DNA from: Limnohabitans sp.
Lineage (GTDB): Bacteria; Pseudomonadota; Gammaproteobacteria; Burkholderiales; Burkholderiaceae_C
NCBI RefSeq assembly: GCF_023910625.1
Contig: NZ_JAAVVW010000003.1
Span: forward strand, 806,001-870,000
Reading direction: 5' to 3'
Length of the DNA stretch: 64,000 nt
The notes beneath the pieces are model-generated. The model did not search any database, was not told the DNA's origin, and saw only the letters and a program-made list of their open reading frames with translations. Positions 1 to 64,000 of the stretch are shown here, piece after piece. The position numbers and the translations under genes were made by a program. How positions within the stretch are numbered: the first letter of the stretch is position 1; each line of letters starts with the position of its first letter.

Positions 1-1782
1 AGCGCGTCCATAGGTGTATTTGCGGACACCCAAGAATTCACTCAGCTTATCCGCATTCACCACCACCTGAGGCTTCATTTGCTTGAGCAGCAAACCCTTG
101 ACCACTTTGCGACAAATTTTGCCCAATTCGCGTTCAAGAGATCGAACACCAGCCTCACGGGTGTAGTAACGCACCACATCTCGAACGGCTTCTTCGGTCA
201 CCTGCAACTCGGTATCTTTCACCCCGTTGTTGGTCATTTGCTTGGGCAGCAAATATTTCATGGCGATGCTGGTTTTTTCGTCTTCGGTGTAGCCGGACAA
301 ACGGATCACCTCCATCCGGTCCAGCAGGGCCGAGGGAATGTTCATCGAATTGGAGGTGGCCACGAACATCACATCGCTCAGGTCAAAGTCGACCTCGACG
401 TAATGGTCACCGAAGGTGTGATTTTGCTCAGGATCCAGCACCTCCAGCAAAGCACTGGACGGGTCACCCCGAAAATCCGTGCCCAGCTTGTCGATCTCAT
501 CCAGCAAGAACAGCGGGTTCTTGGTGCCCACCTTGTTCAGGTTTTGCAGCACCTTGCCGGGCAAGGCGCCTATGTAGGTGCGGCGGTGACCACGAATTTC
601 GGCCTCGTCACGCATGCCACCCAAAGCCATGCGCACGTATTTCCGCCCCGTGGCCTTGGCAATGGATTGGCCCAGCGAAGTCTTGCCCACGCCAGGTGGC
701 CCCACCAGGCACAGAATGGGGGCCTTGACCTTGTCCACGCGTTGCTGCACAGCAAGGTATTCCAAGATACGGTCTTTGACCTTGTCCAGGCCGAAGTGGT
801 CCTGATTAAGCACCTCTTCGGCGTTAGCCAGATCGTGCTTGAGCTTGGTTTTTTTGCCCCAGGGCAAGCCAATGAGCACGTCCAGGTAGTTGCGCACCAC
901 CGAGGCTTCGGCCGACATGGGCGACATGAGTTTGAGCTTTTTGAGCTCGCCTTCGGCTTTTTTGCGGGCCTCGACCGACATTTTGGCGGCCTTGATCTTC
1001 TTTTCGATTTCCTCGATGTCCGCACCCTCTTCGCCATCACCCAGCTCTTTCTGGATGGCCTTGACCTGCTCGTTCAGGTAGAAGTCGCGCTGGTTTTTTT
1101 CCATTTGGCGCTTGACGCGGCCACGGATGCGCTTGTCCACATTCAGAATGTCAACCTCATGCTCCAACTGAGCAAACAGGTTTTCCAAACGCGACTTGAT
1201 GTTGGCCAAGTCCAGCACCTGTTGCTTGTTTTCCAACTTGAGCGGCAAGTGAGCTGCGATCGTGTCGGCCAGGCGTCCAGGATCATCGATGCTAGAAATC
1301 GAGGTCAGGATTTCCGGTGGGATTTTCTTGTTGAGTTTGACGTACTGATCAAACTGTTGCATGACCGCCCGTCGCAAGGCTTCAATTTCACTGCTGTCAT
1401 CGGACTGCTCAGAAACAGGGTCAACAGGCGTAACCGAGGCAACAAAATGGGCTTCAGTGTCCACAATGGTCTTGACCATGGCACGTTGCTGACCTTCAAC
1501 CAACACCTTCACTGTGCCATCAGGCAACTTCAGCATTTGCAAAATGGTCGAGACGCAACCCACATCAAACATGTCATCGACCGCAGGCTCATCCTTGGCT
1601 GCCGTTTTTTGGGCCACCAGCATGATCCGTCGCTCATCGGCCATGGCCGACTCCAGCGCCTTGATGCTCTTTGGGCGGCCCACAAACAGCGGAATCACCA
1701 TGTGAGGGAAGACCACCACATCGCGCAACGGCAACATGGGCAGGTCGATCGGGGCGGAAGGCAAAGGTGTGTGTCCAGACAT
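1..1782 (-). CDS. lon: ATP-dependent protease Lon (N-terminal 594 codons, cut by window edge)
   Basis: Lon is a cytosolic AAA+ serine protease that degrades misfolded and regulatory proteins. The gene reads leftward from ATG at 1782 and leaves the window in frame without a stop. The N-terminus carries the substrate-binding domain (LPLRDVVVFPHMVIPLFVGR near residues 18-37). A Walker A motif, GPPGVGKTS, lies near residue 360, as expected for Lon. The proteolytic Ser-Lys domain lies beyond the edge. It is the last gene of a tig-clpP-clpX-lon array, 99 bp downstream of clpX, the usual arrangement in proteobacteria. Identification is very secure; only completeness cannot be judged. Confidence 0.97.
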   Translation of the reverse strand, partial: MSGHTPLPSAPIDLPMLPLRDVVVFPHMVIPLFVGRPKSIKALESAMADERRIMLVAQKTAAKDEPAVDDMFDVGCVSTILQMLKLPDGTVKVLVEGQQRAMVKTIVDTEAHFVASVTPVDPVSEQSDDSSEIEALRRAVMQQFDQYVKLNKKIPPEILTSISSIDDPGRLADTIAAHLPLKLENKQQVLDLANIKSRLENLFAQLEHEVDILNVDKRIRGRVKRQMEKNQRDFYLNEQVKAIQKELGDGEEGADIEEIEKKIKAAKMSVEARKKAEGELKKLKLMSPMSAEASVVRNYLDVLIGLPWGKKTKLKHDLANAEEVLNQDHFGLDKVKDRILEYLAVQQRVDKVKAPILCLVGPPGVGKTSLGQSIAKATGRKYVRMALGGMRDEAEIRGHRRTYIGALPGKVLQNLNKVGTKNPLFLLDEIDKLGTDFRGDPSSALLEVLDPEQNHTFGDHYVEVDFDLSDVMFVATSNSMNIPSALLDRMEVIRLSGYTEDEKTSIAMKYLLPKQMTNNGVKDTELQVTEEAVRDVVRYYTREAGVRSLERELGKICRKVVKGLLLKQMKPQVVVNADKLSEFLGVRKYTYGRA

Positions 1783-1881
1783 GGTGTTTCCCTCAGGTCA
1801 ATTCAACTGCACATGGATGCTGCACCCGCGATTACAACCCATCGAGCAAAAGGGGTACTCATCAGGGGGGTGAATCTGTGC

Positions 1882-3147
1882 TCAGGCCTGCTTGGCCGAC
1901 TCGCGGTAAACCAGCAGCGGCGGCTTGTTGTCGTCGATGACCGACTCGTCCACCACCACTTTATCAACGTTCGCCTGGTTGGGCAATTCAAACATGGTGT
2001 CAATCAGCGCCTGCTCCATGATAGACCGCAGGCCGCGGGCACCGGTTTTTCGGGCCAGAGCCTTGCGGGCCATGGCCGTGAGAGCGTTAGGGCGCACTTC
2101 CAGTTCGACGCCCTCCATGGCCAAAAGTTTGGTGAACTGCTTGACCACCGCATTTTTGGGCTCGGTCAGGATTTGAACCAGCGCTTCTTCACTCAACTCG
2201 GCCAAAGTGGCCACCACTGGCAAACGCCCAACCAATTCAGGAATCAGTCCAAATTTGATCAAATCTTCCGGCTCGACCTCGTTGAACACGTCGGTGAGCG
2301 AGCGCTGCTTTTTGCTCTTGACGGTTGCGCCAAAGCCGATGCCGCCAGATTCGGTGCGGTTTTCAATGACTTTTTCCAGGCCCGCAAACGCACCGCCGCA
2401 AATGAACAGGATGTTGGTCGTGTCGATCTGCAAGAAGTCTTGATTGGGGTGCTTGCGTCCGCCTTGCGGGGGCACGCTGGCCATGGTGCCTTCGACCAGC
2501 TTGAGCAGGGCCTGCTGCACGCCCTCACCCGATACGTCGCGGGTGATGGACGGGTTGTCTGACTTGCGGGTGATCTTGTCGATCTCGTCAATGTAGACAA
2601 TGCCGCGTTGGGCACGCTCAACATCGTAATTGCAGGTCTGCAGCAACTTGGCGACGATGTTTTCGACGTCCTCGCCCACATAGCCGGCTTCGGTCAGGGT
2701 GGTGGCGTCGGCCATGACAAAGGGCACGTCGAGCATACGGGCCATGGTCTGCGCCAGTAAAGTCTTGCCCGACCCCGTGGGACCAATCAACAAAATGTTG
2801 CTCTTGGCCAGTTCGACATCGTCTTTTTTTGCGCCCTCTTTATGCTTGAGACGTTTGTAGTGGTTGTAAACCGCCACCGCCAAACTGCGTTTGGCCTTCT
2901 CCTGGCCAATCACATAATTGTCCAAGTTGGTCTTGATGTCCAGAGGTGTGGGCAAGCCCGCTTTCTCTGCATCAGCCACAGCAGTTGCGCCCAACTCGTC
3001 ACGTACGATGTCATTGCACAAATCAATGCACTCATCACAAATGAACACGGACGGCCCTGCAATCAGCTTTTTAACCTCATGCTGGCTTTTACCGCAAAAG
3101 GAGCAAAACAGGTTTTTTTCAGAAGTGGAGCCTTTTTTGTCGGCCAT
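1882..3147 (-). CDS. clpX: ATP-dependent Clp protease ATP-binding subunit ClpX
   Basis: This is the AAA+ unfoldase that feeds substrates to ClpP in the cytoplasm. At 421 residues it has normal length. The N-terminal zinc-binding domain shows Cys15, Cys18, Cys37 and Cys40. The Walker A motif GPTGSGKT lies near residue 120, a Walker B stretch IDEID follows, and the C-terminal part has the sensor-2 GARGLR motif. It lies 107 bp downstream of clpP on the same strand, with a terminator-like hairpin between them, so clpX may be transcribed partly apart from clpP. Confidence 0.98.
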
Positions 3148-3185
3148 AGATGTCGCCTCGGAAACCGGAATTCGTCAATGATAAC

Positions 3186-3224
3186 GAAAGAAAAACGGCG
3201 TTTACCCTTGGGAGGTCAACGCCG
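3186..3224 (-). terminator. Intrinsic-terminator-like hairpin between clpP and clpX
   Basis: Read on the minus strand, arms CGGCGTT (3218-3224) and AACGCCG (3196-3202) pair around a 15-nt loop and are followed directly by TTTTTCTTTC. This is the form of a Rho-independent terminator placed after clpP and before clpX. It may act as a partial terminator that sets the clpP:clpX ratio. Its function is inferred from structure only. Confidence 0.6.
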
Positions 3225-3254
3225 CTGGCTAGGTGCCCTACGAACTGGCCACGT

Positions 3255-3866
3255 TCAAGAGCGTTTGGAGATGACTTCGTCGATCAAACCGTAGTCTTTG
3301 GACTCGGTGGCCGACAGGTAATAGTCGCGTTCAGTATCGAACTCAATTTTCTCCAGCGGCTGACCGGTGTTCTCGGACAGGATGCGGTTGAGCTGAGCTC
3401 GGGTTTTGACGATCTCGCGGGCTGCAATTTCGATTTCGGTGGCCTGACCGCGTGCACCGCCTAATGGCTGGTGGATCATGACCTTGGAGTTGGGCAGCGA
3501 AAACCTCTTGCCCTTGGCACCCGAAGACAGCAAGAACGCGCCCATGCTGGCGGCCATGCCGTTGCACAGGGTGGAGACATCGGGCTTGATGAAGTTCATG
3601 GTATCGTAAATCGCCATGCCGGCACTGACCGAACCGCCGGGCGAGTTGATGTACAGAGAGATGTCCTTTTCAGGGTTTTCACTCTCCAAAAACAGCAACT
3701 GGGCCACGATCAGGTTGGCCATGTGGTCATTGACCTCCCCCACCAAAAAGATCACGCGCTCCTTGAGCAAACGCGAATAGATGTCGTAAGCGCGTTCGCC
3801 ACGGCCCGACTGCTCGATGACCATGGGGACCATGCCCAAGCTTGTGATGTCCAGTGTGCTCATCAT
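3255..3866 (-). CDS. clpP: ATP-dependent Clp protease proteolytic subunit ClpP
   Basis: ClpP is the tetradecameric serine peptidase that partners ClpX (and ClpA). It has 203 residues. The catalytic triad is visible as Ser107 in [11 protein letters not shown], His132 in VMIHQPLGG and Asp181 in TERDYYLS. The start is a double ATG (3866 or 3863), so the exact first residue is uncertain by one. It lies 118 bp downstream of tig, and both are on the minus strand. Confidence 0.98.
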
Positions 3867-3919
3867 TTCTCCAAAAATATGAATAGGACTTTAACCTGAG
3901 TGATCAAGTCCCCAATGAG

Positions 3920-3966
3920 ATGGGGCTTGTCAGCCGAACCACAAGTTCGGCACAAGCCCCATTTTT
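3920..3966 (+). terminator. Long two-part hairpin between tig and clpP
   Basis: The outer arms ATGGGGCTTGT (3920-3930) and ACAAGCCCCAT (3952-3962) and the inner arms GCCGAAC/GTTCGGC form a nearly continuous stem with a CACAA loop. The T-run (TTTTT) follows on the plus strand, although both neighbouring genes read on the minus strand. On the minus strand it is therefore a stable hairpin without a U tail. It could stabilise or attenuate the tig-clpP transcript, or block antisense transcription. Confidence 0.5.
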
Positions 3967-3984
3967 CGAGGGAATCAAAACCGA

Positions 3985-5298
3985 TCAGGCTTGCTGACCC
4001 ATCAGTTCTTCAAACGAGATGGCTTTTTCAACCACTTTGGCCTGGCCCAACACAAATTCGGACACATTGCTCTCGATCACCACAGCCTCGACTTCGGCCA
4101 TGCGCTGGTTGTCGCTGTTGTACCAACGCACCACGTCGTCTGGGCGCTCGTAGCTGGAGGCCAGCTCCTGAATGTGGGCCTGGATCTGCTCGGGCTTGGC
4201 GTGCAAGGTATTGCCACGCACGACTTCAGCCACCACGAGCCCCAAGCGCACGCGCTGCTCGGCTTGGGGACGGAAGATGTCGTCAGGGATGGGGGCTTTG
4301 TCGGCGTCCTTGATGCCGCGTTGCTTCAGGTCGGCACGGGCACCGTCTTTCAGGCGTTCGATCTCGTTTTGCACGATGGCCTGGGGCAGGTCCAGCTCGG
4401 CCTTGGACACCAAAGCGTCCATGGCCGCTTGCTTGTTGCGGGCCAGCAAGCGGAACTTCACTTCGCGTTCGAGGTTTTTACGGATGTCCGTGCGCAGGCC
4501 ATCCACCGAGGCGTCGGCAATGCCCAAGGACTTGGCCAAGGCTTCGTTGATTTCCGGCAAATTGGCGGCTTCGATTTTCTTGACAGTGACCATGAAGTCG
4601 GCGGTTTTGCCCGCCACATCTTGGCCGTGGTAGTCGGCGGGGAACGCCAACGGGAAAGTCTTGCTTTCGCCGGACTTCATGCCGCGCACGGCCTCTTCAA
4701 ATTCCTTGAGCATCTGCCCGTCGCCCAGGATGAACTGGAAGTCTTCGGCTTTACCGCCAGAAAACACTTCGCCGTCGATCTTGCCTTCGAAATCGATGGT
4801 GGCGCGGTCGCCGTCTTGGGCAGCCGTGTCTTGAGAGCGCTGGGCGAAGGTACGGCGCTGCTTGCGCAGGATGTCCACGGTCTTGTCGATGGCGGCATCA
4901 GACACTTCGGCGGTCAATTTTTCGACTTCGGAGTCGGCCAGGTTGCCGAGCTTGACTTCGGGGTACACCTCGAAAATGGCTTCAAAGTGAAGCTCGCCTT
5001 CAGGCGCGCCTTCTTTTTCGGAAATGCGGGGTTGACCTGCGACGCGCACTTGCGCTTCGTTGGCAGCCACCGAAAAGGCCTCACCCACTTTGTCGTTCAT
5101 CACTTCGTATTGAACCGAGTAACCATAGCGCTGGGCGACCACATTCATGGGCACTTTGCCGGGACGGAAACCGTCCATCTTGACCGTGCGGGCCATTTTC
5201 TTCAGGCGTGCATCCACTTCGGACTGAATGGCCGTCACGGGCACAGTCAGGGTGATCTTGCGTTCCAGCTTTTCAAGGGTTTCAACAGTCACAGTCAT
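3985..5298 (-). CDS. tig: Trigger factor (ribosome-associated chaperone and prolyl isomerase)
   Basis: Trigger factor binds the ribosome exit tunnel and protects nascent chains. At 437 residues it is close to the family norm. The N-terminal ribosome-binding domain carries the signature GFRPGKVPMNVVAQRYG near residues 43-59. An FKBP-like domain (DRATIDFEGKIDGEVFSGG) lies around residues 155-175, followed by the helical C-terminal arms. It heads the minus-strand quality-control block tig-clpP-clpX-lon and lies just downstream of tRNA-Leu. Confidence 0.97.
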   Translation of the reverse strand: MTVTVETLEKLERKITLTVPVTAIQSEVDARLKKMARTVKMDGFRPGKVPMNVVAQRYGYSVQYEVMNDKVGEAFSVAANEAQVRVAGQPRISEKEGAPEGELHFEAIFEVYPEVKLGNLADSEVEKLTAEVSDAAIDKTVDILRKQRRTFAQRSQDTAAQDGDRATIDFEGKIDGEVFSGGKAEDFQFILGDGQMLKEFEEAVRGMKSGESKTFPLAFPADYHGQDVAGKTADFMVTVKKIEAANLPEINEALAKSLGIADASVDGLRTDIRKNLEREVKFRLLARNKQAAMDALVSKAELDLPQAIVQNEIERLKDGARADLKQRGIKDADKAPIPDDIFRPQAEQRVRLGLVVAEVVRGNTLHAKPEQIQAHIQELASSYERPDDVVRWYNSDNQRMAEVEAVVIESNVSEFVLGQAKVVEKAISFEELMGQQA

Positions 5299-5360
5299 CG
5301 TCGTTCTCGGTTAATTGAATGTCTCTCAGGCCGCAGGTAACCCATAGGCCAGAAGTCGGT

Positions 5361-5447
5361 TGGTGCGCGGGGCGGGACTCGAACCCGCACAGTGTTGCCA
5401 CCGTCAGGACCTAAACCTGGTGCGTCTACCAATTTCGCCACCCGCGC
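5361..5447 (-). tRNA. tRNA-Leu (anticodon UAG)
   Basis: The minus-strand sequence begins GCGCGGGTGGCG and ends in an encoded CCA. The 7-bp acceptor stem GCGCGGG/CCCGCGC, a long variable arm typical of class II tRNAs, and the T-arm GGGTTCGAGTCCC are all present. The anticodon stem CAGG/CCTG encloses TTTAGGT, giving anticodon TAG. It lies about 60 bp upstream of tig on the same strand. Confidence 0.95.
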
Positions 5448-5562
5448 AGTCCAAACAAAAAGGGCGGCAGGTCCATCTCACGGCCCTAAAGCCACCTGAC
5501 GCACCTGACCGCCCAGTTGAAATCGGTCAACGTTCTATTTTAGCCGCTTCAGTGGGTCAGAT

Positions 5563-8500
5563 TCAGGCACGGGTTTGATTGGGGCGCTCAATTTTGAACC
5601 AGGCCGCGTACATGGCTGGCAGCGCCAGCAGCGTCAAAGCCGTGGCCACGATCAAGCCGCCCATGATGGCCACCGCCATCGGCCCCCAGAAAATGCTACG
5701 CGACAAGGGAATCATGGCCAGCACCGCTGCTGCAGCGGTCAACACAATCGGGCGCAAACGACGCACAGCCGACTCCACAATCGCTTGCCAAGGGGCCATG
5801 CCCGTAGCCCGATCTTGCTCAATTTGGTCAATCAAGATGACCGAGTTGCGCTGAATCATGCCCATGAGCGCGATCACGCCCAGCAAGGCCACAAAGCCAA
5901 ACGGTCGGTCCAGCACCAACAAAGCACTGGCCACACCCGCCATGCCCAAGGGCCCGGTCAAAAACACCAGCATCGCGCGGCTGAAGCTTTGCAACTGCAG
6001 CATGAGCAAAGTAAAAGTGATGAACAGCATGACCGGCACACCCGCCGCGATGGACACCGAGCCTTTGGCGCTTTCTTCCACTGCGCCCGCCACCTCAATG
6101 CGGTAGCCACTCAAACCCTGCCCTTGCCAGGTGGCCTCGGTCATTTTCAGCTCGGGCAGCAACTGCGCCGTCACCGTGGCGCCCTGCAAGCCCTCGGCGA
6201 TGTCTGACTGCACGGTGATCGCAAACTGACGCCCTTCGCGCCACATCACACCTGGCTCCCAAGCCAACACCGGCGTGGCAATGTGCAGCAAAGGGATGAA
6301 CCGGCCTGAGGCCGTGGGCACATAAGCCTGACCCAGGTCGGACAAAGCATCGCGCTCGGCCAATGGCTGACGCAGCACGATCTCGATCAGCTTGTCACCG
6401 TCGCGGTACTGCCCCACCGCGCTGCCCGTCAGCAAGGTGCGCGTCGCTTGCGCGATGGACTGGCTGCTCACGCCCAATGCACGCGCCTTGGCTTGGTCAA
6501 CCACCAAGCGCACCGACTTGACCGACTCGTTCCAGTTGTCATTCACGTCGCGCGTGTTGGGGTTTTGGCGCATCTGGGTCTTGATCTCGTCGGCCTTCAG
6601 GCGCAAGACCTTGGGGTCCGGCCCCACCACCCGGAACTGCACCGGGTATGGCACGGGCGGGCCGCTGGGCAGCAGTTGCACACGCCCGCGCACTTCGGGA
6701 AACTCTTGCGCCAGCAAGGTGGGCAATTTGGCGCGCAGCACTTCGCGGGTTTTCAAGTCGGTGGGCTGCACGATCAGCTGCGACACGTTGGTCTGCGGAA
6801 AGACTTGATTCAGCGGCAGGTAAAAACGCGGCACGCCCGAGCCGACCCAGGCTGTGACCGACTTCACACCTTCTTCTTGCGCCAGGCGCTGCTCCACGCG
6901 CCGCGTGATGTCTTCACTGGCCTTGACCGGCGAGCCTTCGGGCAACCACAAGTCCATCATGATTTCCGGGCGTGAAGAATCGGGGAAGAACTGCTGCTGC
7001 ACCTTGCCCATGCCCACCATGCCCAGCGCAAACAAAGCGATGGTGATGCCAATCGTCTTCCAGCGGTGGGTGACGCACCACGTCACCCAGGCGCGAAAGT
7101 GCCGGTAAAACGGCGTGTCGTACATCTGTGGGGAGTCCAATTGCTCGGCCGCCACCGGATGCGCCGGGGGTTTGAGCAGCAAAGTGCCCAGATAAGGCAC
7201 AAAGTAAACCGAAGCCACCCAACTGACCAAAAGCGCCACCACCGTGACCGCAAAAATCGCGAACGTGTACTCGCCCGTTGTGGACTTGGCCATGCCAATC
7301 GGCAAGAAACCCGCCGCCGTGATCAAGGTGCCCGTGAGCATGGGCATGGCTGTGAGCTCGTAAGTGAAGGTGGCCGCTCGTACCTTGTCGTAGCCCTCCT
7401 CCATTTTGCGCACCATCATCTCCACCGCGATGATGGCGTCGTCCACCAGCAAGCCCAAAGCAATGATGAGCGAGCCCAGCGAAATTTTGTGCAGGCCGAC
7501 GCCCATGTAATACATCGCCAAAAACGTCACCGCCAGCACCAGAGGAATCGTGATGCCCACCACCAAACCGGGGCGAATGTCCAAAGTCCAGCGCCGCCAC
7601 AGGGGGTTGTTGCCAGGCCGCTTGTGCAGTCCCAGCGCCAAAAAGCTCACCGCCAACACAATGACCACGGCCTCGATCAGCACTTTGATGAATTCGTTGA
7701 CCGAACTGGCCACCGCGCTGGGCTGGTCCTGCACCTGGGTCAGGCTCATGCCCGCTGGCAAGCTGGCCTGTGTGGACGCGATCGCCAAGCGCAAGGACTT
7801 GCCCAGTGCGATGATGTCGCCGCCTTTGGCCATGGACACGCCCAGCGCAATGACCTCTTGCCCCTCATGGCGCACCTTCACACTGGCCGGATCGGCATAG
7901 CCGCGGCGCACCGTGGCGATGTCAGACAGGCGAATTTGCGCCCCCGAAGCGCCGCGAATCGGCAAGGACTTCAAATCGTCCAAACTCTGGAACTGGCCAC
8001 CCACCCGCACCTGCACCACATCAACTGGCGACTGGATGCTGCCGGCCGATTCCACCGCGTTTTGCTGGTTCAACTGTGCCACCACAGCACCCATGTCCAA
8101 ACCCATCTGCGACAGTTTCTTTTGCGAAACCTCCACAAACACCTTCTCGGCCTGCACGCCAAACAGCTCAACCTTGGCCACATCGGGCACGCGCAGCAGC
8201 AGCTGGCGCAAGCTGTCGGCCTGGGCCTTGATTTCGGCGGGCGTGAAACCCTCGCCGCCCAAGGCGTAAATCACGCCGAACACATCGCCAAACTCGTCGT
8301 TGAAAAACGGCCCGATCACACCCGGCGGCAAGCTGCCGCGCATGTCACCGATCTTTTTGCGCACGGTGTACCAAATGTGCGGCACCGCCCCGGGGTCCGA
8401 GTTGTCCTTGATCTGAAAAATGATCTGCGCCTCGCCCGGCTTTGAATAGCTGCGGATCTTGTCGGCAAAAGGCACCTCTTGCAATGTGCGCTCGATCTTG

Positions 8501-8718
8501 TCGGTCACCTGCTCAGCCACTTGCTCGGCCGTAGCGCCGGGCCAATAAGCCTGCACCACCATGGCGCGGAAGGTAAAAGGCGGGTCTTCGTCCTGCCCCA
8601 GCTGGAAATAAGACGCCATGCCCAGCACCATCAGCACCACCATCAGGTAGCGCGTCAGGGCCGGGTGCTCCAGCGCCCAGCGCGAGAGGTTGAATCGGGT
8701 GTTGTCTGGGCTGCTCAT
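5563..8718 (-). CDS. RND-family efflux permease (AcrB/HAE1-like inner-membrane pump)
   Basis: This is a proton-driven tripartite efflux pump subunit of 1051 residues. The layout is typical: one N-terminal membrane helix (TRYLMVVLMVLGMASYF), a first large periplasmic loop, a membrane block with the GLLVDDAIIAVE motif, a second periplasmic loop beginning after the helix near residue 560 (QQQFFPDSSRPE), and a C-terminal membrane block ending ALPAMYAAWF. It starts 4 bp after the adaptor gene, so the two are one operon. No outer-membrane channel gene is adjacent. Substrates cannot be told from sequence. Confidence 0.92.
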   Translation of the reverse strand: MSSPDNTRFNLSRWALEHPALTRYLMVVLMVLGMASYFQLGQDEDPPFTFRAMVVQAYWPGATAEQVAEQVTDKIERTLQEVPFADKIRSYSKPGEAQIIFQIKDNSDPGAVPHIWYTVRKKIGDMRGSLPPGVIGPFFNDEFGDVFGVIYALGGEGFTPAEIKAQADSLRQLLLRVPDVAKVELFGVQAEKVFVEVSQKKLSQMGLDMGAVVAQLNQQNAVESAGSIQSPVDVVQVRVGGQFQSLDDLKSLPIRGASGAQIRLSDIATVRRGYADPASVKVRHEGQEVIALGVSMAKGGDIIALGKSLRLAIASTQASLPAGMSLTQVQDQPSAVASSVNEFIKVLIEAVVIVLAVSFLALGLHKRPGNNPLWRRWTLDIRPGLVVGITIPLVLAVTFLAMYYMGVGLHKISLGSLIIALGLLVDDAIIAVEMMVRKMEEGYDKVRAATFTYELTAMPMLTGTLITAAGFLPIGMAKSTTGEYTFAIFAVTVVALLVSWVASVYFVPYLGTLLLKPPAHPVAAEQLDSPQMYDTPFYRHFRAWVTWCVTHRWKTIGITIALFALGMVGMGKVQQQFFPDSSRPEIMMDLWLPEGSPVKASEDITRRVEQRLAQEEGVKSVTAWVGSGVPRFYLPLNQVFPQTNVSQLIVQPTDLKTREVLRAKLPTLLAQEFPEVRGRVQLLPSGPPVPYPVQFRVVGPDPKVLRLKADEIKTQMRQNPNTRDVNDNWNESVKSVRLVVDQAKARALGVSSQSIAQATRTLLTGSAVGQYRDGDKLIEIVLRQPLAERDALSDLGQAYVPTASGRFIPLLHIATPVLAWEPGVMWREGRQFAITVQSDIAEGLQGATVTAQLLPELKMTEATWQGQGLSGYRIEVAGAVEESAKGSVSIAAGVPVMLFITFTLLMLQLQSFSRAMLVFLTGPLGMAGVASALLVLDRPFGFVALLGVIALMGMIQRNSVILIDQIEQDRATGMAPWQAIVESAVRRLRPIVLTAAAAVLAMIPLSRSIFWGPMAVAIMGGLIVATALTLLALPAMYAAWFKIERPNQTRA

Positions 8719-8722
8719 GCGA

Positions 8723-9895
8723 TCACCTCGGGCTGGCTGCAGCAGGGACCGATGCAGCAGCCGAGGCAGCAGGCACGGACGCTGGTGCCGACACAGGCGC
8801 AGCGCCGTACACCGTCACCTTCTCACCGGGTGACAAGACATGCGCCCCGGCACTGACCACCCTTTGACCGGGCTGGAGTCCCGAGCTGACCACCACCTCG
8901 TTGCCGTCGACCGGGCCCAGCTGAACCGCCTGGCTGTTGACCGTCATGGTCGCCTCATCCAATACCCAGACTGCCGTGCCCTGACCCTCCTGACGCAAAG
9001 CGCTGGTGGGCAGTTTGATGGCCGAGACCGCTGCACCGGACAGCCCGGGTGCGCGCACATTCAAAGTGGCCCCCAAAGGCAAACGCTCCCCGGCCTGCAG
9101 CGCCAGCTTGACGGTGTAGGTGCGCGTCACCGGATCGGCGCTGGCGCCCAATTCCCGAATTTTTCCTTTCAAAGGCTGACCCGTGCTGAGCAATGTGGCC
9201 GTCATGCTTTGACCGATTTTCAAGCCCAAAGCCAATTGCTCAGACACGGCAAACACGGCGTCACGCGGGCCATCGTGGGCCAGACGCACGATGGGTTGCC
9301 CAGCTGAGACCACCTGCCCCGCTTCGGCTTCGATGGCGGTGATCACGCCGGCATGGCTGGCGGTCAAACGCGCATAACCAGCCTGATTGCCTTGCGCCTG
9401 CGCTTGGGCTTTGGCCTGGTTCAAAGCCGCCTCGGCCGACTTCAGGCCGGCTTCGCGCCGCTCCAACTCGGCGCCGCTGATGAAGTTTTGCACCTTCAGG
9501 GCCTCAAAGCGCTTGAATTCTGCCGCAGCCAAATCGCGCTGACTTTGCGCAGCACTCACCTGCGCCTGGGCGGCCTGAGCGGCCAATTGAAAGTCTTGTG
9601 CGTCAATCAAGGCCAACAACTGCCCAACGGCCACCCGTTGCCCCACCTCGACAGGGCGCTGCACCAATTTGCCGCCCACCCGAAAACCCAGCCGAGACTC
9701 CACGCGCGCCCGCACTTCGGCCGAAAACTCACCGCCCACAACCAGATCGGTGCCGGACACCGTGATCAACTTGACCGCGCGCAAAGGCGCTGGTGGCGCT
9801 TCAGATTTGGAGCAGGCCAACAATGTGGTCAAAAGCGCCGCAAGTGCGCACCAATGGACAACTCGTCGCGTGGCGGGTAATAAAAAAGAGGACAT
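8723..9895 (-). CDS. RND efflux periplasmic adaptor (membrane fusion lipoprotein)
   Basis: This 390-residue adaptor links the RND pump to an outer-membrane channel. The chosen ATG at 9895 gives a lipoprotein signal (ALLTTLLACSK) whose Cys would be lipidated. The longer upstream reading frame lacks a signal and is less likely. The usual order follows: barrel-sandwich half (LGFRVGGKLVQRPVEVGQRV), an Ala/Gln-rich helical hairpin, and the second lipoyl half (HAGVITAIEAEAGQVVSAGQ). The C-terminus is rich in Ala-Pro-Ser. It is the first gene of a two-gene operon. Confidence 0.92.
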   Translation of the reverse strand: MSSFLLPATRRVVHWCALAALLTTLLACSKSEAPPAPLRAVKLITVSGTDLVVGGEFSAEVRARVESRLGFRVGGKLVQRPVEVGQRVAVGQLLALIDAQDFQLAAQAAQAQVSAAQSQRDLAAAEFKRFEALKVQNFISGAELERREAGLKSAEAALNQAKAQAQAQGNQAGYARLTASHAGVITAIEAEAGQVVSAGQPIVRLAHDGPRDAVFAVSEQLALGLKIGQSMTATLLSTGQPLKGKIRELGASADPVTRTYTVKLALQAGERLPLGATLNVRAPGLSGAAVSAIKLPTSALRQEGQGTAVWVLDEATMTVNSQAVQLGPVDGNEVVVSSGLQPGQRVVSAGAHVLSPGEKVTVYGAAPVSAPASVPAASAAASVPAAASPR

Positions 9896-9920
9896 GAAAT
9901 TCTCAAGGAATGGTAATGAA

Positions 9921-9930
9921 TGACTGGTCA
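9921..9930. promoter_or_regulatory. Small palindrome upstream of the efflux operon (possible operator)
   Basis: TGACTGGTCA is an inverted repeat with TGAC/GTCA arms, centred about 30 bp upstream of the adaptor start. Its form resembles TetR-family operators that control RND pumps, but no regulator gene lies next to it in the window. The assignment is tentative. Confidence 0.25.
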
Positions 9931-9980
9931 GTAATTTATTCAAAGCAGGTCCAGCTGTCAAGCGACAATACGGATTGACC

Positions 9981-11075
9981 ATGCTCAAGCCCCCCTCATT
10001 CCAGCCGCCACAGCTCGGCGCGTCAGGCCACCCGCGCCGGAGCCTGAGCGCCTCCCAGCACCAATTGCTGCACCACGTTTCGCGCTCGTTCGACCTGTCC
10101 ATCCGCCTTTTGCCGGGCGCACTGCAAGCCCCGGTGGCCATCGGCTACCTGCTGGCCCGCGCTACCGACACGGTGGCCGACACCACCGCCCTGCCCTTGA
10201 CGGAGCGCCAGGTCTTGCTGGACCTCATGGCGCAAACGATTGCCGCCCAGGCCACTTCGGCTGAAGAAAGCTGCGAGCTGTCCCGCCTGACCCAGGCCTT
10301 TGCCGCACAACAAACTGACCCGCATGAGCGCGCCCTGATGCTGGACTTGCCCCAATGTCTGCGGCTTTTGCACACTTTGTCAGAGGCCGACCAAACCAGC
10401 GTGCGCCAAGTGCTGCGCCACATCACCCAGGGCCAACAGCTGGACATGAACCGCTTTGGCCCAGGTCTTCAGGCATTGCAAACCGAAGCCGAACTGAGCG
10501 AATACACCTGGCTGGTGGCCGGTTGCGTGGGCGAGTTCTGGACCGAGCTGTGCGGACGCCACCTGCCCGGCTACAGCCTGCTGCCCCAGGCCGAGATGCT
10601 GCGCATCGGGCGCGAATACGGCATGGGACTGCAGCGCCTGAACATCGTTCGAGATGCCGGAGCGGACCTGGTTGCTGGGCGCTGCTACTGGCCGGAGGAG
10701 ACGCTCAGGCAGGCGGGCCTGAGCCCTGAACTTTTGGCTCAAGCCGCTGTCAACCCTGATGCTGACACCCTGCAAGCCCTGACCCCGCTCTACACCCAGT
10801 GGCTGGACCACACCCAAGCGCAACTGGCCGACGGCATGCGCTACGCCCTGGCGCTCAAGCCACTGCGCCTGCGCCTGGCCAGCGCCCTGCCAGCCCTGAT
10901 TGGTGCACGCACCTTGGCACTGCTGCGCCAGGCCGGACCAGCGGCCCTGAACCAGCGCATCAAAATGCCGCGCCACGAAGTGCGTGCCCTGCTCTGGCGC
11001 ATCGCACTGAGATGGGGCTCATGGGCTGTACTGAACCAGCAATTCCAAAAAATGTGTGGCGTGCCCCGCTCTTGA
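9981..11075 (+). CDS. Squalene/phytoene synthase family protein
   Basis: This family condenses two prenyl diphosphates head to head. The 364-residue protein has the opening SRSFDLSIRLLP and a first Asp-rich motif in the form DTVADT. The second motif region is LNIVRDAGADLVAGRCYWP, closer to ERG9-type squalene synthases than to HpnC. The start is taken as ATG 9981 rather than an in-frame TTG six bases upstream. It is followed by hpnD 31 bp downstream, so the two probably act in one isoprenoid route (squalene, hopanoid or carotenoid precursor). Exact product unknown. Confidence 0.85.
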   Translation: MLKPPSFQPPQLGASGHPRRSLSASQHQLLHHVSRSFDLSIRLLPGALQAPVAIGYLLARATDTVADTTALPLTERQVLLDLMAQTIAAQATSAEESCELSRLTQAFAAQQTDPHERALMLDLPQCLRLLHTLSEADQTSVRQVLRHITQGQQLDMNRFGPGLQALQTEAELSEYTWLVAGCVGEFWTELCGRHLPGYSLLPQAEMLRIGREYGMGLQRLNIVRDAGADLVAGRCYWPEETLRQAGLSPELLAQAAVNPDADTLQALTPLYTQWLDHTQAQLADGMRYALALKPLRLRLASALPALIGARTLALLRQAGPAALNQRIKMPRHEVRALLWRIALRWGSWAVLNQQFQKMCGVPRS

Positions 11076-11106
11076 ATCCCCCCTTTGGGTGCGAGAATCC
11101 CAGCCC

Positions 11107-11946
11107 ATGAGCCCGCAAGACTACGTCCAGCAAAAAGCCACCTCCTCGGGCAGCAGCTTTTATTACGCTTTCCTGTTCCTCCCTCCCGAGCGCCGCGCGG
11201 CCATCACCGCCTTTTATGCCTTCTGCCGTGAAGTGGACGACGTGGTCGATGAAATCAAAGACCCCAGCGTGGCGGCTGCCAAGCTCGGCTGGTGGCAAAC
11301 AGAAGTGCTACAAGCCTATGCTGGCCAGCCCAGCCACCCCGTCATGCACGCTCTGGTGCCCCTGGCCCCCACCTTCGGCATCGAAAGCCGCCACCTGATG
11401 GCCGTGATCGATGGCTGCCAGATGGACCTGAACCAAACCCGGTATCTGGACTTTGCTGGCCTCACAAAATATTGCCACTTGGTGGCGGGTGTGGTGGGCG
11501 AAATCGCCGCCCGCATCTTTGGCCAGACTGACGAGGCGACCACGGCCTATGCGCACAAACTGGGCCTGGCCTTTCAGATGACCAACATCATCCGCGACGT
11601 GGGCGAAGACGCCATGCGCGGGCGCATCTACCTGCCGCTCGATGAGCAGCAACGTTTTGGCGTCAAAGCCAACGAACTGATGCAGCGCGACTACTCAGAC
11701 CGCTTCACCGCGCTGATGAAGTTCCAGACCGAACGCGCCCACGCTCTGTACGACGAAGCTCTGGCCCTGCTGCCTGCGGCCGACCGCCGCGCCCAAAAAC
11801 CCGGCCTCATGATGGCCAGCATCTACCGCACCTTGCTGCGCGAGATCGAGGCATCGGGCTATCAGGTGCTGCACCAGCGCATAGCGCTGACGCCGCTGCG
11901 CAAGCTGTGGCTGGCGTGGAAGATGCAGGCGCTGGGGCGGTTTTGA
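11107..11946 (+). CDS. hpnD: Presqualene diphosphate synthase HpnD-like
   Basis: HpnD joins two farnesyl diphosphates to presqualene diphosphate for squalene and hopanoids. The 279-residue protein has the family start YVQQKATSSGSSFYYAF, the first Asp motif DDVVDE and the second NIIRDVGEDAMRGRIYLP. The start MSPQDY at 11107 fits the family N-terminus; an in-frame ATG at 11056 would overlap the preceding gene. No hpnE or hpnC follows. Instead a hipBA module lies immediately downstream, and a degenerate copy of this gene's 3' end recurs at about 13.67 kb. Confidence 0.9.
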   Translation: MSPQDYVQQKATSSGSSFYYAFLFLPPERRAAITAFYAFCREVDDVVDEIKDPSVAAAKLGWWQTEVLQAYAGQPSHPVMHALVPLAPTFGIESRHLMAVIDGCQMDLNQTRYLDFAGLTKYCHLVAGVVGEIAARIFGQTDEATTAYAHKLGLAFQMTNIIRDVGEDAMRGRIYLPLDEQQRFGVKANELMQRDYSDRFTALMKFQTERAHALYDEALALLPAADRRAQKPGLMMASIYRTLLREIEASGYQVLHQRIALTPLRKLWLAWKMQALGRF

Positions 11947-11966
11947 GCCGCCGCACATCCTTCACA

Positions 11967-13253
11967 TCAATCGGGTGAAACATTCGCATCGGTCATCGGC
12001 GCACTGAGCCTTTGAACCGTCAAAGCACAGCGCTGCTCAATCAGCACCACGATGCGCTCCACCACGGCATTCCCCAAATATCGGCTGCCACTGGCTTGCT
12101 GGAGTGCGCAGGCGGCACCGGGCAGTGCCTTGGCCAATTCCAAGATGCGTTTTCTGGCTGGGGATCTGGCCAAACCTGCGCTTTGCGCAAACTGCTCCCA
12201 ATGCCGTGCCTGAACTTCGCTGAACTTGTATTTGCTGCCAATTTTCATGGCCATCTTGGGCGTCAGCGCCGGATACACCGCCGTTGAGAGCAGGTCATAA
12301 AACGGTGCCAAAAAAGGCGTCTGGCCCGCGTACAACAGAGAGAAATTCTTGGCATGCGCATCGTGGTTGCCGACCAAGACATTGAAGATCACACCATCGA
12401 ACAAACGCAAAACGTGTGGAGCACTGGGGCGTGTGACACGGCGAACCAGATCGAAACACTGCGCCAGACCCGGTCCGCCTTCGTTCTGGTATTTCATTTC
12501 AGGCACTACGCCCAGCGACTGGCAAAAGTCTTCCTGATGCAGGCGCAACCTGCGGCCTTGTGTCTCCATGATTCGGTCATAGCGCTCGACCAGCAAGAAC
12601 GGGCGATTCAGCACAACATGAATTTGTGACTTCGCAGGCTTGAGTTGCATGGCCTCGGCCAGCGCCATGCAAAAACCCTCGTTGGTCACGCTGTCCTCCA
12701 CGGCATGAATCGGCGGCTTCAAGATGTGAGAGCTGGGTGTGCCGTTGCGCGGCAAGCCAATACGATGGCCATCAAAAACCACCGGCAGTTTGTCCTGAGC
12801 ACCGGCCAAAGACAGCCGCAACCCATCCTGACCCGCCAGCATGGGGCGACGCGGCAACTCATCCAGAATAACAACGACTTCTTCATCGCTCAGCCAGCGC
12901 ACATCTTTAGTGCCGGCGGCTGCAGGCAAAGTCTGCCCTCGTGCCAAAAAGGTCACGGCTCCTGCGCATTCGCCGCCGATGTGGTCCAGCAGCGCGAAAT
13001 CGTTCTGCCCTGAGATTTGCAAATGGCGTGCAAGCAGACGGCGCAATTGCCCTTCGGGCAACAGTCCTGCAAAAAAGGGACGCGTCATGTGATCGTCGAA
13101 AGGCTCGGCCTGAAGAGGCAAAGACAGGGACAACGCCACCGCATTCGGCTGCGCCAGCCAGCCAGGGGCATAGCCAAAACTCAGCCGCCCCTGCGCCAAG
13201 CTCAAGGTGCCCACACGGTCGGTAAACAGCCAGACATCCAGTTCATGCGCCAT
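11967..13253 (-). CDS. hipA: HipA-type serine/threonine kinase toxin
   Basis: HipA kinases phosphorylate targets such as glutamyl-tRNA synthetase and induce growth arrest; HipB neutralises them. At 428 residues it is full length. The N-subdomain 1 (DVWLFTDRVGTL) is followed by the loop SLAGAQDKLPV, which binds phosphate, the catalytic loop NHDAHAKNFS and the metal-binding DLLST. All key residues are present, so it is probably active. The start at 13253 has AAGG eight bases upstream and overlaps the end of hipB by 11 bp, giving tight translational coupling. Confidence 0.93.
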   Translation of the reverse strand: MAHELDVWLFTDRVGTLSLAQGRLSFGYAPGWLAQPNAVALSLSLPLQAEPFDDHMTRPFFAGLLPEGQLRRLLARHLQISGQNDFALLDHIGGECAGAVTFLARGQTLPAAAGTKDVRWLSDEEVVVILDELPRRPMLAGQDGLRLSLAGAQDKLPVVFDGHRIGLPRNGTPSSHILKPPIHAVEDSVTNEGFCMALAEAMQLKPAKSQIHVVLNRPFLLVERYDRIMETQGRRLRLHQEDFCQSLGVVPEMKYQNEGGPGLAQCFDLVRRVTRPSAPHVLRLFDGVIFNVLVGNHDAHAKNFSLLYAGQTPFLAPFYDLLSTAVYPALTPKMAMKIGSKYKFSEVQARHWEQFAQSAGLARSPARKRILELAKALPGAACALQQASGSRYLGNAVVERIVVLIEQRCALTVQRLSAPMTDANVSPD

Positions 13254-13509
13254 CGTCATGTCCTTCGCGTTTCGGCTCGGCAGCCAAAGCGGCTGCAGGC
13301 AAACCATTCAAGCTGAATTCACCACCCAATGCCTCAATGACCCGCAGCACCTGCGCCAGCCGCACCGTGGGCTTACCCGCCTCCAGCTCCACCACAAAGC
13401 GCACCCCCACCCCTGCGGCCAAGGCCAACTGCGGCTGCGTGAGTGCAAGCTGCTTGCGGGCGGTGCGGATGGCATCGCCCAATTGCTGAGATGAACGAAT
13501 ACTGGTCAT
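13243..13509 (-). CDS. hipB: HipB-type XRE antitoxin and repressor
   Basis: This 88-residue protein has an XRE helix-turn-helix over about residues 10-65 (LGDAIRTARKQLALTQPQLA then VGVRFVVELEAGKPTVRL). The C-terminal tail (EPKREGHDDGA) is short and polar, as in HipB proteins where it is degradable. It precedes hipA and overlaps it. Three matching inverted repeats lie directly upstream of its start, as expected for autorepression. Confidence 0.93.
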   Translation of the reverse strand: MTSIRSSQQLGDAIRTARKQLALTQPQLALAAGVGVRFVVELEAGKPTVRLAQVLRVIEALGGEFSLNGLPAAALAAEPKREGHDDGA

Positions 13510-13517
13510 GGTTTGCT

Positions 13518-13640
13518 AAATTTCCCGCTCAGGAAATTTTGCAACAAACCTCGATTCTTAGCAAGACATAATTCCCGAACGGGAAATTTTCTCTACTACA
13601 GGCACATACATCTACATTATTTCCCGTTCAGGAAATTTTT
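13518..13640. promoter_or_regulatory. Three HipB-type operators, TTCC-N6-GGAA, evenly spaced
   Basis: Three inverted repeats of the form TTTCCCGNNCRGGAAATTTT lie upstream of hipB. The TTCC/GGAA arms fall at 13522-13525/13532-13535, 13572-13575/13582-13585 and 13621-13624/13631-13634. Their centres are 50 and 49 bp apart, close to five helical turns, placing all three on the same face of the DNA. The first site begins 9 bp upstream of the hipB start codon. Cooperative binding by a HipBA complex is inferred from the known Escherichia coli system. Confidence 0.8.
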
Positions 13641-13670
13641 TAATCATTCGGCAACGTCTTACACGCGTTC

Positions 13671-13712
13671 GCGACGCTGCGCAAGCTGAGGTTGGCGTGG
13701 AAGGTTCAGGGG
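13671..13712 (+). repeat. Degenerate copy of the hpnD 3' end
   Basis: About 40 bp here match the hpnD 3' end near 11889-11930 with roughly six mismatches, including the exact 14-mer CGCTGCGCAAGCTG at 11894-11907 and 13675-13688. Translated, ATLRKLRLAWKVQG parallels TPLRKLWLAWKMQA. The copy is in the same orientation and lies on the far side of hipBA, so the toxin module is bracketed by direct repeats of the hpnD end. Confidence 0.7.
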
Positions 13713-13844
13713 GTGAGGAGTCGATGCTGTTTAACAGCATCTTGAATGCACTATCTCGATAAAAATTTAATGTTAAACAATAAATTTTTATTGCTTTAAT
13801 TCCATTTTTGAATTTCAATACCTTCTTTCACAAGGAGGCATGGC
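13713..13844. promoter_or_regulatory. AT-rich promoter region with palindrome upstream of the DUF2975 gene
   Basis: This AT-rich stretch holds two adjacent inverted repeats, TTTAA-TG-TTAAA (13766-13777) and CAATAAA-TT-TTTATTG (13778-13793). A strong Shine-Dalgarno AAGGAGG (13832-13838) lies six bases before the next start codon. The palindromes are candidate operators for the XRE regulator encoded in the same operon. No gene is seen in this stretch. Confidence 0.4.
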
Positions 13845-14411
13845 ATGAACACATCCACATCAATCACCTCGGCACACCACACCCAACTGCGGCGCAAAGT
13901 CGCCACGGTCATCTGGACTCTGAGAGTCTTGGGCAGCATCTACACATTCTGGGTGCTGCTTCACATTCTTCACCCCTTGCAAGACCCCTCGGAATTTCTG
14001 CACAAGGTCGGCAGTTATTGGCAACGCGATCTAAACGCTGGTGCGAGTTGGCAACTCGGCAGCGCCGTTGGCCTTAATCTGACCCTGTGGTTCCTGTTGT
14101 TGGCCGCTGTAATTTGTCTGTGGCAAGCCACCCAACATTTATTGCGCGACATGGGCTTGAGCACCATCAGCAGCAACTGGCTGCAACGCGGTGCCTGGGC
14201 GGGCTTGGGCTGCGCCGTGCTGGGCATTGCGACCCGCCCACTCTGGAGTTATCTGGTCACCTTGCACCTGCCACCGCAATCTCAGCTCTGGAATTGGGAA
14301 ATGCACCCCAGCGACTTGTTGGGCCTGTTGATTTGCGGCGTCTTGCTCATGCTGTCTTACCTGATGGCCTGGATGTCGGAAATCGCCGAAGAAAACAAGG
14401 CGTTTGTCTGA
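13845..14411 (+). CDS. DUF2975-type four-helix membrane protein
   Basis: This 188-residue inner-membrane protein has four hydrophobic segments, near residues 20-40, 68-90, 113-133 and 158-178, and a polar tail EIAEENKAFV typical of DUF2975 proteins. The function of the family is not known. It starts six bases after a strong AAGGAGG site. Its stop overlaps the start of an XRE regulator (ATGA-type overlap at 14409-14413), the usual pairing for this family, so membrane protein and regulator are probably one unit. Confidence 0.75.
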   Translation: MNTSTSITSAHHTQLRRKVATVIWTLRVLGSIYTFWVLLHILHPLQDPSEFLHKVGSYWQRDLNAGASWQLGSAVGLNLTLWFLLLAAVICLWQATQHLLRDMGLSTISSNWLQRGAWAGLGCAVLGIATRPLWSYLVTLHLPPQSQLWNWEMHPSDLLGLLICGVLLMLSYLMAWMSEIAEENKAFV

Positions 14412-14632
14412 TGACCATCATCGTTCAACTCGACCTGATGCTGGCCCGCCGCAAGATGCGCTCCCGCGATCTGGCCGCCGCTGTCGGCATCACCGAAGTC
14501 AACATTTCCCTGCTCAAGTCCGGCAAGGTCAAAGGCGTGCGCTTTGACACGCTGGAGCGCATCTGCGAAGTCTTGCAATGCCAACCGGGGGATTTGTTGG
14601 TTTATGAACCCCAGCCCCCGGAGTCCACATGA
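14411..14632 (+). CDS. Small XRE-family regulator (YozG-like)
   Basis: This is a 73-residue single-domain helix-turn-helix protein: VQLDLMLARRKMRSRDLAAA begins the fold, ITEVNISLLKSGKVKGVRF holds the recognition helix and LERICEVLQCQPGDLLVYEP completes it. It overlaps the upstream DUF2975 gene and the downstream lipoprotein gene, each by a few bases. It probably regulates this operon. Confidence 0.82.
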   Translation: MTIIVQLDLMLARRKMRSRDLAAAVGITEVNISLLKSGKVKGVRFDTLERICEVLQCQPGDLLVYEPQPPEST

Positions 14633-15429
14633 TCCGACTGCGCACCCTCGCACTCCTTTTGTCCTTGGTCCTCTTGAGTGGCTGCGGCATGCTGCACAGC
14701 GTGGCGCAAAGCGGCAAATTGCTGGCCCCTGAAAGTTTTGGCCTGATCCCGATCGCGCCCCATCTGTAGGCTGAAGTTGGGACCGATGAAGCCACGGGGG
14801 ATCGACTGCGCGCAGACATGGCCCGGGCCGAAGCGGCCGTCCGCATGGCCTACGGCAGCGTTAGCGCAAGCCCCACCGTGCACGCCTGCATCACCGAAAA
14901 ATGCTACGCCGCCTTGGGCGGGCGAGGCGAAATGGGCAAGGTTTTCGGCCAACGCATCCTGCTGTCGCCGCGTGGGTTGAACTGGCACTTTCTGGCACAC
15001 GAATGGTCACACGCAGAAATGAGCACACGCTTGACCCTGTTTGCGTGGAAACGCATGCCCCAGTGGTTTGACGAAGGTCTGGCCGTGGTCATCAGCGAAG
15101 CACCCGAGCATTCAGAAAACCACTGGCAATTTCTGATCAGCACCCGCATCCCCCGGCCCTCACGCGACGAGCTGCTGACCTACCAATCCTTGCAGCAATG
15201 GCTGGCTGGCGTTCACCGTTTTGGCGACGACAAAAACTTTGAACGCGTGGCCCAAGGCCAGCCCACCCTCAGCCCCGTCTATTCGGACGCCGGGCGCGAA
15301 GTGCGCCCCTGGCTGGCCCAAGTGGGCAGCCACGGCTTGTTGCACGTCATTCAGCAGATGAACGAGGGCGCGGACTTTGAAGCCGCATACACCCCACAAA
15401 CGCTAAGCCCATCAACACCAACTCCATAA
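14629..15429 (+). pseudogene. Lipoprotein with zinc-peptidase motif, interrupted by in-frame amber codon
   Basis: The frame opens at 14629 with a clear lipoprotein signal (LLLSLVLLSGC) and runs 46 codons to TAG at 14767. It then continues without frameshift through GCT GAA GTT for another 220 codons. The downstream part carries HFLAHEWSHAEM, an HExxH zinc-peptidase motif (HEWSH), and WFDEGLAVVIS, which supplies a downstream Glu. Without readthrough, only an internal start at ATG 14818 could make the catalytic part, and it would lack export. Most likely a recent nonsense mutation; a sequencing error or suppression cannot be excluded. Confidence 0.75.
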
Positions 15430-15433
15430 AACC

Positions 15434-15449
15434 GTATCCCAATTGATAC
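15434..15449. promoter_or_regulatory. Operator-like inverted repeat of the RelE/HigB-type module
   Basis: GTATC (15434-15438) and GATAC (15445-15449) form an inverted repeat with a 6-nt spacer, ending 8 bp before the toxin start. It overlaps a possible -10 (GATACAAT). Autorepression by the toxin-antitoxin complex is the expected role. Confidence 0.45.
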
Positions 15450-15457
15450 AATGAGCC

Positions 15458-15754
15458 GTGAAGACGATTTACACCACCGAAGTCTTTGATCTGTGGTTTG
15501 AGTCCTTGAAGGACAGACAAACTGCCAGACGCATTCAGACCAGCATCGATCGTGCCGAAGAAGGCAACTTCGGGGATCACAAGGCTGTGGGTGAGGGCGT
15601 ATCCGAAATGCGAATTCACCATGGCCCTGGCTTTCGCGTGTATTTCACACAGCGCGGTATGGAAATCGTGATTCTTCTGGCCGGGGGCGACAAATCCAGT
15701 CAAACCCAAGACATTGCAACGGCGCACGAACTCGCTCGCCAATTGAAGGAGTAA
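15458..15754 (+). CDS. RelE/ParE-superfamily toxin (HigB-like addiction module killer)
   Basis: This 98-residue protein resembles the Gp49/HigB-like killer proteins. It has an alpha-beta fold with EVFDLWFESLKDRQTARRI near the N-terminus and core strands VSEMRIHHGPGFRVYFTQRG and IVILLAGGDKSSQ. The start is GTG at 15458. It precedes its antitoxin by only 4 bp, the toxin-first order typical of the higBA class. Such toxins usually cleave mRNA on the ribosome. Confidence 0.88.
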   Translation: MKTIYTTEVFDLWFESLKDRQTARRIQTSIDRAEEGNFGDHKAVGEGVSEMRIHHGPGFRVYFTQRGMEIVILLAGGDKSSQTQDIATAHELARQLKE

Positions 15755-15758
15755 GGAG

Positions 15759-16061
15759 ATGAGCACACTCAAGCTGCGCAAATGGGACAGCGCCGAACAC
15801 CTCAAAACCGAGGAAGACATGGCACTTTATCTGGAAGCTTGCCTGCAAGAAGCTGGAGACGATGCCGCCTTCATTGCCAAGGCGCTGGGCCACATCGCCC
15901 GCGCCAAAGGCATGTCTCAACTGTCACGCGACACGGGGCTGGGCCGGGAAAGTCTCTACAAAGCGCTTTCTGGAGAGGGCAACCCAAGTTTTGCGACGAT
16001 CTTGAAAGTTACCTCGGCCTTGGGTATTCGGCTGCACGCGCTGCCGGCACAAACCACCTAA
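15759..16061 (+). CDS. HigA-like antitoxin (addiction module antidote protein)
   Basis: This 100-residue antitoxin has an N-terminal segment likely to contact the toxin (LRKWDSAEHLKTEEDMALYL). It is followed by an XRE-type helix-turn-helix from about residue 40 (ALGHIARAKGMSQLSRDTGL, recognition part RESLYKALSGEGNPSF). It is translated directly after the toxin and is expected to repress the pair through the upstream GTATC/GATAC site. Confidence 0.88.
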   Translation: MSTLKLRKWDSAEHLKTEEDMALYLEACLQEAGDDAAFIAKALGHIARAKGMSQLSRDTGLGRESLYKALSGEGNPSFATILKVTSALGIRLHALPAQTT

Positions 16062-16101
16062 GACATAAGCCTGACGAATGCTCGCGTCACGGCCACATCC
16101 T

Positions 16102-16752
16102 TCAAGGCAACGCCCGAACGCGCTTTTGCGCCTCGCGCTCCATACAAGCGTGCAGCCAGCCTGACACCGCCGGGTATTGCGCCAGCAAGCCCGGGGCCGG
16201 GCGAATCCAGTTGGCCACGCTGGCCACACACACATCGGCCACGGTGAAACGATTGGCCGCCAAATGCGCCTGGCCTTGAGCGTGTTGGGCTTGCAAATGC
16301 GCCTCCAGCACGGCCAGCGGCACCTTCAAGCGGTTTTCGGCTTGCTCGGCCAACTCCGGTTTGCGCTGGTCGGCGGGCATGGCCATGCGGTGCATCAGCA
16401 CGGTGAGCGCGTCTTTTTCCAGCTCGGTCACCGTCCAGAAACTCCAGCGCAGGACTTCGGCTTCTTCGCGGGGTGTGGCGGGGGTGATCGACTGGCCATT
16501 GGGCTGGCCATGCACGCGGACGATGTAGAGGGCGCAGGCCATGCTTTCCCACACGGTGACGGTGCCTTCGGGGCGTTCGTCACACACCACAGGAATGTGG
16601 CCATTGGGGTTGAGCGCCAAAAATTCGGGTGTGCGTGTCGCGCCCGCTTTGTAGGTCATGGCGATGTGCTCAAAGGGCACGCCCAACTCCAATGCAGCCC
16701 ACAAAGGCCGTGCAGCGCGGGATGCGCTGATGCCATAAATTTTCAAAGTCAT
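16102..16752 (-). CDS. Glutathione S-transferase family protein
   Basis: This 216-residue cytosolic protein begins with a thioredoxin-like domain (MTLKIYGISASRAARPLWAA). The glutathione-site region LNPNGHIPVVCD and ESMACALYI follow, and then an all-helical C-terminal domain (FTVADVCVASVANW). The start at 16752 is preceded by GGAGACAGAG, a good ribosome-binding site. The potential catalytic residue is the Ser in the ISASRAARP stretch. Substrate unknown. Confidence 0.88.
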   Translation of the reverse strand: MTLKIYGISASRAARPLWAALELGVPFEHIAMTYKAGATRTPEFLALNPNGHIPVVCDERPEGTVTVWESMACALYIVRVHGQPNGQSITPATPREEAEVLRWSFWTVTELEKDALTVLMHRMAMPADQRKPELAEQAENRLKVPLAVLEAHLQAQHAQGQAHLAANRFTVADVCVASVANWIRPAPGLLAQYPAVSGWLHACMEREAQKRVRALP

Positions 16753-16809
16753 CTCTGTCTCCTGATATTCGAATAGCTCAGGCCTCATGTCGGGGCTGAA
16801 GCCGCCGAC

Positions 16810-17517
16810 CTAAGCGACGTAATCAGGCCAGCTGGCGCACAGCGCGTGCAAGTCTCGCACTTCCAGGTGCGGCCGGGTGTCGCCGTGGGTCCAGTCGTGG
16901 CCTTCGCGGTTGAGCCAGGCCACCTGCATGCCTGCGGCCAATGCGCCCACGCAGTCGGCGTGCGCATCGTCGCCAATGTGCAGCACCTCGTGGGTCTGCA
17001 CGCCCGCTGCCGCCGCGCCAGCCACAAAAATGCGCAAGTCCGGCTTGGCCACCCCCAAAGACTGGGCGCTCACGCTGGCGTGAAAGTGCTGGCCAATGCC
17101 CACGCGGTGGACATCGGCATTGCCATTGGACAGCGCAACGATCGGGTACTTGGCGCTCCAAAAAACCAGCGCAGGCAAGGCGTCGTCAAACAGGTCCACC
17201 TGCTGGCGCTCGGCAAAAAACACCTCAAAAGCGGCCTCCGCCAAGTGCACCGGGTCACCGGCTTGCTGCAACAAGGCGCGTATCGACTGCAGTCGCAAAA
17301 ACGACAAGTCGTGCGCCCGATCGGCATGGCGGGCATTGACCTCGGCGCGAACCGCCTGCTTCAACGCCAAGTCGGCCGACAAGGCCGCCGTCCCCGGCGC
17401 ATGGTCAGACAGCCAAGCCTGCAAAACAGCCTCGGCACGGCCAATCGTGGGCCAAACGGGCCACAAGGTGTCGTCCAAATCAAGAGAAATGGCTTTGATT
17501 TTTGAAATGTCAATCAT
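16810..17517 (-). CDS. HAD-superfamily hydrolase
   Basis: This 235-residue phosphatase-like protein shows motif I SLDLDDTLWPVWP (nucleophile Asp and acid Asp), motif II VALSNGN, a Lys in VAKPDLRIF and motif IV HIGDDAHADCVGA. The cap lies between residues 20 and 90. The substrate is not evident. It is divergent from hemH with only 19 bp between the start codons, so the two promoters overlap the coding regions. Confidence 0.85.
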   Translation of the reverse strand: MIDISKIKAISLDLDDTLWPVWPTIGRAEAVLQAWLSDHAPGTAALSADLALKQAVRAEVNARHADRAHDLSFLRLQSIRALLQQAGDPVHLAEAAFEVFFAERQQVDLFDDALPALVFWSAKYPIVALSNGNADVHRVGIGQHFHASVSAQSLGVAKPDLRIFVAGAAAAGVQTHEVLHIGDDAHADCVGALAAGMQVAWLNREGHDWTHGDTRPHLEVRDLHALCASWPDYVA

Positions 17518-17536
17518 GGTGGTGGGAGAATACCGC

Positions 17537-18625
17537 ATGGCATTCCAAAAAGAACCCTCCTTTCAGCATGGTCAAGCCGCCCGCACAGCGGTGCTGTATT
17601 GCAACTTGGGCACACCCAGCGCGCCCACGGCGCCAGCGCTTCGCAAGTATTTGGCTGAATTTTTGGGCGACAGTCGCGTGGTTGAAATCCCCAAACCTAT
17701 CTGGTGGCTGATCCTGCACGGCATCATCTTGCGCGTGCGCCCCGCCAAATCGGCCGCCAAATACGCCAGCATCTGGACCGAGGGTGGTTCGCCACTCAAA
17801 GTTTTCACTGAAAAGCAAGCCCAGTCGCTGGGCACGGCACTGCAAGAGCGCGGCCACAACGTCAGCGTGCGTTACGCCATGCGCTACGGCCAGCCCTCCA
17901 TTCCGGAACAACTGAGCGCCTTCAAGGCCGAAGGCGTTCAGCGCGTGCTGATCGTGCCCGCTTACCCTCAATACAGCGGCACCACCACCGCCAGTGTGTT
18001 CGATGCCGTTTACCACTGGGGCTTGAAAACCCGGCTCATTCCCGAGATGCGCTTCGTCAACCACTACCACGACGACCCGCGCTACATCGCCGCATTGGCG
18101 CAAACCGTGCGCGACCACTGGGCCACCCACGGGCAGGCAGAGCAACTGGTGATGAGTTTCCATGGCGTGCCCGAACGCACCTTGCAATTGGGCGACCCCT
18201 ACCACTGCGAATGCATCAAGACCGGCCGGCTGCTGGCCGAAGCACTGGGCCTCTCTAAAGACCAATACAAGCTGACTTTTCAGTCACGTTTTGGCAAAGC
18301 CAAATGGCTGGAACCCTACACCGAGCACACGCTGGTGGCCATGGCGCAGCAAGGCGTGAAAAAAGTCGACGTGATCTGCCCTGGCTTTACCAGTGACTGT
18401 CTGGAGACGCTTGAAGAGATTCAACAAGAGGCGCAAGAAGCCTTCTTGCACGCTGGGGGCGAAAGCTTCAGCTACATCCCCTGCCTGAACAACCACGCGC
18501 AGTGGATCGAGGCCCTGGCCGACATCAGCCTGAGCCATATGCAGGCCTGGGACTTGTCTGCCCCAGACGAAAACACCTTGGCCACAATTCAGGCAAGGGC
18601 ATTGGCGCATGGCGCCAATGCGTGA
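17537..18625 (+). CDS. hemH: Ferrochelatase
   Basis: Ferrochelatase inserts Fe2+ into protoporphyrin IX, the last step of heme synthesis. The protein is 362 residues. It has the N-terminal NLGTPSAPTAPALRKYLAEF, the catalytic His in MSFHGVPERT, and CPGFTSDCLETLEEI near the C-terminus. The start at 17537 follows GGGAGAA. The last codons include a perfect 10-bp hairpin (18599-18621) that is not followed by a T-run. hemH marks the left border of the island that follows. Confidence 0.97.
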   Translation: MAFQKEPSFQHGQAARTAVLYCNLGTPSAPTAPALRKYLAEFLGDSRVVEIPKPIWWLILHGIILRVRPAKSAAKYASIWTEGGSPLKVFTEKQAQSLGTALQERGHNVSVRYAMRYGQPSIPEQLSAFKAEGVQRVLIVPAYPQYSGTTTASVFDAVYHWGLKTRLIPEMRFVNHYHDDPRYIAALAQTVRDHWATHGQAEQLVMSFHGVPERTLQLGDPYHCECIKTGRLLAEALGLSKDQYKLTFQSRFGKAKWLEPYTEHTLVAMAQQGVKKVDVICPGFTSDCLETLEEIQQEAQEAFLHAGGESFSYIPCLNNHAQWIEALADISLSHMQAWDLSAPDENTLATIQARALAHGANA

Positions 18626-18872
18626 AAAAAGGCACCAAATACCCGAAAGCGGCAAGCGCGGCCTTCAGACAACAACATCAAGCGACTGACCGGTCCAATC
18701 ACATCCCTGTTTTTACGCAAAACTCGTATAAACCTCGCGTGAGAAATTTTTGGGGGTGGATGGACATAGGTGCAGAGGATCCCATAATGAAGATATCCAC
18801 GGATTGATGGGTTCTGAATGCCTAGTAGTTCGTTCCATCAATACAGTTACTAAATAGATGATAATCGCTATG
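18626..18872. other. Non-coding gap between hemH and the IS element
   Basis: About 245 bp with no convincing gene, RNA or terminator on either strand. It becomes AT-rich towards the insertion sequence. It is the left junction of the accessory island. Confidence 0.4.
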
Positions 18873-19839
18873 TGTCGCATCCCGGATGATCGTAAGGCCG
18901 TTTTATAAACAAATGAGGATGAGAAGCGTACCAGTCTTTCATGGCCCTCATCGGTGTTTTGCTTTTGAGCGCTGACTGGGGTAACTGATGGTTGTACAGA
19001 GCCACGTAACGCATGAGCGTTTGCTCCAAATCTTCACCGCTGGTGAATCGGTGTGTCTTGAGCACGTCAGCGATACGCCCGTTGAAGCGCTCGACCATGC
19101 CATTGGTGCGCGGCGTGCGTGGTTTGGTCAGGCGGTGTTCAATGTTCAAGGCTTGGCACAGTTGATCAAACTCATGGTTGCCCGTGGCCTGGCGCTCACG
19201 GCTGGCAAACAACCTGTCAGTGAACTCCTTGCCGTTGTCGGTCAGAATTTTCTGCATCTTGATCGGGCACGCCTTGTGCAGGGCATTGAGAAACGCTCGG
19301 GCTGCCGCTGCCGTCTTGTGGCTCTTGATCTGCACAAACACCCAGCGTGTGGCGCGGTCGATGGCCACAAACAGATAGCGCCTGCTGGTCTCGTCGGGCA
19401 TCTGGGGCAGGTATTTGACATCGATGTGGATGAACCCCGGCTCATAGCTTTTGAAGGCTTTATGAGGCTCAGTGGGCTCTTTGGGCCTGAGCGCGTTGAG
19501 GTTGCCAACGCCGTGGCGACGCAAGCAACGGTCCAGACCCGAGCGTGTGGCCTGGGGGCAAAGAAACTCACGGCTGACGGCCAACAAATCATCCAGGGGC
19601 AACAGCAGCGTCTTTCTGAGTTCGACCACGATCTGTTCTTGCGCCGGTGTGAGCGTGGTTTGAAGCTTGTGCGGGGTGTGGGACGCGTCATGAAAGCTGT
19701 CTCGACCCTTCCACTTGTAAACAGTGCCTTCACTCACGCCGAAGCGCAACGCCAAAGTGGCAGCAGTCTCCGTGCTGGCCGCCATCTCCGCACGGGTGGC
19801 GGGCGTAGTACGTGCGTTTTTGTGCAAGGCAATCATCAT
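18868..19839 (-). CDS. IS481-family DDE transposase
   Basis: This transposase of about 323 residues has an N-terminal helix-turn-helix (LALRFGVSEGTVYKWKG). The DDE core shows FIHIDVKYLPQM (Asp), KILTDNGKEFTDRL (Asp) and NGMVERFNGRIADV (Glu). All catalytic residues are present, so it may be active. The start could be ATG 19839 or 19836. The coding region runs through the left inverted repeat: the last codon and the stop TAG (18868-18870) come partly from flanking DNA. Confidence 0.92.
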   Translation of the reverse strand: MMIALHKNARTTPATRAEMAASTETAATLALRFGVSEGTVYKWKGRDSFHDASHTPHKLQTTLTPAQEQIVVELRKTLLLPLDDLLAVSREFLCPQATRSGLDRCLRRHGVGNLNALRPKEPTEPHKAFKSYEPGFIHIDVKYLPQMPDETSRRYLFVAIDRATRWVFVQIKSHKTAAAARAFLNALHKACPIKMQKILTDNGKEFTDRLFASRERQATGNHEFDQLCQALNIEHRLTKPRTPRTNGMVERFNGRIADVLKTHRFTSGEDLEQTLMRYVALYNHQLPQSALKSKTPMRAMKDWYASHPHLFIKRPYDHPGCDT

Positions 19840-19961
19840 GACAAGGCTTCCGGGTGGACTGCTGAGGTGACGCAAAGATTGTCTATCAACTGCCGCATGA
19901 CCTCTCTGGCCATGAACAGCGGATACCGTTTTGAGTCAATGCAATCATCCGGGATGCGACA
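18873..19961 (-). mobile_element. IS481-family insertion sequence, apparently intact
   Basis: Terminal inverted repeats TGTCGCATCCCGGATGAT (18873-18890, and the reverse complement ending at 19961) bound a 1089-bp element with one transposase gene. The flanks (…CGCTATG and GGTACCG…) show no clear target-site duplication, so one side may have been rearranged. The right end abuts a decayed SnoaL-like gene. A 3'-end remnant of the same element lies at 59.67-59.82 kb. Confidence 0.9.
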
Positions 19962-20627
19962 GGTACCGACACAGACAATCTTGCCAACAAACACACCGTC
20001 TTTTCGTCCATAAACGCTATCGCCGAGTCCAGCCCGTCGACGCTGTCGGCGAACCTGACCAGCATCTACCACCGGGATGCCAATTTGCTTCGCATCCCTG
20101 GAGCGAGTTGCGGGGCGTGAAAGCCATCTAGAGGGTGGTCTGGGGCCCTTATTGCATGCATTCCCTGACTTGGAGCGCCGGCACGCGAGCGTGATGGGTG
20201 GCGAACGCGAGGGGCGCGCCCATGTGGGCTTGGTCGGTCACCAGGCGGCAAATTTCCGGCGCGACAGGCACGGCATTCCGGCCACTGACCAGGCGATCTA
20301 CACTAGTTATGGGAATTCCACCAGATGGTGGACGGCTAGATCGTGCAGACCACGATGCTGCTTGATGTTCACGACGTGATCCAGCAGGCGTTTTCTGCCA
20401 CCGGCGGCTGGCCAAGCCGTCACATGCTGCACCAGGGCGGTGCTTGGCTTGGTCTGGGCGCCACTGACCGGGCGGTCACCATGCGGGTGATGGATTTTTA
20501 CAACGCAGATGCCGGACTGATCCGCGAGAACTGGGTGCCTATCGATATTCTCAACGTTCTTCTGCAGATTGACGTGGACGTGCTGGCGCGTGTACGCAGC
20601 CAGTTTGGGCGACGCCCGGCCCATTAA
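19962..20627 (+). pseudogene. Decayed SnoaL-like (ester-cyclase-type) gene, truncated by the IS
   Basis: Pieces of one protein appear in shifting frames: SIYHRDANLLRIP, then LLHAFPDLERRHASVMGGER, then EFHQMVDG-stop-IVQTTMLLDVH, and finally MDFYNADAGLIRENWVPIDI with VLARVRSQFGRRPAH. These resemble SnoaL-like ester cyclases (AFPDLE core and ENWVPIDI C-terminal strand). At least two frameshifts and one stop codon separate the pieces, and the 5' end stops at the IS481 boundary. The gene is clearly dead. The longest intact piece, 20343-20627, could still be called as a 94-residue ORF. Confidence 0.65.
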
Positions 20628-20670
20628 TACTCGGGAAAATACCTATTTGAAATAGATTTCCCGGATGCAA

Positions 20671-20690
20671 AATTGCATACGTATGCAATT
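20671..20690. promoter_or_regulatory. Perfect 20-bp palindrome (LacI-type operator candidate)
   Basis: AATTGCATACGTATGCAATT is fully self-complementary with a central CG, the architecture of LacI-family operators. It lies 60 bp upstream of the HisD/HpsN-like start, and a LacI-family regulator is encoded in the same operon. It is the most likely control site for this cluster. Confidence 0.7.
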
Positions 20691-20749
20691 CATTGACAAT
20701 TGAATCCCAAGCACCCCCCCCCATTAACTCAGCAAAGGTTCAACCAAAG

Positions 20750-22069
20750 ATGATCAGATACCTCAAACGCGGAAAAGATGCCCAAGGCCGTGCCGATGAC
20801 GATGTGCAAGTGCGCGCCACGGTGGAGCGCATCTTGAAAGATGTTGAGCAGCGCGGTGACGAGGCCGTGCGCGAGTACAGCCGCAAGTTCGACAACTGGG
20901 ACCCGTCCAGCTTCACGCTTGCACAGGGCGACATAGAAGCAGCCGTCAAGAAGCTGTCCCCCCGCGAATTGGAAGACATTCAGTTTGCCCAAAAGCAAAT
21001 CCGCAACTTCGCGCAGATCCAGCGCGACAGCATGAAAGACGTTGAAGTTGAAACCATGCCCGGCGTAGTGCTTGGCCACCGCCACATCCCGGTAAACGCA
21101 GCAGGCTGCTATGTGCCCGGCGGCAAGTACCCGCTCATTGCTTCGGCCCACATGAGTGTGCTCACGGCCAAAGTGGCTGGCGTCAAGCGCGTGGTATCCA
21201 CCGCCCCCCCGTTTGAGGGCGCGCCCCACCCTGCCATTGTGGCGGCCATGCATTTCGCTGGCGCAGACCAAATTCTGGTTCTTGGCGGCGTGCAGGCCGT
21301 GGCAGCGATGGCCATTGGCACGCAGTCGGTCGAGGCAGTCGACATGCTGGTCGGTCCGGGCAACATGTTTGTGGCCGAAGCCAAGCGCCAGTTGTATGGT
21401 CGCGTAGGCATTGACTTGTTCGCAGGACCCACAGAGACGCTTGTGATTGCCGATGAAACAGTAGATGGGGAAATGTGCGCTGTGGACCTGCTGGGGCAGG
21501 CCGAGCACGGCCCCACCTCCCCATCTGTACTGCTGACCAACTCGGAGAAGCTGGCCCACGATACCATGGCCGAAATTGAGCGCCAGCTCAAGATACTACC
21601 CACCGCAGCCATCGCGGCGAAGGCGTGGGACATCTATGGTGAAGTCATCGTCTGCGACAGCTATGAAGAGATGTTGGCCAAGGCCGATGAGATCGCCTCT
21701 GAACACGTGCAGGTGATGACCCGCGACCCAGACTACTTCTTGACCAACATGACCAACTACGGCGCGTTGTTTCTGGGGCCGCGTACCAATGTGAGTTTTG
21801 GTGACAAATGCATCGGCACCAACCACACGCTGCCAACCAACAAGAACGCACGCTACACCGGCGGCTTGTGGGTTGGAAAATTCCTCAAGACTTGTACGTA
21901 CCAAACGGTGTTGACCAACGAAGCATCTGCCATGGTGGGTGAATACTGCTCGCGCCTGTGCCACATGGAGAACTTCGCCGGGCACGGCGAGCAGGCCAAC
22001 CTGCGGGTGCGGCGTTACGGCACGCGCGCCGAGGTGCCCTGGTACCAACCGGTGCCAGCACTGCCATGA
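20750..22069 (+). CDS. HisD-family NAD-dependent dehydrogenase, HpsN (sulfopropanediol dehydrogenase)-like
   Basis: This 439-residue zinc enzyme belongs to the histidinol dehydrogenase family but sits outside any histidine operon. Its sequence ([41 protein letters not shown]) resembles the HpsN branch that oxidises 2,3-dihydroxypropane-1-sulfonate to sulfolactate. Zinc ligands Gln250, His253, Asp352 and His412 and catalytic Glu318-His319 are all visible. ATG 20750 is preferred over an in-frame TTG at 20693. It overlaps the next gene by 4 bp (ATGA). The family is secure; the substrate is inferred. Confidence 0.8.
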
Positions 22070-22851
22070 ATGCCGCCACCCACCGCACCCCACACCTGCG
22101 CACACCGTCATTCCGTCTTGACGGACGAACCGCGCTGGTCACCGGAGCCGGTCGTGGCATTGGCTCGGCCGCATCTCATGCGCTGGCCCAGGCCGGTGCG
22201 CATGTGTTTCTGGTGGCGCGCTCAGCGGGCGAGGTCGAGGCAGCCTGCTTGGACATCCGGGCTAATGGCGGGAAGGCGACGCCGGGCCAACTCGATGTGT
22301 CCGATGCCGCCGCTGTAAAGGCTTACATCGAGCAAAACGGGCCATTCGACATTCTGGTCAACAACGCTGGCACCAACCGCCCGTCACTGATCACCGACAT
22401 GCATGACACTGACTATGACAGTGTCATGGGGCTGAATGTTCGCGCCACCATGTTCGTCACCCGCGAGGTGGCACGCGGCATGATTGCTGAGGATCGCGGC
22501 GGCACCATCATTACGGTGTCTAGCCAGATGGGTCATGTGGGTGGTCCCAAGCGCAGTCTGTATTGCGCCAGCAAGCACGCGCTGGAGGGCATGACGAAAG
22601 CTTTGGCTTGGGAACTGGGGGCTCATCGAATTCGGGTCAATACCGTGTGCCCGACGTTCATCGAAACTCCCATGACCGCGCCCATGCTCGCCGACCCCCA
22701 ATTCCGCGCCTTTGCCGAGTCCGGCACGGCCTTTGGCCGGGTAGGACAACTGGAAGAAATCATGGGGGCCTTGGTGTTTCTGGCCTCGGATGCCAGCACG
22801 CTGGTGACGGGGTCTGCGCTGATGGTTGATGGTGGCTGGACGGCACGGTAA
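22066..22851 (+). CDS. Short-chain dehydrogenase/reductase
   Basis: This 261-residue classical SDR has the cofactor motif [11 protein letters not shown] near residue 30, NNAGTNRP, catalytic Ser in VSSQMG, Tyr and Lys in [10 protein letters not shown], and the C-terminal VDGGWTAR. It begins inside the stop codon of the HisD/HpsN-like gene, so the two are translationally coupled and probably act on the same polyol or sulfonate. In known DHPS pathways an SDR interconverts enantiomers beside HpsN, which would fit here. Confidence 0.88.
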
Positions 22852-22860
22852 AGGTTCATC

Positions 22861-23883
22861 ATGGTCGCAGTCACCTCTCTTGACGTTGCCCGCCTGGCCC
22901 AGGTGTCTCAGTCTGCCGTGAGCCGGACCTACACGCCTGGCGCCAGCGTGTCCGAAGTGACACGAGCCAAAGTGGAGGACGCTGCCCGCAAACTAGGCTA
23001 CCGGCCCAATGCCATCGCGCGCAGCCTTATCACGCGGCGCAGCCACATGATTGCCGTGGTCATGTCTTATTTGGACAACCATTTCTACCCGGTGGTTCTC
23101 GAAAAGATCTCGCAAAGACTCCAGCGTGATGGGTACCACGTGTTGCTCTTTATTGCCGATACCCGCGATGTCGATACGGTTTTGTCCGACATTCTTCAAT
23201 ATCAGGTGGACGGCCTAGTGCTGGCATCAATATCGCTTTCCAGTGCCCTTGCCTTGCGGTGTTCCGAGGCCGGAATTCCGGTGGTGTTGTTCAACCGCAC
23301 GGCGCGCGAAAGCCAGAACTGCAGCTCGGTCACAAGCGATAACTACGAAGGTGGTCGGCTTATCGCACGTCACCTCGTGGAGACTGGGCATGAACGCATC
23401 GCGTTCATCGCGGGAACCGAGGACACCTCCACCAATCTGGACCGCGAACGTGGCTTTCTGGACTGTCTGGCAGAGCATGGGCGCCGCTGTTTCGCCCGGG
23501 CAGTGGGCAACTATGATTTTGAACAAGCCAAGACTGCTGCCAGGCACTTGTTCGCAGGCTCATCATTAAACCGCCCGGATGCCCTTTTTGTCGCCAATGA
23601 CCACATGGCGATTGCCGTGATGGACACCTTGCGCATCGAGCTTGGGCTTCGTATTCCTCTTGACTTGAGTGTGGTCGGCTTTGATAACGTTCGGCAGGCG
23701 GCCTGGGGCTCTTACCAGTTGACCTCGGTTGAGCAAGATGCCGACGCCATGATTGAGGCCACCACGCAGCTCCTGTTGAACCAAATTGATGGTGAAGTAA
23801 AAAGCAGTTCTGTGGTGCTGCCAGCGCGTCTGGTGGTGCGCGGCTCGACGCTGCGAAGAAACTCCCTGAAAGGGAAAAGATGA
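22861..23883 (+). CDS. LacI-family transcriptional regulator
   Basis: This 340-residue regulator has the N-terminal helix-turn-helix SLDVARLAQVSQSAVSRTY, the hinge YRPNAIARSLITRRS and a periplasmic-binding-protein-like effector domain ending VVGFDNVRQAAWGSYQLTSV. It starts 9 bp after the SDR and overlaps the next gene by 4 bp. It probably senses the pathway substrate and binds the 20-bp palindrome at 20671-20690. Confidence 0.9.
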   Translation: MVAVTSLDVARLAQVSQSAVSRTYTPGASVSEVTRAKVEDAARKLGYRPNAIARSLITRRSHMIAVVMSYLDNHFYPVVLEKISQRLQRDGYHVLLFIADTRDVDTVLSDILQYQVDGLVLASISLSSALALRCSEAGIPVVLFNRTARESQNCSSVTSDNYEGGRLIARHLVETGHERIAFIAGTEDTSTNLDRERGFLDCLAEHGRRCFARAVGNYDFEQAKTAARHLFAGSSLNRPDALFVANDHMAIAVMDTLRIELGLRIPLDLSVVGFDNVRQAAWGSYQLTSVEQDADAMIEATTQLLLNQIDGEVKSSSVVLPARLVVRGSTLRRNSLKGKR

Positions 23884-24944
23884 ATCCGCTTGTCACTCCT
23901 GCAGCCATTGAGTCTCGGACGTTTTGGCAGTCTGGAGCCATGCGCGGGTTTCAAACGGAGTTCAAGAATCTGGACCACTACATCCGGGTCATCACGGATC
24001 GGATCTGGGAAAAAAGGCGCATTGACGATATCAGGCTCTACTACAGTGATCCGTGCATCGTCGAAACCACCCTGAGTGTTTCTACCTCCATAGACGATGT
24101 GATCGCAGGGACACTCGCCACGCTGGCCATGTTTCCGGACCGCCGCCTGTTGGCCGAAGATGTCATCCAGTCAGGGGATGCCCAGGGTGGGTACTTGAGT
24201 TCGCACCGGATCATCTCCCCCATGACCCACTTCAGCGACGGAAGTTTTGGCAAGGCCACGGGTCGCAAAGTACACGCGCGCACGATTGCCGATTGCGTTT
24301 GCAAAGACAACCGCATCATTCACGAATGGCTGGTGCGAGACCATGCCGCCATTGCCCTGCAAATCGGCACCACACCGCGAGCCTTGGCTGAAAGTTGGCT
24401 GAAGCAGCGCGGCGGATGGCACAAGCCATCAGCCGGTCTGCCACCAGCCGGCTACGTACCGCACGTTGAAAATAACGAGCATGCGCAACAGTTTGCGTTA
24501 AGTGTGCAAGGTTTTGTGATGGGTGGAACCCAGGTCGAAACCACCTATGACGATGCGGCCCAAAGCATTGGTCCAGGCGAGCAAACCGCCTATGGCCACA
24601 CCGAAATCAGCGAGTTCTGGCACAGTGTGTTTGGTGGCTTTACCATTAATAGTTACGCCCTCGAACACTTGGCATGGCAAAGTGATGCCGCCCAAAGTGG
24701 CAAGCCCGACCGGGTGGCGATGCGATTCAGGGCCATTGGCAACTATTTGCAATCAAAGAATGCTCATAGCCATCGTGACTACTCAGTTGCTCGCTATGGA
24801 AAAGATAGCGCACAGGAAATTGAACTGCTCGGAATTGTGCATGCCGAATTCCGAGATGGACGCGTGATTCGGCAATGGGTTCTGTTGGATGATGTAGCGA
24901 TCTGGATGCAGATCCTAAATGCCGCAGCGCCGCCTGCCAACTGA
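23880..24944 (+). CDS. Two-domain SnoaL/NTF2-like protein
   Basis: This 354-residue protein has two SnoaL-like halves. The first covers about residues 30-165 (RIWEKRRIDDIRLYYSDPCI to EWLVRDHAAIALQ). The second covers about 205-345 (EFWHSVFGGFTINSYALEHL to QWVLLDDVAIWMQ). Such folds serve as cyclases, isomerases or dehydratases in small-molecule breakdown. It begins within the stop codon of the LacI gene and is the last intact gene of the operon. The exact reaction is unknown. Confidence 0.72.
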   Translation: MNPLVTPAAIESRTFWQSGAMRGFQTEFKNLDHYIRVITDRIWEKRRIDDIRLYYSDPCIVETTLSVSTSIDDVIAGTLATLAMFPDRRLLAEDVIQSGDAQGGYLSSHRIISPMTHFSDGSFGKATGRKVHARTIADCVCKDNRIIHEWLVRDHAAIALQIGTTPRALAESWLKQRGGWHKPSAGLPPAGYVPHVENNEHAQQFALSVQGFVMGGTQVETTYDDAAQSIGPGEQTAYGHTEISEFWHSVFGGFTINSYALEHLAWQSDAAQSGKPDRVAMRFRAIGNYLQSKNAHSHRDYSVARYGKDSAQEIELLGIVHAEFRDGRVIRQWVLLDDVAIWMQILNAAAPPAN

Positions 24945-24981
24945 CTTCATCGCTAGCCTATTCACGCCTCAAGACTTCACC

Positions 24982-25362
24982 GTGGCACGCATTGAACTCA
25001 AGAAAATCGTCAAACAATGGGGTGACGCGGTTGGCGTCAAACGCATGTCACTGGATATTGCTGATGGTGAGTTTCTTATGCTACTGGGCCCGTCGGGCTC
25101 CGGCAAGACGACAACCATGCGGATGGAGGCGAGACTGGAAAACTCCACCTCGGGCGACGAATCGATGGGCATTGCACCAGCGAGTCAGAAGCTCACAATG
25201 CGCAGCTTGGATTTCTGGCGTTGCGAAAGCAGCCTGATTCGTGAGAACTGGTTTCTGGTCGACTGGTTGAACGTCTACAAGCAGATTGGAGTGGGTGTAC
25301 TGGCCCGCATGCGCGAGTTCAACAAGGCACGATTTTTTCAAAATTTCCAAGGCTCCGCATGA
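24982..25362 (+). pseudogene. Chimeric remnant: ABC-transporter ATPase start fused to a SnoaL-like end
   Basis: From GTG 24982 the protein reads as the first ~50 residues of a sugar ABC ATPase (LDIADGEFLMLLGPSGSGKT). It then jumps after about 20 ambiguous residues to a SnoaL-like C-terminus (SLDFWRCESSLIRENW, VGVLARMREFNKARFF). No Q-loop, signature or Walker B is left, so it cannot work as an ATPase. The tail resembles the SnoaL pseudogene at 20.5-20.6 kb. A deletion that joined two genes of a once larger cluster explains it best. Confidence 0.7.
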
Positions 25363-26066
25363 AACCAACGCTTCTTTTGCTGCCAGGCACTCTTTGCGAT
25401 GGGAGGATTTTCAATGCTTTGAAGTGGCGGCTGAAGAAGGTCGTAAATGTGCAGGTTGCAGACTTGCAAAACTATAGCGATACGGATGCGCTGTGCAATA
25501 AATTGCTTGGGCAGCTACCGGAACACTTTTCGATGGCAGGGTTTTCGCTGGGTGGGCTTTTGGCGCTTGAGCTGCTGCGACGCGCACCTGTGCGTGTTGA
25601 ACGCATCGCCCTGATTGCAAGCAATGCCCGAGCGGGTAGCAAAGTTGGCCACCGCAAAAGTAAAACCTTGAAGAACCTCTGGTTCAGCGCAGGTCCAGTC
25701 AAAGTCTCTAGCCTTGTTTTGCCCAACTATTTTCACCACGAAATTTCGCGCCAGCGCCACGCGAACTTGGTGCAAGACATGGCCTTACGTACACCTCGCA
25801 GCGCGGCGTTTGCCCAGTTTGATTGGGCGGCGCATCGCCCCGATGGGCACGCCGTGTTAGCCGCTTTTGCGGGCCCGGTGTTGGTGGTGAGCGGTGCCAA
25901 GGACCGGCTTTGCCCACCACCCTGGCAGAGAGAATTGGTTGAAGCGCAGCCCCGGGCGCACTGGATCGAATTGCCTCGCGTCGGCCATTTCGTTCCGCTG
26001 GAAGCGCCAACATCTTTGGGTAAGGCTTTGCAAGGCTGGCTGCACACCCAAGGCGCAGCCAACTAA
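25359..26066 (+). CDS. Alpha/beta-hydrolase-fold protein
   Basis: This 235-residue hydrolase begins with LLLLPGTLCDGRIF (oxyanion region). The nucleophile elbow is GFSLGGLLAL, the acid is the Asp in SGAKDRLCPP and the base is the His in VGHFVPLEAP. It resembles small carboxylesterases or lactone hydrolases. The start overlaps the end of the chimeric remnant, and it converges with the lacI gene, overlapping it by 4 bp. Its substrate may be an ester or lactone of the neighbouring pathway. Confidence 0.85.
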   Translation: MKPTLLLLPGTLCDGRIFNALKWRLKKVVNVQVADLQNYSDTDALCNKLLGQLPEHFSMAGFSLGGLLALELLRRAPVRVERIALIASNARAGSKVGHRKSKTLKNLWFSAGPVKVSSLVLPNYFHHEISRQRHANLVQDMALRTPRSAAFAQFDWAAHRPDGHAVLAAFAGPVLVVSGAKDRLCPPPWQRELVEAQPRAHWIELPRVGHFVPLEAPTSLGKALQGWLHTQGAAN

Positions 26067-27106
26067 AGCACTTGCGCCTGCGGCAACAACTGGGCTGAAC
26101 CGCGCTCTATCAAGGTACCAGGCATGAGTAATTGGGGATGTGCCACATTCATTTCATCCACACTCTGACGAAACATCAGGCATGCAGCGCTTGCCATGTC
26201 TTCAGTGGGTTGGCGCACGGTAGAGAGCAAATAGGCAGGTCGGCGGCCAGCCGGGATGTCGTCAAACCCAACCACAGAAACATCTGTGGGCACGCGCATC
26301 ATCAGCCCAAATCGAGCAGCATCCAGCACTCCTAAGGCCATAGCGTCGTTGGCGCAAAAAATGACCTCGGGCCGCTTGCTGTCCGGATTCGCCTTGGACG
26401 GGCCAAGCAACTTAATGCCTGCCGCATGACCTGATTCGTAGTGGTAGTCCCCCTCAAATTTCTGGACCTTTTTGACCCCCAATTCCGCCAGTCGAGCAAG
26501 GAAATTGTTGACGCGCTCGGACGACACCGGCGCCTCGACAGGGCCAGTGACTACGGCAAATCGACGGTGGCCCGCTGCAAACAGGCGTGAGGCCAGCAAA
26601 CGGGCAGCGCTCGCGTGGTCACAGACCACACTCAGCGTCTTGGGGTCCGGGCTGTGCCGGTTGAAAAAGACGACCGGGCGCTGGCGTAAATGCGCTCGTG
26701 CGAGAGCAGCAACCGGCAAGCCTACACAGGACAAAATTCCGTCAACGCCAAACGCCAGGGCTTTGTCTAAAGCAGCGCTGCCCTCCAGTTCATGGGTGCA
26801 CGGGAAAAGCAAAGGATGAAAGCCCTGCTGCAGCAAGGATTGGTCGAGCAAGATCAACACCTCAGGCGTATCCCGCTGCGTCGCCTCTGTCAGCAACACG
26901 CCTGCCAGCCCGGAGCGCTTCGTAATCAGGCTGCGGGCCACTGCATTGGGTTGGTAGCCCAGCTCAGTTGCAGAAGCTAGAACCCGTGCCCGCGCAACTG
27001 CCGAAATCGGCGAGTCAGCCTGAAAGGCGCGCGATACCACCGCCTGCGATACCCCCGCGTGGCGCGCCACGTCGTAGGAGGTTGGAGAATTAAACTTTCT
27101 CCTCAT
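26063..27106 (-). CDS. LacI-family transcriptional regulator of the ABC/MetE-like operon
   Basis: This 347-residue regulator has the helix-turn-helix SYDVARHAGVSQAVVSRAF, the hinge YQPNAVARSLITKRSG and an effector domain ending SVVGFDDIPAGRRPAYLLST. It is divergent from the ABC transporter operon. The 125-bp intergenic region carries two near-identical TGAAWTCGAATTCA palindromes, one next to each start codon, consistent with control of both promoters. Confidence 0.92.
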   Translation of the reverse strand: MRRKFNSPTSYDVARHAGVSQAVVSRAFQADSPISAVARARVLASATELGYQPNAVARSLITKRSGLAGVLLTEATQRDTPEVLILLDQSLLQQGFHPLLFPCTHELEGSAALDKALAFGVDGILSCVGLPVAALARAHLRQRPVVFFNRHSPDPKTLSVVCDHASAARLLASRLFAAGHRRFAVVTGPVEAPVSSERVNNFLARLAELGVKKVQKFEGDYHYESGHAAGIKLLGPSKANPDSKRPEVIFCANDAMALGVLDAARFGLMMRVPTDVSVVGFDDIPAGRRPAYLLSTVRQPTEDMASAACLMFRQSVDEMNVAHPQLLMPGTLIERGSAQLLPQAQVL

Positions 27107-27108
27107 TT

Positions 27109-27122
27109 TGAAATCGAATTCA
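27109..27122. promoter_or_regulatory. Operator 1 of the divergent lacI/ABC region
   Basis: TGAAATCGAATTCA is a 12-of-14 match to the perfect palindrome at 27201-27214. It lies 2 bp upstream of the lacI start codon and is well placed for autorepression. Confidence 0.65.
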
Positions 27123-27146
27123 TATCAGGGTATTCCCGAAAAGTTA

Positions 27147-27175
27147 TTGATGTAAATCAGCTTCTAAAGTGTAAT
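27147..27175 (+). promoter_or_regulatory. Predicted sigma-70 promoter of the ABC operon
   Basis: TTGATG (27147-27152) and TGTAAT (27170-27175) are separated by 17 bp. They are followed about 25 bp later by the second operator, so a bound repressor would block the start of transcription. Confidence 0.45.
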
Positions 27176-27200
27176 TTGAAAATAAATTTTATCAAGTTTG

Positions 27201-27214
27201 TGAATTCGAATTCA
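27201..27214. promoter_or_regulatory. Operator 2 of the divergent lacI/ABC region (perfect palindrome)
   Basis: TGAATTCGAATTCA is a perfect 14-bp palindrome with central CG, 17 bp before the start of the substrate-binding protein. Its centre is 92 bp from operator 1. Confidence 0.7.
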
Positions 27215-27231
27215 ACCCTAAGGAGAAAATC

Positions 27232-28545
27232 ATGAAACGTCGCGGAATTCTTCAAGCCACCGCAGCTGGTATTGGTGGTGCCATGGCTCCTTGGGCGCTG
27301 GCCCAGGGCACGGGCGCTCTGAAACCGGGCAAGCCCTACGCAGGAACTGAAGTCAATTTGTTGACGGTTGTTGCGCCCCAGTTCAAAGCCCACGAGGCCA
27401 GGTTGGCAGAGTTTGAAGCGCTTACGGGAATCAAGGTCAAGTACCAATATGTGCCGTTCGCCAACACCCGCGAGAAGCTCACCGCCGAGCTGGTAGGACA
27501 AAGCTCCCAATACGACGTGCTCAGCACCATGGATGTCTGGGGACCGTCGCTCTACAACCTGTTTGAACCCCTCAACGGCATGCTCGCTGAGAAGAAGATT
27601 GATATCGAGTCGCGCTACCCCTATGCCCACGTAAGAGCCTCTCGCGACGGCAACGGCAATGGTAAAAACATTCTTGGCTTCCCTATCCGTGGGCATGTCC
27701 AGTTGATGTTCTACCGCAAGGACATTTTTGACAAGCTGGGCTTGAAGGCACCCAACACATGGGATGAGATGGTTGAGCAGGGCAAGCTGATTTCCTCGAA
27801 AACAGACCTGTCCGGCGTGGCCATGTACTACGGCAAGACAGCAGGCCAAAACCTGATGATCTGGTTCAACTACCTGTGGGGTGGCGGCGGCGATCTGCTG
27901 GATGCTAAAGGCCAGCCCGCCTTCAACAGCCCGGCCGGTATTGCCGCTACGCAAGCCTACATCGACGTCATGCTCAAGCACAAGGCAGCGCCAGCGGCGT
28001 CTGCGTCATTCAACGAAACGGACGCGGTGAACTCTATGGCCCAGGGCAAAAGCGCCATGGTGCCGGTTTGGTGGTGGCGCTATGCCAGTCTGGTTGACCC
28101 CAAGGTATCGACCCTCAAACCCGAGCAGGTTGCATTTGCGCCCTTACCAAGCATGCCCGGTAAGCCAAACACCACGTACACCAACACCTGGTTTTACGGC
28201 ATCAATAAGCACTCCAAGAAAAAGGCAGCCGCCATGGAGTACCTGACCTGGCTTTCCAACCCTGAAATTGAACGGGGTGTCTTGCTGGACAAGAGCATGA
28301 ACGAAGTTGTGGCGATGCAGACCAAAAACCTGCTCGATGCGGATGTGAATGTGCGCTACAAAGGCATGCATGTCTTTGCGGCACAGGCACTCAAGGGTGC
28401 CAAGGGCACACCGCTGTTTTCGCAATGGCCTCAGGTCAGCGACATTCTGGAGGCCAGCATCAGTGAGCTGGCCTCAGGCAAAGCACAGGTCAAGCCAACG
28501 CTGGATGGTGCAGCGGCCCGTGTACGCAAAGCCATGCGTGCGTGA
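27232..28545 (+). CDS. Carbohydrate-type ABC transporter substrate-binding protein
   Basis: This 437-residue periplasmic protein begins with a twin-Arg-like signal (MKRRGILQATAAGIGGAMAP…WALAQ). It has the type-1 extracellular solute-binding fold: VKYQYVPFANTREKLTAELV, TYTNTWFYGINKHSKKKAAA and the Trp-rich VPVWWWRYASL likely near the ligand pocket. CUT1-family binding proteins carry oligosaccharides, glycerol phosphates or sugar acids. An AAGGAG ribosome site precedes it. It is the first gene of a seven-gene operon. Confidence 0.92.
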   Translation: MKRRGILQATAAGIGGAMAPWALAQGTGALKPGKPYAGTEVNLLTVVAPQFKAHEARLAEFEALTGIKVKYQYVPFANTREKLTAELVGQSSQYDVLSTMDVWGPSLYNLFEPLNGMLAEKKIDIESRYPYAHVRASRDGNGNGKNILGFPIRGHVQLMFYRKDIFDKLGLKAPNTWDEMVEQGKLISSKTDLSGVAMYYGKTAGQNLMIWFNYLWGGGGDLLDAKGQPAFNSPAGIAATQAYIDVMLKHKAAPAASASFNETDAVNSMAQGKSAMVPVWWWRYASLVDPKVSTLKPEQVAFAPLPSMPGKPNTTYTNTWFYGINKHSKKKAAAMEYLTWLSNPEIERGVLLDKSMNEVVAMQTKNLLDADVNVRYKGMHVFAAQALKGAKGTPLFSQWPQVSDILEASISELASGKAQVKPTLDGAAARVRKAMRA

Positions 28546-29426
28546 TGAGCCGAATGCGCGTTCCTGTTCACTGGGTGCTGCTGGCACCCGCACTGCTGTT
28601 CGTGGGTGCCATGGCCTTTTTCCCGCTCGGATACTCGCTGATCCTGAGTTTCCGGGAGTGGAAACTGGCCAAGAGCAACACAGCAGGTGACTTTGTCGGC
28701 ATTTCGAATTACACCAACCTGCTCACCGATGACCCGGACTTTTTTGAAGCCATCCAGGTCACGGGCATTTTCATCGCGGCTGATGTGTTGATCACCGTGG
28801 CTGTGGCCCTTGCAGGTGCGTTGTTATTGCACCGAGCCGGTCGGCTCAATTCTTTGGCTCGCACATTGTTGATCCTGCCATTTGTCATGAGCCCGGCCTT
28901 GATCGGCATTTCATTCCGGTTCTTCCTGAATGCCGAGTACGGTGTTTTGGCGTATGCAGTTGGCTGGCTGGTGCCGGCCATGAAAGACACGGTTTGGCTG
29001 GCCGACTCCACATTGTCGATGGCGGCTCTTGTGGTGTCTGATGTGTGGCACTGGGCACCCTACATGATGCTGGTCATGCTGGGCGGCCTCGCATCCATTC
29101 CTGGCGAAACCCAAGAGGCCGCCCGCATTGACGGAGCCTCCAGTTGGGCTGTTTTTCGCGACATCACTTGGCCGCAGCTTTTGCCCGTCGTTAGCGTGAT
29201 CCTGGTTCTCAAAACCGTGTTTGCCCTCAAGGCGTTCGACACCATTTACACACTGACCAATGGTGGCCCGGGCAACTCCACCAAGACGCTGGCGTATTTT
29301 GTTTACGAACAAGGCTTCAACTATTACGACATGGGGTACGCCGCAGCTTCAGCCTATTTGCTTACCGCGGTGTTGCTGGTCATGGCGGGTTTTTACCTGC
29401 GGCTGATTTTTTCGAAAACCCGATAA
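28545..29426 (+). CDS. Sugar ABC transporter permease (MalF/UgpA-like)
   Basis: This 293-residue inner-membrane permease has six hydrophobic segments, starting with VHWVLLAPALLFVGAMAFFP. The coupling loop EAARIDGASSWAVFRDITWP is the EAA motif that docks on the ATPase. ATG 28545 overlaps the preceding stop codon; a GTG three bases upstream is also in frame. Confidence 0.92.
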   Translation: MSRMRVPVHWVLLAPALLFVGAMAFFPLGYSLILSFREWKLAKSNTAGDFVGISNYTNLLTDDPDFFEAIQVTGIFIAADVLITVAVALAGALLLHRAGRLNSLARTLLILPFVMSPALIGISFRFFLNAEYGVLAYAVGWLVPAMKDTVWLADSTLSMAALVVSDVWHWAPYMMLVMLGGLASIPGETQEAARIDGASSWAVFRDITWPQLLPVVSVILVLKTVFALKAFDTIYTLTNGGPGNSTKTLAYFVYEQGFNYYDMGYAAASAYLLTAVLLVMAGFYLRLIFSKTR

Positions 29427-29429
29427 GAC

Positions 29430-30308
29430 ATGATGACTGCATCAACTATTCAATCCCCGTCCCTCATCACCGGCTATCGATCTCCTGCAGATGAGGTGGT
29501 TCGCCACTGGCTAAGGCAACTGCTGGTGTTCATTGGCATTTGCGCCATCCTGCTGCCGATTGCCTGGATCACCCTTACGGCGTTCAAATTGCCGCGAGAT
29601 GTTTACACGTTGGACACGGCTTTCATCTTCACGCCGACCCTCGAGAACTTTTACACAGTGTTCCAACACCCCTGGAACCTGGGCTCCAAGATCATCAACA
29701 GCTTCGCTGTTGCGGGGGGCACCGTGTTGCTGGCGATACCCATGGCCACCATGGCTGCGTATGCTTTTTCCCGGTTTGATTTTCGTTTCAAGCGGACTAT
29801 TTTTTTGATCGTTATTGCATCGCAATTCATTCCCGCCGCAGTCATCGTGTTGCCCTACTTCCTGATGTTCAAACAGTTCGGTTTGTTGGATACCCGCACC
29901 GCCCTGGTGCTGGTCAACATGTCCATCGTGTTGCCTTATGCGGTTTGGATGATGAAGGGTTTCATCGACGCGGTACCGCTTGAAATTGAAGAATCGGCCA
30001 TGGTGGACGGTGCGCACCGCGCACGTGTGATTTGGGAGATCGTCGTGCCGGCAGCACTGCCCGGCATCATCACCGCGGCCGTTTTCAGTTTCACACTCAC
30101 GTGGAACGAGTTCCTCTTCGCCCTCATCATCAGCAAGCAGGATGCGCTCACCCTGCCCATTGGCCTGATCGGTTTCAGAACCGAGCGCGGCGACCTTTGG
30201 GAGCTGATGGCGGCCGGGGGCATTCTCATCACGGCACCCATGTTCATCATCTCCCTGCTTGTACAAAAGCAATTCATTCAGAGCCTGACCGCTGGCTCAG
30301 TGCGGTAA
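29430..30308 (+). CDS. Sugar ABC transporter permease (MalG/UgpE-like)
   Basis: This 292-residue second permease of the heterodimer has the first membrane segment LLVFIGICAILLPIAWITLT and the EAA loop IEESAMVDGAHRARVIWEIV. Typical SRFDFRFKRT and LTWNEFLFALI stretches follow. It lies 3 bp after the first permease. Confidence 0.92.
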   Translation: MMTASTIQSPSLITGYRSPADEVVRHWLRQLLVFIGICAILLPIAWITLTAFKLPRDVYTLDTAFIFTPTLENFYTVFQHPWNLGSKIINSFAVAGGTVLLAIPMATMAAYAFSRFDFRFKRTIFLIVIASQFIPAAVIVLPYFLMFKQFGLLDTRTALVLVNMSIVLPYAVWMMKGFIDAVPLEIEESAMVDGAHRARVIWEIVVPAALPGIITAAVFSFTLTWNEFLFALIISKQDALTLPIGLIGFRTERGDLWELMAAGGILITAPMFIISLLVQKQFIQSLTAGSVR

Positions 30309-30327
30309 GTTCCAGTCGGAAATCCCC

Positions 30328-31395
30328 ATGACACAAATTTCACTTCGCGGTCTGCACAAAACCTTTGGTACCACTCATGTGGTGCGTGACCTCAACCTGG
30401 ACATCGACGACCAGGAATTCCTTGTTTTGTTGGGTCCTTCAGGCTGCGGCAAAACCACCACCATGCGCATGGTGGCCGGGCTTGAGCAGGCCAGCCATGG
30501 CGAGATTGCCTTTGACGGCAAACGTATTAACGAGATACCAACCCAGCAGCGCGACGTGGCTATGGTGTTCCAGAACTATGGCCTTTACCCCCACATGACC
30601 GTGGCTGAGAACATTGCCTACCCGCTGAAGCTGCGTGGCGTCAGTACCGCTGACCGTGAGGCCGCAGTGCGTAAGGCAGCGGGCCGGGTTGAATTGGACC
30701 CGTATCTGCACCGCCGCCCACGCGAGTTGTCTGGTGGACAACGTCAACGGGTGGCATTGGCACGCAGCATTGTGCGTACCCCAAAAGTGTTCCTGATGGA
30801 TGAGCCCTTGAGCAACCTGGATGCCAAACTGCGCGTTGCCATGCGGGCTGAAATCAAGCACCTGGCCTACGAGTTGCAAGTCACCACCATCTATGTGACG
30901 CACGACCAAGTGGAGGCCATGACGCTGGCGAACCGGGTGGCGATCATGAAGGACGGGGTCATCATGCAACTTGCCTCGCCGGAAGAAATCTACAACGATC
31001 CAGTCAACCTTTATGTTGCTGGTTTCATTGGAAGCCCTGCCATGAATTTGTTGGCTGTCAATGCGCAAGGCGGCGCAGTCACGGCTGAAAACGGTGTCCC
31101 AATCAAGGTTACTGCACCGAGGCAGGGCGCACTCACCATGGGCATTCGCGCTGAAGACATGCAGATGGTCTCCAACGAGGAGGCTAACTTTTCAGCAGAG
31201 ATTTATGCCTTTGAGTTGATGGGTGACTCGACCATGATCACCTTCAAGTTTGGGCAAGCCGGGGTGGCAGTCAAGGGCGACAAGAACCTCAGGCTCAAGT
31301 TCGGCGACCGTGTGGGTGTGCGCATTGACACTTCACGGCTTTACTGGTTTGACAATGAATCCGGGGAAAGAATCCGATCAACACTTGGCCGTTGA
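30328..31395 (+). CDS. Sugar ABC transporter ATPase (MsmX/UgpC type)
   Basis: The 355-residue ATPase has Walker A GPSGCGKTTT, the Q-loop MVFQNYGLYPHMT, signature LSGGQRQRVALARS, Walker B VFLMDEPLSNLD and the switch His in YVTHDQ. A C-terminal OB-fold (TOBE-like) domain follows from about residue 235. It completes the transporter and overlaps a possible TTG start of the next gene. Confidence 0.94.
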   Translation: MTQISLRGLHKTFGTTHVVRDLNLDIDDQEFLVLLGPSGCGKTTTMRMVAGLEQASHGEIAFDGKRINEIPTQQRDVAMVFQNYGLYPHMTVAENIAYPLKLRGVSTADREAAVRKAAGRVELDPYLHRRPRELSGGQRQRVALARSIVRTPKVFLMDEPLSNLDAKLRVAMRAEIKHLAYELQVTTIYVTHDQVEAMTLANRVAIMKDGVIMQLASPEEIYNDPVNLYVAGFIGSPAMNLLAVNAQGGAVTAENGVPIKVTAPRQGALTMGIRAEDMQMVSNEEANFSAEIYAFELMGDSTMITFKFGQAGVAVKGDKNLRLKFGDRVGVRIDTSRLYWFDNESGERIRSTLGR

Positions 31396-31430
31396 ATTCG
31401 CAGACTGTGCACCAACTCTCAAAGAAACTC

Positions 31431-32594
31431 ATGCAGACTCCTTCACAATTAAAAAATCGGTTCATACCTTTCTCAAGCCTTGAATACTCCACAGAGGCTT
31501 TCATCGATTACTGTATTCCTGAATGCTCACCTAAGAAAAATTACGCTCTGATAGGGCCCGGTGTTTCTCAAAATCCTAACCAACCGGTCAGTCTGCGTGA
31601 AAAGCACGGATTTCAAGTAGGGGGTGTTTCAATGCCACCGGGGAAAATCAACCCACCTCACATGCATTTCACCGCAGAAGTATTCATGTGTACCAAGGGC
31701 CAATGGGATCTTCAATGGGGCTTTAATCCAGAGCCCTTGAAGGCGCGCCTTGGTCCCGGTGACATTGCGAGTGTCCCAACCTGGATTTATCGAGGATTTC
31801 AAAATGTGGGGGAGGATGAGGGTTTCATGTTCACGGCCTTGGGCCAAGATGACACAGGCGGTATTTTGTGGGGACCGCAAACATTGCAGGCAGCTCGCGC
31901 TCATGGTGTCCACCTGACGGAGGATTACAGGATCATTGATGAGAATTCAGGGCAAATCTGGAATTCGAGCTCCATGAAGCGACTGCAACCGATGACCAAT
32001 ACGGAAATCAGTCAACTGAAGCATTGGCCGATTGAGGCAATGAAACAGCGAGTGGTGCGCCATTCCGAATTGGACTGGCAGTCGGACGCGCTTTTGGATG
32101 CTGTTGCTGATGCTGGTGGCGCTCAAATGGCCCCTGTGATTGGCTTGGGAATGAGTCAATCAAGATCTCACTGCGCGCCGATTCACAATGCTCATGGATT
32201 TTCCATCGAATGGTTACGAATACCTCCAGGGGGGCATGTAGCAGCCCATACTCTTTCAGAAAAGCAGGTGCTGTCCATCTATCAGGGGTCGCTGGCAATT
32301 CATGTCTCCTCTGATGTTCAAACCACAGCTCAAATGATTGCAACTGATCCCTTGTGCATTGCTCACGGACATTCTGATGCTTGGGACAGTTTTGCAATGC
32401 CAGGCGAAGTATGGCGATGTCTCCGTAATGTCGGTGATGTTCCTGTTGCGGTGCTGGTGATGACGCCAGGTGATTCGCGCAAAATAATCCAATGGGTACC
32501 TGAAGTGGTGGATGCCGCAGGTCGAGCAGGCTATTCAATCGATGCCAATGGATATGTCGCCATGAAAAGATTTACTGATAGGTCACAACGATGA
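31431..32594 (+). CDS. Two-domain cupin protein
   Basis: This 387-residue bicupin has a first cupin motif near residue 70 (PPHMHFTAEVFMCTKG, giving His-X-His and Glu ligands). The second half (WLRIPPGGHVAAHTLSEKQV, then IYQGSLAIHVSS) has lost part of the usual His set. ATG 31431 is used; a TTG at 31392 overlapping the ATPase stop is possible. Cupins include sugar isomerases, dioxygenases and lyases. The DNA is more AT-rich than the ABC genes upstream, suggesting separate origin. Function unassigned, but operon position implies a catabolic step. Confidence 0.78.
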   Translation: MQTPSQLKNRFIPFSSLEYSTEAFIDYCIPECSPKKNYALIGPGVSQNPNQPVSLREKHGFQVGGVSMPPGKINPPHMHFTAEVFMCTKGQWDLQWGFNPEPLKARLGPGDIASVPTWIYRGFQNVGEDEGFMFTALGQDDTGGILWGPQTLQAARAHGVHLTEDYRIIDENSGQIWNSSSMKRLQPMTNTEISQLKHWPIEAMKQRVVRHSELDWQSDALLDAVADAGGAQMAPVIGLGMSQSRSHCAPIHNAHGFSIEWLRIPPGGHVAAHTLSEKQVLSIYQGSLAIHVSSDVQTTAQMIATDPLCIAHGHSDAWDSFAMPGEVWRCLRNVGDVPVAVLVMTPGDSRKIIQWVPEVVDAAGRAGYSIDANGYVAMKRFTDRSQR

Positions 32595-33748
32595 ATAATA
32601 CCAATCGCATATTGACAACCCTGGTGGGCAGTCTGCCCAGGCCTGAAGCAGTTGTGGAGCAACTCTTCGCCCAAGACAGCGGTCTGAATTACAACGAGCA
32701 GCAGTTCGACAAACTCATGAAAGCTGAGGTGCTCAACGTAGTGACAAAGCAGAAGGACTCAGGTGTCGACGTCGTGAGCGACGGCGAGATGAGCAAAATC
32801 AGTTACGCGACCTATATCCGGCATAGGCTGACAGGTTTTGAAATTGGCGAAATGCCCCGCGCAACCCCTAAAGACCTCGATGATTTTCCTGACTTTAAAG
32901 AGCGACTCGCCAAATTAGGCGCTACGCCCAAATACCACAGACCTATTTGTACTGGCCCAATTGCCGTCAAAGACTTAAGTGGCCTGCATAAGGACATCGA
33001 CAACCTCAAAGCAGCATGTCAAGCGTCAGGCGTTGAACGAGGCTTCATGAACAGCGCCTCACCCGGTGTGATCGCCGTTTTTCAACCGAATCAATACTAC
33101 GCCAATCACGAAAAGTATCTGAGCGCATTGGCTGATGCCATGGCAGCAGAATATGAAGCTATTGTGGCTTCCGGTTTGGAGTTGCAAATCGATGCCCCTG
33201 ACTTGGCGATGGGCCGGCACATCCGGTTTCGTGACGCAAGTGATACTGAGTTCATGACCGCTGCTGAGCAGCAGGTTGAGGCCCTTAATCATGCTTTGCG
33301 CAACGTGCCCGCAGAGCGTGTGCGAATGCATATTTGCTGGGGCAACTACGAGGGGCCTCATCATCATGACATCGAACTCAAACGTATCATTGGCTTGGTT
33401 TGCAAAGCTAAACCTGCAACCATTTTGTTTGAAGGCGCTAATCCGCGCCATGCCCATGAATGGGAAGTCTGGGCGGATGCTCAGAAAAAAGGGCAATTGC
33501 CAGACAATAAAATTTTATGCCCTGGTGTACTGGACTCCGTCAACAACTTCATTGAGCATCCGCGCTTAATTGCGCAAAGACTGTTGACATATGCCAACAT
33601 TGTTGGGCGCGAAAGAATCATGGCCGGAACAGATTGTGGTTTTGGCACGTTTGCTGGTTATGGCGCAATTCACCCCTCTATTGGTTTCGCGAAACTCAAG
33701 TCCATGGCCGAAGGTGCAGCCATGGCATCTCAGGATCTCTGGTCATGA
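32591..33748 (+). CDS. MetE-like zinc-dependent methyl/alkyl-transfer protein (methionine synthase II family)
   Basis: The 385-residue protein corresponds to only the C-terminal catalytic barrel of cobalamin-independent methionine synthase. All four zinc ligands are visible: His247-X-Cys249 (MHICWGNYEG), Glu281 (ATILFEGANP) and Cys349 (AGTDCGFGTF). The family opening LVGSLPRP is present. The folate-binding N-terminal half is missing, so it is unlikely to be a true MetE. Relatives include epoxyalkane:coenzyme M transferases. It overlaps both neighbours by 4 bp, so it is an integral member of the pathway operon. Confidence 0.85.
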   Translation: MNNTNRILTTLVGSLPRPEAVVEQLFAQDSGLNYNEQQFDKLMKAEVLNVVTKQKDSGVDVVSDGEMSKISYATYIRHRLTGFEIGEMPRATPKDLDDFPDFKERLAKLGATPKYHRPICTGPIAVKDLSGLHKDIDNLKAACQASGVERGFMNSASPGVIAVFQPNQYYANHEKYLSALADAMAAEYEAIVASGLELQIDAPDLAMGRHIRFRDASDTEFMTAAEQQVEALNHALRNVPAERVRMHICWGNYEGPHHHDIELKRIIGLVCKAKPATILFEGANPRHAHEWEVWADAQKKGQLPDNKILCPGVLDSVNNFIEHPRLIAQRLLTYANIVGRERIMAGTDCGFGTFAGYGAIHPSIGFAKLKSMAEGAAMASQDLWS

Positions 33749-34551
33749 CAACACATGGAATTCATCCACTCGACACCCGTTTGAAAGAGGCCCTGCACAG
33801 CGGCAAAACTTTGCGAGGTGTTTTCAATGGACTTGCCTCACCTGCGATTGTCGAAATGTGCGCTTACGCAGGATTTGACTTCGTGGTTTTGGACAATGAA
33901 CACGGAATCGCAGATCTTGAGGTGACAGAAAACATGCTGCGTGCAGGTCGTGCCAGCGGTATTCCCATGGCTGTGCGCTGCTTAGAGCATGACATTCCTC
34001 GCATCCTAGATGCTGGGGCAGGTGGATTGAAGATTCCGATGGTCAATACCCCAGAACATGCTGCGGCTTTAGTGCAACGCGTGAAATACACTTTGCCACC
34101 CCATAGCTCAGGCATTCGTGGTGCGAGAGGCAGTGCTTTTAGCAGTCGCGCTGCAGGATACGGCGCGTTTGGCGGGCCCAGCCATACACAACGTAGTAAC
34201 GATGGCATTGCTTTGATCGTGATGATCGAGACACCGCAAGCCGTGGCCAATGCCGCTGCGATTGCCGCTGTGCCAGGCGTTGACAGTGTGTTCGTCGGCC
34301 CCAATGACCTGGCGCACAGCATGGGATGTGAGAACCGCTGGAGCGAACCAGCTGTTCAAGCGGCTATTGAAAGCACGCTGAAAGCAGTCGCCGCAGCTGG
34401 CAAATGTCCTGGCATTTTGGCTTTGACACCCGAAGAAGAAGACCGTTATGCATCTTGGGGAGCACGCTATTTTGCGAGTACGACTACTGGGCTCATCACC
34501 AAAGCTTTTCGCGAAGCGGTACAAGGCAACAAGAAAAATTTGGAATATTGA
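33745..34551 (+). CDS. HpcH/HpaI-family aldolase
   Basis: This 268-residue class II aldolase splits 2-keto-3-deoxy (or 4-hydroxy-2-oxo) acids into pyruvate and an aldehyde. Visible motifs are GVFNGLASPAIVEM, VVLDNEHGIADLE with a metal-site Glu, IVMIETPQAV with the second Glu, and VFVGPNDLAHSMG. The start ATG overlaps the stop of the MetE-like gene. It is the last gene of the operon and points to a 2-oxo-acid intermediate derived from a sugar-like compound. Confidence 0.9.
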   Translation: MTTHGIHPLDTRLKEALHSGKTLRGVFNGLASPAIVEMCAYAGFDFVVLDNEHGIADLEVTENMLRAGRASGIPMAVRCLEHDIPRILDAGAGGLKIPMVNTPEHAAALVQRVKYTLPPHSSGIRGARGSAFSSRAAGYGAFGGPSHTQRSNDGIALIVMIETPQAVANAAAIAAVPGVDSVFVGPNDLAHSMGCENRWSEPAVQAAIESTLKAVAAAGKCPGILALTPEEEDRYASWGARYFASTTTGLITKAFREAVQGNKKNLEY

Positions 34552-34907
34552 TTTGTAAGCTCAGATGGTTCGCCTGTGCATTGAGCTTGAATCGCTTGGT
34601 AGTGTTTAGCCTCGGTAAGCATCTTTTTTATCAAAGTACCCAGCTAAAGACCCGCTGGATTCAAGCTCAGTGAGAACTTTAGAACGCGCCTAACCGCCAC
34701 TGGCATTCTTGAGACCATTTTTCGGGCTCATACTGGTGTGCAGCATCGCATAAAACCGCGTGCTATCGGTACGGTTCAAATTCAGTTTTTGGCATAACCA
34801 ACTTGATGGGGCGATTTCCCTCAATGCTAGCTCGCTGAGAAAAAAAACCTAGCCAACCGGTATGAACCTATATGAAACCACTGCATATAGGCATCAAGGA
34901 GCAAGCC
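34552..34907. other. Non-coding gap after the aldolase operon
   Basis: About 355 bp without a convincing gene. A short minus-strand reading frame ending LAGYFDKKDAYRG near 34610-34680 might be a worn gene end, but nothing supports it. No clear terminator is visible after the aldolase. Confidence 0.35.
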
Positions 34908-35240
34908 ATGGCTACTAACCAAACCACGCCTTCGAACCCACGGGCTGAAAAAATAGGCGACGTGCTGGACGCCCTGTCCAGTGGCATCGCCAAAACCGCT
35001 GCCTTCGAACCCAAGTTCGAGCCCCAACTCCTGGTTCCAGAGGTCCCAGCCGAACCTGCCCGCCAACTCCTGACCGAAATAATGCTCGCCGATCGTTGGG
35101 TGTGTTCAGTCGCACGCCTTCAGCGCTGGCGCACCGTCGGCGAGGGCCCGCAGTACTTGAAGATCGTGGGGAAGGTCTTGTACCGGCTCAAAGACATTGA
35201 GGCCTATGAAGAAGCCTGTCTGATCCGGAAAGTGATCTAG
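34908..35240 (+). CDS. AlpA/excisionase-like helix-turn-helix protein
   Basis: This 110-residue protein has a disordered N-terminal half and a C-terminal MerR-type winged helix (SVARLQRWRTVGEGPQYLKI followed by YRLKDIEAYEEAC), the pattern of AlpA regulators and phage-type excisionases. The start at 34908 has AAGGAG a few bases upstream. It lies 70 bp from the 3' end of tRNA-Ser, a common integration site for mobile islands. No integrase remains in the window. Confidence 0.65.
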   Translation: MATNQTTPSNPRAEKIGDVLDALSSGIAKTAAFEPKFEPQLLVPEVPAEPARQLLTEIMLADRWVCSVARLQRWRTVGEGPQYLKIVGKVLYRLKDIEAYEEACLIRKVI

Positions 35241-35311
35241 GAGCGCACCCAAGGAGGCCCCGAACGGGTTGTAAATTGTTCGAACGACTTGGAATCAGTT
35301 CGAAATAGTCT

Positions 35312-35404
35312 TGGCGGAAACGGAGGGATTCGAACCCTCGATGAGGCTCTACACCCCATACTCCCTTAGCAGGGGAGCACCTTCGGCCACTCGGTCACGT
35401 TTCC
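35312..35404 (-). tRNA. tRNA-Ser (anticodon GCU)
   Basis: The minus strand begins GGAAACGTGACCGAGTGGCC and ends in encoded CCA. The acceptor stem GGAAACG/CGTTTCC, the T-arm GAGGGTTCGAATCCCTC and a long variable arm are present. The anticodon loop CTGCTAA gives anticodon GCT. Its 3' end faces the catabolic island. Confidence 0.95.
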
Positions 35405-35422
35405 AGTGTATCAAATTATAAC

Positions 35423-36685
35423 TTAGGCTTGGTCCAGGTCGAAGGCTTTGTGCAGGGCGCGTACAGCCAATTCCATGTATTTCTCGTCGATCACCACCGA
35501 TGTCTTGATTTCGGAAGTCGAGATCATCTGAATGTTGATGCCCTCTTCGCTCAAGCTGCGGAACATCTTGCTGGCCACGCCCACATGGCTACGCATGCCG
35601 ATGCCCACAATGGAGACCTTGCAAATCTTGGCGTCGCCCATGACTTCAGCTGCGCCCAATGAAGGCAGTACTTTTTCCTTGAGCAAGTCGATGGTCTTGG
35701 CGTAGTCGTTGCGGTGCACGGTGAAGCTGAAGTCGGTTTTACCGTCTTTGCTCAGGTTCTGGATGATCACATCCACTTCGATGTTGGCATCGGCCACGGC
35801 GCCCAGAATTTGGTACGCAATACCCGGCTTGTCGGGCACGCCCACCACGGAGATTTTGGCTTCGTCGCGGTTGAATGCGATGCCTGAAACGACGGCTTGT
35901 TCCATTTGTTCGTCTTCCTCAAAAGTGATCAGGGTGCCGGATGCGGCTTCTTCGTGGATGTCGATGTCCCAAGGCGTGAAGCTGGACAGCACGCGCATGG
36001 GCACTTTGTACTTGCCTGCAAATTCGACCGAGCGGATTTGCAAGACCTTGGAGCCGAGCGACGCCATCTCGAGCATTTCTTCAAAGCTCACAGTCTTCAG
36101 GCGGCGCGCTTCGGGCACCACACGAGGGTCGGTGGTGTAGACACCGTCCACGTCGGTGAAGATCAGGCATTCATCGGCTTTCATCGCGGCAGCCACGGCC
36201 ACGGCCGAAGTGTCCGAACCGCCGCGACCCAGCGTGGTGATGTTGCCCTCGTTGTCGACGCCCTGAAAGCCCGTGATGATGACCACTTTGCCCGCCTTCA
36301 GGTCGCCGCGCACGCGCTCGTCGTCGATCGATTCGATGCGCGCCTTGGTGAAAGCGCTGTTGGTTTTGATGGCCACTTGCCAACCTGCATAGCTGACCGA
36401 GGGCTGGCCTTCGGATTGCAGGGCAATGGCCAGCAGGGCCGACGAAGCTTGCTCGCCGGTCGATGCCAGCATATCGAGTTCGCGGCTGTAATCATTGCCG
36501 GGTTTGGCGGGGGCCAGTTCTTTGGCCAAGCCGAGCAAACGGTTGGTTTCGCCGCTCATGGCGCTGGGGACCACCACGATCTGGTGGCCAGCGCGCGCCC
36601 ATTTGGCCACGCGCTTGGCGACATTGCGGATGCGCTCGGTCGAGCCCATCGAGGTGCCGCCGTATTTGTGAACGATCAAAGCCAT
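35423..36685 (-). CDS. lysC: Aspartate kinase
   Basis: Aspartate kinase phosphorylates aspartate at the entry to lysine, threonine and methionine synthesis. The 420-residue protein opens with VHKYGGTSMGSTERIRNVA (the KYGG motif) and has GFQGVDNEGNITTLGRGGSD in the catalytic domain. Two C-terminal ACT domains (ISVVGVPDKPGIAYQILGAV and VSIVGIGMRSHVGVASKMF) mediate lysine/threonine feedback. The start at 36685 matches the family; a longer upstream frame is not supported. Confidence 0.96.
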   Translation of the reverse strand: MALIVHKYGGTSMGSTERIRNVAKRVAKWARAGHQIVVVPSAMSGETNRLLGLAKELAPAKPGNDYSRELDMLASTGEQASSALLAIALQSEGQPSVSYAGWQVAIKTNSAFTKARIESIDDERVRGDLKAGKVVIITGFQGVDNEGNITTLGRGGSDTSAVAVAAAMKADECLIFTDVDGVYTTDPRVVPEARRLKTVSFEEMLEMASLGSKVLQIRSVEFAGKYKVPMRVLSSFTPWDIDIHEEAASGTLITFEEDEQMEQAVVSGIAFNRDEAKISVVGVPDKPGIAYQILGAVADANIEVDVIIQNLSKDGKTDFSFTVHRNDYAKTIDLLKEKVLPSLGAAEVMGDAKICKVSIVGIGMRSHVGVASKMFRSLSEEGINIQMISTSEIKTSVVIDEKYMELAVRALHKAFDLDQA

Positions 36686-36819
36686 GTGAGAGTTCTGTGA
36701 ATGAAAAACAGCGCTGAAATGACTTTCAGCAAAGCCCATAATTGTAACAAGGGCTTCATGACCCACGACCACAAGAGACAGGACTGTCTGGGCTGCGCAT
36801 GCCATGCAGGCAGGTGTTT

Positions 36820-37782
36820 TCAGGTCGCAGACCAGACCAAGAACGCGCCTTGGCGCCGAACAGTGCCCAACCCTGACTTGAGGTGTAGATGGTGGCCACG
36901 GGTGGTGCAGTTTGCAATTTGCTGGAGCAATTCGTTGAGTTGGGCAGTGCTCGGCGTGGTGTGGTGGTGCACGCGCAGCCAGTGGCGCAAAACCAGTGCC
37001 TGGCGTGCCGAGCTCAGTTGCTGCACGGCCTGAATGCGCGGGGGCACACCGATCTGTGTCAGATCTTGAGCCGCGACTTCATTGAGCACCTCTTGCGCCT
37101 GAGCGGCATGGGCTGCGCTGCGCGCAAAAGTGTCCCGAAAACCAGGCAAGGCCTGCGCCAAAGCGGGCATTACGCGGGACCGGATGCGGTTGCGGGTGAA
37201 TTGTTCACAGGCGTTGGAGGGGTCTTCGATCCAGCAGGGTGTGAAGTCAGTCTCTGGTGCTTGATCCAACAACCACTGGCGCACAGCTGCGCCGTGCACA
37301 GTCAGCCATGGTCTGTGCCAGCGCAGCCCCAGCCGCTGCCAATGCGCAGGCATGCTGGCCAAGCCCGGCAAACCGGCACCTCGGGACAAGGCAATCAGCA
37401 GCGTCTCGACCTGGTCATCGGAGTGCTGCGCCAGGGCGATGTCCTGCACCTCGGGCCATTCGGTTTGCACGGCCTGCGCCAAGGCACTGTAGCGGGCCTG
37501 TCGGGCCGCATCCTCAGGGCTTTGGCCTGGCGCGTGCGCCGCGTGGACGTGGCGCACAACCAGCGGAACCTGTAACAAGGCACAGAAGGTACGGGCGTGA
37601 GACTCGAAGACATCGGCCGCGTCTTGCAGGCCATGATGAATGTGAATTGCCCTCACCTGCCCTGGCCAACGCCGAGCACAGGCCAGCAACAAGGCGGTGG
37701 AATCAGCCCCGGCGCTGTAGGCCACTGCAAAAGGAAGGCCCGGGCTGAAAGCAGCCAGGGCCTGTTGGGGGTCAAGCGCCAT
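36820..37782 (-). CDS. tilS: tRNA(Ile)-lysidine synthase
   Basis: TilS converts the wobble cytidine of tRNA-Ile(CAU) to lysidine so that it reads AUA. The 320-residue protein has the PP-loop AVAYSAGADSTALLLA near residue 19 and ALAQHSDDQVETLLI, the conserved HxxDDQxET region. RPWLTVHGAAVRQWL and RNRIRSRVMP follow. It is shorter than E. coli TilS, with a reduced C-terminal domain, as in other Burkholderiales. It lies 31 bp from accA. Confidence 0.93.
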   Translation of the reverse strand: MALDPQQALAAFSPGLPFAVAYSAGADSTALLLACARRWPGQVRAIHIHHGLQDAADVFESHARTFCALLQVPLVVRHVHAAHAPGQSPEDAARQARYSALAQAVQTEWPEVQDIALAQHSDDQVETLLIALSRGAGLPGLASMPAHWQRLGLRWHRPWLTVHGAAVRQWLLDQAPETDFTPCWIEDPSNACEQFTRNRIRSRVMPALAQALPGFRDTFARSAAHAAQAQEVLNEVAAQDLTQIGVPPRIQAVQQLSSARQALVLRHWLRVHHHTTPSTAQLNELLQQIANCTTRGHHLHLKSGLGTVRRQGAFLVWSAT

Positions 37783-37813
37783 TGGTAAAGCTTTGGCGGA
37801 TCAGCCGTGCGGT

Positions 37814-38788
37814 TTACTTGCTGACTTTGGTGTCGGTGAATTGGCCGTAGCTGTTAAGGCGCTCATAACGGCGCTCGATCAGCTCTTTGGGCTTGAGGTC
37901 ACCGACTTGGCGCCACGCGTCACCCAGTGCGCGCTTGAGAAAGGCCACCATTTGTTCGGTATCCCGATGGGCACCGCCCACGGGCTCGGTCACGATTTTG
38001 TCCACCAAGCCGAGGGCTTTCAATCGGTGTGCCGTGATGCCCAAGGCATCGGCCGCGACTTCGGCCTTTTCGCTGCTCTTCCACAAGATGGAGGCACAAC
38101 CCTCGGGGCTGATGACCGAGTAAACGGAATACTGCAACATCAAGACCTGGTCAGCCACCGAAATGGCCAAGGCGCCGCCGGAGCCGCCCTCGCCAATGAT
38201 GGTGGTGATGATGGGCACCTCAAGCTGGGCCATCTCAAAAATATTGCGACCAATGGCTTCGGATTGGCCGCGTTCTTCGGCATCGATGCCTGGGTAAGCG
38301 CCAGGCGTGTCCACAAATGTGAAAACAGGCAACTTGAATTTTTCGGCGGTTTTCATCAGGCGCAGGGCTTTGCGGTAGCCCTCGGGCTTGCTCATGCCGA
38401 AGTTGCGCAGGGTGCGCTCTTTGGTGTCACGGCCTTTTTGCTGGCCAATGACCATACAAGCCTGGCCATTGAAGCGGGCCAAGCCACCCACAATCGACAA
38501 ATCATCAGCAAAGTGGCGATCACCGTGCATCTCCACAAAGTCGGTGAAGATGCCGTGGATGTAATCCAGCGTATAAGGCCGCTCTGGGTGACGCGAGATT
38601 TTGGTGACCTGCCAGGGGGTCAGGTCGCTGTAAATGTCTTTGGTCAGTTGCTGGCTTTTTTTGCTCAACTGGTCGATTTCGAGGGTGATGTCCACCGCCG
38701 ATTCAGACTGCACATAGCGCAGCTCTTCGATCTTGGCTTCGAGTTCGGCAACAGGTTGCTCAAAGTCGAGAAATGATTTTTTGGCCAA
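37814..38788 (-). CDS. accA: Acetyl-CoA carboxylase carboxyltransferase subunit alpha
   Basis: AccA transfers the carboxyl group from biotin to acetyl-CoA, the committed step of fatty acid synthesis, together with AccD. The 324 residues match the usual length. It opens [20 protein letters not shown]. The core includes [40 protein letters not shown] and [12 protein letters not shown]. It is flanked closely by tilS and the DNA glycosylase on the same strand. Confidence 0.97.
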
Positions 38789-38833
38789 GTTTGACTCCTC
38801 TGTTCATCAGCGGGTGGACGGCTTGTCCACCTC

Positions 38834-39481
38834 TCAATACGCCACCGGCACAGGGTCCAGCGAGCGCCAAATATACCAAGTTGCCACGGTGGCGTAGGGA
38901 CTCCAAGCTTGTGCAACCTCTCGGGCATCGCTGCGGCTGACGGGTTCGCCCGAAAAATAGTTGCGGCTGATGCCGTTGATCAGGCCCACATCATCGAGCG
39001 GCAGCACATTGGGCCGCATCAGGTGAAAGATCAAAAACATCTCGGCCGTCCAGCGGCCAATGCCCCGGATGCCCACCAACTGATCAATGATGGCCTCGTC
39101 GTCCATCTCTTGCCAGGCCTGCACGTGAACCGCGCCCGAGCTGAAGTGCACCGCCAAGTCAACCAGATATTCCACCTTGCGGGAGGACAAACCCGCCGAG
39201 CGCATGTCGTCAACTTTAAGCTTGAGGACGGCTGCTGGCGTCATGCGCTTGGGCAAGCCTGCAAAACGGTCCCACACCGACTGGGCGGCCTTGACCGAAA
39301 TTTGCTGACCCACGATGGAACGTGCCAAGGTCACAAAGGCATCACCCCGGGTTTGAAGGGTGGCATCGCCAAACTGGGCAATCAACTTTTTCATGACCCG
39401 GTCTTTTTTGGCCAGGTGCGCGCAGGCCAGTGCCCAATAAGTGGGCGTCACGGGCGATACAGTGGGCGTCGTTGCACTCAC
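38834..39481 (-). CDS. DNA-3-methyladenine glycosylase II-type (HhH-GPD) repair enzyme
   Basis: This 215-residue base-excision enzyme excises alkylated purines. It shows the [19 protein letters not shown] segment, the helix-hairpin-helix [17 protein letters not shown] and the catalytic Asp in VLPLDDVGL. It is smaller than E. coli AlkA and lacks the N-terminal TBP-like domain, as do many family members. Its start overlaps the cysS stop by 4 bp. Confidence 0.92.
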
Positions 39482-40854
39482 GCAGCAACCTCCCAGGTCG
39501 TGCCGTCGGCCGAGTCCTTGAGCACAATGCCCTGGGCCAGTAAATCATCGCGTATACGGTCAGCCTCGGCAAAATTCTTGGCCTTTTTGGCATCTGCCCG
39601 GGCCTGGATCTGGGTCTGAATGGCGGCATCGTCCAAACCTGCACCCGCTTGCAAGTAAACCGTGGGGTCGGTTTGCAGCAAACCCAGCAAGCCCCCCAAA
39701 GCCTTGAGCAAACCCGCACGCTCGGCGGAGCCATTGCGGTTGACTTCGCTTGCCAATTCGAACAACACGGCCACCGCTTCGGGCGTGCCAAAGTCTTCGT
39801 CCATGGCGGCCTTAAATCGCGCGGCCATGGGTTCAGCCCAATCCAGCTCCACGTCAGCGGCCGGCACAGTTTGCAGTGCGGTGTACAGGCGCTTCAGGGC
39901 CCCTTTGGCGTCGTTCAGGTGCACATCGCTGTAATTGAGCGAGCTGCGGTAGTGGCTGCGCACGATGAAAAAGCGCACGGTCTCAGCGTCAAACTCTTTG
40001 AGCACATCTCGGATGGTGAAGAAGTTGCCCAAGCTCTTGGACATCTTCTCGTTGTCCACATTGATGAAGCCGTTGTGCATCCAAAAGCGCGCCAGAGGCT
40101 GCTCGTTGGCACCTTCGCTCTGGGCAATTTCGTTTTCGTGGTGCGGAAACTGCAAATCGGCCCCGCCGCCATGGATGTCAAAAGTCTGGCCCAGCAGCGC
40201 ACATGCCATGGCCGAGCACTCGATGTGCCAACCAGGGCGGCCCGTGCCAAAGGGGCTGGCCCATTTGACGTCTTCGGGCTCGGTGGGTTTGGCGCTCTTC
40301 CAAAGCACAAAATCGAGCGGGTCTTGCTTGTCGGTTTCCACGGCCACGCGCTCACCGGCGTTCAATTCGTCCAGCGACTTGCCCGACAACTTGCCGTAGC
40401 CCGAAAACTTGCGCACCGAATAGTTCACGTCGCCATTGCCCGCGCGGTAAGCCAGGCCTTTTTGCTCCAGCGTGCCGATCATGCTCAGCATTTGGGGCAC
40501 GTAGTCAGTCGCCCGAGGCTCGTGCTGGGGGCGCTCAATGCCCAGGGCGTCGGCGTCTTGGTGCAAGGCATCGATCATGCGGTCGGTCAAACCGCGGATG
40601 GTTTCTCCGTTGTCCAGAGCGCGTTTGATGATTTTGTCATCGATGTCGGTCACATTGCGCACATAAGTGACCTGGTAGCCACTGGCCTTGAGCCAACGCT
40701 GCACCACGTCAAAGGCAATCATCGAGCGGGCATGGCCCAGATGGCACAGGTCATAGACCGTCATGCCACAGACGTACATGCGCACATGGCCGGGCTCGGC
40801 GGGTGAAAACTCGGAAACAGCACGACTGAGCGTGTTGAAAATGCGCAAACTCAT
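39478..40854 (-). CDS. cysS: Cysteinyl-tRNA synthetase
   Basis: This class I synthetase charges tRNA-Cys. The 458-residue protein has the zinc/active-site Cys in [20 protein letters not shown], with HLGH as the HIGH motif. WHIECSAMA and [10 protein letters not shown] add the remaining metal ligands, and the KMSKSLGN loop follows. It heads the minus-strand run cysS, glycosylase, accA, tilS. Confidence 0.97.
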
Positions 40855-41122
40855 GAATGAAAAAAATCAAATGGCGGACATGAAAGCCGCAAGGGCTCGC
40901 GAAGTGTGCATTTCTAAAGCATCCAATGTTGCATCTTCAAGGGTCCCGGAAAATCCTGCCCATTCAACGTTGGCTATGAATTTATGCCCCCGAATGAAAC
41001 ACGTGCTCCGCTACAATGACCGATCAGTATATCCCCGCGCCTAGGCGGCGGAAGCACTTTCGAATCAGTTTTTCGAACTCGAACGACGGTGAACTCTACA
41101 ACCACACTTTTTTCGGGATTGC

Positions 41123-41629
41123 ATGCGAACCTGGCTGACTTTGATGGCTTTTTGCACCCTCTGGGCCTTGAGCTCGGGCGCGAAAGCAGACATCTACACT
41201 GAAGTCAATGCCCTGGTGCAGGCAGGTCAGTGGAAGGCGGCACAACTGTTGGCTGACGAGCGTCTGAAAACCGCCCCCACAGACCCGCAAATGCGATTGC
41301 TCAAAAGTCACATCCAGACCGGTATGGGCCAATTCAGTGATGCCGCAGACACTTTGAGGGCCTTGACTTTGTCATTTCCTGAGCTGCCCGAACCTCATAA
41401 CAATCTGGCAGCCTTGCTTGCACGAGAAAACCGTCATGAAGAAGCATTGGCCGCCTTGAACGCCGCCATCCGAGCCCGCCCCGATTACGCTTTGGCATTG
41501 GAGAACATGGGCGATTTGTATCTGGCATTGGCGGCAAAGGCCTATGGTCAAGCGCTGCGTGTCAGCCCCGACCTCAAACGCTTGCAAAACAAACACAACA
41601 TCACCCAAAACAGCCTGAAAGCACCCTGA
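41123..41629 (+). CDS. TPR-repeat periplasmic protein
   Basis: This 168-residue protein has an N-terminal signal (WLTLMAFCTLWALSSGAKA) and about three tetratricopeptide repeats (AGQWKAAQLLADERLKTAP, LPEPHNNLAALLARENRHEE, PDYALALENMGDLYLALA). It probably scaffolds protein contacts in the periplasm. A possible -10, TACAAT, lies at 41012-41017. It starts a plus-strand run with ppiA, ppiB and lpxH. Confidence 0.82.
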   Translation: MRTWLTLMAFCTLWALSSGAKADIYTEVNALVQAGQWKAAQLLADERLKTAPTDPQMRLLKSHIQTGMGQFSDAADTLRALTLSFPELPEPHNNLAALLARENRHEEALAALNAAIRARPDYALALENMGDLYLALAAKAYGQALRVSPDLKRLQNKHNITQNSLKAP

Positions 41630-41642
41630 GATCGCTTCTCCA

Positions 41643-42275
41643 ATGCCCCGCAAGAACATGACAACCCTGCTCAAACCCCAGCATATTCAACGTCGAACGG
41701 CAGCTCTCCTTCTATGGATGGGTCTTTTGGCTCCGCTGTCTGCCTTGGCTCAGACTCCACCAGATAAGTCAAGCAAGGTGCGCATCAGCACATCTTTAGG
41801 CGACTTTGAAGCCGAGCTTTATGCCGACAAGGCCCCTAAAACCGTCGCCAATTTTTTGCAATATGTCAACGACAAGCACTACGACGGCACGATTTTCCAT
41901 CGGGTCATTGCAGGCTTTATGGTGCAAGGCGGTGGTTATGACGCCCAGTACCGGGAACGCAAAACCCGTGCCCCGGTGCAGCACGAGGGCCGTCAAGCCC
42001 TGGCTGCTGGCCTGAAAAACGCCACCGGCACATTGGCCATGGCGCGCACCAATGACCCACAATCTGCCACTTCACAGTTTTTTATCAACGTGGTGGACAA
42101 CGCATTCTTGGACCCCAGTTTTCAAGGCTTCGGCTACACCGTTTTTGGCAAAGTCACGTCCGGCATGGACGTGGTCCAAAAAATCAGAACCACCCCCACA
42201 GGTGCGGGCGGCCCTTTCCCCTCGGATGTCCCACGGACGCCGGTCATCATTCAATCCATCACCTTGTTGAAGTAA
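41643..42275 (+). CDS. ppiA: Periplasmic cyclophilin-type peptidyl-prolyl isomerase
   Basis: This 210-residue protein has an N-terminal signal ending near LSALAQ and a cyclophilin domain: [14 protein letters not shown] holds the catalytic Arg, [20 protein letters not shown] and [10 protein letters not shown] follow. It assists folding of exported proteins. It lies 13 bp after the TPR gene and 4 bp before its cytosolic paralogue. ATG 41658 is an alternative start. Confidence 0.92.
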
Positions 42276-42279
42276 CACC

Positions 42280-42786
42280 ATGAGCAACCCACAAGTCGAA
42301 CTGCACATCACCGGATACGGCGTCATCACCCTCGAGCTGGACGCTGAAAAAGCCCCCAAGTCAACCGAAAACTTTCTGACCTATGTGAACAAGGGCCATT
42401 ACAACAACACGATTTTTCACCGCGTCATCCCCGGCTTCATGATTCAGGGCGGCGGCTTTGAGCCCGGCATGAGCCAAAAGCCCACCGATGCCACCATCGA
42501 AAACGAAGCCAACAACGGCCTGAAAAACGACGAGTACACCGTGGCCATGGCCCGCACCTCGGCACCCCACTCGGCCTCGTCGCAGTTTTTCATCAACGTT
42601 GCCAAAAACGACTTCTTGAACCACACCGCGCCCTCCATGCAAGGCTGGGGCTACGCCGTGTTTGGCAAGGTGGTCAAGGGCAGCGAAGTGGTCGATCAGA
42701 TCAAAGGCGTGAAGACCGGAAACCGTGGTGGCCACGGTGACGTGCCCAAAGAAGATGTCGTGATTGAAAAGGCCGTCGCGCTTTGA
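42280..42786 (+). CDS. ppiB: Cytoplasmic cyclophilin-type peptidyl-prolyl isomerase
   Basis: This 168-residue cyclophilin has no signal peptide. It shows [40 protein letters not shown] and [20 protein letters not shown]. It is a tandem paralogue of the exported enzyme just upstream, giving one copy for each compartment. Confidence 0.94.
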
Positions 42787-42824
42787 GTCCAAGGCCGTTA
42801 AGTTCCATCTGAAGACCACCTGCC

Positions 42825-43625
42825 ATGCCCGACGCGCCGCTTTCAGACATGCCCCCGATGGGCAGCCTGCAAGCTCCAGTGGCTTGGCAACACGTGGATT
42901 TGATTTCGGACCTGCACCTCCAAGCCAGCGAATCGGCGACCTTTGAGGCATGGCGGCATTACATGGCCACCACGTCGGCGCAGGCGGTGCTCATTTTGGG
43001 CGACTTGTTTGAGGTCTGGGTGGGGGACGATGCCTTGGCGCATGACCCGTTCTTGCAGCGTTGCGCCGACGTGCTGCTGCAAACCGGGCTGCGCCTCACC
43101 GTCACCTTCATGCCAGGTAACCGAGACTTCTTGGTAGGACCCGATTTCCTGTCGGCCTGTGGTGTGCAAGCCCTTGCCGATCCCACGGTGCTGCAATTGG
43201 GAGACCAACGCGTCGTGCTCAGCCATGGCGACGCGCTGTGCCTGGACGACAGGGACTACCAAATCTTTCGCCAGCAGGTGCGCAGCGTTGCCTGGCAACG
43301 CGAATTTCTGGCCAAACCCCTGAGCGAACGCATAGCACTGGCCCGTGCCATGCGACAGCAAAGCGAAAACCAAAAACAAAGCGGCTCGGTGTATGCCGAT
43401 GCGGATCCCTCTTTGTGCTCGCAATGGCTGCTTGCGGGCCAGGCTACGCGCTTGGTGCACGGCCACACCCACCGACCCGCCGACCATGCCACACCCCCTG
43501 GCGGCTTGGCGCTGCGCCAAGTGCTCAGCGATTGGTCACTTGACCACGCACCGGAGCGGGCACAGGTGCTGCGACTGGGGCGCGATGGGAGCGCTCAGCG
43601 CATGGATCTGATCACCCGCGTTTGA
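42825..43625 (+). CDS. lpxH: UDP-2,3-diacylglucosamine pyrophosphatase LpxH
   Basis: LpxH hydrolyses UDP-2,3-diacylglucosamine to lipid X in lipid A synthesis, on the inner face of the inner membrane. The 266-residue protein has the metallophosphoesterase motifs ISDLHL, LGDLFEVWVGDD, MPGNRDFLVG, LSHGDALCLDD and the final HGHTHRPA. It closes the TPR-ppiA-ppiB run and is followed by a terminator hairpin. Confidence 0.95.
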   Translation: MPDAPLSDMPPMGSLQAPVAWQHVDLISDLHLQASESATFEAWRHYMATTSAQAVLILGDLFEVWVGDDALAHDPFLQRCADVLLQTGLRLTVTFMPGNRDFLVGPDFLSACGVQALADPTVLQLGDQRVVLSHGDALCLDDRDYQIFRQQVRSVAWQREFLAKPLSERIALARAMRQQSENQKQSGSVYADADPSLCSQWLLAGQATRLVHGHTHRPADHATPPGGLALRQVLSDWSLDHAPERAQVLRLGRDGSAQRMDLITRV

Positions 43626-43627
43626 GC

Positions 43628-43663
43628 CAACAAAATGGCCGCTTCAAAGTAGCCATTTTGTTG
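43628..43663. terminator. Terminator hairpin between lpxH and the DUF349 gene
   Basis: CAACAAAATGGC (43628-43639) and GCCATTTTGTTG (43652-43663) form a perfect 12-bp stem with a 12-nt loop in the space between two convergent genes. The T-rich stem ends suit a bidirectional terminator, though a long T-run is lacking. Confidence 0.6.
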
Positions 43664-43679
43664 TGAGTTAAAAAAGCAC

Positions 43680-46475
43680 TCAGCTGCGCAGCAGACTCTT
43701 CAAGACATTTTGCAGGCGGCGTGCCATGGCTTCTTCGTGCGGGCCCGACAAAACTTGCGCCACATCCTGCCCCCAGGTTTCTCTCGGTCCGGGTTGATTG
43801 CGCTGGGTCAGCAGTTGCAATTGCAGCATCCGGCGCTCGCTCAGCCTGTCAGCAGGTGTGGGCACTTCGGCCGCCATTTCTAGGCGCAGCAAAGCGGTAG
43901 AAGCCGGTGATTTTGCCTCTTGGCTGACGGCTTGCGCCCATGCCTGTCGTGTGGCGGCGTTGATGGCACGACCCAACTCTTGTGCGCTGGGCAGGGCATC
44001 GGCCTGACGGTCTTGCCAAGCGGTCATCAGGCGTGTGAGGGTTTCACCATGGGCTTGCGCGGCCAATTTGCGCAGTGACATTTCGGCACGCTCCATGGCC
44101 TCGCGCTGCGCGCGAAAAGCCGCATCGCCCAAACGCGGACCGCGGTCTTCTCGGAAATCGCGGCCTTCACGCCCGTTGCCTCGGGCACTGCGATCGCCAA
44201 AACGGTCAACGCCACGCTCACCCGTTGGACGCGCACCTCGCTCGCCTATGCGACCATCTCGGCGACCATCGCGCGCGATGACAGGCTCGGCTTTCTTTTG
44301 ACCTGGTCGGTCATCGCCACGCACGGCAATGACCGGCTTGGCGGGTTTCGATACCACCAACGGGGCTGCAGGTACGGCCTCTTCAGCGGGGGTATCGGCT
44401 GCGCTGACAGCGGCAGGCACATCGGCCTCGGCTTGATCAGCCACGGCTTCGGACGTTGTAGCGTCGCTGCCGTTGGCTGCGCTGGCATCTGGAGCGGAAG
44501 CAGCTGGGGCAACCGTCGGGGCTGGGGCCGCTTGACGGACTTGTTGGGCCTGGCCACGCAAGGCGGCGTCCAGGGCAGCCATGGCGGCACGGATTTGGGC
44601 CGCATCGCCACCCGCATTGGCTTCGTCCAGGGTTTTCGAGGCGTCGATCACGGCTCGGTCGTGCACAGTAAGCGCAGCCACCGAGGTCTGTCGTTCGGTA
44701 CCTTTGCGCTGAAAAGCTTCGTCCAGTGGGGCGCGGAAGACTTCCCACAATTTTTGCTCGGTCTTGCGGTCAAGGGGAACCGACTGAGCTTCGACTTGCC
44801 AGCGTTGTTGCAGGGCTTTGACCGCATCAACACGCAAGGGCGCAGCAGCAAGTGCTTTGGCTTCGTCAATCAGGGCTTCACGACGTCCGATGCTGGCTTT
44901 TTGAGCCGCCTCCAGGCGGGCCGCTGCGGCTTTGAAAACGCTTTTCCACTGCGTTTGCATTTCAGTGAAGGCTTTTTCACTCAGATGTCCCGCATTTCGC
45001 CAGCGGTCGGCAAACTGATGCAAGGCACGCAACTGAGCACGCCAGTCCTGGCCATGGGCTTGTTCTGCTGTCCAGGCCTTGACTTCCTCGATGAGCGCAA
45101 GGCGCTGGGAGCGCTGGTCTGCAGCGTCTTTTTTCATCTGCTCCAGCCAAGCCAGCACGGTTTTGTAAGCCTCGTTGCAAGCGGCATCAAAACGCTTCCA
45201 AAGACCGTGGTTGGGCATACCGCCCTGGTCCATTTGCTTCCAGCTGTCGCGAAGTTGGCGCAGCTTGTCTTGCATCTTGCGCCCGCCGACGGTCGGGGCC
45301 TTATTGGCGTCCAGCAAACCTTCAGCCTGGGTCACCAAATCCAGTCGCACCTGGTCGGCCACCCAGCGAGGCCAACCTTGGGGGTCACCGGCAGCCTTCA
45401 AGGCTTTGTGCAGCCGCTCGTCCAAACTGGTGTCGAGCTGTTTGCCGTGAGTCTTGAGGATGGCGTGCAAGGCGGCGCACGCGTCTGTGACGGGCGCGCC
45501 CGAGTTCTCGGAGATCAGCTTTTCAAGGGCGTCGAGGACCGGCGTGACGGTTTGCAAGGCCAGCTCGCGCAATGCTTGCCGTTGGGCAGGGTCGACTTTG
45601 GCTTTGGCTGGTTTGTCGGTTTTTTCGGAGGCAGGCACGCTGGCTGGTGAGGCTGAAGTGGGCGAGATCTGCACAGTTTCGCCACGCTGGCGGCGAATCT
45701 CATCGGCCCAGACCGGCACGGGAGGCAGCGCGGCCTGGGCATCGGACCAGGCGACCTTGGCCGACACCAGTGCCGCAGAAAAGGCATCCCAAACGGCTTG
45801 CAACTGGAGGCCCGCAGCTTCCAGCTGAACGGGGAACTTGAGGTCGATGCTGTGCCAAGACCTGTTGCTCATCAAGGCTTGTGCCTGTATTTGCCACTGG
45901 CTGACATCGTTTTGCAGACCTGCATGGCCTTGCTGTGCCTCGGCCATGGGTTTTGTCGACAACACTTCAATACGTTGCGCAAGCAAAACGGCAGACTCCC
46001 TCTGCACCATCACCTGATGCTGCAGGTCTTCAACGCCTTTGACCCATTCAACCAAGCGCATTTTGAGACTGGCCAGGGGATCGCGGGACAGGGGTGCGCC
46101 AGCTTTGGCGGCATCCCGCTGCCAAGCCAGGGCATCGGCCATGTTCAGGCGGGGGGCAGACAAAATCAGCTCGGCTTTCTGAGCCCAATCATTGGCCAGG
46201 GCTTCCTGACCCTGGCTGCGTTTGATCTCGTCGATTCTTTCCTTGAGTAGCTTGGCAACGCCCTTGTCCTTGGCAGACAGATCGCGGTAGACCTCATGAA
46301 GTCGGGCTTCGCTGGGTTCGGTCTTTAGCCACTCCCGCAAGCGAGAGCTGCGCTCCCCGGATGTGGCTGCAAGAAAAATCCCGGTGGTCAATGGGTCCAA
46401 GTTGGCAAGATCGATGGGTTTGGAGGAGGTGGTCACGGTATGAGCTTTGAAACACTGGGTATGCTGGCGAGGCAT
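43680..46475 (-). CDS. Large DUF349-repeat protein
   Basis: This 931-residue, mostly helical, Gln/Ala/Lys-rich protein has repeated DUF349 units (about 70 residues each) between roughly residues 200 and 620. Examples are LRQLRDSWKQMDQGGMPNHG, LHQFADRWRNAGHLSEKAF and LQQRWQVEAQSVPLDRKTEQ. An Ala-Pro-rich linker and an Arg/Gly-rich tail (RDGRRDGRIGERGARPTGER) may bind nucleic acid. ATG 46475 is the first ATG; GTG 46436 (TTSSKPIDLANLD) is an alternative. Function unknown. Confidence 0.8.
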   Translation of the reverse strand: MPRQHTQCFKAHTVTTSSKPIDLANLDPLTTGIFLAATSGERSSRLREWLKTEPSEARLHEVYRDLSAKDKGVAKLLKERIDEIKRSQGQEALANDWAQKAELILSAPRLNMADALAWQRDAAKAGAPLSRDPLASLKMRLVEWVKGVEDLQHQVMVQRESAVLLAQRIEVLSTKPMAEAQQGHAGLQNDVSQWQIQAQALMSNRSWHSIDLKFPVQLEAAGLQLQAVWDAFSAALVSAKVAWSDAQAALPPVPVWADEIRRQRGETVQISPTSASPASVPASEKTDKPAKAKVDPAQRQALRELALQTVTPVLDALEKLISENSGAPVTDACAALHAILKTHGKQLDTSLDERLHKALKAAGDPQGWPRWVADQVRLDLVTQAEGLLDANKAPTVGGRKMQDKLRQLRDSWKQMDQGGMPNHGLWKRFDAACNEAYKTVLAWLEQMKKDAADQRSQRLALIEEVKAWTAEQAHGQDWRAQLRALHQFADRWRNAGHLSEKAFTEMQTQWKSVFKAAAARLEAAQKASIGRREALIDEAKALAAAPLRVDAVKALQQRWQVEAQSVPLDRKTEQKLWEVFRAPLDEAFQRKGTERQTSVAALTVHDRAVIDASKTLDEANAGGDAAQIRAAMAALDAALRGQAQQVRQAAPAPTVAPAASAPDASAANGSDATTSEAVADQAEADVPAAVSAADTPAEEAVPAAPLVVSKPAKPVIAVRGDDRPGQKKAEPVIARDGRRDGRIGERGARPTGERGVDRFGDRSARGNGREGRDFREDRGPRLGDAAFRAQREAMERAEMSLRKLAAQAHGETLTRLMTAWQDRQADALPSAQELGRAINAATRQAWAQAVSQEAKSPASTALLRLEMAAEVPTPADRLSERRMLQLQLLTQRNQPGPRETWGQDVAQVLSGPHEEAMARRLQNVLKSLLRS

Positions 46476-46835
46476 CAAGTGCGGTCTGCGCAGAGGGTAC
46501 AACCCCAAGAAACGCAGCCACGCACAAAAGGGATATTTTCGCCGTTATTTGGTGCAAGCTGAAAACGGCCACTCAATCGCTTGCAAAGTCTGATGTTTAT
46601 CCCTCACAAACCCCATTAATATGCCAAATTATTAATAAGGATTGATTTTGATATTCTTCATCATGCAGTTGAATTCCCTAAAATCACTCCCATCCTAAAA
46701 CCATGGATAGCCCTAGAGGGTCGCCCAACCGGCGACACGGGTCCAAGTGAGCAGCACTTGAGACCACTGAATCATCCAACCCTTTGCGCTGGCTTTGCCA
46801 CAAGTGTCGCCACCGCTTGGCATGAGAGGAACGTT

Positions 46836-47582
46836 GTGACTGCACCACCGAAAAATTGGTCCTTTGGGAAAGGCTCTAAGCTGGGCCTTCTGAAAATCAC
46901 CCGCCACAGCCTGGCCTTTTTCGGCGTAGCTTGCTTGGCTTTGATGGTGATGTTGGTCAGCCAACCCGATTTGAAAGTCAGCGCCACAGAGCGTTTGCTG
47001 GGCTGGCTGGATTCGCGACAAGACCCATTGTCGGAAAACGAAACTCCAGACGTCAACGCCCAATTGGTGTCTGCCCTGCCCAGCATGTTTGCGCTGGCGC
47101 TCAGCGATGAACAGGCGGCTGTGACCCGTTGGCTGAGCCGACGCTACAAAGTATCCCCCGAACCCATGGGCGCTTTGGTTCACGAGGCATGGACCGTAGG
47201 TGACCGGATCCAAGTCTCCCCCACTTTGCTTTTGGCCGTCATCGCCATCGAATCCCGATTCAATCCCTTCGCCTCTGGGCCCCAAGGTGGCATGGGCCTG
47301 ATGCAAATCCAAGCCGAAGCCCAACACCGCGCCCTGCTGTCATATGGCGGCCCTTTGGCAGCGTTTGACCCCCTGACCAATTTGCGCGTCGGAGCCCGAC
47401 ATTTGCAAACACTGATCGAACAAAGCCCCTCGGTCGATGCAGCCTTGCAACTGTACGCCTTGGCCACCGGACAAAGCAACGGTAAGGATTACGTCAGCCG
47501 TGTGTTGGCCGAACAAAAACAACTGGAAACCATGACCCGTCCGGCCAAAAGCTTGGACGGGCTTCATAACCCCCGCCTCTAA
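46836..47582 (+). CDS. Lytic transglycosylase (SLT domain)
   Basis: This 248-residue protein has one N-terminal membrane anchor (LAFFGVACLALMVMLV). A C-terminal SLT fold includes catalytic Glu in AVIAIESRFNPFASGPQGG, the motif MGLMQI and NLRVGARHLQTLI. It cleaves peptidoglycan glycan strands in the periplasm. GTG 46836 is chosen because GAGAGGA precedes it; longer frames have no ribosome site. A gap of about 360 bp upstream is AT-rich near 46600-46680 and probably holds the promoter. Confidence 0.85.
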   Translation: MTAPPKNWSFGKGSKLGLLKITRHSLAFFGVACLALMVMLVSQPDLKVSATERLLGWLDSRQDPLSENETPDVNAQLVSALPSMFALALSDEQAAVTRWLSRRYKVSPEPMGALVHEAWTVGDRIQVSPTLLLAVIAIESRFNPFASGPQGGMGLMQIQAEAQHRALLSYGGPLAAFDPLTNLRVGARHLQTLIEQSPSVDAALQLYALATGQSNGKDYVSRVLAEQKQLETMTRPAKSLDGLHNPRL

Positions 47583-47826
47583 CAGCCTTTACCGACCAAA
47601 GCAGACTTTGACTGGGCTACACTCGCTGGGTGCGCGACTGGCGATAGGAGCCTGTTTTGAAATCAAAACAGACCACTCTGACGTGGAGCGTGGCGATTGG
47701 GAAGTCGCCCCAGAACCACTGGGAAGCGCACAGCTTGCCTGAAATTATTGTCAGGCCAGGCTCACAGCCGTTCGCCTGGGCAGCCCTTGTCATTCATGCC
47801 AAGGTTCCATCATTAGAAGGACTGCC

Positions 47827-49086
47827 ATGTACCACCGCAACCACCTGATTGAACAAACCGACCCCGAAATTTTCGCCGCCATCCAGGCCGAAAACGCACG
47901 CCAAGAGCACCATATCGAGCTGATCGCCAGCGAAAACTACGCTTCGCCCGCCGTCATGGCCGCCCAAGGCAGCCAGCTCACCAACAAATACGCCGAAGGC
48001 TACCCCGGCAAGCGCTACTACGGAGGCTGCGAGCACGTGGACGTGGCCGAGCAATTGGCCATCGACCGCATCAAACAGATCTTTGGCGCAGAAGCCGCCA
48101 ACGTGCAGCCGCATTGCGGCGCATCGGCCAACGAAGCTGTCTTCCTGGCCTTCCTGAAACCTGGCGACACCATCATGGGCATGAGCCTGGCCGAGGGCGG
48201 CCACCTGACCCATGGCATGCCGCTCAACATGTCGGGCAAATGGTTTAACGTTGTCTCCTATGGTCTGGATGCCAAAGAAGCCATCGACTACGAGGCCATG
48301 GAAGCCAAGGCCCGTGAGACCCAACCCAAGCTGATCATCGCGGGGGCTTCGGCCTACAGCCTGCACATCGACTGGGCGCGTTTTGCCAAAGTGGCCAAGG
48401 AAGTTGGCGCAATTTTCATGGTCGACATGGCCCACTACGCCGGCTTGATTGCCGCTGGCGTCTACCCCAACCCGGTGCCCCACGCCGACGTGGTGACGTC
48501 GACCACACACAAGAGCTTGCGCGGCCCGCGCGGCGGCATCATCTTGATGAAGGCTGAGCACGAAAAAGCCATCAACAGCGCCATCTTCCCCGGCCTGCAA
48601 GGCGGCCCACTGATGCACGTGATCGCGGCCAAGGCCGTGGCCTTCAAGGAAGCCATGGCACCGGAGTTCAAGGCCTACCAAGCCCAGGTGATCAAGAACG
48701 CGCAAATCATCGCCCACACCTTGACCCAACGCGGTCTGCGCATCGTCAGCGGCGGCACCCAAAGCCACGTCATGCTGGTGGACCTGCGCGAAAGTTCATC
48801 ATGGAAACACGGCATCACCGGCAAAGTGGCCGAAGCCGCTTTGGGTAACGCGCACATGACCATCAACAAGAACGCCATCCCGAACGACCCTGAAAAGCCG
48901 TTCGTGACCAGCGGCGTGCGCATCGGCACCCCGGCCATGACCACCCGCGGCTTCAAGGACGAAGAAGCCCGCGCCACGGCCCACCTGATCGCCGACGTGC
49001 TGGAGAACCCCCACGATGAAGCCAACATCATGGCTGTGCGGGACAAAGTGAATGCTCTGACCAGCCGCTTCCCGGTCTACTGCTGA
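47827..49086 (+). CDS. glyA: Serine hydroxymethyltransferase
   Basis: GlyA interconverts serine and glycine with transfer of a one-carbon unit to tetrahydrofolate. The 419-residue enzyme has [20 protein letters not shown] near the N-terminus, [11 protein letters not shown], and the PLP-binding Lys in [14 protein letters not shown]. It is followed 12 bp downstream by nrdR, a common pairing in this group. The 244-bp upstream gap shows no recognisable riboswitch. Confidence 0.97.
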
Positions 49087-49098
49087 TCGGCCAGCGCG

Positions 49099-49548
49099 AT
49101 GAAATGCCCCTTTTGCAGCCACCTTGAAACCCAAGTGGTGGAGACCCGTCTGGCCGAAGATGGAGATTTCATCCGCCGCCGTCGCCAGTGTGGGGCGTGT
49201 GAAAAACGCTTCACGACCTACGAAAAGCCGGAGGTCAACTTTCCGGCCATCGTCAAAAAAGATGGCAGGCGCATCGATTACCAACGCGACAAACTGCTGG
49301 CCAGCCTGAACCTGGCTTTGCGCAAGCGGCCCGTGAGCACCGAGCAGGTGGACAGCGCGATTGAGCGCATCGAAGAAAAACTCCTGAATTTGGGCGAACG
49401 CGAAGTCGGCTCTCATCGCATCGGTGCGCTGGTCATGCGTGAGTTGAAAAAACTCGACAAAGTGGCCTATGTGCGCTTTGCCAGCGTTTACCGCAATTTT
49501 GAAGACATTGACGCCTTCAAGACACTGGTCGACGAGGTGCAAAGCTGA
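49099..49548 (+). CDS. nrdR: Transcriptional repressor NrdR
   Basis: NrdR senses ATP/dATP and represses ribonucleotide reductase genes. It has 149 residues. The zinc ribbon is [13 protein letters not shown] with [13 protein letters not shown] (four Cys). The ATP-cone follows ([20 protein letters not shown]). It converges with fimT 24 bp away. Confidence 0.96.
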
Positions 49549-49572
49549 CCTCGGCCAGGCTGCACGCTGCCT

Positions 49573-50148
49573 TCAGGTGCATTTCGTCGCGGGGTATTCT
49601 TCGATTCGAGGCTTGCCCAGCGCATTGGCCACCACCTGCCAGCCTTGCGGCGATGTGGCGACGCAAAACCGCCATGTGCCCGCCATGAACGCGCCGTTGG
49701 CGCTGGCACTGCGCCCCTCGCTGACGTAGGAATAATAATGCTTGATGGTGCTGGTGACGTTCACCTTCACCACTGTCGGCACAGCTTCTCGCGCCTGCAC
49801 CAGAACTTCCCCCGCCTCACGCAAACCGTTGTTATTGGCGTCTACAAACAACAACCAACCTTGATCCCAGCGTCCAATGGGATCGCAGCCATCTGCAGCG
49901 CCCCGCGCACACAAAGTGACCCGCTGCTGGCGCCGCAGGGCTTCCGAGCGAGCCAGCACCAAGCTGCCCAAAAAAGCTTCAGCCTGACTTTGCAACTGAT
50001 GGCGCGCCCGCATACCTGTCATGGCGGGGGCAACCAGGCTCAGAAAAATACCCAGCACGGCCATGACCACCATGGCTTCCAACAAAGTCAAGCCTTTAAT
50101 CTTGCACCTTGCAGCGCACGGGCGAGGACGGTTTGAGGGTGGGTTCAT
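49573..50148 (-). CDS. fimT: FimT/GspH-type minor pseudopilin
   Basis: This 191-residue type IV pilus minor pilin has the prepilin cleavage site IKGLTLLEAMVVMAVLGIFL, where cleavage after Gly leaves Leu+1 and Glu+5. LARSEALRRQQRVTLC is typical of the GspH/FimT domain. A loop FVDANNNGLREAGE resembles a calcium-binding turn. ATG 50148 gives a short polar leader; the longer frame is unlikely. It is divergent from the other pilin genes. Confidence 0.85.
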   Translation of the reverse strand: MNPPSNRPRPCAARCKIKGLTLLEAMVVMAVLGIFLSLVAPAMTGMRARHQLQSQAEAFLGSLVLARSEALRRQQRVTLCARGAADGCDPIGRWDQGWLLFVDANNNGLREAGEVLVQAREAVPTVVKVNVTSTIKHYYSYVSEGRSASANGAFMAGTWRFCVATSPQGWQVVANALGKPRIEEYPATKCT

Positions 50149-50223
50149 ATGGGTATGGCCTGCGATGCACTGTACAAGATGAATACATAGGGACACAATA
50201 AAACAAGCAAAAGGAGACCGCTG

Positions 50224-50712
50224 ATGTCACAGCCATCCATCCCGCCCGATCTACCTGCCCCTGATGCCACCCACCTGCAGACTGACAGGGTTGTGCACCA
50301 GGGTTGGACCTTGACAGAGATGCTGATCTGTCTGGCACTCTTAGCGGTGTTGGCCGCACTGGCCCTGCCCAGTTACCAGGAACAACAACGCAAGGCACGT
50401 CGCCAAGACGGTCAAGCGGCCTTGCTTCAACTGCAAACCGACCAAGAACGCTGGCGCAGCAGCAATGACAGCCACGCAGACAGCCTCAGCAAATTGGGCT
50501 GGCGCAGCGATCTTTCCCCCGGAGGTCATTACCGCATCCAATTGCTTGAATCCTCTGCTCAAGCCTACACCGCGCAAGCCATTGCCCTGGGAGCGCAAGC
50601 ATCTGACCGTGAATGCACCCCATTGCTCTTGCGCTCTCTGGGGGGGGCTCATGTCTGGCTAGGCTCGGGCCAATCACCCGACAGCGATCCGGCCCGGTGC
50701 TGGCGAAAATAA
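50224..50712 (+). CDS. PilE-like minor pilin
   Basis: This 162-residue prepilin has a 27-residue leader ending VVHQG, cleavage before WTLTE and the hydrophobic helix MLICLALLAVLAALALPSYQ. The C-terminal Cys pair (RECTPLL, ARCWRK) may form the D-loop disulfide. It is the first gene of a plus-strand set of four. Confidence 0.82.
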   Translation: MSQPSIPPDLPAPDATHLQTDRVVHQGWTLTEMLICLALLAVLAALALPSYQEQQRKARRQDGQAALLQLQTDQERWRSSNDSHADSLSKLGWRSDLSPGGHYRIQLLESSAQAYTAQAIALGAQASDRECTPLLLRSLGGAHVWLGSGQSPDSDPARCWRK

Positions 50713-50717
50713 AACCC

Positions 50718-51341
50718 ATGAGATCGCCTCACGACAAAGGAGAAACCTTGATGGGCCTCATGGTGGGCTTGTCTGTAGGCTTGGTGGTGCTGGCTGCTGG
50801 CAGTGCCATGCTGGCCAACCAGTTGCGCGGGCACCGCTCGGCCTTGCAAGACAGCCACCTACACCATGAACTTCGTCAAGCGGTAGACTGGATGAGCCGC
50901 GAACTGCGCAAAGCCCAGTACTCGGCACAAGCCTGGGAAACACGCTCAGCGACGAACTGCGACGACACTTTTTGTGATGGTTTTGAGGACTTCAGCATTG
51001 AGGACAACTGGATTGACTTCAGTCACGACCGCAACCACAACGGCCTGCAAGACCAGGATGAATGCATGGGCTTCAGGTTGTCAGGCACCGCACTGCAAAC
51101 GAAAAGGTCATGCAACCCCAGTGGTGACTGGCTATCGATCACCGACAGCAAGCTTTTGCAAATCACCGAACTGCGTTGGCAGTTACGCTGCGAGTCCCAC
51201 CAAAACTGGCTGCGTCGCAGCGTTTTTATGACCCTCAAGGCTCAATGGCCCGGCGACGCATCGCGCCAAGTCAGCCTGTCCAACACCATTCATTTGCACA
51301 ACAATCTGCCGAGCAGCCTGCAAGCGCTGTATTGCCCATGA
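50718..51341 (+). CDS. PilW-like type IV pilus assembly protein
   Basis: This 207-residue prepilin-like protein begins RSPHDKGETLMGLMVGLSVG. Cleavage after Gly would leave Glu+1 and, unusually, Gly at position +5 where most pilins have Glu. A loop DRNHNGLQDQDE resembles a calcium site. It starts 5 bp after the PilE-like gene and overlaps the next by 4 bp. Confidence 0.78.
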   Translation: MRSPHDKGETLMGLMVGLSVGLVVLAAGSAMLANQLRGHRSALQDSHLHHELRQAVDWMSRELRKAQYSAQAWETRSATNCDDTFCDGFEDFSIEDNWIDFSHDRNHNGLQDQDECMGFRLSGTALQTKRSCNPSGDWLSITDSKLLQITELRWQLRCESHQNWLRRSVFMTLKAQWPGDASRQVSLSNTIHLHNNLPSSLQALYCP

Positions 51342-52549
51342 GTCAACACACGGACCTTGCACACCAGCATGGCGCGGTCACCCTGATGGTCGCTGTGAGC
51401 ATGGTGATCTTGGCCAGCTTGACCAGCCTCTACAGTGCTCGCAGTGTGCATTTTGACCAACTGGCCAGCTACAACCACGGGCGCGCCAGTCAGGCCAGGC
51501 TGGCAGCAACAGCAGCTCTGGCCCATGCACAATCCACTCTCGCAAACACCCCTTTCACTCAGCTGTTTTCGGCTCCGACTGCTTGTCCTGCGGGTGTCTC
51601 AGGCAAACAATGGGAATGCAGCGCCATAGACGTTGTGCAGCCCCCCGCCATGCAGCATTGGCAATTGTCCGCCGTCGCTGTACGTGATCTGTTGATGTCA
51701 CCCCATGTCGTCACTTTGCACGCCAAGGCCAGCCATACGGCTCAAACCAGTCAAGCCCATGTGCGTGAAAGTGTGTTCATTCCGGCCTTGCCGCCAGCTC
51801 CAGGCTTGGCCGCACCTGCGGCATTGGTGATGAATGGGTGCATCAGCGAAGCTGCTGGAGCCTCATTGCGGGTCTGCCCCTTGGTCAGCAAAGGTGAACT
51901 TTGCAGCGGCACCGCCAAAGCCCCTGTTGTACACACGCATTTTGTGGTGGATACCAACAACAATGGGGCCATTTCCAGCGCTGAAAGACAGGCATGCATG
52001 GCCCTCAGTCCCGCCAACATGCCTGGCGGAGGAACCCGCATTGGACCTGCCACAGCCGTTACCCGCAGCCCCTGCAAACGCGCTGCAAGACAAAGCGTCC
52101 TGGGCTCGATTGACGACACCCAGCTTCAGGCCTGGTCCAGCGCTCAAGAGCGTCACGGCCTGAGCGCACACACCAACCCGCCGCGCTCGATCTATTGGGT
52201 TGACAGCGCCGCAGATTGGCATCTCAGCGTGGGCACGCCCGAGGTTCCCGTCTTGCTGGTTTTTTCGGCCAAAGCTTGCGATCTCCGCTGCCCTCACATT
52301 GCTCCAGGTGTGCGCATCATGGGTAGCGTATTGATCGATTCGGGCTGCAACGACGAAAAAATGCGCGGCTGGCAAGGTGGCCGAATCGAAGGCCAACTGG
52401 TGGTGGAGTCCGGTCTGCCCGAGTGGCGATCAGGCACAGTTTTGGCTACTCCGCAAGGCCGCGACGCCTACATCCTGAACTGGCCATCGGGCATCGATGC
52501 ATCCCGCGTTCAGCGCGTCAACGGCAGTTGGAGTGAGGGTTCGCCGTGA
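51338..52549 (+). CDS. PilX-like pilus assembly protein
   Basis: This 403-residue protein has an N-terminal hydrophobic helix (HGAVTLMVAVSMVILASLTS), without a canonical Glu+5, and a long Cys-rich extracellular part. A loop VVDTNNNGAISSAERQA resembles an EF-hand. It is longer than most PilX proteins, and the C-terminal part (YWVDSAADWHLSVGTPEVPV onward) may be a separate beta domain. It lies between PilW-like and PilV-like genes with 4-bp overlaps. Confidence 0.7.
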   Translation: MSQHTDLAHQHGAVTLMVAVSMVILASLTSLYSARSVHFDQLASYNHGRASQARLAATAALAHAQSTLANTPFTQLFSAPTACPAGVSGKQWECSAIDVVQPPAMQHWQLSAVAVRDLLMSPHVVTLHAKASHTAQTSQAHVRESVFIPALPPAPGLAAPAALVMNGCISEAAGASLRVCPLVSKGELCSGTAKAPVVHTHFVVDTNNNGAISSAERQACMALSPANMPGGGTRIGPATAVTRSPCKRAARQSVLGSIDDTQLQAWSSAQERHGLSAHTNPPRSIYWVDSAADWHLSVGTPEVPVLLVFSAKACDLRCPHIAPGVRIMGSVLIDSGCNDEKMRGWQGGRIEGQLVVESGLPEWRSGTVLATPQGRDAYILNWPSGIDASRVQRVNGSWSEGSP

Positions 52550-53007
52550 CACCCCCTCTTCCCAAGCAAGCAGGTTTGGCCTTGATCGAAGCGCTGATGG
52601 CCTCGGCGGTGCTGGGTATTGGCTTGGTTGGGGCCACTCAACTGTCACTCAAGAGCCTTCAAACAGTCCGTGAAAATCGCCAATTCACCGTGGCACAGCA
52701 CTGGGCACAAGAAGCGATGGATTGCATGCATGCTCAGCCGCTGAACCACGCCACTGCGTGCCCATCGCCGCAAACCAGGGTGGTGCAGGGCGTGCCCTAT
52801 AAACTTCAAATTTACAGCGCCAGCGCAGGGACTGGTTCTACCACCACCCTGTCCGTGCGAGTGTCTTGGCCTCGCACTGGACATCGTGCCAGCAATTCAA
52901 CCCCTGTCGGCAGCCACTCGGGTGCCTCTTCTTCTGACGAAAACCAGATCGAATGGCACAGCAGCGTCTCAGCCCTGCCCTCCTGGGTTGGCGTATCCTT
53001 GCCATAG
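52546..53007 (+). CDS. PilV-like minor pilin
   Basis: This 153-residue prepilin has the cleavage site PKQAGLALIEALMASAVLGI (Leu+1, Glu+5). A GTG start at 52546 overlaps the previous stop. The WAQEAMDCMHAQ segment is typical of PilV. It ends the pilin set; no pilY1 follows within the window, and ribD begins 49 bp later. Confidence 0.8.
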   Translation: MTPPLPKQAGLALIEALMASAVLGIGLVGATQLSLKSLQTVRENRQFTVAQHWAQEAMDCMHAQPLNHATACPSPQTRVVQGVPYKLQIYSASAGTGSTTTLSVRVSWPRTGHRASNSTPVGSHSGASSSDENQIEWHSSVSALPSWVGVSLP

Positions 53008-53056
53008 TTCATTTGTGCGCCGATTCGCTCCTCACGCCCTCCGGATTCAAACCACC

Positions 53057-54190
53057 GTGCCCTCTTTGCCCGATCAACCGTCTCCTCTGCACCATGCGCT
53101 GCAATTGGCTCAACAAGGCCTGTGGCTGACCTCGCCCAACCCGCGTGTGGGTTGTGTGATCACCGCCGCCGACGGCACGGTGCTGGGCCAAGGCCACACC
53201 CAGCGTGCAGGTGGCCCTCATGCCGAAATCATGGCCTTGCGGGACGCGGCCGAGCGTGGGCACCATGTGCACGGTGCCACCGCTTGGGTGACGCTGGAGC
53301 CCTGCGCCCACCACGGGCGCACAGGACCTTGCTGCGACGTGCTGGCGGCGGCGGGCATCGCCCGCGTGGTGGCGGCCCTGACCGATCCCAACCCCCAAGT
53401 GGCGGGCCAAGGCATGGCGCGGCTGGCGGCTGCGGGGGTGCAGACCCACATCTTGGATGCGCAGGATGACACCGCCGTTGAGGCCCGTGAATTGAACATC
53501 GGCTTTTTCAGCCGCATGGAACGGGGCCTGCCCTGGGTGCGGATGAAGGTGGCCGCCTCTTTGGACGGACAAACCGCCCTGCAAAACGGCCAAAGCCAGT
53601 GGATCACCGGCCCCGAAGCCCGCACCGACGGCCATGCCTGGCGCGCCAGAGCCTGCGCCATCCTGACCGGCATCGGCACTGTGCTCGAAGACGACCCTTT
53701 GCTCAATGTGCGCGGCATGGACACCCCGCGCCAACCGCACTTGGTGGTGGTGGACAGCCGCCTGGACATGCCCCTGAATGCCCAACTGCTGGACACGCAA
53801 GGCACGGGCGATCAGGCCCGGCAAATCTGGGTTTACACAGCCACCACAGAACACTTGGACAAACGCGCCGCGCTGACGGCACGCGGCGTGACCGTGATCA
53901 ACTGCCCCGGCCCCGGCGGCAAGGTCGATCTGGCGGCCATGCTGCGCGACCTGGCCCGGCGTGAGATCAATGAGCTGCATGTGGAAGCCGGGCACAAGCT
54001 CAACGGCTCCTTCATACGCGAAGGGTTGGTGGACGAATTTCTGGTTTACCTGGCTCCGCAACTGCTAGGGCCAGGCCAAGGCCTGGCCAATTTGCCTGCG
54101 CTCACCGAGTTGCGTGGCGCTGTGCAGCTGGCCTTTCATGCGGTGGACCGCATCGGACCCGATTTGCGCCTGTTGCTGCGCCGGGCTTGA
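53057..54190 (+). CDS. ribD: Bifunctional riboflavin deaminase/reductase RibD
   Basis: RibD carries out the second and third steps of riboflavin synthesis. The 377-residue protein has the deaminase zinc site HAEIMAL and LEPCAHHGRTGPCC near residues 50-90. The reductase domain (VRMKVAASLDGQTALQNGQS) starts near residue 155. GTG 53057 gives the family's normal N-terminus (HHALQLAQQGLWLTSPNPRV). It converges with rpiA. Confidence 0.95.
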   Translation: MPSLPDQPSPLHHALQLAQQGLWLTSPNPRVGCVITAADGTVLGQGHTQRAGGPHAEIMALRDAAERGHHVHGATAWVTLEPCAHHGRTGPCCDVLAAAGIARVVAALTDPNPQVAGQGMARLAAAGVQTHILDAQDDTAVEARELNIGFFSRMERGLPWVRMKVAASLDGQTALQNGQSQWITGPEARTDGHAWRARACAILTGIGTVLEDDPLLNVRGMDTPRQPHLVVVDSRLDMPLNAQLLDTQGTGDQARQIWVYTATTEHLDKRAALTARGVTVINCPGPGGKVDLAAMLRDLARREINELHVEAGHKLNGSFIREGLVDEFLVYLAPQLLGPGQGLANLPALTELRGAVQLAFHAVDRIGPDLRLLLRRA

Positions 54191-54207
54191 GGCTGTAAAA
54201 CCTCGCG

Positions 54208-54879
54208 TCAGAACGCCAGCGTCTTCACGCCTTGAGCAGTACCCAGCAGGCACACCTGCGCTTTTTGCAGCGCAAACACACCGACCGTGACCACGCCAGG
54301 CCATTGGCTGACTTCGGTCTCGAACGCCACCGGGTCGGTGATCGTCAAACCCTTCACATCCACAATATGCTGCCCGTTGTCGGTCACGAGCGGCTGGCCG
54401 TCTTTCAAGCGAACCACCGCGCTGCCGCCCATGGCTAAAAACTGGCGCATCACGCGGGCCGTGGCCATGGGGATCACTTCCACGGGCAATGGAAACGCAC
54501 CCAAAGCACCGACCAATTTGCTCTCGTCGGCGATGCAGACAAACTTTTTACTCTGGGCCGCCACGATTTTTTCTCGGGTGAGCGCCGCACCACCACCCTT
54601 GACCATGTGGCCTTGGGGGTCGATTTCATCCGCGCCGTCGATGTAGACCGACAAGCTCTCGACCTCGTTGCTGTCAAACACCGGAATGCCCAGGGCTTTG
54701 AGGCGCACGGTGGAGGCTTCGGAACTGGACACCGCGCCTTTGATCTGGTCCTTCATGGTGGCCAGGGCGTCAATGAATTTGTTCACCGTGGAGCCGGTGC
54801 CCACGCCAACGATCTCCCCGGGAACAACGTATTTCAGGGCGGCTTGGCCCACCAGGGCTTTGAGTTCGTCTTGGGTCAT
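54208..54879 (-). CDS. rpiA: Ribose-5-phosphate isomerase A
   Basis: RpiA interconverts ribose 5-phosphate and ribulose 5-phosphate in the pentose phosphate pathway. The 223-residue enzyme shows [16 protein letters not shown] for phosphate binding, [20 protein letters not shown] with catalytic residues, and [13 protein letters not shown]. It is divergent from pyrD. Confidence 0.96.
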
Positions 54880-54976
54880 GAAAGGGGCTCGGTTGATCAG
54901 GCAAAAAGGCGGGCCGAGGTTTGCGACAATCGGAGCAACCGATACCCACGACCCTGCACCAGCCCGGAATTATCCA

Positions 54977-56020
54977 ATGTCCCTGATCCCCTACGCCTTC
55001 GCCCGCCCCTTTTTGTTCAAAATGGACCCCGAGGCGGCCCACGACCTGACCATCGAAGGCTTGGCCCGCACCCAAAACACCCCGCTCGACTGCGCTTACC
55101 GCCAGCCCTTTGTGGCGCAACCCACCATGCTGGCAGGTCTGCACTTTCCCAACCGTGTCGGCATGGCTGCGGGTTTGGACAAAAACGCCCGCTGCATCGA
55201 CGGTCTGGGTGCCATGGGCTTTGGCTTTGTCGAAGTCGGCACCGTCACGCCCAAAGCGCAACCCGGCAACCCCAAACCCCGCATGTTCCGCCTGCCCGAG
55301 GCCAACGCGCTGATCAACCGCTTGGGTTTCAACAACGACGGGCTCGATGCCTTCATCGCCAACGTCAAGCGCTCCAAGTTCCGCCAGCAAGGTCGCCTGC
55401 TGGGCCTGAACATTGGCAAGAACGCCGCCACACCGATTGAGAACGCGACCCACGACTATTTGATCGCCTTGGCAGGTGTGTACCCGCATGCCGACTACGT
55501 GACGGTGAACATCTCCAGCCCCAACACCAAGAACCTGCGCGCCCTGCAAAGCGACGAAGCGCTGGACGGCCTGCTGGGCGAACTGGTGGCGCGGCGCGAA
55601 GAACTGGCCACCGAACATGGCCGCCGCGTGCCCATGTTCCTCAAAATCGCCCCCGATCTGGACGAGACCCAAGTGGGCGTGATCGCCGCCACCCTTCAAA
55701 AGCACGGCATGGACGGCGTGATCGCCACCAACACCACCTTGGCGCGTGACGCCGTGAGCGGCTTGCCCCATGCCGAAGAAATGGGCGGACTGTCAGGTTC
55801 GCCCGTGCTGCAAGGCAGCAACCGCGTGATTCGGCACTTGCGCGCCGCTTTGGGCAAAGACTTTCCCATCATCGGCGTGGGCGGTATCCTGAGCGGGCAC
55901 GACGCGATTTCAAAAATAGAAGCTGGGGCCGACGTGGTGCAGATTTACACCGGCCTCATTTACAAAGGCCCGGTGCTGGTGACCGAAGTGGCGAGCGCGT
56001 TGCAGCAGATGAAGCGGTGA
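54977..56020 (+). CDS. pyrD: Dihydroorotate dehydrogenase (quinone), class 2
   Basis: PyrD oxidises dihydroorotate to orotate in pyrimidine synthesis, at the inner membrane. The 347-residue flavoprotein has an N-terminal membrane-associating helix ([20 protein letters not shown]) and [30 protein letters not shown] holds the class 2 catalytic Ser, and [13 protein letters not shown] binds FMN. ATG 54977 fits the family start. Confidence 0.96.
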
Positions 56021-56024
56021 ACGC

Positions 56025-56855
56025 TCAGTCCTTGAAGTACACCAACTGGTGCGTGCTCGCCAGCAACTGAGCTTCGGGGCTCCACAGCTCGCCGGTCTGG
56101 TCAAAGTAGCCGTGGCGGTAGTTGAGCGCCTTGGCCACGCCCAGAACATGGCGTGTGCCCACCTGCGCCAGCAAAGCACTGTCGGCGTGGAAATAGGTGG
56201 TCATTGACACCGTGCCAATGAGGGCACGGCGGCGGCGGCGGATGTAGATGCGCGGGAAAAAGCTGTCGCTGATGGCCGCCAAAGAAACAAAGTCCAGCGC
56301 CCGCTCGGGCTCGTCGCGCACCCACAGGATGGAGCGCGAATGGGCTTGCTCTTGCTCGTCAAAGACTGCGGGGAATGCGCCTTCGACAAAGCGCATGTCG
56401 TAGCGCTGTGGCCAGGCGGGCATGCCTTTGACGGGCATGCGCGGCACAGCTTCGGGTACGGGCACATTGGCAGGCATCACGGCTTCAACGTCTGACCAGG
56501 TTTCGCGCCGCACGGCAAATACCGCCGTGGCAGTGGCCACCACGCCTTCTGTGTCATTTTGGGCCTGATGCGCGTCGATGATCCAGTGCTGGGTCGATCG
56601 GTTGGTGCGCACGGGCCGCGCCACAAAGCGGATCTCACCATCGGCCACCGGGGCGGCAAAGTTGACTGTCAGGGCCACGGGTTCGCCCAAGCGCTCGGGG
56701 TGCAGCATGACCGACTGCAGCAACTGCGCCGCCGTGGTGCCGCCAAAGGGCCCGACCATGTTGGCGTAAGCCGGATGGGTTGCGCCCATGAATTGGTGGC
56801 GCGTGTCCCCAAGCGCTGAGGCGCGCAGGGCAATGGCTTCGTCAAGTTGGTGCAT
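56025..56855 (-). CDS. Acyl-CoA thioesterase family protein (double hotdog)
   Basis: This 276-residue protein has an N-terminal hotdog domain (MVGPFGGTTAAQLLQSVMLH, VALTVNFAAPVADGEIRFVA) and a C-terminal one (FVSLAAISDSFFPRIYIRRR, MTTYFHADSALLAQVG). ATG 56855 is used. An in-frame TTG about 20 bases upstream with GGGGA before it, or ATG 56891, are alternatives; a -10-like TATGAT overlaps the latter. Substrate chain length unknown. Confidence 0.82.
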   Translation of the reverse strand: MHQLDEAIALRASALGDTRHQFMGATHPAYANMVGPFGGTTAAQLLQSVMLHPERLGEPVALTVNFAAPVADGEIRFVARPVRTNRSTQHWIIDAHQAQNDTEGVVATATAVFAVRRETWSDVEAVMPANVPVPEAVPRMPVKGMPAWPQRYDMRFVEGAFPAVFDEQEQAHSRSILWVRDEPERALDFVSLAAISDSFFPRIYIRRRRRALIGTVSMTTYFHADSALLAQVGTRHVLGVAKALNYRHGYFDQTGELWSPEAQLLASTHQLVYFKD

Positions 56856-57032
56856 TCGGTCGCTGGATGTCAAGTGAGTGTCCCCTATCATAAAATCGCG
56901 ACCCATCCACGACTGTCCCGTATGAACGTCTCCACAATCCCCACAGCCCGTGCCCAAAGCTGTGGAAAAGTGCAGGGACAAGCCGCCAAAGGCCCGACCA
57001 GCATGGGCTGACGGGGCGTGCTTAAAAAAGCA

Positions 57033-59402
57033 TCACTCCACCCGCGTCACCCGATTCGGCTTGAAGCCCAGATCCGCCACTTTGCCCTTCTTGGCCCGCG
57101 CCACTTTGGCATTGTTCAGGCTGCGGATTTCCAGCGTTTCTTCTCGCGCTTTGCCACCGCGCCCAATGCCTTCGATCTTGATGCTGCGGGTATAGGCCGC
57201 AGCACCGGCCAAGCTGTCTTTGGCCTCCAGGTCGATCAGCATCAGGCCCCGGCCGCCTTTTTCCATGGTCTTGAGTTCGTTGATCTCAAAGGTCAAGACA
57301 CGGCCGCCCGTACTGGCACAGCACACGCTGGTCGCTGCAGGCATGGGCAGCTTGTCGGCAGGCACGGTGGCGCTGGAGCCGCTCACATGGCTGGGGGCGC
57401 AGACGGTTTCGCCGTCGCCCAGGCTGATGAAAGCCTTGCCCGCTTTGTTGCGCGAGATCATGTTCTCGACCGAAGCCAAGAAGCCGTAGCCGCCCGAGCC
57501 ACTCAACAGCAGCATGGCGTTGGCGGGGCCTGCAAAGTAGTGGGCAATTTGCGTGGTGGGCTCCAGCTCGATCAGCGTGGTCACAGGCTGCCCGTCGCCT
57601 CTTGCGCCGGGCAAGGTGGCCACAGGCACGCTGTAGACGCGGCCGTTGCTGCCCATGATGATGAGCGTGTCCACCGTGCGGCACTCAAAGGTGCCGTACA
57701 GGCCGTCGCCCGCCTTGAAGGCAAAGCTCGTGGCGTCGTGGCCGTGGCCAGTGCGGGCACGCACCCAGCCTTTTTCCGACACGACCACCGTCACCGGCTC
57801 GTCCACCACCTTGACTTCGGCGATGGCTTTTTTCTCTTCCTGGATCAAGGTGCGTCGCGGGTCGGCAAAAGTCTTGGCGTCGGCTTCGATCTCCTTGACC
57901 ATCAGGCGGCGCAGCGCGGCGGGGCTGCCCAAAATTTCTTCCAGCTTTCCTTGTTCACCGCGCAGTTCACTCAGCTCTTGCTCGATCTTGATGGCCTCAA
58001 GTCGCGCCAGTTGGCGCAGGCGGATTTCGAGGATGTCTTCGGCCTGGCGATCGCTCAAGCGGAAGGCCTCGATCAGCGCCGGCTTGGGCTCGTCGCTGTG
58101 GCGGATGATGCGGATCACCTCGTCAATGTTGAGCAAGACCAGCTGACGGCCTTCTAGAATGTGGATGCGGTCCAGCACTTTGTTCAAGCGGTGCTGGCTG
58201 CGGCGGGTGATGGTGGTCTGGCGAAAGCTGATCCACTCCACCAACATCTGGCGCAGCGACTTTTGAATCGGCTTGCCGTCGATGCCCACAGACGTCATGT
58301 TGATCGGTGCCGAGGTTTCCAGGCTGGTGTGCGCCAGCAAGGCGGTGATGAGTTCTTGCTGCAGGGTGCGGCTGGTCTTGGGCTCGAACACCAGGCGCAC
58401 GGCGGCGTCTTTGCTCGATTCGTCACGCACCACATCGAGCACGGCCAACATGCTGGCTTTGAGCTGCAACTGGTCGGTGCTGAGCGCTTTTTTACCGGCT
58501 TTGACTTTGGGGTTGGTGAGTTCTTCGATCTCTTCGAGCACGCGCTGCGAGCTGACACCTTGCGGCAATTCGGTCACCACCAGTTGCCACTGGCCCCGGG
58601 CGAGTTCTTCGATCTTCCAGCGGGCACGCACTTTGAGGCTGCCGCGCCCGGTGCGGTAGGCGTCGGCAATGTCGCTGGCCGGGCTGATGATCTGACCGCC
58701 ACCGGGGTAGTCGGGGCCGGGAAGGATGGCCATCAACTCGCTGTCGCTCAGCTTGTCGTTCTTGATCAGCGCCACGCAGGCGTCGGCCACTTCGCGCAGG
58801 TTGTGGCTGGGGATTTCGGTGGCCAGGCCCACCGCGATGCCGCTGGCGCCGTTGAGAAGGCTGAAGGGCAAGCGGGCGGGCAGCTGGCGCGGCTCTTCGG
58901 TGGAGCCGTCGTAGTTGGGGATGAAGTCCACCGTACCCATGTCGATCTCATCCAGCAACAAGCTGGTGATGCGCGACAAACGCGCTTCGGTGTAACGCAT
59001 GGCGGCTGCGCCGTCGCCGTCGCGCGAGCCAAAGTTGCCCTGGCCGTCGATGAGCGGGTAGCGCTGCGAAAAGTCTTGCGCCATGCGCACCAGCGCGTCA
59101 TAGGCGGCGGTGTCGCCGTGCGGGTGGTAGCGGCCCAGCACATCGCCCACCACGCGGGCGCTTTTGACGGGCTTGGCGGCGGTGTTGTTGTTCGGGCCGC
59201 TGTACGACAAACCCATGCGGTCCATCGAATACAAAATGCGGCGCTGCACCGGCTTTTGGCCGTCGCACACATCGGGCAAGGCGCGGCCTTTGACGACGGA
59301 CAGCGCGTATTCGAGGTAGGCACGCTGGGCGTAGGCGCCCAGGTGGTCGCCTTCGGGGGCGGCGGGTTGAAGTGAAGCTTCGGGGGTCAGCAGGTCAGTC
59401 AT
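57033..59402 (-). CDS. parC: DNA topoisomerase IV subunit A
   Basis: ParC cuts and rejoins DNA to decatenate daughter chromosomes. The 789-residue protein has the catalytic Tyr in [11 protein letters not shown] and the winged-helix region [20 protein letters not shown]. The C-terminal beta-pinwheel starts near residue 520. At the two quinolone-resistance positions it has Thr and Asp where E. coli has Ser80 and Glu84. Its partner parE lies 1.6 kb upstream, across an accessory insertion. Confidence 0.95.
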
Positions 59403-59464
59403 TGGGGTTCAGGTTTTGTAATGTAAAAATAGGGCTGAGGCCAACAAGTGCATCATCAGACAAA

Positions 59465-59593
59465 TCAAGGAGTAATCTCTGCCAGCGTCTGCCGAGCTAC
59501 TTGAACATGGGGTTGGCAAACGGTCTCATGGTTTTTGTACAGCCACACTTCAATGGTGTCGCTTTCAGATTGGTAAATGGTGATGTGGCTCAT
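59465..59593 (-). pseudogene. RhuM-like N-terminal fragment
   Basis: A 42-residue frame, ITIYQSESDTIEVWLYKNHE then TVCQPHVQVARQ, resembles the start of RhuM/virulence-type proteins (IIYQ…VEVRLE…ETVWL). The rest of the gene is missing. A TAGGAGC ribosome site precedes it and overlaps the stop of the fragment upstream. RhuM genes often sit in restriction-modification loci. Confidence 0.45.
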
Positions 59594-59605
59594 ACGGTCT
59601 TGCTC

Positions 59606-59672
59606 CTAACTTGCAGCAGCAAAACGAACTTCAGGAAACGGATCGCTTTTGGCAGATTCGATGAGCATCTCT
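59606..59672 (-). pseudogene. C-terminal end of an unidentified gene, cut by the IS remnant
   Basis: The frame ELEMLIESAKSDPFPEVRFA ends at TAG 59606-59608 and directly precedes the RhuM-like fragment. Its upstream part is lost where the IS481 remnant begins. The parent gene is not recognised. Confidence 0.35.
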
Positions 59673-59816
59673 AGCTCACGCGTTACGTGGCTCTGTACAA
59701 CCATCAGTTACCCCAGTCAGCGCTTAAAAGCAAAACACCGATGAGGGCCATGAAAGACTGGTACGCTTCTCATCCTCATTTGTTTATAAAACGGCCTTAC
59801 GATCATCCGGGATGCG
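59673..59816 (+). mobile_element. Remnant of the IS481 element (transposase 3' end plus one inverted repeat)
   Basis: About 144 bp nearly identical, in the reverse orientation, to the transposase 3' end and left inverted repeat of the intact copy at 18.87 kb. It includes ACGGCCTTACGATCATCCGG and the segment encoding WYASHPHLFIKRPYDHPG. The terminal bases ACA of the repeat and the rest of the element are missing, so it is a dead fragment. Confidence 0.85.
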
Positions 59817-60103
59817 CCATCTAGCTCAATGTGCTGGGGCTTGTAGCCTTTTTCAAGCAGCCGATGGACACATTCCAACACCACCGCGTTTTCAGACGAC
59901 GAGAAGTTGCAGGTGTCAGCACGGTTGACCTTGAAGCCGTGTATTTTCGGGTAATCGATGCTTTGCTTGCTGAAATCAATGCGGATGGCCTCACCGTTCT
60001 CGCCATAGGTTTTGTGCAAAACATCGCTGACTTCTTGGCTGTCTGCCGAAAACCCCAAATGCAAGGCAAAGGCAAAGGCACGGAAATGGTGTTCGTCGAT
60101 CAT
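59817..60103 (-). pseudogene. Truncated N-terminus of a restriction/DNA-methylase-type protein
   Basis: The frame from ATG 60103 gives 95 residues before running into the IS remnant. The segment FSSSENAVVLECVHRLLEKG and YKPQHIELDGA resembles the opening of large restriction-enzyme or N-6 DNA methylase polypeptides (SENFVV-ECV-RLL-KGY-P-HIELE). The earlier part, ALHLGFSADSQEVSDVLHKT, fits the same start region. The remaining several hundred codons are gone. The assignment is from remembered family pattern only. Confidence 0.45.
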
Positions 60104-60237
60104 GTGGTTTTCCGTGTTGACGGTGCGTTTATTTGAGATTGAACACCAAAGAATACAACCAGATCGACCAACACATCCCGGTAAATAGAGGGTTTGAAAT
60201 CGAGCAGTTCAATGCGCAGTTGGTAGGCCAAAGTCAT
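60100..60237 (-). pseudogene. pRiA4b ORF-3-like N-terminal fragment
   Basis: This 45-residue frame starts MTLAYQLRIELLDFKPSIYR, close to plasmid pRiA4b ORF-3 family proteins (YQL-I-L-KP-IWR). It then degenerates after VLVD. Its stop codon overlaps the start of the methylase-like fragment (ATGA). It is probably a worn gene end. Confidence 0.4.
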
Positions 60238-60257
60238 GGGCGATGGAAGCTCAGGGT

Positions 60258-60695
60258 TTATGGAACGAGCACCTTAGGCACCCAACCTTTTGCAGTGGCC
60301 CGATTGGCAAAGCCTTTGGAATCGAAGGTGACCAGCACATCGCAATGGCGGCTGCTGGCGTGGTGCAAGGCATCGGCAAAGTCGAAACCTTGGCTCAAGG
60401 CATCGCAGGCACTTTGCAAGGCTTGGCGGTCTTGCATTTGCACCTGGGGCATGCTGAGCAAGTGGTTGAACACCTTGGCCACCGTGCGTGCCTCCAGTTT
60501 GTAGAACCCACGCAGAACCCACTCCAACTCCAAGGCCACGGTGGTGGCCACGAAGAGGGGTTTGCCACTCTCCAGCAAGGCACGGGCATGTTCACACTGG
60601 AGCGCCGTGGCGGCATCGGTTTGCTCGGCCTGCACGTAATAACGCGCCAACACATTGGTGTCCAACGCCGTCAGCTGCGAGGTGCGTTGCTTCAT
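60258..60695 (-). CDS. vapC: VapC-type PIN-domain toxin
   Basis: This 145-residue ribonuclease toxin has the PIN acidic set: Asp12 in LTALDTNVLARYY, Glu in VALELEWVLRGF, Asp in FDFADALHHASS and Asp in VLVTFDSKGFAN. It starts within the stop codon of the antitoxin gene. PIN toxins cut tRNA or rRNA. Confidence 0.92.
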   Translation of the reverse strand: MKQRTSQLTALDTNVLARYYVQAEQTDAATALQCEHARALLESGKPLFVATTVALELEWVLRGFYKLEARTVAKVFNHLLSMPQVQMQDRQALQSACDALSQGFDFADALHHASSRHCDVLVTFDSKGFANRATAKGWVPKVLVP

Positions 60696-60928
60696 GGCTT
60701 GAGCGCTTGAGCCGCATCCCAATCGGCAGCTACGTGCGCCCCCTTGACTTTGACCATGCCAAAACCCGGTTGGGGCGACTTTTTGGCAGGGACTGCGGGG
60801 CGCAAGGTAATACAAGTGGCGTCGGCACTGAGGTCAAACGTCACCGCTTGCCCTGGCATCAAGCCCAGTTGCTGGCGCAAGGCTTGAGGAATGGTGACTT
60901 GGCCTTTGCTGGTCAGTGTGGAAAGCAT
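60692..60928 (-). CDS. vapB: VapB-type AbrB-family antitoxin
   Basis: This 78-residue protein has a swapped-hairpin AbrB domain (MLSTLTSKGQVTIPQALRQQ) and a C-terminal toxin-binding tail (FGMVKVKGAHVAADWDAAQA). The start at 60928 is preceded by GGAGG. It is coupled to vapC by a 4-bp overlap. Confidence 0.92.
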   Translation of the reverse strand: MLSTLTSKGQVTIPQALRQQLGLMPGQAVTFDLSADATCITLRPAVPAKKSPQPGFGMVKVKGAHVAADWDAAQALKP

Positions 60929-60971
60929 GGTTGACCTCCGGGTTGATCTGGGTGCGGGTGAAAGCACCATT

Positions 60972-60992
60972 GAATTGTATTACCAAGTAAGA
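60972..60992 (-). promoter_or_regulatory. vapBC promoter/operator
   Basis: The inverted repeat TTAC-CAA-GTAA (60980-60990) overlaps a minus-strand -10-like TACAAT, about 45 bp upstream of vapB. Autorepression by VapBC is the expected use. Confidence 0.4.
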
Positions 60993-61004
60993 ATTGACAC
61001 CGAT

Positions 61005-62987
61005 TTACACATCGATCTCAATCGAGTCGCCGTGCAGTTCCATCAGCTCGCGGCGGGCGGCGGCTTCGCCTTTGCCCATGAGCTGGGTCATGAGGTTTTC
61101 GGTGCCCGCGTTGTCCAGCGGGCCCAACTCGATCGGCAGCAAGCGGCGCGTGTCGGGGTTGAGGGTGGTGTCCCACAGCTGCTCGGCGCTCATCTCGCCC
61201 AGACCCTTGAAGCGGCTGATGCTCCAGCCACCTTCTTTCAAGCCATCTTTGCGCAGCTTGTCGATGATGGCCATGAGCTCACCCTCGTCCAGCGCATAGG
61301 CTTTGGACGCGGGCTTTTTGCCGCGTGCCGGCGCATCGACCCGGAACAGCGGGGGCCGCGCCACATAGAGGTGCCCAGCTTCGATCAGCTTGGGAAAATG
61401 CCGGAAGAACAAGGTCAGCAGCAGCACCTGGATGTGCGAGCCGTCCACGTCCGCGTCGGACAAGATGCAGACCTTGCCGTAGCGCAGGTTGCTCATGTCA
61501 GGGTTGTCGTTGGGCCCGTGCGGGTCCACGCCGATGGCCACCGAGATATCGTGGATTTCGTTGTTGGCAAACAGGCGGTCGCGGTCCACTTCCCAGGTGT
61601 TGAGCACCTTGCCGCGCAGGGGCAAGATGGCCTGGCACTCTTTGTTGCGGCCCATCTTGGCGCTGCCACCGGCCGAGTCGCCCTCGACCAAAAACACCTC
61701 GTTGTGCAGGATGTCTTTGCTCTCGCAATCGGTCAGTTTGCCCGGCAGCACGGCCACGCCGGAGCTCTTGCGCTTTTCGACCTTCTGGCCCGCTTTTTGG
61801 CGGGTTTGCGCGGCCTTGATGGCCAGCTCGGCCAGCTTTTTGCCGTGGTCCACATGCTCGTTGAGCCACAATTCCAAAGCCGGGCGCACAAAGCTGGAGA
61901 CCAGGCGCACCGCGTCGCGCGAGTTCAGGCGCTCCTTGATCTGGCCCTGAAACTGCGGGTCGAGCACTTTGGCGCTCAGCACATAGCTGGCACGCGCAAA
62001 CACGTCCTCGGGCATGAGCTTGACGCCTTTGGGCAGCAAGCCGTGCAACTCGATGAAACTCTTGACAGCGGTGAACAGGCCGTCGCGCAAGCCGCTGTCG
62101 TGTGTGCCGCCCGCGCTGGTGGGAATCAGGTTGACGTAGCTCTCTCGCACCGGCGCACCGTCTTCGGTGAAAGCCACCGCCCACGAAGCGCCCTCGCCTT
62201 CGGCAAAGCTGTCGTGGTTGGCGTCGGCAAAGCCCTCGCCCTCAAACAAAGGGATCACCGGGTCACCGTTGAGCGTTTGCGTCAGGTAGTCGCGCAGACC
62301 GGCTTTGTATTGCCACTGCTGGTTTTCCTTGGTTTTCTCGTTCACCAAAGTCACCGTCACGCCCGGCATGAGCACGGCTTTGCTGCGCAGCAGGTGGGTC
62401 AGCTCGTTCATGGGCAGGGCGCTGGATTCAAAGAATTTGGCGTCGGGCCAGGCGCGCACGGTGGTGCCCTGTTTGCGGTCACCCTCGCCTGTGGGCCGCT
62501 TGACCAAAGACTCGGTCACGTCGCCGCCCGAGAAAACCAGCGTCGCCACTTGGCCTTCACGGTAACTGGTCGCCTCCAAGCGCTTGGACAGCGCATTGGT
62601 CACCGACACGCCCACGCCGTGCAAACCGCCCGAGAAGCTGTAAGCCCCGCCCTTGCCCTTGTCGAACTTGCCACCCGCGTGCAAACGGGTGAACACCAAC
62701 TCGATCACCGGGGCGTTTTCTTCGGGGTGCAGGCCAAAGGGAATGCCCCGGCCATCGTCTTCGATGCTGACCGAGCCATCCAAATGCAGGATGACTTTGA
62801 TCTTTTTGCCGTAACCCGCCAGAGCCTCGTCGGCGGCGTTGTCCAGCACTTCTTGGATGATGTGCAGGGGGTTGTCGGTGCGGGTGTACATGCCCGGGCG
62901 TTGCTTGACGGGCTCGAGGCCCTTCAGGACGCGGATCGAGCCTTCGGAGTACTCACTGGAGGTTTTGACAGTTGATTGGGTGGCCAT
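61005..62987 (-). CDS. parE: DNA topoisomerase IV subunit B
   Basis: ParE supplies ATP-driven gating for topoisomerase IV. The 660-residue protein has the GHKL ATPase (VLDNAADEALAGYG, IEDDGRGIPFG, GGLHGVGVSVTNAL) and a TOPRIM domain (FLVEGDSAGGSAKMGRNKEC, DADVDGSH). It ends with RRLLPIELGPLDNA and a short tail. ATG 62987 gives the family start (MATQSTVKTSSEYSEGS). It lies upstream of parC on the same strand, separated by vapBC and gene debris. Confidence 0.95.
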   Translation of the reverse strand: MATQSTVKTSSEYSEGSIRVLKGLEPVKQRPGMYTRTDNPLHIIQEVLDNAADEALAGYGKKIKVILHLDGSVSIEDDGRGIPFGLHPEENAPVIELVFTRLHAGGKFDKGKGGAYSFSGGLHGVGVSVTNALSKRLEATSYREGQVATLVFSGGDVTESLVKRPTGEGDRKQGTTVRAWPDAKFFESSALPMNELTHLLRSKAVLMPGVTVTLVNEKTKENQQWQYKAGLRDYLTQTLNGDPVIPLFEGEGFADANHDSFAEGEGASWAVAFTEDGAPVRESYVNLIPTSAGGTHDSGLRDGLFTAVKSFIELHGLLPKGVKLMPEDVFARASYVLSAKVLDPQFQGQIKERLNSRDAVRLVSSFVRPALELWLNEHVDHGKKLAELAIKAAQTRQKAGQKVEKRKSSGVAVLPGKLTDCESKDILHNEVFLVEGDSAGGSAKMGRNKECQAILPLRGKVLNTWEVDRDRLFANNEIHDISVAIGVDPHGPNDNPDMSNLRYGKVCILSDADVDGSHIQVLLLTLFFRHFPKLIEAGHLYVARPPLFRVDAPARGKKPASKAYALDEGELMAIIDKLRKDGLKEGGWSISRFKGLGEMSAEQLWDTTLNPDTRRLLPIELGPLDNAGTENLMTQLMGKGEAAARRELMELHGDSIEIDV

Positions 62988-63056
62988 GGTGGCGGATTGT
63001 AGAGGGATTTCAGGCGCATCACTGGATATAAACACAGCCCATTACACCTGAACCGT

Positions 63057-64000
63057 TCAAAGGCTTGCGCCGTGGGCACTGGTGGGTCGCAGTCGCCACG
63101 CCCATTGGGAACCCCAGCCCACCACAGACCCCACCACCCAGAACACCGGCGCCACACCAGCCACCGCCCCAGCGGCCCCAAAAAGCATGGGCATGAGCAC
63201 GCTGGAGGCGTTGATGCTCATCAGCCGCAAACCCAGCGCCTCACCATGGCGGTTCGGCGGGGTGATCTGGTGCAAGGTGCTCATGATCATCGGCTGGGCC
63301 GTGCCCAAGACCAGCCCCAGCAACACCGAACACAAACCCATGGCCCAAGCCGTGGGCATGAGGGGATAAAGCCCAAACAGCAGCGCGGTGCAAGCCATGG
63401 AGCCCGTGATGATCTGGTGCTCCTTGACGTGGCGCGAGATGAAAGGCAAACACAACCGAATGAAGGTGGCCGCAAGGGCAAAAGCGCCCAAAATCATGCC
63501 CACTACCGACGCGCTGTAACCACGCTCATGGCCCAACACCGGGACCACGAAAGTGTGCACATCCCAGCACGAGGACAGCACCCAGTTGACCGCCAGCAAA
63601 CGGCGCATCATGGGCTCGGCCAGCAAATCCTTGGCACGCCGGATCGCCTGCTTGTTCTGCGTGTGGGGAGCGTGTAATTCGGTCACAGACCGCACCCAGA
63701 ACCAGGTGCTCAATGGCAGGGCTGCCAGCATCCAGAATGCCCATTGAAAGCCCGTGATGTGGGCGGGTTGCGGACCGGCAAAGTCAATCAGCAAACCTGC
63801 CAGTACCGGCCCCAAAAAGTTAGAAATCGCCGGGCCAATCGACAACCAACTGAACGCCACGCGCAGCTCAGCGGCATTTTGGGCCATGCGACCCACATGT
63901 CGCTGCAACGCAATCACCGCCATGCCGGTGGCACCCCCCGTGGCCAGTGCACTCAAACACAAGACTGGAAAAAATGGCCAGATGGCAGAAAGACTGGCCC
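63057..64000 (-). CDS. MFS transporter (C-terminal part, cut by window edge)
   Basis: At least 313 residues of a major facilitator protein enter from the right edge with no stop or clear start. Repeated hydrophobic segments are seen (ISNFLGPVLAGLLIDFAG, WAFWMLAALPLSTWFWV, VVGMILGAFALAATFIRLCL, AMGLCSVLLGLVLGTAQPM). The substrate is not evident. It ends 70 bp before the parE start. Confidence 0.85.
   Translation of the reverse strand, partial: ASLSAIWPFFPVLCLSALATGGATGMAVIALQRHVGRMAQNAAELRVAFSWLSIGPAISNFLGPVLAGLLIDFAGPQPAHITGFQWAFWMLAALPLSTWFWVRSVTELHAPHTQNKQAIRRAKDLLAEPMMRRLLAVNWVLSSCWDVHTFVVPVLGHERGYSASVVGMILGAFALAATFIRLCLPFISRHVKEHQIITGSMACTALLFGLYPLMPTAWAMGLCSVLLGLVLGTAQPMIMSTLHQITPPNRHGEALGLRLMSINASSVLMPMLFGAAGAVAGVAPVFWVVGSVVGWGSQWAWRLRPTSAHGASL

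Follow-up and report, generated by a model that had tools for sequence, protein, structure and literature searches.

A possible accessory cassette for the catabolism of a sugar-like compound in Limnohabitans sp., combining a CUT1 importer, a bicupin, a core-MetE-like protein and an HpcH/HpaI-family aldolase

Introduction

The sulfo-Entner-Doudoroff pathway and the non-phosphorylated pathway of L-rhamnose share a dehydrogenase, a lactonase or hydrolase and an HpaI-type aldolase, followed by oxidation of the resulting aldehyde. CUT1 importers, LacI regulators and HpaI-type aldolases are common components of sugar-acid pathways. The clusters described here differ from the two routes in that no known dehydratase family was seen in them, a cupin standing in its place, and in a HisD-like oxidation, NTF2 proteins and, in the present locus, a MetE-like protein. 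Genes of the threonate/erythronate (Otn) pathway, otnK and an otnC-like aldolase, adjoin related plasmid loci, whereas the present cluster has no otn genes and carries HisD and SDR genes instead.

Two of the encoded proteins have relatives of described function. HpsN, the DHPS-3-dehydrogenase, belongs to the HisD-like family; an excerpt of PMC11382572 gives its motif as G-R-Y-A/S-H, with His126 binding the sulfonate, and reports oxidation of R-DHPS and acceptance of the aldehyde SLA. Core-MetE, as outlined in part of PMC7005905, is a single MetE catalytic barrel that lacks the folate-binding N-terminal half and has HxC, Glu and Cys as zinc ligands. A recent study of methionine synthesis in the sea (PMC12478193) calls it questionable what core-MetE homologues, not necessarily of the family found here, do in aerobic marine bacteria, and doubts that they are active as methionine synthases.

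Organisation of the locus

The window analysed comprises 64,000 nt of Limnohabitans sp. (GCF_023910625.1, contig NZ_JAAVVW010000003.1, 806,001-870,000 of the forward strand). Block 2 (26063-34551) consists of a divergent LacI gene (LacI2) and seven plus-strand genes at 27232-34551 (Table 1). The preliminary description had placed an eight-gene set there, with overlapping or closely spaced plus-strand genes, and both points were confirmed: the coordinates agreed, each of the eight genes had at least one Pfam match over the curated cut-off, and overlaps of 4-7 bp occurred at four junctions. These measured 4 bp for binding protein/permease 1, ATPase/bicupin and bicupin/MetE-like, and 7 bp for MetE-like/HpaI, taking the inferred HpaI start at 33742. 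A second LacI-controlled set, block 1 (20673-26066), abuts block 2 and encodes LacI1, an HpsN-like HisD, an SDR, a tandem NTF2 protein and an alpha/beta hydrolase (ABH).

Table 1. Features of blocks 1 and 2 and of the adjoining DNA, in window coordinates.
Feature	Position	Strand	Evidence or remark
Transposase-like ORF	18868-19875	-	label by eye; upstream of decayed tandem-NTF2 gene
Decayed tandem-NTF2 (SnoaL-like) gene, two frames	20098..20621	+	tblastn matches in frames 1 and 2
Putative LacI1 operator, perfect palindrome TTGCATACGTATGCAA	20673..20688	.	upstream of hisD
HisD-like dehydrogenase, HpsN-like clade, motif GGKYPL	20693..22069	+	PF00815
SDR dehydrogenase, start inferred	22063..22851	+	PF13561/PF00106
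LacI1 regulator	22861..23883	+	PF13377, PF00356
Tandem NTF2 (SnoaL-like) protein; relatives annotated 'ester cyclase'	23880..24944	+	PF07366, PF12680
Deletion scar, ABC ATPase/tandem-NTF2 fusion	24919..25362	+	tblastn with L005 proteins
Alpha/beta hydrolase (ABH)	25359..26066	+	PF12697; close to bicupin and aldolase in many relatives
LacI2 regulator	26063..27106	-	PF13377, PF00356
Putative LacI2 operator copy 1, TGAAATCGAATTCA	27109..27122	.	site search and shuffles
Putative LacI2 operator copy 2, perfect palindrome TGAATTCGAATTCA	27201..27214	.	site search and shuffles
CUT1 solute-binding protein	27232..28545	+	PF01547, 144 bits
CUT1 permease 1	28542..29426	+	PF00528
CUT1 permease 2	29430..30308	+	PF00528
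UgpC-type ATPase	30328..31395	+	NF008653, 440.9 bits (cut-off 432)
Bicupin	31392..32594	+	PF07883
Core-MetE-like zinc protein	32591..33748	+	PF01717, 38.4 bits
HpcH/HpaI-family aldolase, 269 aa, start inferred	33742..34551	+	PF03328, 103.9 bits

Regulators and putative operators

The divergent regulator has the helix-turn-helix and sugar-binding domains of the LacI family, with putative palindromic sites in the divergent promoter. Two near-identical palindromes, TGAAATCGAATTCA and TGAATTCGAATTCA, lie in the gap between lacI2 and the operon. With up to two mismatches allowed, these two were seen in the window against a mean of 0.15 in shuffled sequences (2 of 100 shuffles reached two), and a search of the whole genome with up to one mismatch returned three sites, two of which were this pair. 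The pair recurs in the matching gap of three related loci from other genomes (L002, L003 and L035), while L006 has one copy, so that the suggestion of an own divergent LacI with matching operators holds for conserved operator-like sites, as judged from sequence. The putative LacI1 site, TTGCATACGTATGCAA, is the sole one in the genome with up to two mismatches and was present, with up to three, in 14 of the 20 related loci searched; at the latter threshold 0.20 sites were expected in the window control and 18 of 100 shuffles reached one.

Origin of the two blocks

Four genomes (G110, G442, G443 and G446) have block 2 but no match to a pathway HisD or to tandem NTF2; three of them carry the block itself and the fourth, G446, has an alpha/beta hydrolase in place of the MetE-like gene. 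Among the four stand-alone loci an ABH was seen only in L006, which has no MetE-like gene. The description of the block as self-contained is thus accurate for these genomes, one of them with the ABH exchange, but not for the window, where it abuts the LacI1 set, nor for many relatives, in which the bicupin recurs alongside the HisD, SDR, LacI1, NTF2 and ABH genes of block 1. Block 2 is probably a transferable unit in which LacI2 would control the importer, bicupin, MetE-like protein and aldolase.

In phylogenetic trees the bicupin, MetE-like protein and HpaI of the window grouped with those of L002, L003 and L035 (support 0.983, 0.939 and 1.0, respectively), and the window HisD was closest to those in the genomes of L004 (93%) and L005 (88%). 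The scar between the tandem NTF2 and ABH genes joins the first 59 amino acids of an older ABC ATPase to the last 75 of a second tandem-NTF2 protein; proteins of L005 matched it by tblastn with 68% over 24982-25158 and 64% over 25135-25359. Together, the trees and the deletion scar suggest that two blocks were joined in this genome, and block 1's own importer appears to have been deleted.

Importer, aldolase and bicupin

The importer is of the CUT1 ABC type, with a PF01547 binding protein, two PF00528 permeases and an ATPase over the NF008653 cut-off. The nearest solved relatives of the binding protein are binding proteins of the sugar/polyol type, and SmoF is among its relatives. The aldolase belongs to the HpcH/HpaI superfamily (PF03328 cut-off 25) and scored below the equivalog model for HpaI, 4-hydroxy-2-oxoheptanedioate aldolase (TIGR02311, 163.5 bits against a cut-off of 368.8), as well as under the cut-offs of the models for GarL and 2-keto-3-deoxy-L-rhamnonate aldolase.

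Metal-binding cupins carry the motif HxH...E...H. In the bicupin H90, H92 and E96 were kept in all 40 alignment rows, the window protein appearing twice, and the third histidine (motif 2) was absent, Arg134 standing there in the same 40 rows. The structure model (pLDDT 79), compared with oxalate decarboxylase, gentisate/salicylate dioxygenase and quercetinase, gave ties with many bicupins at a Z of about 20, generic fold matches that point to no particular function. Because the usual third metal ligand is missing and the fold matches are generic, dehydratase chemistry of the bicupin is a guess.

Recurrence of the gene set

Loci were counted by tblastn, and several are truncated at the end of a contig or of the fetched sequence. 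A cupin or bicupin was found with an HpaI- or RraA-type aldolase at 20 of 26 genome loci and at all 14 opened plasmid loci, in a range that extends to Deinococcota and Bacillota; at L050 and L051 the gene beside the bicupin is of RraA type. No match to either type was found at the other six bicupin loci: L004, which ends soon after the MetE-like gene, L010 (no HpaI by tblastn at E 1e-6), L045, L047, L049, at which the bicupin has no core partner, and L053. The MetE-like gene was present at 13 of the 26 genome loci and at one of the 14 opened plasmid loci with a cupin of the set. Conserved co-occurrence of the last three genes of block 2 had been named beforehand as a test, and it was borne out: bicupin, MetE-like and HpaI genes stood together at 7 of the 26 bicupin-bearing genome loci, and in a phylum sample of 299 genomes the MetE-like gene was present in 11 of 14 other bicupin genomes against 0.85 expected, an excess inflated by nine of the 11 belonging to one family (f48). 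Hosts of parts of the set include Burkholderiales MAGs, roseobacters, rhizobia, vibrios, enterobacteria, Deinococcus and a member of the Bacillota, and, judging by where these hosts come from, the substrate of the set may be a widespread compound of plants or algae.

Proposed route

Our preferred, tentative reading is that the genes form an accessory cassette for the catabolism of a sugar-like compound along an Entner-Doudoroff-like route, with the bicupin at the dehydratase step. The SDR would oxidise the imported compound and the ABH would open a lactone or ester, after which elimination or isomerisation by the bicupin may give a 4-hydroxy-2-oxo (2-oxo-3-deoxy) acid. Cleavage of this acid by the aldolase, of HpaI or RraA type, would release pyruvate together with a short hydroxyaldehyde or oxo acid; the HisD-like enzyme could oxidise a terminal CH(OH)-CHO or CH(OH)-CH2OH to the hydroxy acid, and the MetE-like protein may make methionine by methylating homocysteine, with either the substrate or a C1 carrier as the methyl source. 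The bicupin is the best candidate for the acid-forming step, since the annotated pathway genes of the opened clusters include no known sugar-acid dehydratase. In a Klebsiella cluster the annotated pathway genes are HisD, SDR, MFS, ABH, HpaI and bicupin, with otherwise a LacI and two phosphatase pieces, so that on this short list the missing step would fall to the bicupin. In the genomes with block 2 alone the full route is impossible, since they have no pathway HisD (SDR and ABH were judged at the loci only). Ascorbate cleavage, Kdo-type ulosonates, betaine-lipid head groups, arsenosugars and O-methyl sugars, weighed on chemistry only, found no support as alternatives.

A conventional pathway of sugar-acid or polyol breakdown, with a known substrate such as a tetronate, ulosonate or deoxy-sugar acid but run by unusual enzyme families, is rather unlikely. 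It would account for the CUT1, LacI and HpaI-type components and for the sugar/polyol relatives of the binding protein, and on plasmids of Vibrio, Salinivibrio, Thioclava and Ensifer (L055, L066, L068 and L094) otnK and an otnC-like aldolase lie next to bicupin, HpaI and ABH in place of HisD. Against it, the genes of the window cluster match neither a known sugar-acid dehydratase nor a known sugar kinase, and full-text literature searches by gene-family names gave no description of the gene set or pathway among the matches listed, one of which concerned plant threonate; this is weak evidence as subscription papers and preprints lay outside the search. The otn arrangement suggests a C4 product, unforeseen by the scheme proposed above.

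A bolder extension of the preferred cassette, which we consider improbable, is an as yet undescribed pathway of several phyla in which a 2-His-1-Glu plus Arg cupin replaces an Entner-Doudoroff-type dehydratase, followed by an HpaI/RraA aldolase and HpsN-like oxidation, with core-MetE-like harvest of a substrate methyl group as methionine in some lineages. Three enzyme types of the set offer handles for testing, namely the cupin, an HpsN-like clade that is not of the sulfonate kind and a MetE-like protein linked to a catabolic role.

The core-MetE-like protein

The protein retains the MetE catalytic barrel with its homocysteine and zinc residues: all seven positions checked (S433, E484, D599, H641, C643, E665 and C726 of E. 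coli MetE, which we take to form the homocysteine/zinc site of that enzyme) are kept, and they were invariant in 38 of 38 rows, the window protein counted twice. It matched E. coli MetE by hhalign at 97.4% (22% identity in the alignment); the structure model was poor (pLDDT 62.5). At 385 aa and 24.7 bits to TIGR01371, against 929.95, it is not a full MetE, for which the folate-binding N-terminal half is required. The likeness to core-MetE is by description, the alignment being to E. coli MetE only, and the window gene differs in lying in a catabolic operon. Since the checked residues are all kept, methyl transfer to homocysteine is likelier than cleavage of a C-S or C-O bond.

The gene might be a core methionine synthase placed in the operon merely for methionine supply, leaving catabolism to bicupin and HpaI with ABH, HisD, SDR and NTF2; we regard this as unlikely. 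The complete catalytic site and the many pathway clusters that do without the gene are in its favour, as is the C-terminal part of the genome's own metH, which lies in three frames in the record and one in relatives. Nevertheless, five genomes (G110, G113, G064, G037 and G443) keep the MetE-like gene despite a metH over the family cut-off, the Limnohabitans genome has another MetE-like gene, and the co-occurrence with the bicupin far exceeds chance, even if relatedness inflates it. In addition, a passage of PMC12478193 reports a Phaeobacter mutant that is a methionine auxotroph despite a core-MetE homologue.

The preliminary description had proposed a substrate with an S- or O-alkyl group whose bond the MetE-like protein cleaves as a dedicated pathway enzyme. 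Such a role would agree with the place of the gene in one operon with other enzymes, with which it also travels in L002, L003, L035 and an Octadecabacter cluster, and with the methyl-handling setting of its sphingomonad relatives, near aminomethyltransferase-family and MetF genes and, in L063, also PurU and FolD. The claim of C-S or C-O cleavage was not supported and is improbable: the complete checked homocysteine site fits transfer better, and the gene is optional, being absent from half of the genome loci (13 of 26) and from all but one of the 14 opened plasmid loci with a cupin of the set. A plain methyl ether, moreover, is a poor donor for a zinc-thiolate, which also counts against cleavage. 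An enzyme of the epoxyalkane:CoM-transferase or C-S lyase type was set aside on the kept homocysteine residues, the comparison being with E. coli MetE.

The HisD-like dehydrogenase

The best solved relatives of the HisD-like protein are sulfopropanediol 3-dehydrogenases (394.7 bits). Degradation of DHPS or a sulfosugar, with the protein acting as HpsN in a sulfo-Entner-Doudoroff-like route, was raised by this match and by SmoF among the binding-protein relatives but is very improbable and was rejected on the missing HpsN motif, with its sulfonate-binding His, in place of which the window protein has GGKYPL, and no sulfolactate or sulfite enzyme is among the annotated pathway genes of the opened clusters. 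A motif-final His was found in none of the 14 readable motifs of related loci (pattern-matched, not aligned with the HpsN sequence), which read GGKYPL, GGKFPM or GGRYPI. Since HpsN accepts SLA, an HpsN-like enzyme could act on an aldehyde.

Organisation of the two adjacent blocks

The stretch examined corresponds to C3:806001-870000 of its own genome (G000, 3.17 Mb). The preliminary description had recognised eight genes of an uptake and cleavage pathway (LacI, CUT1 importer, bicupin, MetE-like protein and HpaI aldolase), all of which were found, with families as expected. The closest named relatives of the bicupin came from Comamonadaceae, Limnohabitans and Rhodoferax MAGs. A second block adjoins upstream, in which the HisD-like gene is followed by genes for an SDR, a further regulator (LacI1), a tandem NTF2 (SnoaL) protein, a 147-aa ORF and an alpha/beta hydrolase (ABH).

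Coordinates of the principal features of the LacI1 and LacI2 blocks
Feature	Position	Strand	Remarks
Putative LacI1 operator, palindrome TTGCATACGTATGCAA	20673		Upstream of hisD
HisD-like dehydrogenase	20693-22069		Upstream of LacI2 block
LacI2	26063-27106	minus	
SBP, two permeases, UgpC-type ATPase, bicupin, MetE-like protein, HpaI-family aldolase	27232-34551	plus	Short overlaps

The gap separating lacI2 from the SBP gene contains two operator-like sites (27109 and 27201) that differ by one base. The pair is kept in related loci L002, L003 and L035, and L006 has a single copy. With at most one mismatch, the genome contains three LacI2-type sites, two of which are this pair; no obvious catabolic gene was seen within the 3 kb examined around the third (L111, C3:1041806). 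The palindrome TTGCATACGTATGCAA is the sole such site in the genome at up to two mismatches. Its occurrence in the window alone is not significant when three mismatches are allowed (0.20 expected, and at least one found in 18 of 100 shuffles), and the site was credited because the palindrome is exact and recurs in relatives. Of 20 related loci searched, 14 contain it with up to three mismatches, among them those of Pantoea, Klebsiella (three mismatches) and Octadecabacter; this count includes L102 and L103, repeats of regions already counted as L008 and L009. The six loci without it comprise three genuine misses (L048, L052 and L054) and three that start within hisD (L005, L036 and L037). As the operator-like sites of LacI1 and LacI2 are distinct, the two neighbouring blocks would each be served by a regulator of their own through these putative operators. 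Further upstream of hisD lie a decayed tandem-NTF2 gene (20098-20621) and an ORF that appears transposase-like by eye (18868-19875).

Origin of the arrangement

Loci L005, L036 and L037 share the order HisD, SDR, LacI1, NTF2, ATPase, SBP, two permeases, NTF2 (L005), ABH, bicupin, MetE-like (L036 and L037) and HpaI. Their CUT1 transporter differs from that of the window, from which the L005-type transporter is missing. The ORF at 24919-25362 fuses the first 59 residues of the ATPase of this lost transporter to the last 75 of a second NTF2 protein, and is the scar of the lost importer. In L036 and L037 a small P-loop kinase gene follows HpaI (11917-12417 and 11933-12427, respectively); it is gluconokinase-like by eye and falls in the shikimate-kinase/AAA families of Pfam.

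The LacI2 block is present in genomes G110 (L035), G442 (L002) and G443 (L003), and in G446 (L006) in a form that has ABH and lacks the MetE-like gene. No match for either the pathway-clade HisD or the tandem NTF2 protein was found in these four genomes, of which a completeness figure was given for G110 alone (98%). Their sole HisD match has 36-37% identity, similar to the 37% match in G087, a genome of the same genus. In trees the window groups with L002, L003 and L035 (support 0.983 for bicupin, 0.939 for MetE-like and 1.0 for HpaI), followed by L004 for bicupin (0.864) and MetE-like (0.996). The genome of L004 carries the clade HisD, and it is to this copy that the window HisD is nearest (93%), followed by that of the L005 genome (88%). 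The HisD and ABH trees offer no direct contrast of the blocks, because the loci L002, L003 and L035 contain neither gene; in the ABH tree, L006 groups with L005, apart from the window. Read most simply, the LacI2 block travels as a unit and has here become joined to a HisD block that has lost its own importer. Since G087 gave no match for bicupin, MetE-like, clade HisD or tandem NTF2, the whole gene set looks accessory.

Co-occurrence of the pathway genes

Twenty-six genome loci with a bicupin relative, including loci cut by a contig end or by the end of the stretch fetched, were searched with the window proteins by tblastn (E ≤1e-6). Matches were obtained for ABH in 15, HpaI in 14, MetE-like in 13 and clade HisD in 16, the last excluding a 36% match in L051. 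The joint recurrence of bicupin, MetE-like protein and HpaI, proposed as a check in the preliminary description, was seen in 7 of the 26 loci. Once another HpaI and an RraA were added as queries, an HpaI-type aldolase was matched in 15, an RraA-type in five (L048, L050, L051, L052 and L054) and either type in 20; neither query type matched in L004, L010, L045, L047, L049 or L053. RraA is also the annotated aldolase in Octadecabacter, Roseibium and Sinorhizobium, and the RraA of L052 was checked against Pfam.

In a sample of 299 genomes of the phylum, bicupin was found in 15 and MetE-like in 19, the own genome counted in both; the samples behind the two counts were treated as one set because their genome handles agree. 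Without the own genome, both genes occurred in 11 genomes versus 0.85 expected (hypergeometric 3e-13), a value that overstates the independent evidence because nine of the 11 belong to one family (f48). The genes lie within about 11 kb of each other in nine of the 11, the exceptions being G330 and G354. A sample of 150 genomes of the family contained the MetE-like gene at eight loci in seven genomes (own included); neither bicupin nor clade HisD was found near it in L040 and L041, and in L038 HisD was present and bicupin was not found in the stretch fetched.

Twenty-one plasmid regions were opened, hand-chosen by match from lists of 52, 39 and 52 records rather than at random, L059, L062 and L093 being reached via different members of the set; the gene tables for this collection have gaps. 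The cupin or bicupin of the set was present in 14 regions (L055-L059, L062, L066-L070, L093, L094 and L097), each with annotated genes for an alpha/beta hydrolase and for an aldolase of the HpaI or RraA type at most about 7 kb away. hisD accompanies eight of the 14 (as an unannotated ORF in L058), and the MetE-like gene one, Octadecabacter L059, in agreement with tblastn. The other seven regions (L060, L061, L063, L064, L065, L095 and L096) have MetE-like or NTF2 genes and no cupin of the set. Among the hosts are Priestia (Bacillota) and Deinococcus, in which the cupin is a single polypeptide of roughly 207 aa.

Transporters beside the set vary, including CUT1, MFS and TRAP systems, an SSF symporter (L045) and TonB receptors (L070, and L038 from its Pfam match). 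Loci L007, L038, L039 and L045 share a protein family of about 890 aa, whose L038 member Pfam identifies as a TonB-dependent receptor. On Vibrio, Salinivibrio, Thioclava and Ensifer plasmids, the neighbours of bicupin, HpaI and ABH include otnK and an otnC-like aldolase gene. A second HisD with an amidase or C-N hydrolase was found in Pantoea, Roseibium, Novosphingobium and Deinococcus, and an amidase is also carried by Sinorhizobium and Priestia. At L056, L069, L070 and L062 the second HisD and an ester cyclase are found close to the pathway together with the amidase or carbon-nitrogen hydrolase, which hints at a variant substrate that bears an amide.

Predicted enzymes and proposed pathway

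H90, H92 and E96 of the bicupin are invariant in all 40 rows of its alignment, and motif 2 has an invariant Arg134 instead of the third metal His. No HxH motif was seen on inspection of the second cupin domain, and many bicupins tied in a fold search. The HisD-like protein is nearest to HpsN (DHPS-3-dehydrogenase), but has GGKYPL in place of the HpsN motif G-R-Y-A/S-H. The aldolase is a member of the HpcH/HpaI superfamily that scored below the equivalog cut-offs of HpaI, GarL and 2-keto-3-deoxy-L-rhamnonate aldolase.

HpaI-type aldolases catalyse the retro-aldol cleavage of 4-hydroxy-2-oxo acids. The opened plasmid clusters showed no known sugar-acid dehydratase among their annotated pathway genes, and the Klebsiella cluster has no annotated enzymes of the set besides HisD, SDR, ABH, HpaI and bicupin. 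If the aldolase acts as its family does, the bicupin is thus the best candidate for forming the 4-hydroxy-2-oxo acid, which the aldolase would split with release of a hydroxyaldehyde. Oxidation of the latter by the HpsN-like enzyme is proposed because HpsN accepts sulfolactaldehyde, according to PMC11382572. The scheme would resemble the sulfo-ED route, minus the sulfonate. Where the LacI2 block stands alone, the substrate would be taken up already as an acid or lactone. We infer each reaction of this scheme, which as a whole is tentative and somewhat more likely wrong than right. Full-text literature searches returned no described pathway with this gene set. A pathway of LacI regulator, importer and aldolase is of a known kind; the literature searched appears to contain no description of this combination or of its spread.

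The MetE-like protein

Profile alignment matched the MetE-like protein to the C-terminal half of E. coli MetE (probability 97.4, E 1.5e-11, 317 columns, 22% identity). S433, E484, D599, H641, C643, E665 and C726 of MetE, which bind homocysteine and zinc in that enzyme, correspond to S14, E66, D201, H247, C249, E281 and C349; each is invariant in 38 of 38 rows, in an alignment that contains the window's protein twice and was thinned of exact duplicates only. Since the residues kept are those of the homocysteine-activating site, methyl (or alkyl) transfer onto homocysteine would, judged from sequence, be the likeliest reaction. The zinc motif is described in PMC7005905. PMC12478193 questions what core-MetE homologues do in aerobic marine bacteria, a Phaeobacter mutant being auxotrophic despite having one, and PMC12366255 suggests that such a gene might account for the residual growth of a bmt mutant; both may concern another family.

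Relatives in two sphingomonads (L063 and L064), accompanied by an IclR regulator and a small NTF2 protein, lie near aminomethyltransferase-family and MetF genes, with PurU, LigAB and FolD also in L063; a link of this setting to aromatic demethylation is possible. On plasmids of Dietzia and Rhodococcus (L060 and L065) a relative lies with a YaaH transporter and two oxygenases of the Fe/2OG type, in identical gene order. Elsewhere in the own genome (L105, C3:2214600-2217229), the C-terminal part of metH, a single frame in relatives, is split over three reading frames in the record, through either gene decay or sequencing error; the N-terminal part lies at another genomic location.

Follow-up and report, generated by a model that had tools for sequence, protein, structure and literature searches.

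Price et al. describe four families of core methionine synthases with corrinoid or unknown methyl donors (PMC7857596). In MetE and in MesD, homocysteine is bound by S433, E484, and D599 (MetE numbering), and MesD needs MesX and oxygen (Price et al., PMC7857596). A 'Mes-like' gene has also been deleted in Phaeobacter inhibens (PGA1_c27430), and the accessible part of that report gives no effect of the knockout on DMSP-driven lag shortening (PMC12366255); in the same part we found neither a catabolic role for the gene nor a test of one. Here, we analyzed a MetE-like gene in a 64,000-nucleotide stretch of DNA from Limnohabitans sp. (the window, meaning this whole stretch). We propose, with about as much doubt as belief, that its product is a zinc-dependent homocysteine S-methyltransferase that needs no folate and would perform the demethylation within a catabolic pathway. 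The gene is surrounded by the following features, given in their order within the window.

20750..22069, + strand: HisD-like dehydrogenase, nearest to HpsN, with Leu at the His126 position
22066..22851, + strand: SDR oxidoreductase
22861..23883, + strand: second LacI-family regulator
23880..24944, + strand: double-domain SnoaL-like (NTF2 fold) protein
24919..25362, + strand: deletion scar joining an ABC ATPase gene (5' end) to a SnoaL gene (3' end)
25359..26066, + strand: alpha/beta hydrolase; nearest, far below cut-off, is 3-oxoadipate enol-lactonase
26063..27106, - strand: LacI-family regulator, transcribed divergently from the transporter operon
27232..28545, + strand: solute-binding protein of a CUT1-type ABC transporter
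28542..29426, + strand: ABC permease 1, which clusters with other permeases
29430..30308, + strand: ABC permease 2
30328..31395, + strand: ABC ATPase (CUT1 type)
31431..32594, + strand: bicupin with H77, H79, and E83, the most constant partner; its stop overlaps the ATG of the MetE-like gene
32591..33748, + strand: MetE-like catalytic-domain protein, 385 aa, identified by open frame, residues, conservation, and fold
33745..34551, + strand: HpcH/HpaI class II aldolase; its ATG overlaps the stop of the MetE-like gene

The first-pass annotation had placed the gene in a sugar-type catabolic operon, and this is borne out by the LacI regulator, the CUT1-type ABC transporter, the cupin, the MetE-like gene, and the HpcH/HpaI aldolase. 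ATGA overlaps are present on both sides of the MetE-like gene (32591-32594 and 33745-33748), which is predicted to be translationally coupled to the upstream bicupin and the downstream aldolase. The start listed for the bicupin frame (TTG at 31392) is probably too early, and the orthologue in another genome (G009, L113) starts at the equivalent of 31431. The metal-type residues H77, H79, and E83 of the bicupin are invariant; at the position of the usual fourth ligand, a histidine, stands R121, an arginine that is invariant in 33 sequences. The bicupin model resembles oxalate decarboxylase and quercetin dioxygenase (quercetinase), which would be compatible with, but is not proof of, an oxygenase acting on an enolone. 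Promoter and terminator scans returned nothing above shuffled sequences. A second module lies directly upstream and contains the HisD-like dehydrogenase, the SDR, a LacI regulator, the double SnoaL protein, and the alpha/beta hydrolase. In a related locus (L034), about 4.9 kb, including a transporter, separate the two gene parts that are joined in the scar; one transporter has therefore been lost here, and a second type (27232-31395) sits downstream. An IS-type transposase frame (18868-19875, - strand) is found just upstream of the catabolic cluster and, together with the two-type structure of the cluster, suggests lateral movement.

The frame at 32591-33748 runs through 385 codons without a stop and encodes the catalytic half of MetE alone, the N-terminal half being absent. 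As the first-pass annotation had it, H247, C249, E281, and C349 fall on the zinc ligands H641, C643, E665, and C726 of E. coli MetE (b3829). What it had missed are the homocysteine contacts, which are also present: in the same alignment, S14, E66, and D201 correspond to S433, E484, and D599. The zinc ligands, E66, and D201 are invariant and S14 is nearly so among 43 sequences (relatives of 52-79% identity), and all seven residues stay invariant across 12 more diverse sequences (37-91% identity). Because the ligands align with those of MetE and stay invariant in both sets, their match reflects homology rather than chance, and with the homocysteine contacts they make up the full residue set of a core folate-independent methionine synthase. 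In addition, the family has invariant residues of its own (R17, R79, Y188, R245, D260, N284, H287, H289, and H323), all nine of which are missing from MetE, MesD, and epoxyalkane:coenzyme M transferase (EaCoMT); N284, H287, and H289 follow closely after the zinc ligand E281 and would be good candidates for the donor pocket.

The profile score for Meth_synt_2 (PF01717; 38.4 bits against a gathering score of 21, a partial match over residues 8-83), the MetE C-terminal fold, and the aligned zinc ligands place the protein in the PF01717/MetE catalytic-domain superfamily. Its scores against NCBIfam models are far under the cut-offs; it belongs neither to full MetE (TIGR01371/PRK05222; 24.7 versus 929.95 bits) nor to the MesA type, for which we take PRK00957 to stand (37.2 versus 258 bits). 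A single-sequence search of the PDB gave no match, and a profile search retrieved 1ypx, 3rpd, and MetE structures. The first-pass annotation had proposed comparing the pocket of a predicted structure with MetE and EaCoMT, and the AlphaFold model (mean pLDDT 90.9) closely matches both MesD (3rpd, with selenomethionine; Z 37.7, rmsd 2.2 over 322 residues) and MetE (1xdj, with homocysteine; Z 35.6). In a tree, the family stands apart from MetE, MesD, EaCoMT, and a YxjG-type protein (SH-aLRT 97, subject to long-branch caveats). Fusion with a partner domain was considered and judged unlikely: the listed long reading frames look like start-site overcalls, and no fused domain was seen.

The host genome (3.17 Mb, three contigs) contains only two Meth_synt_2 genes. 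Meth_synt_1 (PF08267) has no match in it, while control genomes did give matches, and this domain is found in only 4 of 18 family-bearing genomes. A split MetE with a separate folate half is ruled out by its absence from the host and from the other 14, and the earlier description of a half-length protein lacking the folate-binding half holds for the whole genome. Another homocysteine methyltransferase domain is present in all 18 family-bearing genomes, and MetH occurs in every one of 60 examined genomes of the genus, whereas close relatives of the MetE-like gene were seen in only 2 of the 36 genus genomes searched; the gene is therefore an accessory catabolic gene and not the methionine synthase of the cell. 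Two single-base shifts, neither in a long homopolymer, split the large part of the host metH (G000:C3:2214600-2217238, L118) into three reading frames; real decay and assembly error are both possible, and many congeners have an intact open metH frame. The second Meth_synt_2 gene of the host is MesD by its model score (565 versus 392 bits), and MesD identity is ruled out for the MetE-like protein, which scores 45.9 against the same cut-off. This MesD paralogue (G000:C3:1133989-1137981; L001 1477-3600) adjoins a gene for a luciferase-like flavin monooxygenase that might play the role of MesX; MesX itself (PF08908, DUF1852) has no match in the host genome, but none in the control genomes either.

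A scan of the collection returned at least 593 relatives of the MetE-like protein, a large and uncharacterized family that occurs in hundreds of genomes of Burkholderiales, roseobacters, SUP05, SAR324, OM60-type gammaproteobacteria, sphingomonads, Chloroflexi, and Actinomycetota. The best 80 of these were fetched. Neighbors were counted by tblastn in 51 loci at least 17 kb long; background stretches taken from elsewhere in the window and in the Xanthobacter plasmid gave no match to any of the queries. The cupin is found in 43 of the 51 long loci, HisD in 41, SnoaL in 36, LacI in 32, and the SDR in 30. Class II aldolases are also frequent (HpcH in 12/51, RraA in 14/51), and many of the long loci contain CUT1 components or an SSF symporter. 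By the same search, metF and purU each occur in none of the 51. A corrinoid-protein homologue lies within 10 kb in only 1 of 91 loci, which speaks against a dedicated corrinoid donor protein; at that locus (L104, 18420-20267, a gammaproteobacterial MAG) the cluster is followed by genes for a corrinoid-binding protein and a member of the URO-D family. Gene sets are thinnest in Chloroflexi (cupin, MetE-like, and HisD) and in a congener whose small contig has the transporter, the cupin, the MetE-like gene, and HpcH; for some haloarchaeal, Dietzia, Pantoea, and acidobacterial members the catabolic cluster is absent within about 10 kb.

Several loci depart from the usual arrangement. On Sphingobium and Novosphingobium plasmids (L025 and L026), the sphingomonad branch lacks the cupin/HisD cluster and lies within a few kb of a LigM-like O-demethylase and metF, in L026 also of purU and ligAB, with an NTF2-like gene directly behind the copy. 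At L114 (15715-17977), a 57% identical relative is found beside genes for an LtnD-like dehydrogenase and an OtnK-like kinase, neighbors that belong to four-carbon sugar acid catabolism. A MAG titled Bordetella parapertussis (L047) carries an acidobacterial-type copy whose sequence and neighbors are almost identical to those of a Bryobacterales MAG (L051), and its title or binning looks wrong.

The HisD-like partner is nearest to the DHPS dehydrogenase HpsN (395 bits), whose motif G-R-Y-A/S-H contains the sulfonate-binding His126 (PMC11382572). The copy in the window reads G-K-Y-P-L, so that Leu replaces His126, and the corresponding region is [GA]-[KR]-[YF]-P-[LM] in 44 of 46 cluster homologues, that is, in all 44 in which the motif is readable. 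A pathway for DHPS or another sulfonate is ruled out by this loss of His126. Judged by its motif, the partner is neither a DHPS dehydrogenase nor a typical histidinol dehydrogenase, and the HisD/HpsN family appears to include a third specificity group beside G-S-A-P-L (HisD) and G-R-Y-A/S-H (HpsN).

The retention of the MetE residues within a widespread catabolic cluster suggests that the protein probably strips a methyl group from a nutrient and places it straight onto homocysteine. We propose that zinc bound by H247, C249, E281, and C349 would hold homocysteine as a thiolate, the carboxylate being gripped by S14 and the amino group by E66 and D201. Attack of this thiolate on the methyl group of a small-molecule intermediate made by the neighboring enzymes would yield methionine and a demethylated intermediate, which would probably pass first to the cupin and next to the aldolase (HpcH here, RraA elsewhere). 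On the best reading, the transfer is independent of corrinoid as well as of folate, and the methyl group ends up in methionine. The observations behind this proposal are the fold, the seven residues and how well they are conserved, the linkage of the genes, and the lack of both a folate half and a conserved corrinoid gene; from them we infer homocysteine as the acceptor, a pathway-derived methyl donor, and the order of steps. The first-pass annotation had predicted that the protein activates a thiol for methyl or alkyl transfer with 'a different donor or acceptor'. These observations support thiol activation and transfer of a methyl group from a donor that is not methyl-folate, but do not support a different acceptor: homocysteine is the likelier one because the S/E/D triad is kept here and two of its three residues are lost in EaCoMT, and from the residues it is the most likely acceptor. 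The triad is also present in remote 1ypx/YxjG-type relatives, and may thus mark ancestry more than present substrate.

As to the donor, aerobic cells that use no dedicated folate or corrinoid partner would need one with a good leaving group. The most plausible candidate, an enol methyl ether arising from an earlier oxidation or dehydration, fits the dehydrogenases and 2-oxo-acid aldolases present. Two specific donors can be conjectured: a 2-methoxy-enoate derived from a sugar acid methylated at O-2, or, for cyclitols of the mycosporine/gadusol type, their 2-methoxy-enolone. In the sugar route, a 2-O-methyl sugar acid would be converted to a 2-methoxy-2-enoate, whose demethylation would give a 2-keto-3-deoxy acid for cleavage by HpcH aldolases. 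In the mycosporine/gadusol route, an assignment argued from chemistry, the HisD-like enzyme would oxidize the CH2OH group to COOH, the MetE-like protein would demethylate the enol to a cyclic reductone, and ring opening by the cupin would give 4-carboxy-4-hydroxy-2-oxoadipate, cleaved by RraA or HpcH to pyruvate and oxaloacetate. RraA was rejected as a LigK-type CHA aldolase (28.5 versus 304.5 bits), and since it is only weakly LigK-like, the CHA end-point is unsupported by sequence. The Amidohydro_2 protein of gammaproteobacterial clusters, nearest to L-fucono-1,5-lactonase (115.6 against a cut-off of 400), leans toward a sugar-lactone route over the mycosporine idea. Against the catabolic demethylase reading, the cluster is absent near some family members, and no S-adenosylmethionine-cycle or methylated-substrate gene recurs to name the donor. 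The wider proposal, that the cluster represents an undescribed aerobic O-demethylation in which a MetE catalytic domain standing by itself passes the methyl group directly from a methylated nutrient of the sugar or cyclitol type to homocysteine, with no need for folate, cobalamin, or an oxygenase, is put forward only tentatively.

Given that the fold and all the residues are as in MesD and MetE, and that the four families of this kind already described use corrinoid or unknown donors (PMC7857596), the protein could instead be a fifth ordinary core methionine synthase, taking the methyl group for homocysteine from a general carrier (a methyl-corrinoid protein or an unknown one), with its operon link reflecting a local need for methionine; a back-up might also be useful to a host whose metH is read in three frames. 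We consider this unlikely in view of the single corrinoid gene among 91 loci, the homocysteine methyltransferases already present in all 18 tested family genomes, the patchy accessory distribution, and the strict clustering with catabolic genes. Nor does the P. inhibens homologue substitute for the main synthase, as mutants of the split synthase there are methionine auxotrophs or weak growers without methionine. The dependence of MesD on MesX and oxygen (PMC7857596) raises a related idea, in which the cupin would be a functional counterpart of MesX and the pair would make and use an oxygen-dependent methyl donor. The constancy of this neighbor (43/51), its ATGA overlap with the MetE-like gene, and its HxH...E metal motif in a bicupin fold common to quercetinase and oxalate decarboxylase all agree with such a role, which we nonetheless regard as rather improbable: no relation between the cupin and MesX was seen, the MetE-like protein is not MesD, and the idea would not account for the dehydrogenases, aldolases, SnoaL proteins, and transporters that recur.

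Two further explanations depart from methyl transfer to homocysteine. EaCoMT shares the Pfam family and the zinc ligands, and SnoaL-fold proteins include epoxide hydrolases, so that a thiolate might open an epoxide or add to an unsaturated intermediate to form a thioether that is later cleaved. We see a slim chance of this, since EaCoMT has N/R at S433/E484 and the MetE-like family S/E, no thioether-cleavage gene recurs in the 51 long loci, and identity to XecA is only 22.6%. The zinc could also serve outside thiol chemistry, activating a substrate hydroxyl, an enolate, or water for a lyase or hydrolase reaction. The family-specific N284, H287, and H289 beside E281, together with D260 and H323, all absent from MetE, MesD, and EaCoMT, would suit such an enzyme, but the complete homocysteine triad has been kept under long divergence, and this is the least probable of the readings considered.

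If the catabolic demethylase reading is true, the cluster would represent an unrecognized breakdown route for a common dissolved methylated compound, in the sea and in fresh water, with the methyl group passing straight into methionine. Annotated records call relatives 'methionine synthase', which in that case would mislead reconstructions of methionine and B12 metabolism. The interesting part is the catabolic association of a core MetE type across many phyla; what is new is a variant of a known core MetE type. In the searchable literature we found no catabolic role proposed for the family, and nothing relevant on the gene combination, on mycosporine or gadusol catabolism, or on homocysteine-dependent O-demethylases.

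Among described proteins, the P. inhibens 'Mes-like' PGA1_c27430 is very probably an orthologue. The deletion primers available from that report (PMC12366255) match the cupin gene (one mismatch) and the RraA gene (three mismatches) that flank roseobacter members of the family, and one matches the start of the alpha/beta hydrolase gene (three mismatches in L030, two in L058). In the Ruegeria locus (L023), the MetE-like gene is flanked at a distance of about 1 kb by the two outer primer sites, as the 1000-bp arms given in PMC12366255 require. Because these primers map onto the flanking cupin, hydrolase, and RraA genes, the knockout concerns the same cluster; its null DMSP result, as reported in the accessible part, neither supports nor excludes a catabolic demethylase. 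The YxjG/YxjH-type 'B12-independent methionine synthase II' (1ypx) is likewise half-length with the same residues (Z 30.7), but is remote (22% identity to a same-order member). MetE of E. coli shares the catalytic-half fold and the seven residues, and differs by its N-terminal folate-binding half, which is found nowhere in the host genome, and by an identity of 22% over the shared part. MesD (PRK09121; 3rpd) is similar in having a single catalytic domain, the fold, the zinc and homocysteine residues, and no folate half; apart from its model score, the MetE-like protein differs from it in sequence (24% identity) and in gene setting, its neighbors being a cupin and other catabolic genes and not MesX. 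EaCoMT (XecA, Xaut_4865, of Xanthobacter Py2) resembles it in its half length, four zinc ligands, and catabolic setting, yet is no closer in sequence than MetE or MesD. XecA keeps D599 but has N/R at S433/E484, as would be expected of an enzyme binding coenzyme M, which lacks both amino and carboxyl groups, whereas the MetE-like protein has S14 and E66. This difference, a homocysteine triad kept here and lost in EaCoMT, makes the question of the acceptor directly testable.
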